Assembly: GCA_945875955.1 (NCBI GenBank)
Contig: CAMCNQ010000004.1
Span: 1 to 32,777, forward strand
Direction: 5' to 3'
Length of the DNA stretch: 32,777 nt
From: Limnohabitans sp. Rim8
Lineage (GTDB): Bacteria; Pseudomonadota; Gammaproteobacteria; Burkholderiales; Burkholderiaceae_C
A model generated the notes under the pieces. It searched no databases, had not been told where the DNA came from, and saw only the letters and a program-made list of their open reading frames with translations. This document shows, one piece after another, positions 1 through 32,777 of the stretch. The stretch's first letter is position 1. The number at the start of each line of letters is the position of its first letter. A program made the position numbers and the translations under genes.

Positions 1-481
1 ACTGCACACTGCGTGTTCGGCTGGCACTCAGGCCACCAAACAAATAGCCCTGTTGAGTGCGCTCGGCCATCTCACCAATCAGCTCGGTCAGCTCGGGCGT
101 GTTCGGGTCCGCATGCACCAAGGCCGTATCGGCCCAACCCGCAGGCAAGGGCGAGACACCCGAAAACACGCGGTATTGCTCGGGCGTCAGGTCGCACAGC
201 ATGAGCGCCATGGCGGGTTCGTCAAAGTACTCGGCGTTGTTCACGGCCACACCAATGCCCACCGTGCCCGCCCAATCGGGCACATTGGGCAAGGCCTGGC
301 GCAGGTGGTCCAGCAAGGCCTGTGCTTCCGATGCGTAGTGGTCGGTGATGTAGAGCAGCCCCAAGCGAGGCTGGCTGGCGTAGTCGGGCAGGCGCATTTG
401 GGCCTGCAACTGGGCGATCACCAAGCCTGCAGCCATGCGCCACTGGGGATGGGTGGCGTGACCGTAGGGAAAAAGTTTCAT
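1..481 (-). CDS. FIST-domain-like signal transduction protein, N-terminal part (runs off the left window edge)
   Basis: Reverse-strand translation from CAT at 479-481: MKLFPYGHATHPQWRMAAGLVIAQLQAQ...LGLLYITDHYASEAQALLDHLRQ...GTVGIGVAVNNAEYFDEPAMALML, resembling FIST N domains; open to position 1. Confidence 0.6.
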   Translation of the reverse strand, partial: MKLFPYGHATHPQWRMAAGLVIAQLQAQMRLPDYASQPRLGLLYITDHYASEAQALLDHLRQALPNVPDWAGTVGIGVAVNNAEYFDEPAMALMLCDLTPEQYRVFSGVSPLPAGWADTALVHADPNTPELTELIGEMAERTQQGYLFGGLSASRTRSVQ

Positions 482-1245
482 GGTGTTTTGCGCTTTGAGA
501 CGGCTTTGCGGGGGACGGATTTGGCTGCCGGTTTGGTTTTGGCTGAAGTGGCTTTCTGGGCCATGGCTTTCTTGACCGTGGCCTTTTTGGCGGCCGCTGC
601 CTTTTTGGCTACGGGGGTTTTTCTGCCGGCTGGCGTGCTGGCAGCCTTGGCGGTGACGCCCGCCTTCAGGGCCTCAGCGGCCACGTCTTTGACGGCGGCA
701 GCGGCGATGTTTTGAAACTGCTGGGTCAATGCGCCCCACCACTGCAGTGGGTCCACAGCGGGCTTGGCCGAAGATGCACCAGAAGATGGGGGTTCTGCTT
801 GAACGGATTCTGGGGGTGCGGGTTCCGGCTCTGCTGCGGCCCTAGGCACAAAGGCTTGTGGCGCAGCAGCTTGTGGCTCAGGCGAAGGAGCGGTTGAAGG
901 AGCAGGTGGTGGAGCAGGTGCCTTGACCGTGAAGGCCTTGGCCAAATCGGCCATGTTCACATTCATGCTTTGCAAAGTGGTCAAGGTCATTTTTTGCACC
1001 TCCATGGCCTGGATGGTGGCTTTGAGGGCCGTGGTGTTTTGCTCCAGCCAAAACAACACCGACTTGAGCTCTTGGATGCGCTTGTCGATGTCTTCGATGC
1101 TCAGCGTGGGCGCGACCCAGCTGGCCATGCCGGGCATGCCCGCTGCTGCCGTGGGCTGGGCTTGCGATGCGGTTTTGGACAGGTTTTGCAAAAAATCAAA
1201 GCCCGGCACAAATTGGCCAAAGCCGAAGGCAGAAGGTTCGCTCAT
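478..1245 (-). CDS. phaM: PhaM-like polyhydroxyalkanoate granule regulatory protein with Lys/Ala-rich C-terminal tail
   Basis: ORF 478..1272; likely start MSEPSAFGFGQFVPGFDFLQNL at 1245. N-terminal PhaM-type motif (IEDIDKRIQELKSVLFWLEQNTTALKATIQAMEVQKMTL) and histone-H1-like AAKKATVKKA tail. Confidence 0.75.
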   Translation of the reverse strand: MSEPSAFGFGQFVPGFDFLQNLSKTASQAQPTAAAGMPGMASWVAPTLSIEDIDKRIQELKSVLFWLEQNTTALKATIQAMEVQKMTLTTLQSMNVNMADLAKAFTVKAPAPPPAPSTAPSPEPQAAAPQAFVPRAAAEPEPAPPESVQAEPPSSGASSAKPAVDPLQWWGALTQQFQNIAAAAVKDVAAEALKAGVTAKAASTPAGRKTPVAKKAAAAKKATVKKAMAQKATSAKTKPAAKSVPRKAVSKRKTP

Positions 1246-1291
1246 GGCATTTCCTTGGAAAGTGGTGCTCAAAGCTTACCTGAAGCGCCTT

Positions 1292-2386
1292 TCAACCCTC
1301 GACAAACACCCTCGCCTTGCGTGGCGTCAGCACCAAGGTCTCGCCTTCTTTGAAGTCTTGTTGGCGGTATTGCGATGCCGACAACTGCGCTTCGATGACC
1401 GCGTCTTTGCCAAACATGCCAGCCTCCACTGGATCGAGTTCCAAACGGGCCACGGGCCCCACCAAAATGGCGCGGGTCAGTTTGGCCACAATGCCGGTGT
1501 GCGTCGCGCCCGGCGTGTAACGCGTCACGTCCAGATCGTGCGGACGCACATAGGCAAAAGCCTTGGCGTCTTGCACCTGACCGTGCTCTGGGCTGTCCAG
1601 CCGGATGGCATGCTGGTCTACACCGATCAGCATTTCGCCTTCGTGGGCACGGCCGTGAAACAGGTTCACATCGCCCAAAAAGCCATACACAAAGGGGCTG
1701 GCGGGGTGGTCCCAAACGTCTTGGGGTGAGCCGATTTGTTCGATGTTGCCCTTGTTCATCAGCACCACCCGGTCGGCCACTTCCAGCGCTTCTTCTTGGT
1801 CGTGCGTGACGAAAATGCTGGTCACATGCAGCTCGTCGTGCAGGCGGCGCAACCAGCGGCGCAGTTCTTTGCGCACCTTGGCGTCCAGCGCCCCAAAGGG
1901 CTCGTCCAGCAGCAGCACTTTGGGCTCCACAGCCAGCGCGCGGGCCAAGGCGATGCGCTGGCGCTGCCCGCCCGACAGCTGCGAGGGGTAGCGGTCGGCC
2001 AGCCAATCGAGCTGCACCAAGCTCAACAGCTCGTGCACCTTGCGCTTGATTTCGGACTCGCTGGGGCGCTCTTTGCGGGGTTTGACGCGCAGGCCAAAGG
2101 CCACGTTTTCAAACACCGTCATGTGGCGAAACAGCGCATAGTGCTGGAACACAAAACCCACTTGGCGCTCGCGCACATGCACATGCGTGGTGTCTGCACC
2201 GCTGAAGGCGATGGTGCCGCTGTCGGCCGTCTCCAGGCCGGCAATGATGCGCAGCAGCGTGGTCTTGCCGCAGCCTGAGGGGCCCAGCAGCGCGACCAGT
2301 TCACCCGACTCGATGTCAAGGCTGACCTTGTCCAGCGCGGTGAAGTCGCCGAACTGTTTTTGGACGTTGCGGATTTCGATGCTCAT
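1292..2386 (-). CDS. cysA: Sulfate/thiosulfate ABC transporter ATP-binding protein
   Basis: Walker [25 protein letters not shown] signature, [11 protein letters not shown]; operon with cysW/cysT/sbp. Confidence 0.95.
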
Positions 2387-3282
2387 GGTGTCTCTTGCGG
2401 GTGAGGTCGCTCAGGTGGTGTGTTGGCCGATGCTTTCATGTCTTGTTCGTGGCGCCATTCAATGACCGACTTGATGGCCAAGGTGACCAGCGCCAGCAAG
2501 GCCAAGAGCGAGGCCACGGCAAACGCCGCGACCGACTGGTATTCGTTGTAAAGGATCTCGACATGCAGCGGCATGGTGTTGGTCTGGCCCCGGATGTGGC
2601 CGGACACCACCGACACCGCACCAAACTCGCCCATGGCCCGCGCATTGCACAAGATGACGCCATAGAGCAAGCCCCACTTGATGTTGGGCAGCGTGACGCG
2701 CCAAAAAGTTTGCCAGCCGGTGGCGCCCAGCACGATGGCGGCTTGCTCTTCGTCGCTGCCTTGCGCTTGCATGAGGGGAATCAGCTCTCGCGCGATGAAT
2801 GGAAAGGTCACAAACACCGTGGCCAGCACGATGCCCGGCACAGCGAAGATGATTTGGATGTCGTTCGCTTGCAGCCAAGGGCCAAACCAACCCTGGGCAC
2901 CAAACATCAGCACATAAACCAGGCCCGCCACCACGGGAGAGACCGAAAACGGCAAGTCCACCAAGGTGGTCAGCACCGATTTGCCTTTGAACTCGTATTT
3001 GGCAATGGCCCATGCCGCCGACACACCGAAGACCAGGTTCAAAGGCACGGCAATGGCGGCGGTGATCAGCGTCAGGCGAATCGCCGACCAGGCATCGGGC
3101 TCCTCGAGGGCTTCAAGGTAAGCATCCAGGCCTTTGCGCAAGGCCTCGGTGAACACCGCGGCCAAGGGCAAGACCAAAAACAAAAACATGAAGGTCAAAG
3201 CCAGTCCGATCAGGCCAAAGCGGATCCAGCGCGCCTCGGTGGTGCCCGCCTGGACTTTTTTGGAAGACATGGCGGCGCTCAT
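2383..3282 (-). CDS. cysW: Sulfate ABC transporter permease CysW
   Basis: Multi-TM permease with [31 protein letters not shown] motif; overlaps cysA and cysT starts. Confidence 0.93.
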
Positions 3283-4142
3283 GACGAGGCTCCTGAACGG
3301 CGGCGTTGCCAGGTTTGCAAGGCGTTGATGACCAACAACAACACAAAAGAAACCACCAGCATCACCAAGGCCACGGCGGTGGCCCCGGCATAGTCGTATT
3401 GCTCAAGTTTGCCAATGATGATGAGGGGCGTGATCTCCGACACCATGGGCATGTTGCCGGCGATGAAAATGACCGATCCGTATTCGCCTATGGCCCGGGC
3501 AAAGGCCATGGCAAAGCCGGTCAAGAGGGCCGGCGCAATGGATGGAAAAATCACCCTGCAAAACGTCTGCCAACGGGTGGCGCCCAAACACGTGGCGGCT
3601 TCTTCCAGTTCTTTTTCGGCGTCTTCCAGCACCGGTTGCACCGTGCGCACCACAAAGGGCAGACCAATGAAGATCAACGCAATCACCACACCATTGCGGT
3701 TAAAAGCCAACTCAATGCCCAGGGGCTCCAGGTATTGACCCACCCAGCCATTGCCCGCCAACAGCGCGGTGAGTGAAATGCCCGCCACCGCCGTGGGCAA
3801 GGCAAACGGCAAATCGACCAAGGCATCGACGATTTTTTTGCCAAAAAAGTCATAGCGCACCAACACCCACGCGACCAACAGCCCAAAAACCACATTCACC
3901 AGAGCGGCGATCAGGGATGCGCCAAAGGTCAGACGGTAAGACGCCATGACCCGTGGTCCCGTGACGGCTGCGACAAACTGGTCCCAGGTCAAGGTGAAGG
4001 TCTTGAAAACCAAGGCCGACAGGGGAATCAGCACGATGAGACTCAAGTAAAAAATGGTGAAGCCCAGGGTCAAATTGAACCCGGGCAACACTTTGGCTGG
4101 TGCCCGCCGTTTGGCGGGCGCCGCAATGGGCATGGCGGTCAT
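3279..4142 (-). CDS. cysT: Sulfate ABC transporter permease CysT (CysU)
   Basis: Permease motif [43 protein letters not shown]. Confidence 0.93.
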
Positions 4143-4151
4143 GGGGGAAAC

Positions 4152-5144
4152 TTATTTGACGGTGTAAATCTTGTCGAACAGACCGCCGTCATTGAAATGC
4201 ACTTTTTGGGCATCGGCGAAAGAACCAAACACCTCGTTCACGGTGAACAGTTGCAAGGGCTTGAAGGTCTTGCTGTGTTTCTTGAGCACCGTTTGCGAAC
4301 GGGGGCGCAGCGCATGCTTGGCCGCGATTTCTTGGGCTTCTTCGGAATAGAGGTAGTCCAAGTAAGCCTTGGCCAACTCGCCTGTGCCTTTTTTAGCCAC
4401 GGTGCGCTCGACCACCGCCACCGGGTTTTCGGCCACGATGCTGATGGACGGGTGCACGGCATCGACCTTGCCCGCACCAAACTCGTTGTCCACCGACACC
4501 ACTTCGGACTCAAACGTCACCAGCACATCGCCGATGTTGCGTTGCAAGAAGATGGTGGTCGCATCGCGCCCGCCCTTGGCCAACACCGGCACGTTTTTGT
4601 AGAGCTTGCTGACAAACTCGGCGGCATCGGCGTCCGAGCCGCCCTTCTTCTTCACATAACCCCAAGCGGCCAAATAGGCCATGCGGCCATTGCCACCGGT
4701 TTTGGGGTTGACCACGATCACCTTGATGCCGGGCTTGATCAAATCATCCCAGTCCTTGATGCCTTTGGGGTTGCCATTGCGCGTGAGGAACAGCATGGTC
4801 GAGGTGGTGGGCGAGGCACTGTGTGGAAAGCGCTTGTTCCAGTCTTTGGCCACCACGCCGGTGCTGGCCAAAAAGTCCACGTCGGTGGTGGTGTTCATGG
4901 TCACCACATCGGCGTCCAAACCGTCGTTCACAGCCCGCGCCTGCGCGCTGGAGCCGCCGTGGGCTTGGTCGATCTTGACGTCCTTGCCCGTGGTTTTTTT
5001 GTAGTGCGCCACAAAAGCGGCGTTGTAGTCTTTGTAAAACTCGCGGGCCACGTCATAGGACGCGTTGAGCAAGGTTTGGGCGCTGGCCGACAGGCCCGAC
5101 AGGGCCAAAACCGTCGCCAAAGTGATGCGGGAGAGTTGTTTCAT
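4152..5144 (-). CDS. sbp: Periplasmic sulfate-binding protein (copy 1, in operon)
   Basis: Signal peptide, LLNASYDVAREFYKDYNAAF, HGGSSAQARAV, VNPKTGGNGRMAYLAAWGY motifs. Confidence 0.93.
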   Translation of the reverse strand: MKQLSRITLATVLALSGLSASAQTLLNASYDVAREFYKDYNAAFVAHYKKTTGKDVKIDQAHGGSSAQARAVNDGLDADVVTMNTTTDVDFLASTGVVAKDWNKRFPHSASPTTSTMLFLTRNGNPKGIKDWDDLIKPGIKVIVVNPKTGGNGRMAYLAAWGYVKKKGGSDADAAEFVSKLYKNVPVLAKGGRDATTIFLQRNIGDVLVTFESEVVSVDNEFGAGKVDAVHPSISIVAENPVAVVERTVAKKGTGELAKAYLDYLYSEEAQEIAAKHALRPRSQTVLKKHSKTFKPLQLFTVNEVFGSFADAQKVHFNDGGLFDKIYTVK

Positions 5145-5238
5145 GCGGTGTTCAATCGGTTGGGTATTCAGTCAAGAGCGCGATTGTGGAACCCTGCCCT
5201 TTATTCTCAAACGAATCATTTGTAGTTTGCTTATATGG

Positions 5239-5250
5239 ATATCGCGATAT
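5239..5250. promoter_or_regulatory. Perfect 12-bp palindrome ATATCGCGATAT upstream of the sbp-cysTWA operon
   Basis: Direct reading: tatatggATATCGCGATATagg, about 95 bp upstream of the sbp start at 5144, in an AT-rich stretch. Confidence 0.4.
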
Positions 5251-5369
5251 AGGCGCTCTTTTCCGTCATGGACGGCCATGAAAAAAGCCACTGGGTGCAC
5301 AGCACACAATGGCTTGATCTGATACAAGCAGCCGATCAGCCGTTGCACCGGCCATCGGCCCAAGGCCCA

Positions 5370-5657
5370 TCACTGAGCGTCAGTTTCGGCGCTCGCGTCG
5401 TCAAACCCTTCGTCTTCTTCGTCGATCGCCGCCATTTCAGCGTACTGGGTGCCCAGCAATTGGTTGCGGTAAGCCAAATAACCACGGCGGTGGGTTTCGT
5501 ACAGATTGCCCGCGTCGTAGGCTTCGGCGGCCAAACCGTGCTGCTTGGCGGCTTCCTGAAAGTGCTGCGCTGCCAAAGCGTGGCACTGCGCAATGCTGAC
5601 AAAATCATCGTCCAACAGATCGTCGAGTTCGGTTTCGTTTTGAATGTCGTTCGTCAT
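5370..5657 (-). CDS. Small acidic hypothetical protein (95 aa)
   Basis: ORF MTNDIQNETELDDLLDDDFVSIAQCHALAAQHFQEAAKQHGLAAEAYD...; plausible start, acidic tail. Confidence 0.65.
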   Translation of the reverse strand: MTNDIQNETELDDLLDDDFVSIAQCHALAAQHFQEAAKQHGLAAEAYDAGNLYETHRRGYLAYRNQLLGTQYAEMAAIDEEDEGFDDASAETDAQ

Positions 5658-5784
5658 GCGTTACCCCTTGAAAGCGTTGATTGGCAAATGCCGAAATCAA
5701 GCTTTAAACATGGACAAGTCATGACCATGACAAGCATGTGGCGATATGGCGGCAACGGCCAGCTTTCCTCCATGAACGCGCACG

Positions 5785-5943
5785 CCCATCACTTCTGGAT
5801 GTAAATCTGGTCAAAGCTGCCGCCATCGGCAAAGTGGGCTTTGTCGGCTTTTTCCCAGCCGCCAAATGCCTGCTCAGGCCTGCGCCACAGCGCGGGTGCC
5901 TTTCTTGTCCACGTTCTTGTCCACCACGGTCACGGCAGGCTTG
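5785..5943 (-). pseudogene. Truncated, internally deleted copy of the sbp2 3' end (sulfate-binding protein fragment)
   Basis: 5785-5875 matches 25293-25383 at 89/91 positions. 5876-5943 then matches 25509-25576 with roughly 8 mismatches, so 125 bp of the right copy is missing and the frame is broken. Confidence 0.9.
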
Positions 5944-5944
5944 G

Positions 5945-6394
5945 CTAAGCCAGCACGGCCATGGCGGCGGTCGCACGTGCCAGCACGCCACCACCCTGCG
6001 CGCGCCGGAGCTCTGCGGTGGCAAAAGCCAGGCGGCCTCCCAACTGGTCGATGCGTGCCACGGCGATAAGTTGGCCCGGCAGTACAGGCTTCTCGAAGTG
6101 GATGTTGAGCGAGACCGTCACCGCCACCTTGGGCAGCTCCAGCGCGCCGAGGACAGGGAACACCAGCGCGAGATCCAGCATCGTGCTCACCACGCCACCA
6201 TGGACGGCGCCGTTGCCCTGCATGTGGCGGTGTGTCGCCGTGAACCCCACCGTGAGGCTGCGCGCGACCGGGTCCCAGGTTTGCAGCACCATCGCCAGAT
6301 CGGCGGCCACAGGATTTGTGTCTATGGGCAGCGGCGCATCTGGCGCCTGCATGAACCGGCGCACCAGCAGCTGGTCGGGATTCTCGCCAGCCAT
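5945..6394 (-). CDS. PaaI-like hotdog-fold acyl-CoA thioesterase
   Basis: MAGENPDQLLVRRFMQ...HRHMQGNGAVHGGVVSTMLDLALVFPV...VTVSLNIHFEKPVLPGQLIAVARI; 2 nt from the upstream ligase gene. Confidence 0.82.
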   Translation of the reverse strand: MAGENPDQLLVRRFMQAPDAPLPIDTNPVAADLAMVLQTWDPVARSLTVGFTATHRHMQGNGAVHGGVVSTMLDLALVFPVLGALELPKVAVTVSLNIHFEKPVLPGQLIAVARIDQLGGRLAFATAELRRAQGGGVLARATAAMAVLA

Positions 6395-6396
6395 GG

Positions 6397-7962
6397 TCAG
6401 ATCTTGCGGTTGCGGCCTTCCCAGTAGGGTGCCCGCAGTTCGTTCTTGAGCACCTTGCCGGCGCCGGACAGCGGCAGCCGCTCGGGCCGCACGAGCACGC
6501 TGCGCGGCACCTTGTAGCCAGCGATCTTCTCGCGTGCCCAGGCCATCACCGCGTCCGGGGTGAGCGCCGCGCCATCGCGAGGCACCACGATGGCGTGCAC
6601 GCGCTCGCCCCACTTGTCGTCGGGAATGCCGATGACCGCCACCTCGGCCACCCCGGGCATCAGGGAGATCGCATTCTCCACCTCGGTGGAATAGATGTTC
6701 TCGCCGCCACTGATGATCATGTCCTTGAGCCGGTCGACGATGTAGACGTAGCCGTCCTCGTCCATCACGGCGGCGTCGCCGGTGTGGAACCAGCCGTTGC
6801 GCATCACTGCGGCGGTTTCGGCCGGCTTCTTCCAGTAGCCCTGCATCACCGTTGGGCCGCGCACCACGATCTCACCCGTGGTGCCGCGCGGCACCTCCTT
6901 GTCTTCGCTGTCCACCACCAGCACTTCCAGGTTGGGCATGGCCTGGCCGCAGGAGCGAAGGCGGTCACCGGCGATCGCGGGCTTGCGCATCGACATCGGA
7001 AGCATGGTGCCGATGGGCGACAGCTCGGTCATGCCCCAGCCGTGCAGGAACAGCATCTCGGGCCAGATCTCCACCGCGCGTTTCAGCGTGGCGTGCGGCA
7101 TCGGCGCGGAACCGAACATGAACTGGCGCAGGCTCGCGAGCGGCATGCTCTCGATGCCCGGCACCTCCAGCATCATCGCGATCATGGTGGGCACCAGGGT
7201 CACATTGGTCACCTTGTGTTCGGCGATCTGCTCCAGCACCTGCTGGGCATCGAACTTCGGGATGAAGGTGTGGGTGCCGGCCGCCATGGTGATGGCGAGC
7301 GTCGACATGCCATCGGTCAGGTGGCACATGGGCGCAGCGTGCAAAAAGATGCTGCTGGCGTCGTAGCCGATCATGTAGATGGCGTTGACGGCGTTCGACA
7401 CCAGGTTGCAGTGGGACAGCATCACGCCCTTGGGTCGGCCGGTGCTGCCGCCGGTGTAGAAGATGCCGGCGATGTCGTCGCCGCTGCGACCAGCGTCGGC
7501 CATCGGCTCGCTGCGCGCCACCAGATTGTCCCAGCCCACCATGCCGTCGAAAGGCACAGTGCCGTCGCCCAGGTACACCACGTGCTTCAGCGTGGGGCAG
7601 TGTTCGCGCAGGCCGGGCAGCAGCTCGATGAAGGCCTCGTCCAGGCACAGCACCAGCGCCTCGGAGTCGTTCAGCATGTACGCCAGGTCGGCGGCCGTCA
7701 AGCGCGTGTTCAGCGGCAGCATGATCGCGCCGGCCCAGGGCACCGCGTAGTAAGACTCGAAGTAACGGTCACTGTTCAATGCCAGGATGCCGATGCGGTC
7801 GCCTTCATTCACGCCCAGCTGACGCAGGCCTGCCGCCGCGCGGGCGACGCGTTCCACACTCTCGGCCCAGGTGCGGCGGCGTGTGCCGCAGAGCGTGGCT
7901 GCGCCGTTCGCGCACACCTGCGCCGCGCGCTTGAGGCTCTGGGTCAGGCTTTCTTTCATCAT
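6397..7962 (-). CDS. Acyl-CoA synthetase (AMP-forming, class I adenylate-forming ligase)
   Basis: MMKESLTQSLKRAAQ start; IFYTGGSTGRPKGVMLSH, GWGMTELSPIGT, GWFHTGDAAVMDEDGYVYIVDRLKDMIISGGENIYSTEVEN motifs. Confidence 0.93.
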   Translation of the reverse strand: MMKESLTQSLKRAAQVCANGAATLCGTRRRTWAESVERVARAAAGLRQLGVNEGDRIGILALNSDRYFESYYAVPWAGAIMLPLNTRLTAADLAYMLNDSEALVLCLDEAFIELLPGLREHCPTLKHVVYLGDGTVPFDGMVGWDNLVARSEPMADAGRSGDDIAGIFYTGGSTGRPKGVMLSHCNLVSNAVNAIYMIGYDASSIFLHAAPMCHLTDGMSTLAITMAAGTHTFIPKFDAQQVLEQIAEHKVTNVTLVPTMIAMMLEVPGIESMPLASLRQFMFGSAPMPHATLKRAVEIWPEMLFLHGWGMTELSPIGTMLPMSMRKPAIAGDRLRSCGQAMPNLEVLVVDSEDKEVPRGTTGEIVVRGPTVMQGYWKKPAETAAVMRNGWFHTGDAAVMDEDGYVYIVDRLKDMIISGGENIYSTEVENAISLMPGVAEVAVIGIPDDKWGERVHAIVVPRDGAALTPDAVMAWAREKIAGYKVPRSVLVRPERLPLSGAGKVLKNELRAPYWEGRNRKI

Positions 7963-7978
7963 GTCTCCAGTTCTAAGC

Positions 7979-8776
7979 TCAGCGGCCGTTGAATTGCGGT
8001 TTTCGCTTGGTGCGGAAGGCATCCACAGCCTCCATGAAGTCGTCGGTCTGCACCAGCGCAGCTTGGGCATCACGCTCGCGGTCGAGCTGGGCATCCAGCC
8101 CGTTCTCCAGCGCCGACCACATCACGCCAGGCAGCATGGCCAGCGCACGTGGCGCGCCTTGCGCGAGGCGCAGCGCGATGGCCTGTGACGTGGCGACGAG
8201 CGCGTCGTCGTCCACACATTGCCAGATCATGCCCCACTCGGCGGCCTGTTCCGCGGGGATGCGCTCGCCCAGCATGGCTAAGGCGATGGCGCGCGCTGGG
8301 CCGATGCGTCGCATCAGCTGCCAGCTGCCGCCCATGTCGGGCACCAGCCCCAGCTGCGCAGTGAAAGGCTGCTGGAAATAGGCACTGCGCCCGGCCACCA
8401 CAATGTCGGCCAGCAGCGCAAGCGAGGCGCCTCCGCCAACGGCAGCGCCGTTCACCGCACACACCTTGGGCTTGCCCAGCGCGGCAAGCGCGCGCGACAG
8501 GGCATGCACGCCCGTGTCGGTCGATGCCAAGAAGCGTTGCCCACGTTCAGCGGCGGGCAAGCCGACCCCCATCATCGGATCTCGCAGATCGGCACCGGCA
8601 CAAAAGCCACGGCCGCGGCCGGTGAGCAGCAACACGCGCGCCTCGGGCGCATGCTTTAAGCGTTCCAGCGTGGCCAGCAGTTGCTGGATCAAAGGCCCGT
8701 TCAAGGCATTCATCAATTCCGGCCGGTTAAGGGCCAAGGTGGCGACGCCGTTCGCGTCAATGTCGAGTTCGAGCAT
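7979..8776 (-). CDS. Enoyl-CoA hydratase/isomerase family protein
   Basis: NALNGPLIQQLLATLERLKHAPEARVLLLTGRGRGFCAGADLRD, GAAVGGGASLALLADIVVAGRSAYF crotonase motifs. Confidence 0.92.
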   Translation of the reverse strand: MLELDIDANGVATLALNRPELMNALNGPLIQQLLATLERLKHAPEARVLLLTGRGRGFCAGADLRDPMMGVGLPAAERGQRFLASTDTGVHALSRALAALGKPKVCAVNGAAVGGGASLALLADIVVAGRSAYFQQPFTAQLGLVPDMGGSWQLMRRIGPARAIALAMLGERIPAEQAAEWGMIWQCVDDDALVATSQAIALRLAQGAPRALAMLPGVMWSALENGLDAQLDRERDAQAALVQTDDFMEAVDAFRTKRKPQFNGR

Positions 8777-8785
8777 GGCCGCCGC

Positions 8786-9796
8786 TCAGATCTCGACGCA
8801 GACCTTGCCGAACTGCTGGCCGCTCTCGACGAAGCGCACGGCTTCGGCCAGGTTGGCCAGCGGCAGCACGCGGTCGATCACTGGCCGTATGCCGTTGGTG
8901 CCGCAGGCGGCAATCACCTGCTCCAGGTGCTGGCGGCTGCCCACAGCGATGCCGTGGATACGCAGGCTGCCCATGGAGACGATCGGCAAGTTCACCTCCG
9001 CCTTCGCGCCGCTCACCATGCCGATCAAAGTGATCATGCCGCCCAGGCGTGTGGCCCGGATCGACTGCTGTAGCGTGCCGGCGCCGGCCGTCTCCACCAC
9101 CAGGTCCACGCCCTGGCCGGCGGTGAGCTTGCGAGCGGTCTTGCCCCACTCGGCGTCTTCACGATAGTTGATGCCGTGCTGGGCGCCCAGGTTCAGCATC
9201 TTCTCCAGCTTCTGCGCCGTGGAAGAAATGGCGATCACGCGCGCACCCGCGGCGTGGGCGAACTGCAGCGCAAACAGGGCCACGCCGCCGGAGCCTTGCG
9301 TCAACACGATGTGCTCAGGCCCGATACCGGCATGGGCGCGCACCGCGTTCCAGGCTGTCACCGCCGCACAGGGCAGGGTGGCAGCCTCTACGAAGCTCAT
9401 GCTGGCGGGAATAGGCAGCAGTGCGTCTTCGGAAAAAACGCGCAGCTCGCAGGCCACGCCGTCGTTCATGCCACCCAAGTCCTGCTGCAGGAACCGCTCA
9501 TCTGGCGGGCCGGAGAGCCATCCCGGAAAGAAGGTGTTGACCACCCAGTCCCCGGACTTGAAGCGCCGCACGCCTGTGCCTACGTCCACCACTTCGCCTG
9601 CGCCGTCCGACAGCGGGATCAGCCCGTTGGTCTTCTGCCGCGATCCGTAGCCGCCGCGCAGCGCCAGCACGTCGCGGAAGTTCAAGGAGGCAGCGCGCAG
9701 CCGCACCAGCACCTGGCCAGGGCCGGGTTGCGGATCGGGCAGGTCTTTCAATTGCAGGTTCTCGGTGCCCAGCGACTCCATCACCATGGCTTTCAT
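8786..9796 (-). CDS. NAD(P)-dependent medium-chain dehydrogenase/reductase (quinone-oxidoreductase/alcohol dehydrogenase-like)
   Basis: MKAMVMESLGTENLQLKDLPDPQPGPGQVLVRLRAASLNFRDVLALRGGY; ALFALQFAHAAGARVIAISSTAQKLEK. Confidence 0.9.
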   Translation of the reverse strand: MKAMVMESLGTENLQLKDLPDPQPGPGQVLVRLRAASLNFRDVLALRGGYGSRQKTNGLIPLSDGAGEVVDVGTGVRRFKSGDWVVNTFFPGWLSGPPDERFLQQDLGGMNDGVACELRVFSEDALLPIPASMSFVEAATLPCAAVTAWNAVRAHAGIGPEHIVLTQGSGGVALFALQFAHAAGARVIAISSTAQKLEKMLNLGAQHGINYREDAEWGKTARKLTAGQGVDLVVETAGAGTLQQSIRATRLGGMITLIGMVSGAKAEVNLPIVSMGSLRIHGIAVGSRQHLEQVIAACGTNGIRPVIDRVLPLANLAEAVRFVESGQQFGKVCVEI

Positions 9797-9805
9797 GGAT
9801 TCTCC

Positions 9806-11917
9806 TTATTGGTTGTGGAAGCGCTGGCCGACTTCGGCGATGCGACGCAAGCGCTGCGGCGGGGTGAAGCGCGCGCCGAACTGGCTGGCGAGTTGGTCGC
9901 ACTCCGCCACGAAGCGCGCCGCACCGATGCGGTCGATATAGGCGAAGGGGCCGCCCAGGTGCGCGGGATAGCCCCAGCCCAGCACGGCGGCCACATCGCC
10001 GTCGATCGGATCCGCCAGGATGCCGTCGTCGAGGCAGCGAACGGCCTCGAGCGACTGCACGTGGAACAGGCGCCGCCGCACCGTCTCTTCGGTCAGCTCC
10101 GCGCGCCGAGGGAACAGTTCTGCCAAACCCGTCCAGATGTCGCGGCCCTGCTCGCTGTAGCCATACAGGCCCTTTCCCGCCACCTTGCCGATGCGGCCCG
10201 CCGCCAGCAGCTTCACCACCGTGTCTTCGGCGATGTTGCCGGCGTTGCCGATGCGTTGCCCGTCGCCGCGCATGGACTTGAGAATGTCGGACAGCAGCGG
10301 CAGCGTGGTCAGGTCAGCCAACGTCGCGCCACCCATCGCAAAACCGGCGTTCACCGCTGCGTTGTCGATCAGCTGCGCCGGCACGCCTTCACCGATGAGA
10401 TTCAGCGTCTCGCTGGAATAGGTGGTGACGATGCGGCTGGTGAAGAAGCCCAGGCCGTCGTTCACCACCACCGGCGTGCGTCCCAGCTGCTTCATGAAGT
10501 CGAGTGCACGCGCCAAGGTGGCGTCGTCCGTCTTCGCGGCGCGGATCACCTCGACCAGGGTCATGCGGTCCACCGGAGAGAAGAAATGCAGCCCGATCAC
10601 GCGAGCAGGCTGTGTCACATGCTGTGCCAGGCCGCCAATGGGCATGGTGGAGGTGTTGCTGGCGATGGGCACATCGGCGCCCACGGCTGCGGCCGCGCGG
10701 GCCAGCACCTCGTGCTTGATTTCAGCCTTCTCGAACACCGCTTCCAGCACGAAATCGGCTGTCGCAATGGCTGCGTAGTCGGCGCCGCCCGTGATGCGCC
10801 CCATCAACGTGTCCACCGGCATCGGCAACCGGCCCTTCTCGGCTTCCTTGTTGGCATGGGCGCGCATCGCGGCCACGCTCTTTGCGGCCGCTTCATCGTT
10901 CACGTCCAGCAGCGTCACGCGGATGCCGGCGAGTGCCGCCACATGGCCGATGCCGCGTCCCATCACGCCGCCACCCAGCACGGCCAGATGCTGCACCTTC
11001 AATGGGGGCAAACCCGCCGGACGCATCTTCATTGCGCGGGCACGGTTGACCCCGTTGAACAAGGTGCGAATCTTGTTCTTCGCGTCGCTGCCACTGGCCA
11101 GGCGCGCGAAGTGCCGCGTCTCGATCACCAGCCCTGCATCGATGCCGCGCTCCAGGCCCTGCTGCAGCACCTGGAGGATGGTGAGCGCCGCGAGGTTGTT
11201 GCCGCCGGCACTTTTCATGCTGCGGGCCCAGGCGCCCGTGAAAAACTGGCGGCCGGCCTGGGACTGCACAGAGAAGCCCGGCAGTGTGAAGCCCTTGCGG
11301 TCCCAAGGCTGGGTGGCGCCAGCGTTGGCCAGCACCCAGGCCTTGGCCGTGGCGAGCAACTGGTCGGCCGGCACCACCTCGTTGATCAGGCCCAGGGCCT
11401 TGGCGTCGGCCAGGGGCAGCCGCTTGCCTTCCAGCAGCAGCGGCGTGGCCGCAGCAATGCCTACCAGACGTGGCAGACGCTGCGTGCCCCCCGCGCCCGG
11501 CATCAGGCCGAGGGTGGCTTCGGGAAAGCCGAAGCGGGCAACAGGGTTGTCGGCGGCAATGCGGTGGTGGCAGGCCAGCGCCAGTTCGAGCCCGCCTCCC
11601 AGCGCGGTGCCGGGCATGGCTGCAGCCACCGGTTTGCCGCCTTGTTCGAGCTGGCGCAGGGCCAGCAGGAAGGGCGTAACGATGGCTTGAACGGCTTTGG
11701 GATCAGCCGCCGCCTGCAGTTCCTTCAGATCACCGCCGGCGATGAAGTCGCCCTTGTCTGAACCAATCAAGAGGCCTGTCACGCCGGGGTCGGCCAGCAA
11801 CTCGGCAGTCTTTTGCGCCAGCAGGCGGTTCAGGTCGCCCGATAGCGTGTTCACCGGGCCTTGGCAGGCGTACATCAGGGCCACGACGCCGTCGCCCAGG
11901 TCTTGTTGTCTGATCAT
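9806..11917 (-). CDS. FadJ/FadB-like bifunctional enoyl-CoA hydratase / 3-hydroxyacyl-CoA dehydrogenase
   Basis: N-terminal crotonase (FIAGGDLKEL, GTALGGGLELALACHHRIA) plus HCDH domain (LAVLGGGVMGRGIGHVAALAGIRVTLLDVN, IGLHFFSPVDRMTLVEVI); start MIRQQDLG at 11917. Confidence 0.92.
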   Translation of the reverse strand: MIRQQDLGDGVVALMYACQGPVNTLSGDLNRLLAQKTAELLADPGVTGLLIGSDKGDFIAGGDLKELQAAADPKAVQAIVTPFLLALRQLEQGGKPVAAAMPGTALGGGLELALACHHRIAADNPVARFGFPEATLGLMPGAGGTQRLPRLVGIAAATPLLLEGKRLPLADAKALGLINEVVPADQLLATAKAWVLANAGATQPWDRKGFTLPGFSVQSQAGRQFFTGAWARSMKSAGGNNLAALTILQVLQQGLERGIDAGLVIETRHFARLASGSDAKNKIRTLFNGVNRARAMKMRPAGLPPLKVQHLAVLGGGVMGRGIGHVAALAGIRVTLLDVNDEAAAKSVAAMRAHANKEAEKGRLPMPVDTLMGRITGGADYAAIATADFVLEAVFEKAEIKHEVLARAAAAVGADVPIASNTSTMPIGGLAQHVTQPARVIGLHFFSPVDRMTLVEVIRAAKTDDATLARALDFMKQLGRTPVVVNDGLGFFTSRIVTTYSSETLNLIGEGVPAQLIDNAAVNAGFAMGGATLADLTTLPLLSDILKSMRGDGQRIGNAGNIAEDTVVKLLAAGRIGKVAGKGLYGYSEQGRDIWTGLAELFPRRAELTEETVRRRLFHVQSLEAVRCLDDGILADPIDGDVAAVLGWGYPAHLGGPFAYIDRIGAARFVAECDQLASQFGARFTPPQRLRRIAEVGQRFHNQ

Positions 11918-11934
11918 TGGCTTCGATCCGTTCT

Positions 11935-13143
11935 TCAGATGCGTTCGATCAGTGTGGCCACGCCCAGCCCCAGGCCGGCGCACAGCGTCACGATGCCGGT
12001 ACGGGCGCCGCGGCGCTCCATTTCGTCGAGCAGCGTGCCCACCAGCATGCCGCCGGTGGCCCCGATTGGATGCCCCATCGCGATGGCGCCGCCATTGACG
12101 TTGACACGGTCGTGCGGTACCCCGGTCTCGCGCATGAATCTGAGCACCACCGAGGCGAAGGCTTCGTTCACCTCGAACAGGTCGATGTCTGCCAACTTGT
12201 AACCCCGTCTGGCAGCCGCGCGGCGCGCCGCTTCCGCAGGCGCCACCAGCATCAGGCAAGGGTCGCAGGCGGTCGTGGCTGAGGCCGTGATGCGTGCACG
12301 GGGCTTGAGCCCGAGTTGCCGGCCCACTTCTTCCGAGCCGATCAGAATCGCACTGGCACCATCCACCATGCCGGATGAATTGCCGCCGGTGTGCAGATGA
12401 TGCAGGCGATTGACCTGCGGATAGCGCTGCTTCACCGTCTCGCCAAAACCGCCCTTGGTGGCCATGTCGGCGAAGGCTGGCTTGAGCTTGCCGAGCGACT
12501 CGACAGTGGTGCCGGGGCGCACGATCTCGTCGCGCTCCAGGCAAATGGCGCCATTGAAGTCGCGCACCGGCACCACGGATTTCGCAAATCGGCCTTCGCT
12601 CCAGGCGAGGGCGGCCCGGGCCTGGGACTCGGCGGCGTAAGCGTCCACGTCATCGCGCGTGTGGCCTTCCAGCGTGCCCAGCAGGTCGGCGGCCACGCCC
12701 AGCGGCGTGAAGTTGGTCGTCGTGTTGAAGAACGCGTCACTGCCCCAGGGTCCGCCAGTGCCAGCGATGGGGATCAACGACATCATCTCCACCCCACCGG
12801 CGACCAGCAGGTCGCCGTGCCCGGCCACCACCTTCGCAGCGGCCAGGTTGACGGCGTCGAGGCCGGAGGCGCAAAAGCGGCTGATCACGCTGCCGGGAAT
12901 GGCGTCGCCCAGCCCGGCGTGCAGCGCCGAAGAACGCGCCAAGTTGGCGCCCTGGTCGTCCACGCCATCGCCCACCCCGAAGATCACGTCTTCGACAGGT
13001 AGCCGATCAAACCCGGTGCGGTCGCGCAGGGCGGTGAGCACGGTGGCCCCGAGATCGATGGGCGAGAGGGTGTGCAGCGCCCCGCTTGAGCGAGCGGCGC
13101 CACGCGGCGTGCGCACAGCATCGTAAATAAAAGCTTCAGACAT
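11935..13143 (-). CDS. Acetyl-CoA C-acyltransferase (thiolase)
   Basis: MSEAFIYDAVRTPRGAARSSGALHTLSPIDLGATVLTAL; VISRFCASGLDAVNLAAAKV; NVNGGAIAMGHPIGATGGML; TLCAGLGLGVATLIERI. Confidence 0.94.
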   Translation of the reverse strand: MSEAFIYDAVRTPRGAARSSGALHTLSPIDLGATVLTALRDRTGFDRLPVEDVIFGVGDGVDDQGANLARSSALHAGLGDAIPGSVISRFCASGLDAVNLAAAKVVAGHGDLLVAGGVEMMSLIPIAGTGGPWGSDAFFNTTTNFTPLGVAADLLGTLEGHTRDDVDAYAAESQARAALAWSEGRFAKSVVPVRDFNGAICLERDEIVRPGTTVESLGKLKPAFADMATKGGFGETVKQRYPQVNRLHHLHTGGNSSGMVDGASAILIGSEEVGRQLGLKPRARITASATTACDPCLMLVAPAEAARRAAARRGYKLADIDLFEVNEAFASVVLRFMRETGVPHDRVNVNGGAIAMGHPIGATGGMLVGTLLDEMERRGARTGIVTLCAGLGLGVATLIERI

Positions 13144-13149
13144 ATGAGA

Positions 13150-13155
13150 ACCATA
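13150..13155 (-). promoter_or_regulatory. Putative -10 hexamer (TATGGT) for the thiolase operon
   Basis: Begins at the 22nd nt after the 20-bp operator 13177-13196 on the minus strand; predicted TSS falls on the ATG at 13143. Confidence 0.5.
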
Positions 13156-13176
13156 GAGAAAACCCTAGACAGGTGC

Positions 13177-13196
13177 TGTCGTCCGCAACTACGACA
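13177..13196. promoter_or_regulatory. 20-bp inverted-repeat operator A1 (TGTCGTCCGCAACTACGACA)
   Basis: Perfect 6-bp arms TGTCGT/ACGACA with N8 spacer; the reverse complement matches 17/20 positions of the operator at 14916-14935. Confidence 0.8.
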
Positions 13197-13216
13197 TGTC
13201 CTGTTTTGCTACGACA
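13197..13216. promoter_or_regulatory. 20-bp operator A2 (TGTCCTGTTTTGCTACGACA) abutting A1
   Basis: Directly adjacent to A1; TACTAT at 13239-13244 is a -10 candidate at the corresponding spacing (+1 nt). Confidence 0.75.
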
Positions 13217-13289
13217 GCGCAACCCCGGATAGGGCCCCTACTATCAGAGGAACACGCTCTGCGTATGCCTACACATCTAAGGAGACACC

Positions 13290-14264
13290 ATGAAACTGCT
13301 CTGGACACGCCGCGCACTCGGCATCGTGATCGCTGCGGCCGCGCTGACCGCTGGCGCGCAGGAGGCTTACCCCAACCGTCCCGTCAAACTCGTGGTCGGG
13401 TTTGCGCCCGGCGGCGGCGGCGACAGCGTGGCCCGACTGGTGGCTGAGCACATGGGGCGCACGCTCAAGCAACAGGTGGTCGTCGAGAACCGGCCGGGTG
13501 CCGGCACCACGCTGGCACCTGCTGCCGTGGCCGCTGCAGCGCCGGATGGCTATACCCTGCTGCTGGCGCCTGACTCCGTGTTCGGCCCCGACAAAGTGAT
13601 GTGGGCGCCCAACGCCAAATACGACGAGACCAGCTTCACGCCCATCAGCAAGCTGGCCAGCACCTTTTTCGTGCTGGCGGCGAACAAAGACTTCGGTGTG
13701 CGCACGGTCGCCGAGCTGATGGCCAAGGCCCGCGCCGACAAGGGCGAGTTGTTCGTGGCGTCGACGCAGGGGCTCTATCCGGCGCTGATCATGGAGAACT
13801 TCAACCGGGCTTCCGGTCTCAAGCTCAACCAGGTCCCCTACAAGGGCGGTGCGCCATCGGTGCTGGCCGTGGTGTCAGGCGAGGTGCCGGTGACGTTCGC
13901 GGTGCCGAGCTCCGTGATGCCCATGGTCAAGGACGGCAAGCTCGTGGCATTGGCGGTCACCAGTGCCAACCGCTCTGCGCTGACTGAGGGGGTGCCCACG
14001 CTGGCGGAATCGGGCATGCGGGGCTTTGACGTCGGCTACTGGTTCGGCCTGGCCGGACCGGCGGGCTTGCCAGCGGACATCACCCAGAAGCTGTTCGATG
14101 CCGCCTCTTCGGCGCTGGCGGACCCTGCCGTGCGCGCCCGCCTGAACACCCTGGGCTACGAGCCCGCGCCTTCGAAGTCGAGCGCGGAATTCCGGGCACA
14201 GGCCATCCAGGACGGCGCTGCGCTGCGCAAGATCGTGGAGACGCTGGGCATCAAGGGCAACTGA
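13290..14264 (+). CDS. Tripartite tricarboxylate transporter substrate-binding protein (TctC/Bug family), copy 1
   Basis: YPNRPVKLVVGFAPGGGGDSVARLVAEHM, VVVENRPGAGTTLAPAAVAAAAPDGYTLL; SD aaggag before ATG. Confidence 0.94.
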   Translation: MKLLWTRRALGIVIAAAALTAGAQEAYPNRPVKLVVGFAPGGGGDSVARLVAEHMGRTLKQQVVVENRPGAGTTLAPAAVAAAAPDGYTLLLAPDSVFGPDKVMWAPNAKYDETSFTPISKLASTFFVLAANKDFGVRTVAELMAKARADKGELFVASTQGLYPALIMENFNRASGLKLNQVPYKGGAPSVLAVVSGEVPVTFAVPSSVMPMVKDGKLVALAVTSANRSALTEGVPTLAESGMRGFDVGYWFGLAGPAGLPADITQKLFDAASSALADPAVRARLNTLGYEPAPSKSSAEFRAQAIQDGAALRKIVETLGIKGN

Positions 14265-14395
14265 GTATGCGGCCGCGGTGCGTGGGCACGAAGAGCACAT
14301 CAGCAACCGCCTCACCCCTACCCAGCGCGCAACGTTCAACCCACTCATCTGCAGGACTTTTCAGGGTCCGGCCCCGTTCGCATACAGGAGAACAG

Positions 14396-14850
14396 ATGTT
14401 CAACTGTGAGATGCCCATCGATGGCCAGTCGGTCGGCGCGCGCTCGGCCAGCGCTTTGAAACCATGAACCCGGCGATGGGCAAGCAATGGGCCTTCATAC
14501 CGAGGGCGAATCCCGACATCGTCGACCATGCCGCCCATCGAGAAGCGCAGCATCTTCAACCACGCACTTTTGGAGCCCGTGGGCCTGGGGGTGGCGATCA
14601 CCCCTTGGAACTCGCCCCTGCTGCTGGCCGTGAGCAAGCTCGCAGCAGCAATGGCTGCGGGCTGTACGTTGGTGATGAAGCCTTACGAACACGCGTCTGC
14701 ATCGCTGCTTGAATTTGCCGGGTTGGTCGAGAAGGCCGGGATTCCCCCTGGCTTGGTGAACGTGGTCAAAGGCTATGGCCACGAGATCGGCGACGCCCTC
14801 GTGTCGCAGCCGTAGGGGGCGAAGATCGGCTTCATGGGCGGCAGGGTCGA
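14396..14850 (+). pseudogene. Aldehyde dehydrogenase remnant (frameshifted N-terminus, internal segment, in-frame stop)
   Basis: Frame-split MFNCEMPIDGQSVG + GQRFETMNPAMGK, then LEPVGLGVAITPWNSPLLLAVSKLAAAMAAGCTLVMKPYEHASASLLEFAGLVEKAGIPPGLVNVVKGYGHEIGDAL (14528-14815), TAG, then KIGFMGG. Confidence 0.85.
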
Positions 14851-14915
14851 CTTCACACGCGTTGTGCAAGGGCTCGATGCCCTGTGGCGCGCAGATTAGC
14901 CTGCGTAGGTGCTCG

Positions 14916-14935
14916 CGTCGTAGTTGCAAACGACA
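14916..14935 (+). promoter_or_regulatory. 20-bp operator C (CGTCGTAGTTGCAAACGACA) upstream of the LigM-like gene
   Basis: Same 20-bp inverted repeat as A1 (17/20); followed after 21 nt by TATCGT (14957-14962). Confidence 0.78.
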
Positions 14936-14987
14936 ACTTCGCGATGCCATTGTGTCTATCGTTGCACATACAACTTCATCTTCTGCC

Positions 14988-16319
14988 ATGGCACCTATCC
15001 ATCCACAACGCCACGCCATCGACCGCACCGTTTCGTGGGGCAAGGACGAATACACCAACTGGATGGACGAGAGCATGTCGTGGAAGACGACCTGCTACGT
15101 CGGCGACTGGAGCTGGTTGCCGGAGCTGAACGTTCGCGGCCCCGACGCCGAACGCCTGCTCTGCGACTTCACAGTCATCAGCCTGGCGGCTCAAGAGATC
15201 GGTCAGGCCAAGCATGCGATCTTCTGCAGCCACACTGACAAGGTGCTGGGCGAAGGCGTGCTGGCGCGCCTGGGTCCGCAAGAGTTCGAGCTCAATGCGT
15301 CCGGTCCGGTCAATCTTTGGCTGCAATACAACCTCGCGCGCGGCGGCTACAACGCAGTGGCTGAACTGCGGCGTACCAAGACCAAGCTGCAGGTCTCGGG
15401 GCCGAATGCGCTGTACCTGCTGGAAAAGCTCGCGCGGGAAAGCCTGCGCGACATCAAGTTCATGCGCTTTCGCGTCGTGCCACTGGCAGGCTGCGACGTC
15501 GCCTTCCTGCGACAGGGCATGGCGGGCGAGATCGGCTTCGAGCTGCATGGCCCGATCGCGCAGCTGGACCAGATGCTGAATGCCATCCTGGAAGCCGGAC
15601 AGGCGTTCGGCATCCGCCGCCTCGGCTCCCGCACAGCGCTCATCAATCACCTGGAAGCCGGCTTCCCCACGGTGAACCTGGACTATCTCCCCGCCACTGC
15701 CGACACGGCGGAGCGCGAGTTCTTCGATCGGTACCACACGCAGCTGGCCCCGATCGACACCATCGAGTGGCGCGTGGGCGTGGCCCGCGTGCTCAAGGTG
15801 CGCGGCAGCTTCGAGGGCGACGACATCACCGCTTGGTACCGCAGCCCCGTGGAGCTCGGGTGGGCGCGCAACATCAAGTTCGACCACAACTTCCATGGCC
15901 GCGCGGCACTGGAGGCCGAAGTCGCTGCACCCCGGAGCAGCATCGTCGCGCTGGTCTGGAATGCCGACGACGTGCAGGAGGTCTACGCCTCGCACTTCGA
16001 CGGCAGTCCACAGCCCTGCGAGTACATGGACATGCCGCGTTCGCTGCTGGTGTGCACCTATGCCAGCCGGGTGCTGGCAGGCGGCCGGGACGTCGGGGTG
16101 GCCACCTCACGCGGCTACAGCTTCTACTACCGCAAGATGATCTCGCATGGCGTGATCGACCTCGGCTACGCCCTGCCGGGCACTGAAGTCACGGTTATCT
16201 GGGGCGAGCCGGGCAAGCGGCAAAAGGAGATTCGCGCCGTCGTCCACCCCTACCCTTTCAAGCGCAACGCGAACCGCGAGACGGACCTCGCGGCGCTGCC
16301 CGCGCGCCCTAACGCCTGA
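14988..16319 (+). CDS. GcvT-fold aminomethyltransferase family protein, LigM/DesA-like tetrahydrofolate-dependent O-demethylase candidate
   Basis: 443 aa from MAPIHPQRHAIDRTVSWGKDEYTNWM; FRQGMAGEIGFELHGP-type region (LRQGMAGEIGFELHGP), SFEGDDITAWYRSPVELGWARNIKFDHNFHGRAALEAE, ALVWNADDVQEVYASHF, matching the layout recalled for LigM. Confidence 0.75.
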   Translation: MAPIHPQRHAIDRTVSWGKDEYTNWMDESMSWKTTCYVGDWSWLPELNVRGPDAERLLCDFTVISLAAQEIGQAKHAIFCSHTDKVLGEGVLARLGPQEFELNASGPVNLWLQYNLARGGYNAVAELRRTKTKLQVSGPNALYLLEKLARESLRDIKFMRFRVVPLAGCDVAFLRQGMAGEIGFELHGPIAQLDQMLNAILEAGQAFGIRRLGSRTALINHLEAGFPTVNLDYLPATADTAEREFFDRYHTQLAPIDTIEWRVGVARVLKVRGSFEGDDITAWYRSPVELGWARNIKFDHNFHGRAALEAEVAAPRSSIVALVWNADDVQEVYASHFDGSPQPCEYMDMPRSLLVCTYASRVLAGGRDVGVATSRGYSFYYRKMISHGVIDLGYALPGTEVTVIWGEPGKRQKEIRAVVHPYPFKRNANRETDLAALPARPNA

Positions 16320-16340
16320 CCAAAGATGGGGGCAAGAACC

Positions 16341-16651
16341 ATGCGTGCAGACCTCGAAAAGGCCAACGGAATGGCCAATGCGCTGTACCGCCTGCTGTTT
16401 GGACTCGCGGTTGCCGTTATGCTCCTCATGGCTGTCCACATCTTCCTGAGTGTTTGCAGCCGCTTGTTTATTCAGGCACCGCGACCGAGGCGGGCGCGAT
16501 CGGTGTGGTGCCAACCCTGGTTGTCGCAACGTCGCGTCGGCAGCTCAGCCAAGCCTTGCTCTTGAAGGCCCTGCGCTTCTCGGTCCACGCCACTGCGCAG
16601 ATTCGCTTCATTGCCCGGGATGCCATTCCCTTGACGCACCTGAAGGGCTAA
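16341..16651 (+). pseudogene. Fused TRAP transporter DctQ/DctM remnants
   Basis: DctQ-like N-terminus MANALYRLLFGLAVAVMLLMAVHIFLSVCSRLFI, then in another frame a DctM-like stretch GTATEAGAIGVVPTLVVATSRRQLSQALLLKALRFSVHATAQI. Confidence 0.6.
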
Positions 16652-16895
16652 TCGGCTGTGCCCACCTTCCTGGCCCCGTTGGTGCAGGGCGAGAACAACG
16701 CGCTCTTGTTCATGCTGGCGTCGGTGGTGGATGCGTCGGCCATGCCGACCACCGTCAGCGGCAACACCCATGCGCCGAAGACCATGATCGCGAAAAAGGC
16801 GGCGGACCTGATCAAGGCCGCCGCAGCGGCACAAGGCCTCTCGCGCACGGCCTGGCAGGGCACCGACTCAGGGCGCGGGCACGCTGACACAGAAG

Positions 16896-18275
16896 CTACA
16901 AATCCAAAGCCGAAAGATCGCCGGCCGTCTCCAGCGCCCCTATTCGCGCTGCAGCGTTTTGTGCCTGTGCCCGCGTCAGCGGGTCTGTGGCATAGCCCGC
17001 GCAATCGATGAACTTGTCCAGTAACTGCTCATCGCTCATGGGCCGCAGCGGATCGCCCAATGGCCGGTCCACGACTTGAAACAAGGTACGGCCATCGCGC
17101 AAGCTCAGCCGCAGTGTGCCGCGCAACGCATCTTCCAGGCCACCGGTGCTGCGCACCTCGCAGCCAAAGCGCTGTGCCAGGGCCAGCACCTCCGGGTGCG
17201 CCAATGCCTCGGCCGAGAAATCGGCCAGCGTCAGCTGCCCATGCACCAGCGCCGCTGCGGTAGTGAAAGGGATGCTGAACTTCGCGTCATTGGCGGTCTG
17301 CGGGCGCTGCTTCTGGGCAGCCGGCGTGCACAGCATGCCGAATGTGGCGCTCACCTCGACCGTTACTTGCTCGATCTCGTGCGCTTGCAGGGCATGCGCT
17401 TCGCGCAGGATGAGCGCGGCCTCGACAAAAGGATGCGTGCCCCGACACGAGGGCCAGGGTTTGAAGCTGAGCTTGTCCACTTCCCACGAGTGGCCCAGGC
17501 CGCACGTGAGCCGCTCGGCGTCGAAGCGGCCGCCGGTGTACATGGCAAACAGGCCGTGGTCACCCTCGATCGGCCGGTCGTAGCACTGCACGCCGCGGCT
17601 GGCCAGCAGCACGGCGGTGATGGCCGCCTGAGCCGCCAACCCATCGCGGATTTCGCGCATGTGCGAGGGCGCATAACCGAAGAAGCCCTTGCTGCAGGTG
17701 ACCTGGCTGAACGCGAGGGCGAAAGCCTCCACCATCTGCGGCGCATCCAGCCCGAGCAGGCGGCCGGCCGCCGCGACCGCGCCACAGGTACCCAGCAGCG
17801 GACGGATCACCCAGCCGCGCGGCGTGTCGTCGTCGCCCATCGCCATGCCGAGGCGGCAGGTCAGATCGGCGCCAACCGCCATGGCGGTGATGAACTCGGC
17901 GCCACCGACGTTGCCGCGCAGGTGCGCCGCGGCCAGCGCCGCGGGCAAGGCTGTGCCATTCGGGTGCACCAGGCCAGCGTCGTGCGTGTCCTCGTAGTCC
18001 AGCGCGTGCGACATGGCGCCGTTGACAAGGGCCGCCACCGCAGGCGCTGCGCTGAGTTTGTGGCCCAGGATGCGGCAGGGGCCGCTGCCGCTGACGCGCG
18101 CAAGGTCGACGAAGGCCGCCGTGACCTGGCCCTGCGTGCCTGCTGCCAGGGCCACGCCGAATGCGTCGACCAGGCTGCGCTTGACCGAGGCCACCGTGCC
18201 CTGCGAGAGCTCGTCGAAGCGCACGCCCACCGCATGGCGCGCGAGCGCGAGCGACAGGTCGATGTGCTCACTCAT
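16896..18275 (-). CDS. MmgE/PrpD family protein
   Basis: MSEHIDLSLALARHAVGVRFDELSQGTVASVKRSLVDAFGVALAA; MSHALDYEDTHDAGLVHPNGTALPAALAAA; WPSCRGTHPFVEAAL. Confidence 0.9.
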   Translation of the reverse strand: MSEHIDLSLALARHAVGVRFDELSQGTVASVKRSLVDAFGVALAAGTQGQVTAAFVDLARVSGSGPCRILGHKLSAAPAVAALVNGAMSHALDYEDTHDAGLVHPNGTALPAALAAAHLRGNVGGAEFITAMAVGADLTCRLGMAMGDDDTPRGWVIRPLLGTCGAVAAAGRLLGLDAPQMVEAFALAFSQVTCSKGFFGYAPSHMREIRDGLAAQAAITAVLLASRGVQCYDRPIEGDHGLFAMYTGGRFDAERLTCGLGHSWEVDKLSFKPWPSCRGTHPFVEAALILREAHALQAHEIEQVTVEVSATFGMLCTPAAQKQRPQTANDAKFSIPFTTAAALVHGQLTLADFSAEALAHPEVLALAQRFGCEVRSTGGLEDALRGTLRLSLRDGRTLFQVVDRPLGDPLRPMSDEQLLDKFIDCAGYATDPLTRAQAQNAAARIGALETAGDLSALDL

Positions 18276-18476
18276 CTTTCTGTCCAGTGCTGAGACGGTC
18301 TTGCGCAGCGTGGCGTGCCGGCTGCGAAGCTGCGGCTCCGCCCGCGCCTTGTTGCACGCGTCGAAGCGCTTCTGCAGCACATCGTCTGACTGGCCGAGGG
18401 CGCGCGCCTTGTGGCCCAAGCCGAACCGGCGAAATCCGCAGAGGCCCCAGGCTGTCCGTTCACCTGCATGGCGCGC

Positions 18477-19049
18477 TCAGTCAGCGAGCAGCTTGCGCAG
18501 CAAGCGGGTGAGCTGTTCGCGTTCGGATTCCGGCAAGGGCCTGCAGATGCGCGTCTCGTGCTCGCGCACGGCAGCTTCGTAGGCCACCAGCCTGGCCTGG
18601 CCGCGCGCCGAAAGCGCCAGCGCCCCAATGCGCTTGTCGCTGGGAATGGGGTAGGTCTCCACCAGCCCCATATCGACCAGGTGATTGACGATTTTCAGCG
18701 CCGCCGGTCTGGCGATGTCCAGCGCTCGGGCGATGTCCACCTGCCGCACCCCCGGGTTGGCACCAATGATCGACAACGCGGTGAAGCGTGCGGGGGTGAT
18801 CTCGTCCTCCTCAAGGGTGACCAGGAAGCTCGCGTAGATCTTGTTGTCCAGACGGCGCACCAAGTAGCCGAAGTAGGACGCCATGTGGTCGACGTCCAAA
18901 TTAGACGGTGCCGAGTAGGCGTACTGGTCGATCACGCCGCCGTGGCCGACCATGGTGCGCTTGCGCGTCGCGGCAGTGGCTGCCGCAGCGGCGCGCAGCC
19001 CCTTGCGAACGGCCGGGCGGTTGTCATTCATGGACAGGTCCTTGGGCAT
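18477..19049 (-). CDS. MarR-family transcriptional regulator
   Basis: SYFGYLVRRLDNKIYASF...ITPARFTALSIIGANPGVRQVDIARALDIARPAALKIVNHLVDMGLVETYPIPSDKRIGALALSARG; start MPKDLSMNDN (19049) or MNDN (19031). Confidence 0.88.
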   Translation of the reverse strand: MPKDLSMNDNRPAVRKGLRAAAAATAATRKRTMVGHGGVIDQYAYSAPSNLDVDHMASYFGYLVRRLDNKIYASFLVTLEEDEITPARFTALSIIGANPGVRQVDIARALDIARPAALKIVNHLVDMGLVETYPIPSDKRIGALALSARGQARLVAYEAAVREHETRICRPLPESEREQLTRLLRKLLAD

Positions 19050-19053
19050 GGCA

Positions 19054-19950
19054 TCAAGCGATGTGCACCAGCTTGGTGCTGTTCTGGACATGATGGTTCG
19101 GCAGGGTGACCCGGGCGGGTGCTGCAGTCGGGTTCATGGCGCGCCAGCGCAGGACTGTGGCAAACAGTTCCTGACGCGAGGCCACTCCGAGCTTTTCGTA
19201 GGCGCGCATGCGGTACGTGGCCACGGTGGTGGCGCGCAGCTTCAGGTCTTGGGCAATGCGGTTGACAGTGACACCGTCGAGGATGCGCGTGAGAACCTCG
19301 CGTTCCCGCCCTGTCAGCCGCGCGCCGAGTTCCGCCACGCCTTCGCTAACGCTGCCGCGCAAGGAGGCCATGCCATCTGTGTCGGTTGCGTAATGCCGGG
19401 CGACGCAGCGGGCAAGCAGTGTCGCCACGCCGATCAGACCCTCGATCTGGCGGGCGTCAAAGGGGCCGTGCGCCGAGCCGCGGTACAAGTGGGCCGTGAC
19501 CCAACACGATTCGCCGGTGCGCACCAGCAGGGTCAGGCGGTCCACCAGCCCGATCGCTTCCATGCACTCCCGGCGGTATGAGCCGATGGGCATTTCTTCG
19601 ACTGTCTGGCGGGCGACCAGCGTCACGCCCACTGGCCCCGCCGCGGGCTTGCGGTCGATCACCTGGCGCAAGCTGTCCTGGCTAGCGAACTCGCGCGCAT
19701 GCTGTGCGCCGGAGTGGAACGCCACCCAGGGCCCGCCTTCGGCGGCCCAGGAGAGCAGGCGCGGATTGCGCTGGGCTTCGTGGGCGAACACCGTACACTG
19801 CTTGGCCTCGAGCACGGGCCGGACCGCCGCGAGGATGCAGGACGCCAGCGACTCCGGGTCCTGGCTGCCGATCGCGTCGACCAGCGCCGCGACAACTTCC
19901 GCGTCCACCATCCGGTGCGGCGAAGACGGTTCCACCACCCATGTCTGCAT
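19054..19950 (-). CDS. LuxR-family transcriptional regulator (C-terminal LuxR HTH, uncharacterised N-terminal sensory region)
   Basis: C-terminus LTGREREVLTRILDGVTVNRIAQDLKLRATTVATYRMRAYEKLGVASRQELFATVLRW is a typical LuxR HTH. Confidence 0.92.
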   Translation of the reverse strand: MQTWVVEPSSPHRMVDAEVVAALVDAIGSQDPESLASCILAAVRPVLEAKQCTVFAHEAQRNPRLLSWAAEGGPWVAFHSGAQHAREFASQDSLRQVIDRKPAAGPVGVTLVARQTVEEMPIGSYRRECMEAIGLVDRLTLLVRTGESCWVTAHLYRGSAHGPFDARQIEGLIGVATLLARCVARHYATDTDGMASLRGSVSEGVAELGARLTGREREVLTRILDGVTVNRIAQDLKLRATTVATYRMRAYEKLGVASRQELFATVLRWRAMNPTAAPARVTLPNHHVQNSTKLVHIA

Positions 19951-19998
19951 GCCCTGTCTCCTTCTGAAGTTGGTCGCTACTGGATGTCAAGTTAAGCT

Positions 19999-20015
19999 TG
20001 TTAACCAGGTTAACA
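19999..20015. promoter_or_regulatory. Perfect 17-bp palindrome TGTTAAC-CAG-GTTAACA (candidate MarR-type operator)
   Basis: Direct reading: agcTTGTTAACCAGGTTAACATT; just upstream of a TTGACA (-35-like; TGTCAA on + at 19985-19990) directed to luxR-marR. Confidence 0.6.
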
Positions 20016-20117
20016 TTATTGAGTGGCAGGCCACGCGGCGAACATGCGTGAAAACCCGTAGTTCACCTGGCACGTGTGGGGCGAATGCTTCCCGCGGCTG
20101 TGTGCAGCCGGACGCGG

Positions 20118-20137
20118 TGTCCTGTCTAAGCACGACA
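20118..20137 (+). promoter_or_regulatory. 20-bp operator D (TGTCCTGTCTAAGCACGACA)
   Basis: Matches TGTCST-N8-ACGACA; TAGCAT (20159-20164) begins at nt 22 after the operator; predicted TSS at about the ATG at 20171. Confidence 0.72.
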
Positions 20138-20170
20138 GGTCGGGTGCCGCGCTTGGGCTAGCATGTGAGC

Positions 20171-22048
20171 ATGACCACATTGGACAGCGCGCCGTATCGC
20201 CGTATTGCTCTTGGCTCACGCCAAGTCCACGCAGAGCATCGCGCCGACGGCAGCATCTTGGTGCGGTCCGTCGAACCCCTGGCGTCCTACCCGCGCAAGT
20301 TGACGGATCGCCTGCAAGAGGCAGCGCGCGAGTTCCCGGACCGTCTCTTCCTGGCGATACGGGACCGCAGCAGCCCAGATCGCTGGCGCGAACTGCACTA
20401 TGGCGAAGCCTGGGAGCGCGTGCAGCGAATCGGCCAGGCCTTGCTGGACCGCGGCCTGTCGCAGCACAGGCCCGTGGCCATCCTCAGCGGCAGCAGCATC
20501 GAGCACGCACTGCTCGCGCTGGCCGCCATGCACGTGGGCGTGCCGCACTGCGCCATCACCCCCGCTTATTCGCTGCTTTCCGACGACCACGTGAAGCTGC
20601 GCCATGTGCTCGACCTGCTAAAGCCCGGCCTGGTGTTCGCGGACGACGCTGCCGCGTTCGGCCGGGCCATCGACCGCACTGTGCCCGACGGCGTGGAACT
20701 GGTGCATTCCTTACGCGCATCCCCGGGGCGAGCGAGCACGCCATTCGAGCGTCTGCTCGCGCAGCCCGCTGGCCCGGACCTTGCCGCAGCCAGCGCCAGA
20801 GTTGCGCCCGAGTCGGTGGCCAAGGTCCTGTTCACCTCGGGCTCCACTGGCTTGCCCAAGGGCGTCATCAATACCCAGCGCATGGTGGCCTGTAACCAAC
20901 AGATGTTCGTACAGTCCATGCCGTGCATCACCCAGCAGCCGCTGGTGATCTTGAGCTGGCTGCCCTGGCACCACACATCCGGCGGCAACCAGATGATGGG
21001 GCTGACCCTGCACTGCGGCGGAACGTTCTACGTCGACGACGGCAAGCCGCTTGTGGGCGAAGTGGACAAGACAATTGACAACCTGCGGGAGATCGCGCCC
21101 ACCGTCTATTTCAGCGTGCCGCGCGGCTTTGCGGCGCTGGTGCCTGCCCTGCGCGCTGACGCGGACCTGCGCGCGAATTTCTTCTCCCGGCTTTCGCTGC
21201 TGTACTACTCGGGTTCCGCACTCGCCGCATCGCTGGTGAAGGATCTCGACGAACTGGCTGTGCAGACCATCGGTGAACGCATCCCCATGATGTCCGGCTA
21301 TGGTGCCACCGAGACGGCGCCCGCCGCCGTGGGTGCCAACTGGCTCACCAGCGAGACCGGCTTGGCGGGTCTGCCCCTTCCTGGTTGTGAATTGAAACTG
21401 GCACCGGTGGAATCGGGCAAGTACGAGGCCCGGCTGCGCGGACCAAACGTGACGCCGGGCTACTGGGGCCAGCCGGCGTTGAGCGCCAAGCTGTTCGATG
21501 AAGAGGGCTTTGCGCGCATGGGCGACGCGCTGTCGTTCGTCGTGCCCGGAGAGATCACGCAGGGGCTGGCCTTCGACGGCCGCATCGCCGAAGACTTCAA
21601 GCTGAGCACCGGCACCTTCGTCGGCGTAGGCACTCTGCGTGCGAAGCTGGTTCATGCGGGCGATGGCCTGTTCCTCGATGCGGTGATCGCCGGGGAAGGC
21701 CGCGATGAGGTCTGCGCGCTGGTGGTCGTCGATGTGGCGGTGTGCAGTGCCACCTGCGGATTGCCCAACGGTACGCCCCTGAGTGCCCTTGTGGTGCATC
21801 CTGCTTTGCGTCTGCGCCTGCAGACAGTGATCGACGACCTCGCCGCGCGGGCGACTGGCAGCTCCACTTATGTGGCGCGGGCCATTTTGCTCGGCGATCC
21901 ACCGAATGGTGCCGATGGAGAGCTGACCGACAAGGGCTCGATCAATGCGCGTGCGTTCCTGTCCAACCGGCCCACCTTGCTGGACCGCCTGTATGCGCAG
22001 CCCGCGGACGCGCAGGTGTGCGTCGCCCGCACGGGCGGCCGCCGCTAG
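20171..22048 (+). CDS. Feruloyl-CoA synthetase-like acyl-CoA ligase
   Basis: LASYPRKLTDRLQEAAREFPDRLFLAIRDR...ITPAYSLLSDDHVKLRHVLDLLKPGLVFADD; VLFTSGSTGLPKGVINTQRM; MMSGYGATETAP; DGRIAEDFKLSTGTFVGVG. Confidence 0.88.
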   Translation: MTTLDSAPYRRIALGSRQVHAEHRADGSILVRSVEPLASYPRKLTDRLQEAAREFPDRLFLAIRDRSSPDRWRELHYGEAWERVQRIGQALLDRGLSQHRPVAILSGSSIEHALLALAAMHVGVPHCAITPAYSLLSDDHVKLRHVLDLLKPGLVFADDAAAFGRAIDRTVPDGVELVHSLRASPGRASTPFERLLAQPAGPDLAAASARVAPESVAKVLFTSGSTGLPKGVINTQRMVACNQQMFVQSMPCITQQPLVILSWLPWHHTSGGNQMMGLTLHCGGTFYVDDGKPLVGEVDKTIDNLREIAPTVYFSVPRGFAALVPALRADADLRANFFSRLSLLYYSGSALAASLVKDLDELAVQTIGERIPMMSGYGATETAPAAVGANWLTSETGLAGLPLPGCELKLAPVESGKYEARLRGPNVTPGYWGQPALSAKLFDEEGFARMGDALSFVVPGEITQGLAFDGRIAEDFKLSTGTFVGVGTLRAKLVHAGDGLFLDAVIAGEGRDEVCALVVVDVAVCSATCGLPNGTPLSALVVHPALRLRLQTVIDDLAARATGSSTYVARAILLGDPPNGADGELTDKGSINARAFLSNRPTLLDRLYAQPADAQVCVARTGGRR

Positions 22049-22067
22049 GCCACCGCGGAAAGCCGCC

Positions 22068-22562
22068 TCATACCACCTGCCAGAAGCGGAACACCGAGTG
22101 GTCGGTTTGCCGGTTGGCCGTGCCCACAAACACCGTGCGGTTCATCCAGTCGTGATCGCCCACGGGCGCCTCGAAGAACGGGGACAAGCGCATGTAGTAT
22201 TCGCTGGAATCCACCGGGTCCAGGCGCTCCATGCGGGCCGTGACCTCCGGCGTGGCGTAGCGGAAGCCGCGGTTCTTTACCAGGATCAGCGTGCCGTCGT
22301 CGGCCTGCACCATGTAATTGGCAGTGAACTCTACCGCTCCGTTGGGCCAGTACATCGGGTAGTCACCACCGCTGTGCGGCACCACTTTGCCATTGAGTTT
22401 CGGTCCCTTCACCTCGCCGCCGACGACGCCGGTGTAGCCGCGGATGGAGCCGTTGGGCAGGGTGCCCATCTTCACCCGCAGGGAAAACTGCACCCGAAAG
22501 GCAAAGGCAAATTCGAGCTTGGGCGCGGGAAGAGTCTCAAAATTGAAGTCGGAAGCGGTCAA
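22068..22562 (-). CDS. DUF3237 (UPF0311) family protein, copy 2
   Basis: KLEFAFAFRVQFSLRVKMGTLPNGSIRGYTGVVGGEVKGPKLNGKVVPHSGGDYPMYWPNGAVEFTANYMVQADDGTLILVKNRGFR. Confidence 0.85.
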   Translation of the reverse strand: MTASDFNFETLPAPKLEFAFAFRVQFSLRVKMGTLPNGSIRGYTGVVGGEVKGPKLNGKVVPHSGGDYPMYWPNGAVEFTANYMVQADDGTLILVKNRGFRYATPEVTARMERLDPVDSSEYYMRLSPFFEAPVGDHDWMNRTVFVGTANRQTDHSVFRFWQVV

Positions 22563-22597
22563 GGCAAGGTCCTCAGTTGGGATCAGGTTAGTCGAGG

Positions 22598-23083
22598 CTA
22601 GAGCACCGTGTAGTAGCGGATCACGTTGCCAATTTCCAGGCGTGCGCCCACTCCGATGAACAGGTGGCGGGTGAGCCAGTCGTGCGGGCCCGGCGGCGTC
22701 TCAAACGTGGGCGAGCAGCGGAAGTAATAAGACGCGGGGTCGACGCTCATCCCGGGTGTCAGCTTGTAGAGCTTCTCCATCACGTCGGGCGGTCCATGGC
22801 GGTAGCCGCGGTTCTGAATGTAGATGAGCGTGCCGTCGTCTTCCTGCATGAAGTAGCGGGCATCGAAGCAGAAAACGCCGTCGGTGCGCACGTGCGGGAA
22901 CTCACCCCCGTGGTTGAGCACCTTGCCGCGCAGCTTTGGACCTTCGAACTGGCCGTCGACCACCGGCACCGACAGCCGCGCCCCTCCCACCGGTGGGTTC
23001 TCCATACGAAGGCGCGGTGCCAGCGTGAGCCGCGTCTCGAAAGCAAACTCCAGGCGCGGGAAGAACGGGTCATCAATGGTCAT
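22598..23083 (-). CDS. DUF3237 (UPF0311) family protein, copy 1
   Basis: RLEFAFETRLTLAPRLRMENPPVGGARLSVPVVDGQFEGPKLRGKVLNHGGEFPHVRTDGVFCFDARYFMQEDDGTLIYIQNRGYRHGPPDV; paralogous to the neighbouring ORF. Confidence 0.85.
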   Translation of the reverse strand: MTIDDPFFPRLEFAFETRLTLAPRLRMENPPVGGARLSVPVVDGQFEGPKLRGKVLNHGGEFPHVRTDGVFCFDARYFMQEDDGTLIYIQNRGYRHGPPDVMEKLYKLTPGMSVDPASYYFRCSPTFETPPGPHDWLTRHLFIGVGARLEIGNVIRYYTVL

Positions 23084-23089
23084 GCGACG

Positions 23090-23095
23090 ACGATA
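23090..23095 (-). promoter_or_regulatory. Putative -10 hexamer TATCGT for the DUF3237 pair
   Basis: nt 22-27 downstream of operator B1 on the minus strand; predicted TSS at the ATG (23083). Confidence 0.5.
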
Positions 23096-23116
23096 TCAGC
23101 GCCTGCGCCGCAGGGC

Positions 23117-23136
23117 TGTCCTATTCGGCTACGACA
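23117..23136. promoter_or_regulatory. 20-bp operator B1 (TGTCCTATTCGGCTACGACA)
   Basis: 17/20 match to A2; correct spacing to a minus-strand -10. Confidence 0.75.
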
Positions 23137-23143
23137 ACGCACT

Positions 23144-23163
23144 TGTCGTACCTGGATAGGACG
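23144..23163 (+). promoter_or_regulatory. 20-bp operator B2 (TGTCGTACCTGGATAGGACG)
   Basis: Fits TGTCST-N8-ASGACA except the last base; TATCTT (23185-23190) begins at nt 22 after the operator. Confidence 0.65.
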
Positions 23164-23212
23164 GCGGCCGCTTGCGGCGGGTGCTATCTTGCCCAACAAA
23201 CCCGAGGAGACC

Positions 23213-24205
23213 ATGCCCATGCGCCGCTACCTGCTCACCATTCTTGCCGCCGGTGCGCTGGCCACGCTGGCCGGCCCAGCTGCCCACGCGCAACGGCTGC
23301 CCGCCGACAAGCCCTTGCGCATCGTCGTGCCCTATGCCCCTGGCGGCACCACCGACCTGCTTGCGCGTCAGATCGGCACGCGCTTGGCCGACATCCTTGG
23401 CCAGCCGGTGGTGATCGAGAACAAGCCGGGCGGGGGTGGCACCATCGCTGCCGCGTACGTGACTGCCGCGCCAGCCGACGGGCTGACGCTGATGCTGGGC
23501 GGCATGGAGCTGGCCACCGCGCCTGCCCTGATAGGCGACAAGGGCATTGCGGCCGCCCGCGAGCTCACGGGCGTGGCATCGCTCACGCTCGGGCCGCTGG
23601 TGCTGGTGGTGAATCCGCAGAAGACCCCTGCGAAGACACTGTCTGAACTGCTGGTGGCCGCCCGTGCGCAGCCCGGCGGCATGACCTACGCTTCCGCCGG
23701 CAATGGCAACGTGACACACCTGTTCGGCGAGATCTTCAAGCGCTCAGCCAGGATCGACGTCCAGCACGTGCCGTACCGCGGCGCCGCCCCGGCGTTGACG
23801 GATCTGCAGTCGGGCCAGGTGAACATGATGGTGGCCGGCACCGCGAGCGTGCGCCAGCTCGTGGCAAACGGAAATCTGCGCGCGCTGGCCATAACGGGCC
23901 GCGATGCAGCGGCCGCCGGCTTTCCCAATGTGCCGACATTCGAGCAGGCCGGCATGCCGATGCCGGATACCGATTTCGGCGCATGGACGGGCCTGTTCGC
24001 GCCAAAGAACGCGCCCCGCGACGCGATCCGGCAGCTCAACCAGGCCGTCAACACCGCCCTCAATCTGCCGGAGTTGCGCGCCCAGCTGGCCGCCATGGGG
24101 CTGACTGCGGAACCGTCGAGCCCGGAGGCGCTGCAGACGCTGCTGACCAGCCAGATCCAGGCCTGGACGCAGCTGATCCAGCAATCCGGCATCAAGGTGG
24201 AGTGA
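23213..24205 (+). CDS. Tripartite tricarboxylate transporter substrate-binding protein (TctC/Bug family), copy 2
   Basis: MPMRRYLLTILAAGALATLAGPAAHAQRLPADKPLRIVVPYAPGGTTDLLARQIGTRLADILGQPVVIENKPGGGGTIAAAYV; SD gaggaga. Confidence 0.94.
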   Translation: MPMRRYLLTILAAGALATLAGPAAHAQRLPADKPLRIVVPYAPGGTTDLLARQIGTRLADILGQPVVIENKPGGGGTIAAAYVTAAPADGLTLMLGGMELATAPALIGDKGIAAARELTGVASLTLGPLVLVVNPQKTPAKTLSELLVAARAQPGGMTYASAGNGNVTHLFGEIFKRSARIDVQHVPYRGAAPALTDLQSGQVNMMVAGTASVRQLVANGNLRALAITGRDAAAAGFPNVPTFEQAGMPMPDTDFGAWTGLFAPKNAPRDAIRQLNQAVNTALNLPELRAQLAAMGLTAEPSSPEALQTLLTSQIQAWTQLIQQSGIKVE

Positions 24206-24207
24206 CG

Positions 24208-24984
24208 ATGGGCCAGGTGCAGCTTTGCGTGGAGGCGGGCGTCGCTCGGATCACACTCGACGCGCCATCCATGAACGCGCTGGACCGCGACATGGTCACT
24301 CGGCTCGGCCTGATCCTGGCGTCTTGCCAGGCGGACGATACGGTGCGGGCCCTCGTGTTGCAGGGTGCGGGGAGCCATGCCTTCAGCGCCGGCTCCGACT
24401 TGGCCGAGCTGCGTGGCCTGATCGCCCAGGGCCACGACGCCTTGGCGGCCAAGTTCACTCAAGACGACACGGTGTTCAGCGCGCTCGCCCACTTTCCCAA
24501 GCCGACCGTGGCGGCGATAGAAGGGGCCGCGGTGGGTGGCGGCCTGGAATTGGCCGCGTGCTGCGACCTGATCGTCTGCTCGCGCAACGCGAAGCTGGCG
24601 CTGCCCGAGATTCGGCTGGGCGTGTTCCCGGGCAGTGGTGGCACAGTGCGCGTCACGCGGCGCATCGGGCCGGGGCGAGCCCGCCGCATGATGTTGCTGG
24701 GCGACGCCATCGAAGCGCAGGCAGGCCTGGACTGGGGGCTGGTCGATTGGCTGTGCGAAGCTGGCGAGGCCGCCAGCGTGGCCATGGCGCTGGCCACGCG
24801 GCTGGCGTCCGGGCCTAGGCAGGCGCTTGAGGGCTGCAAGGCCTCTGTCAATGCAGCGATGGACCAGGACGAACGCGCGGCGCTCGCATTGGCACGGCAA
24901 TGGGCCGTCGACCTGGGGTTCAGCGAGGACCTGGCCGAGGGGCTGCGGGCTTTCGACGAGAAGCGGCGGCCAGTGTTCCGGTGA
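24208..24984 (+). CDS. Enoyl-CoA hydratase/isomerase family protein (second crotonase)
   Basis: MGQVQLCVEAGVARITLDAPSMNALDRDMV...FSAGSDLAEL...EGAAVGGGLELAACCDLIVCSRNAKLALPEIRLGVFPGSGGTVRV; starts 2 nt after the tctC2 stop. Confidence 0.93.
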   Translation: MGQVQLCVEAGVARITLDAPSMNALDRDMVTRLGLILASCQADDTVRALVLQGAGSHAFSAGSDLAELRGLIAQGHDALAAKFTQDDTVFSALAHFPKPTVAAIEGAAVGGGLELAACCDLIVCSRNAKLALPEIRLGVFPGSGGTVRVTRRIGPGRARRMMLLGDAIEAQAGLDWGLVDWLCEAGEAASVAMALATRLASGPRQALEGCKASVNAAMDQDERAALALARQWAVDLGFSEDLAEGLRAFDEKRRPVFR

Positions 24985-25180
24985 ACGGCAGTGGCCGGGG
25001 ACCTTTCTGCGCCCCGCGCTGCACTTGTCTTGCTTGTGCATGAGGCGCTCTCAGAATGAGACCGCCAAGTAGACTCCCTGTCGAAACGCTTCCCAGCCCA
25101 CACGCTCGCGGGCCTAGCCTGTGCGCTGGCCCCCTTGCGCGGGCAGCGGACGCCTGCCCTGTCCGGCCAGTGGGCTTCCT

Positions 25181-25242
25181 CGTCGGCGCCCCCCGGGCGG
25201 CGACGCCGACAGCATTGCTCGCCTGCTGACAAAGCAGCAGGC
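25181..25242. repeat. Two adjacent hairpins at the right island boundary
   Basis: CGTCGgCGCCC-ccc-GGGCGgCGACG (25181-25205) and GCCTGCTG-acaaag-CAGCAGGC (25221-25242); no U-tract follows. Confidence 0.55.
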
Positions 25243-25292
25243 GGCACAGCGGGGTCTGCTAGGGTCGGTGGTGCGTTTGGTGGACCCGGAGC

Positions 25293-25383
25293 CCCATCAC
25301 TTCTGGGTGTAAATCTGATCAAAGCTGCCGCCATCGGCAAAGTGGGCTTTGTCGGCTTTTTCCCAGCCGCCAAATGCCTGCTC
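25293..25383. repeat. Right copy of the direct repeat flanking the island (3' end of sbp2)
   Basis: 89/91 identity with 5785-5875 in the same orientation, offset 19,508 bp. Confidence 0.92.
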
Positions 25384-26328
25384 GATGGTGAACAAGTTCA
25401 GCTTGGGAAATTGCTTGGCGTACTTGGCTTGGGCCTTGGCCGAGATCGGGCGGTAAAAGTGTTTGCCCGCCAGGTCCTGGCCTTCGTCGGTGTAGAGGTA
25501 TTCCAGATAGGCCTGGGCCACAGCGCGGGTGCCTTTGCGGTCGACGTTTTTGTCGACCACGGTCACGGCAGGCTCGGACAGGATGCTGATGGACGGGTAG
25601 ACCAGGTCGATCTTGTTGCCAAATTCTTTTTCCAGCAGGTTGGCTTCGTTTTCCCAAGAGATGAACACATCGCCCTGGTTGCGCTGGGCAAAGGTGATGG
25701 ACGAACCGCGCGCCCCGGTGTCGAGCACCGGCACGTTTTTGTAGAGTGCGGCCACAAAGTCTTTGGCTTTGTCGTCACTGCCCAATTTGCGCTTGGCGAA
25801 TTCCCAGGCGGCGAGGTAGTTCCAGCGGGCGCCACCCGATGTTTTGGGGTTGGGCGTGATCACGCTGATGCCAGGCTTGACCAGGTCGTCCCAATCGCGG
25901 ATTGCCTTGGGGTTGCCTTGGCGCACCACCAGCACGATGGTCGAGGTGTAGGGCGAGCTGTTGTGCGGCAGACGCTTTTGCCAGTCTTTGGGAATCAGCT
26001 TGCCGTTTTTGTGCAGCGCGTCGGTGTCACCGGCCAAGGCCAGGGTGGCCACGTCAGCATCCAAGCCGTCAATGATGGAGCGCGCTTGCTTGCCCGAGCC
26101 ACCGTGCGACTGCTTGAAGCTCAGGTCTTGGCCGGTTTTGGCTTTCCAGTGGGCGGCAAAGGCCTTGTTGAATTCGACGTACAGCTCACGGGTCGGGTCA
26201 TAAGACACGTTGAGCAGGCTGATGGGCGCTTGCGCTTGCACCGCCAGACCCGACACGGTCAAGGTCAGCAGCGCAGCGAATTTGAGAAAAGGGCGTTTTG
26301 TTTTCAAGGGAGCACTCCAAAAATACAC
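25297..26328 (-). CDS. sbp: Periplasmic sulfate-binding protein (orphan copy 2, intact)
   Basis: [85 protein letters not shown]. Confidence 0.93.
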
Positions 26329-26455
26329 ATCAAAGAACTGATGGGATGGATTCTGGAAGCGATCCGTTAAAACTCAAACGACTGTTTTTTTATTTCTTAA
26401 TGAGGGAATCATCTATGAAGGCTTTCTTGCACCCGCATGGCGTTCACACCGCGCC

Positions 26456-26983
26456 TCAAGGAGCCGTTAACCACCGCTTCAACACCGTGGCATTGGGTGG
26501 GCCAATCACACGTTGCGTCTGACCTCGGGCGTCGATCAGCACCACATAGGGCGTGACGTTGGGCCACGTCGGATCGACTGCTTGGCGGATGGCGGGCTCG
26601 AACCCATCAAAGGCGTACATCTGAGTCATGCCCTGGAAGTGCGAGGCATGGCGCAAGGCCTGTGGGCCCGCCACATCCATCATGACGGCATTGAGTTCGG
26701 GTTTGTCTTTGCGTTGTTGCACGGCCTTGTGCAGCACCGTAAAAGCAGCCGGGCAAGTGCTGCAGTAAGAGGTGGTGAACAAATAAGCCGCAGGGCGAGG
26801 GCCGTGCTGCAAAGCATGCGCCCAGGTTTTTTCGTCGAAAGGCAACACCGTGCGCGGGGTCGATGCCTTGGATTGGCCCTGAGGGTGTGCGTGCTGGTGT
26901 GTTTGCGCCCAAACCGCCGAGGCACTCAAGCCGAGTGCAGCGCTACAGATGGCGAGTGCCGTGAATTTAAAAACGGAGTTCAT
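26456..26983 (-). CDS. Secreted thioredoxin-like protein (CSTC motif)
   Basis: MNSVFKFTALAICSAALGLSASAVWAQ signal peptide; LFTTSYCSTCPAAFTVLHKAV; TPYVVLIDARGQTQRVIGP. Confidence 0.7.
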   Translation of the reverse strand: MNSVFKFTALAICSAALGLSASAVWAQTHQHAHPQGQSKASTPRTVLPFDEKTWAHALQHGPRPAAYLFTTSYCSTCPAAFTVLHKAVQQRKDKPELNAVMMDVAGPQALRHASHFQGMTQMYAFDGFEPAIRQAVDPTWPNVTPYVVLIDARGQTQRVIGPPNATVLKRWLTAP

Positions 26984-28208
26984 GGACTTGCGTCTCCTGT
27001 GTGTTGCGCCACACCACCACCATGCGCGAGCCACTTTGGGCCAAGCGTGGGTGGTCGTTGTAGCCCGTGGCTTGGCCCAGGGTTTTGAGCGTGAAATTTT
27101 GCCCGCCATCGGCTGATAGCCAGGCTTTGAGAGAAGTCACAGCGCCTTCGCTGCTGCGCCAGACCACCGCCACGTTTTGGCCATCGGCCAACACATCGGC
27201 ATGCTCGGCGCGCGCATCGGGCAACACGCGCAGGGTTTCGGTCAGCGGCTCACCTTGCGTATTGAGGCGGGCATAGCGCACAGCGGCTTGGTCTTGACCA
27301 TTGACTTTGCGGATACCAAACCAGACGGTGTGGTAACCCGTTGGATGGCCGCCTGCATTGAGCGCCAAACCAGGCCCATGGTGCGGGCAAGCGTTGATTT
27401 GCCAGTCGTCGTGCGAGCTGCGGGTGATGCGGTTGGCCGGTGCGCCCACAGGGGCAAAAGCATGGTCGCGAATGCCGCCCTCAAACACATGCCGCCAAGT
27501 GGCTTGCAACTGCCCTTGCGGGTTGCGGGCCAAACCGATGCGGCAGCACTCGCACGAATGGTCGGCCAGCTTGGTGTCGGGGCCAAAGGTCAGACCGCCG
27601 TCCTTGGACTCGTTGCGGTAAATCGCGGCACCCGCATATTTCTGTGTTGAGCCCTTGGGGGGCTGATCGCGCTTGTCCACCCACAGTGTGTGCAACACAC
27701 CTTGCGCGTCAAAGGCCACCGAATCAAAACGGTGGGTGATTTCCTGCCGATCCTGGTGCACCGTGAAGGGCGCACTGAATGTTTGCCCACCATCGCTGCT
27801 GCGCAGCATGCGAATGAAGCCCGTGTAGGGTTTGGCCAACGGCATGGTGTAGCTGATCACGGCCCAGCCTTGGGGGCCAAACACGATCTTGGGGCGGCTC
27901 TCGCCATCGGCCGCACTCGGGTCGGCTCCGGTGTTCAGGATACGTGCTTCGCTCCACTGCACAGCGCCGCCCAAAGGCGTGCTTTGCACAAAGAGTTGCG
28001 CCTGCGCATTCAAACCCACCACCCACAAACGGCCATCGGGTGCAATGGCTGCGCCCGTGGCCAGTTGCGGGCGTTGGTGGCGGTGCTGTGCCGATGCAAC
28101 AGGTTTGTTGGCTTCTTTGATCGCTTCTTGAGCTCCAGCCTGCGGCAACACACACAGCCCGGTCATCACCAGACCCAACACGGCACACCAACGGTTAAAG
28201 AGGTTCAT
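26967..28208 (-). CDS. Secreted BNR/sialidase-like beta-propeller protein
   Basis: MNLFNRWCAVLGLVM signal; repeated MLRSSDGGQTFSAPF, KDGGLTFGPDTKLADHSCECCRIG, SADGGQNFTLKTL Asp-box-like motifs. Confidence 0.7.
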   Translation of the reverse strand: MNLFNRWCAVLGLVMTGLCVLPQAGAQEAIKEANKPVASAQHRHQRPQLATGAAIAPDGRLWVVGLNAQAQLFVQSTPLGGAVQWSEARILNTGADPSAADGESRPKIVFGPQGWAVISYTMPLAKPYTGFIRMLRSSDGGQTFSAPFTVHQDRQEITHRFDSVAFDAQGVLHTLWVDKRDQPPKGSTQKYAGAAIYRNESKDGGLTFGPDTKLADHSCECCRIGLARNPQGQLQATWRHVFEGGIRDHAFAPVGAPANRITRSSHDDWQINACPHHGPGLALNAGGHPTGYHTVWFGIRKVNGQDQAAVRYARLNTQGEPLTETLRVLPDARAEHADVLADGQNVAVVWRSSEGAVTSLKAWLSADGGQNFTLKTLGQATGYNDHPRLAQSGSRMVVVWRNTQETQVHELRF

Positions 28209-28296
28209 GGGCTTCTGTTCCAAAAAGAGGAGATTGAATGAGAGGCTGGCGAAGTCATCGTCACTTTAAACAAATCATCGCCAGCCGGACTTCACG

Positions 28297-30438
28297 TCAG
28301 CGTTGACCCAAAGATTTGGTCAGGCCCACCATCACGCTGCGCGGGGCACCTGCTGCGTAGGTGTTTTGCGTGTTGGGTGTGTAAGCGCCACTTTTGTAGC
28401 TGCTGGACGCATTGTCCGAGTACAGCTTGTCGGTCAGGTTACGTACCTGGCCCCAGACTTCCCAGCCATCGGCGAGCTTGTGGCTGGCCGTCAGGTTGAG
28501 CAGGGTGTGACCCGCGTAACGCACCGTGTTGGCATTGTTCATCCAATAGCTGCCTTGCTTGACCAAGCCCAAAGCCACGCGCGAAGACGGTGTGAACTTC
28601 CAGCCGACTTGGGCGGTGATGGTGTGCTTGGGGGCCTGTGGCATGTCTTTGCCCGAGTAGTCTTCGATGGCGCCCACTTTGTCACTCACGCGGTAGCTCA
28701 CAAAAGTGTGCTCGGCCCAAGTCGCTCCCACGCGCCAATCCCATTCACGCAACTCTTGGTTCAGGCTCAACTCCAGGCCTCGGCTGCGGGTGTTGCCCGC
28801 GTTTTTGTTGAAGCTGTTGCCGATCTCCGAGGTGTAAGACACGATGGTGTCTTTGCCGCTGAGTTGGTAGAGCGCCGAATCGAGGCGAATGCCCGAGGCC
28901 AACAAGGCACGCCAGCCCACTTCCACGTTGTCGTAGGTGGCCGAGTTCAATTCTGGAATGGCGGTCTTGCCGTACAGCTGGCTGACTTCGGGCGGTGTGA
29001 AGCCCATGCTCAGGTTGCTGTACAGGCTGCTAGTCGGGCTGATGGCATAGGTCGCGCCCAGCTTGGGGCTGAACTTGGCGAAGCTGCGCACCTCGTTGGC
29101 GGCACCGTAGTTGGCCCCGGGTGTCAGGTTGTTTTTGAAGTCGTAGCGGATGCGGTCATAACGGCCACCTGCCACCACACGGATTTTCTCGCTCGGGCTG
29201 AACTCCAGTTGTGCAAACAGCGCATCGTTGGCAATGCCCGCGCCGTAGTTGCGCACACCACTGGGGTTGGCCACGCTGTTCAAGGTGTAGCTGACGTAGC
29301 GGCCAGTCGGCACATCACGCACCACGGCCAAGTTGTCCGACACATAGTCGTTCTGGCTGCGGTCAATGTAGACGCCCGTGACCAAGCGGGCACGCAGCCA
29401 TTCGAGCTTTTGCTCGTGCTTCACGTCCACGCCCAGCGACTCAACGTGGTTGTTGTTCAAGGTGCCCTTGCAGGTGGCACCCGTGCAACCCGAGATGGTG
29501 TAGTTGGGCAATTGGCCGTGATCGTTGTTGCGGGCAAACAGCGTCACCGTGGTCAAGCCACCTTGGGTGGTTTCGCCTTCCCAAGCCAAGTTGGCGCGGG
29601 TAGTTTTGTCTTTGCGCCAGGTGAAGGTGTTGATGCTTTTGCCGGGGTTGCTGCGGAAGTCGTTTTCAAACAAGCTGCCGGGCGTGTCCGAGTCCAGATT
29701 CGTGTGCACCAGCGAGGCACGCAGCCAAGACTTGTCGCTCAGGTTGTAGTCGCCACGCAGTGTGAAAGAGTCTTTTTTGCCGCCGCTGTACTGCTGCCAG
29801 TTGTGGGTATCGCGTTGTGAGCTGTAGTGCGAAAACCGCAGACCCAAATCACCCCAGGTGTTGCTCGCACCCGAGTCCACACGGGTAAAGCCATCGGTGT
29901 TGTCGTGGCGAATGCCCACATAGCCTGTCGGTGTGCGTGAAGGTCGTTGCGTCAAAAAGTTGACCGCGCCACCCACGGCGTTGCTGCCATACAGCGACGA
30001 GGCCGCACCTTTGACCACTTCAACACCGCCCGAGCCGTTCATGTTGCTTTCGTTCAGGGCGTTGTGGTTGAACACGCCCAGCGGACGGATCGGGATGCCA
30101 TCTTCCAGGTACTGGTAGACCGCGTTGGTGCTGATGGGCTGGCGAATGGCCATGCTGTGCTGCTCGTTGCCCAGATCGTTCCAGTGCACGCCAGGAATGC
30201 GGTTGATGATCTCGCCCACCGACTTGGGCTTGTCGGCGTCCCACTGGGCGCGGCTGACCGCCCCAATGGACACGGGGGTTTCGGACAGTTTGGTTTCGGA
30301 GCGCGAGCCCGACACCACGATGGTGTCCAGCGCTGTTGAGGTTTGGGCCACAGCGTGGCCACTCAGGCTGGAGAACAGGCCAAGCACGGCCAAAGACAAT
30401 GGAGAAAGAGAGAGGGGATTTTTCATGGCAAGTTTCAA
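28297..30438 (-). CDS. TonB-dependent outer-membrane receptor
   Basis: LDTIVVSGSRSETKLSETPVSIGAVSRAQW plug motif; GGVEVVKGAASSLYGSNAVGGAVNFLTQRP; C-terminal barrel. Confidence 0.93.
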   Translation of the reverse strand: MKLAMKNPLSLSPLSLAVLGLFSSLSGHAVAQTSTALDTIVVSGSRSETKLSETPVSIGAVSRAQWDADKPKSVGEIINRIPGVHWNDLGNEQHSMAIRQPISTNAVYQYLEDGIPIRPLGVFNHNALNESNMNGSGGVEVVKGAASSLYGSNAVGGAVNFLTQRPSRTPTGYVGIRHDNTDGFTRVDSGASNTWGDLGLRFSHYSSQRDTHNWQQYSGGKKDSFTLRGDYNLSDKSWLRASLVHTNLDSDTPGSLFENDFRSNPGKSINTFTWRKDKTTRANLAWEGETTQGGLTTVTLFARNNDHGQLPNYTISGCTGATCKGTLNNNHVESLGVDVKHEQKLEWLRARLVTGVYIDRSQNDYVSDNLAVVRDVPTGRYVSYTLNSVANPSGVRNYGAGIANDALFAQLEFSPSEKIRVVAGGRYDRIRYDFKNNLTPGANYGAANEVRSFAKFSPKLGATYAISPTSSLYSNLSMGFTPPEVSQLYGKTAIPELNSATYDNVEVGWRALLASGIRLDSALYQLSGKDTIVSYTSEIGNSFNKNAGNTRSRGLELSLNQELREWDWRVGATWAEHTFVSYRVSDKVGAIEDYSGKDMPQAPKHTITAQVGWKFTPSSRVALGLVKQGSYWMNNANTVRYAGHTLLNLTASHKLADGWEVWGQVRNLTDKLYSDNASSSYKSGAYTPNTQNTYAAGAPRSVMVGLTKSLGQR

Positions 30439-30522
30439 ATGGATCGGTCACGACCAGCACACAGGGCCGCAGTGACAACAAGCGCCGAACACCTGGCGGT
30501 GTTCAGCCCGGTTCAACAAGGA

Positions 30523-30894
30523 TCAATTCGAAACGGGCGGCCCGCGAGAGGGCAAAGGCGGGGCCGTGCGTGCGGTCAGCACGGCCTCGGGCAAACGCTG
30601 CACGATGCGCGCGCGGGCATCGGGCACATGGGCCAGATCGGCCACCGTGGGTGGCGGCAGGGCGGGCGTGGCGTGGGCGCACAGCGGGCAGTCCATGCTG
30701 CTGCGCACCTGGGCATCACCGCCCTCGCCTTGCACCACTACTTTCATGAGGCCCATGCTGGAACACACCACCCCCATGGTTTTGGGCTGCAGCGTGGCCG
30801 CCAAAACCGAGACCCCCACAAACAGCACGTACCAGACCAGCACAAGGCGGGTCAGGCGGCGCAGCTGAGTCATGAAGGACATGTTGTTGGGCAA
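30523..30894 (-). CDS. DUF2946-like small membrane protein with CPLC motif
   Basis: LRRLTRLVLVWYVLFVGVSVLAATLQPKTMGVVCSSMGLMKVVV...SSMDCPLCAHATPALPP. Confidence 0.65.
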   Translation of the reverse strand: MPNNMSFMTQLRRLTRLVLVWYVLFVGVSVLAATLQPKTMGVVCSSMGLMKVVVQGEGGDAQVRSSMDCPLCAHATPALPPPTVADLAHVPDARARIVQRLPEAVLTARTAPPLPSRGPPVSN

Positions 30895-30918
30895 ATCTTT
30901 GCTGAGTGATCAGACCGA

Positions 30919-31398
30919 TCAGTGCTTGTGCATCTGGCCTGCGCCATGGTTCATGGCCGGTGCAGCGGCCGTGCGGGCGGGCACTTTCAATTCAACCGAT
31001 TGGCGCTTGCCATCTTTGCCTTCCACCACCAGCGTCACCGGCACCGTGTCACCGTCTTTGACTTGGCCTTTCAGGTCCATCAGCATGACGTGGTAACCGC
31101 CAGGCTTGAGCTCAACTGCTTTGCCTGCGGGCAAGGCCAAGCTGGGGACGGCACGCATTTTCATGACGCCACCGTCCATGGCCATTTCGTGCACCTCGAC
31201 CACACCGGCCACCGGCGACTGGGCCGACAGCAGTTTGGCGTCTTGCGCCGATTGCAATTGCATGAAGGCGCCGGTGGCCTTTTGCTGAGGCACGGTGGCG
31301 CGCACCCAGGCGTCTTTCACGGTGACCTGCGCTTGGGCTACCAAGGACACGGTCATGGCCAGGAAAAGGGCAGACACAGACAAAGTGGGACGGAACAT
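30919..31398 (-). CDS. PCu(A)C-type periplasmic copper chaperone
   Basis: VKDAWVRATVPQQKATGAFMQLQSAQDAKLLSAQSPVAGVVEVHEMAMDGGVMKMRAVPSLALPAGKAVELKPGGYHVMLMDLKGQVKDGDTVPVTL; M/H motif typical of PCu(A)C. Confidence 0.93.
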   Translation of the reverse strand: MFRPTLSVSALFLAMTVSLVAQAQVTVKDAWVRATVPQQKATGAFMQLQSAQDAKLLSAQSPVAGVVEVHEMAMDGGVMKMRAVPSLALPAGKAVELKPGGYHVMLMDLKGQVKDGDTVPVTLVVEGKDGKRQSVELKVPARTAAAPAMNHGAGQMHKH

Positions 31399-31500
31399 GG
31401 ATCACTCCTGGTGGTTATCGAACAGATGAAGGGGCAAAACAGTACGCTCGGCAAACCCCATTGATCGGGGCGCAAAGGCACAGGAGACGCCGAAACCGAC

Positions 31501-31908
31501 TCAGCCCCCCAGCGTTTCAGGGGGCGGCGTTTCAGGCGAAAAAGATGGGGGTGCGCGGGCTTGCCAGGGCTGCCCCAGCAAACTGGCCAGCCGAGCGGCT
31601 GACAAGGGCTGCAAAACATGAGACAAGTTGCCCGTTGGCCAAGGTGCCAACAGGTCGACCACCGGGGGCGCGATCAGGGGCAAGCAGGCGGGGCAGTCGA
31701 GCGCGGTATGTGCGACCACGCCATCCACATCGGCACCTGCAGCGTCCGCCTGCACCAATTTCACGCCGCCCATGGCGCTGCAAACCAGCTGCACGGCCTC
31801 TGGCTTGACCAGCGGCGAAGCCACCGCTGCCCCGACAAACAACACAAACCACACCAGCACAAAGCGGGTGAGGAGATGGGCGTTGCGCAGGGATTGCAGG
31901 CTGAACAT
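31501..31908 (-). CDS. DUF2946-like small membrane protein, second copy
   Basis: MFSLQSLRNAHLLTRFVLVWFVLFVGAAVASPLVKPEAVQLVCSAMGGVKLVQADAAG...ALDCPACLPLIAPP, parallels 30523-30894. Confidence 0.65.
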   Translation of the reverse strand: MFSLQSLRNAHLLTRFVLVWFVLFVGAAVASPLVKPEAVQLVCSAMGGVKLVQADAAGADVDGVVAHTALDCPACLPLIAPPVVDLLAPWPTGNLSHVLQPLSAARLASLLGQPWQARAPPSFSPETPPPETLGG

Positions 31909-32007
31909 GGCACCAATTATCCCATGACCTGCTCCCGTCATCTGAGTGACCCCAACTTTCAGGAGTATTGCTAAGCTCAAGACACAAAAACCCTTTTGGA
32001 GACTCCC

Positions 32008-32655
32008 ATGCTCACACTCTGCGGCTTTGCGGCCAGCAATTACCACAACAAAGTCAAATTCGCCCTGCTCGAAAAAGGTGTGCCTTTTGAAGAAGAACTG
32101 GCCTGGGTGGGTGCCACCGACATGGCGGCCAGCCCTTTGGGCAAGGTGCCCTACTTGAAAACACACCAGGGCGTCATGTGCGAGTCGGCCGTGATGCTCG
32201 AATACATTGAGCAGCAATACCCGCAAAGCCCCCTCTTGCCTGCAGACCCGTTTGCCGCCAGCAAGGTGCGCGAGCTGGCCTTGTTTTTAGACCTTCACCT
32301 GGAATTGGTCGCCCGCAACCTCTACGCCGAGGCATTTTTTGGCGGCAAAGTGAGCGACTCGGTGAAAGAAAAGACCGCTGCCCAGCTCGAGAAGAACATC
32401 GCCGCTTTTGCCCAACTGGCCCAATTTTCACCGTTCGTGGCGGGCGAGACCATGACGCTTGCCGACTGCGCCGCCGTGGCCCACCTGCCCTTGGTCGCAG
32501 GCGCCACCAAACTGGTTTTTGGCCGCGATTTTCTGGCCGGCCTTCCGGTGCGTGAGTACCTCAAACACATGGGCGAGAGGCCCCACATGCAAAAAGTCAA
32601 CGCCGATCGCAAAGCCAACATGGAGATGATGCTGGCCCGCATGAAAGCCAAATAA
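32008..32655 (+). CDS. Glutathione S-transferase family protein
   Basis: MLTLCGFAASNYHNKVKFALLEKGVPFEEELAWVGATDMAASPLGKVPYLKTHQGVMCESAVMLEYIEQQYPQ. Confidence 0.9.
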   Translation: MLTLCGFAASNYHNKVKFALLEKGVPFEEELAWVGATDMAASPLGKVPYLKTHQGVMCESAVMLEYIEQQYPQSPLLPADPFAASKVRELALFLDLHLELVARNLYAEAFFGGKVSDSVKEKTAAQLEKNIAAFAQLAQFSPFVAGETMTLADCAAVAHLPLVAGATKLVFGRDFLAGLPVREYLKHMGERPHMQKVNADRKANMEMMLARMKAK

Positions 32656-32777
32656 GCCCTTGGCACGCCAAAGCAGGCGCTGGCGGCTCAGATGCTCGGG
32701 GGGTGTTGTGCATTTGCAAAGCCTTCGTTGACCTGGGTCAATACCGATTTCATGCATGCGGTTCAGCATGCGGGCAT

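Follow-up and report, generated by a model that had tools for sequence, protein, structure and literature searches.

In the 32,777-nt stretch of Limnohabitans sp. Rim8 analyzed here (hereafter the window), the divergent promoter between a thiolase gene and the solute-receptor gene tctC1 contains two 20-bp near-palindromic sites, A1 (TGTCGTCCGCAACTACGACA, 13177-13196) and A2 (TGTCCTGTTTTGCTACGACA, 13197-13216), which abut with zero gap at 13196/13197, exactly as a first-pass annotation of the letters had described. These 40 bp are best read, with a probability of roughly 0.77, as two separate dimer sites for class II activation by a LuxR-type protein, with the LuxR protein of the same gene cluster as the regulator and a MarR protein repressing luxR-marR one step above it. 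Under the proposed mechanism, one LuxR-type dimer would occupy each 20-bp site, centered at approximately -43 and just upstream of the expected -35 position, and would recruit RNA polymerase to a -10 element that has no recognizable -35 (a class II, lux-box-like arrangement); the CouR-like MarR protein would repress the luxR-marR promoter until a substrate CoA-ester (likely a hydroxycinnamate) releases it, after which LuxR would turn on all six promoters of the cluster (Table 1).

Table 1. Coordinates of the genes, 20-bp sites and predicted promoter elements in the window; offsets are counted from the end of the site to the start of the -10 element.
Feature	Position	Strand	Remarks
Six-gene CoA operon	5945..13143	-	Pfam/NCBIfam matches and conserved gene order
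4HBT thioesterase	5945-6613	-	CoA operon
Acyl-CoA ligase	6397-8094	-	CoA operon
Enoyl-CoA hydratase (ECH)	7979-8776	-	CoA operon
ADH	8786-9796	-	CoA operon
FadJ-type dehydrogenase/hydratase	9806-~11917	-	CoA operon
Thiolase	11935-13143	-	CoA operon
-10 of thiolase operon, TATGGT	13150..13155	-	Begins 22 bp past A1; predicted TSS 13143
A1	13177..13196	-	TGTCGTAGTTGCGGACGACA when read toward its own promoter; predicted activator site, thiolase operon
A2	13197..13216	+	TGTCCTGTTTTGCTACGACA; predicted activator site, tctC1
-10 of tctC1, TACTAT	13239..13244	+	Begins 23 bp past A2; predicted TSS ~13251
tctC1, tripartite tricarboxylate-type solute receptor	13290..14264	+	PF03401; ATG at 13290 with AAGGAG
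Operator of GcvT/DesA-LigM-like O-demethylase gene	14916..14935	+	
-10 of O-demethylase gene, TATCGT	14957..14962	+	Offset 22
GcvT-fold gene	14988..16319	+	Top NCBIfam matches DesA/LigM O-demethylases, below cut-off
MarR family regulator	18477..19091	-	Pfam MarR; nearest solved structure CouR, 6c28
LuxR-type regulator	19054..19950	-	C-terminal GerE HTH; proposed activator at the operators
Palindrome GTTAACN3GTTAAC, GTTAACCAGGTTAAC	20000..20014		luxR-marR promoter region; perfect palindrome-like repeat, proposed MarR operator
Operator of acyl-CoA synthetase (feruloyl-CoA-synthase-like) gene	20118..20137	+	
-10 of acyl-CoA synthetase gene, TAGCAT	20159..20164	+	Offset 22
Acyl-CoA synthetase	20171..22048	+	Variovorax plasmid orthologue annotated feruloyl-CoA synthase
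-10 of DUF3237 pair, TATCGT	23090..23095	-	Offset 22
Operator of DUF3237 pair	23117..23136	-	
Operator of tctC2	23144..23163	+	
-10 of tctC2, TATCTT	23185..23190	+	Offset 22; ATG at 23213, 50 bp offset

The distance from site to -10 element recurs across seven clusters, namely that of the window, those of four genomes found via the LuxR protein, one on a Variovorax plasmid and one in a further genome (LuxR orthologue searches in 398 order-level and 400 family-level genomes yielded one new cluster, and a genus-level search added only G859, apparently the genome of cluster L048). Together they hold 37 sites for 38 promoters, one physical site (L059:19138) having a -10 element on both sides, and in divergent pairs each promoter has a site of its own. 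A TANNNT hexamer begins 22 bp past the end of the site in 25 of the 38 promoters and at 21-23 bp in 31, against a background of 0.12% at other offsets, and most of the remaining promoters carry CAGAAT, CACAAT or CAACAT at the -10 place; because promoters were assigned by the same -10 element and by gene position, and the orthologues are related, this test of the geometry is strong yet not fully independent. A distance of 22 bp puts the site center at about -43 from the predicted starts, and since that distance is fixed, A1 probably serves the thiolase operon and A2 tctC1. The first-pass annotation had already suggested that each site may serve one direction, with A1 rightly spaced to a minus-strand -10 (TATGGT, 13155-13150, 22 bp past the site) and A2 nearly so to a plus-strand -10 (TACTAT, 13239-13244, 23 bp); the spacings are confirmed, and the division between the two promoters gains strong support from the seven clusters, in which nearly every copy of the site has a -10-like hexamer on one side. 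What the annotation called "operator" is better read as an activator site, as it lies just upstream of the expected -35 position and no -35 is evident. Scanning the thiolase/tctC1 promoter with the sigma-70 consensus gave no match. The lone terminator-like call in that promoter was discarded as the A1 palindrome itself.

A classical lux box has the core CTGN10CAG, and this CTG/CAG core is absent from the 37 sites, positions 3-5 of which read TCS and positions 16-18 SGA. The cluster LuxR protein possesses a GerE-type HTH (PF00196, E=6e-14); a Pfam search with E up to 0.1 gave no Autoind_bind match, and as no Pfam domain at all was found N-terminal to GerE, the protein gives no sign of an autoinducer domain (its predicted structure is poor, with a pLDDT of 45). 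What the sites share with the class II arrangement at the lux box of the Vibrio fischeri luxI promoter, a 20-bp dyad at -42.5 (PMC3376562; PMC7585371), is the 20-bp inverted-repeat form, the lack of a -35 and the GerE-type protein; their center, at about -43 from the predicted starts, would match as well. They would thus belong with lux-box class II promoters in their way of working only, since neither the CTG/CAG core nor the autoinducer domain is present. Unlike the lux box, moreover, the sites conform to TGTCSTN8ASGACA, serve six promoters of one catabolic cluster and show an asymmetry of the inner half-sites that is set by promoter direction.

This asymmetry, in which the promoter-distal half is T-rich and the other half lacks the matching A (25 sites versus 5, p = 0.0003; 22 versus 5 on distinct sequences only, p = 0.0015), orients A1 and A2 tail-to-tail, each toward its own gene; the head-to-tail arrangement initially described is an error that arises from reading both near-palindromes on the top strand. 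The spacing of the pair is 20 bp (abutting) in the window, in its close relative L046 and in L047, but 29 bp in G692, 31 bp in L048, 33 bp in L049 and 46 bp in L059, while other divergent site pairs lie 25, 25, 26, 27, 27, 44 and 121 bp apart. A reading of the 40 bp as one cooperative unit, in which two same-face dimers would stabilize each other and couple both promoters, could draw on the three clusters with exact abutment, on 20 bp being nearly two helical turns and on the partner site falling at about -63 for each promoter, a possible class I position; it is nevertheless unlikely, given that the orthologous pair is more widely spaced in the four other clusters, that the other divergent pairs (25-27, 44 and 121 bp) are out of helical phase and that ACSL2 and GcvT are each served by a single site. 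The initial proposal of cooperative binding on one DNA face therefore finds no support as a requirement, since the spacings share no helical phase and other promoters are served by one site, and phased cooperativity is unlikely to be needed where exact abutment is not conserved. Abutment would instead be the closest that two independent sites can be packed, with no conserved cooperative unit.

If transcription starts at 13143 and 13251 as predicted and each polymerase extends to about -55, the two enzymes would just touch where A1 and A2 join. Three target genes also look leaderless, with an ATG at the predicted +1 in the window at 13143 (thiolase), 20171 (acyl-CoA synthetase) and 23083 (DUF3237 pair). 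A start codon 34-35 bp past the site, and thus at the predicted +1, recurs for the acyl-CoA synthetase in each of the five clusters whose promoter was read, for DUF3237a in three of four clusters, for the thiolase in three of seven and for MmgE on the plasmid (start codons were taken from alignments or, for L059, from annotation). It is tentatively conceivable, though doubtful, that these features define a distinct class of LuxR operator, with a rigid 22-bp operator-to--10 rule, mRNAs that are often leaderless (ATG first) and back-to-back activator-polymerase complexes that, on abutting sites, would have no free DNA for upstream alpha-CTD contacts, such that the polymerases would either have the neighboring dimer in common as a class I contact or be mutually exclusive.

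The motif TGTCSTN8ASGACA describes a six-site local regulon within the window, and its specificity was gauged in the host's own draft genome (3.0 Mb, 80% complete, 347 contigs), where exact copies of TGTCSTN8ACGACA are limited to window positions 13177, 13197, 20118 and 23117, and one-mismatch copies lie at 14916 and 23144 in the same cluster. At one mismatch the looser motif alone is unspecific (29 matches versus 22 for a reversed control), whereas the operator followed by 21 bp and TANNNT, at no more than one mismatch, gives five matches, all within the cluster, a count far from chance. The pattern of operator plus -10 is likewise confined to the corresponding cluster regions in the four other host genomes that were searched whole. 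Across the 37 sites of the seven clusters the arms GTC..T / A..GAC are invariant, a core that also served as the search criterion. No description of the cluster or the motif was found in the literature searched.

As all seven clusters carry both luxR and marR, the protein that binds the operator had to be sought beyond them, and the choice between LuxR and MarR draws on more distant relatives. When 300 genomes of the family (299 other than the host) were searched for operator plus -10 without regard to genes, six matches were returned in five other genomes, a number not clearly above the three of a reversed-pattern control; the informative aspect is not the count but the position of the matches beside LuxR genes and the sequence they have in common. 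Homologues of the cluster LuxR lie within 1.5 kb of four of these six matches, in three of the five genomes, while in the remaining two genomes no LuxR relative of this type turned up around the sites (G487, and G515, which has only a response regulator there), and none of the five 20-kb loci around the matches contains a MarR homologue. Similarly, operator plus -10 is present in 3 of 29 LuxR-type loci, all three from one genus, as opposed to 0 of 28 MarR-type loci. Because operator loci elsewhere adjoin LuxR homologues and not MarR, the LuxR/GerE protein is the most likely binder of the 20-bp operator. A variant operator, YGTCATCTTAAGGGAGGACA, also with a -10, is located directly upstream of distant LuxR homologues in the same genus (L022:2283, L023:2363 and L024:2321), and may represent a related motif used by further proteins of this LuxR subfamily.

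The MarR protein (E=2e-20 against the CouR structure 6c28) appears to have a site of its own. GTTAACN3GTTAAC occurs upstream of luxR in seven of seven clusters, exactly or with at most two mismatches and sometimes repeated, and strong matches are found only there in these clusters, not in the catabolic promoters. Given that CouR is the nearest solved relative and that the palindrome precedes luxR in all seven clusters, the CouR-like MarR probably represses luxR-marR through it. CouR proteins of Rhodococcus jostii and Rhodopseudomonas palustris, which are p-coumaroyl-CoA-responsive MarR repressors, resemble the present case in having the closest solved structure and in a hydroxycinnamate-type gene cluster, and in R. 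jostii the binding of p-coumaroyl-CoA lifts the repression of hydroxycinnamate genes by CouR (PMC4737184). By contrast, the likely palindrome of the cluster MarR is confined to the luxR-marR promoter region, and the protein would hence act through LuxR and not directly on the catabolic promoters. Direct repression (or activation) of the CoA genes by MarR bound at TGTCSTN8ASGACA, on the model of CouR in Rhodococcus, might be argued from the presence of MarR in seven of seven clusters, from an HTH almost invariant in the five aligned and from the direct repression of catabolic genes by CouR-type regulators in other bacteria (PMC4737184). This is improbable, however, because in other genomes the operator loci have LuxR homologues without a MarR homologue, none of the 28 MarR-type loci has the operator, the half-sites are 14 bp apart center to center, wider than in the R. 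jostii CouR box with its short arms and 5-bp spacer (PMC4737184), and the conserved palindrome of the luxR-marR promoter fits MarR better. Least probable is binding by a regulator whose gene lies in another part of the genome, for which the 80% completeness of the draft and the presence of other GerE-type proteins leave room, but against which stand the confinement of the operators to the cluster in five genomes and their proximity to LuxR homologues in others.

With regard to the genes under this predicted control, the six-gene CoA operon named at first pass holds, comprising genes for a thiolase, a FadJ-type protein, an ADH, an ECH, an acyl-CoA ligase and a 4HBT thioesterase, and the cluster further contains MmgE/PrpD, MarR, LuxR, two DUF3237 genes, tctC2 and an enoyl-CoA hydratase. 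Region 6397-24984 has a GC content of 66% versus 60% in its flanks, and no close LuxR orthologue was found among the 36 same-genus genomes searched; together these suggest horizontal transfer, and the region is probably an acquired catabolic island. Its substrate is likely a methoxylated hydroxycinnamate. Between tctC1 and the O-demethylase gene, a broken aldehyde-dehydrogenase-like frame spans 14390-14816; L046 has a comparable remnant, and G692 has a stretch as well. The same operator in G692 (L060:17753-17772) faces a gene that resembles purU (formyl-THF hydrolase) by eye; such a gene under the operator would fit the recycling of C1 units from O-demethylation.

Taken as a whole, the analysis offers a base-level prediction of a full regulon, with six promoters, an activator and an upstream repressor, for a cluster of apparently mobile plant-aromatic degradation genes that is distributed over several Burkholderiales, on chromosomes as well as on a Variovorax plasmid. 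It also supplies a new searchable motif for LuxR proteins of a subfamily in which no ligand domain is recognized, and the natural series of gaps between the thiolase and tctC1 sites, from 0 to 26 bp, constitutes a ready test of back-to-back class II activators.
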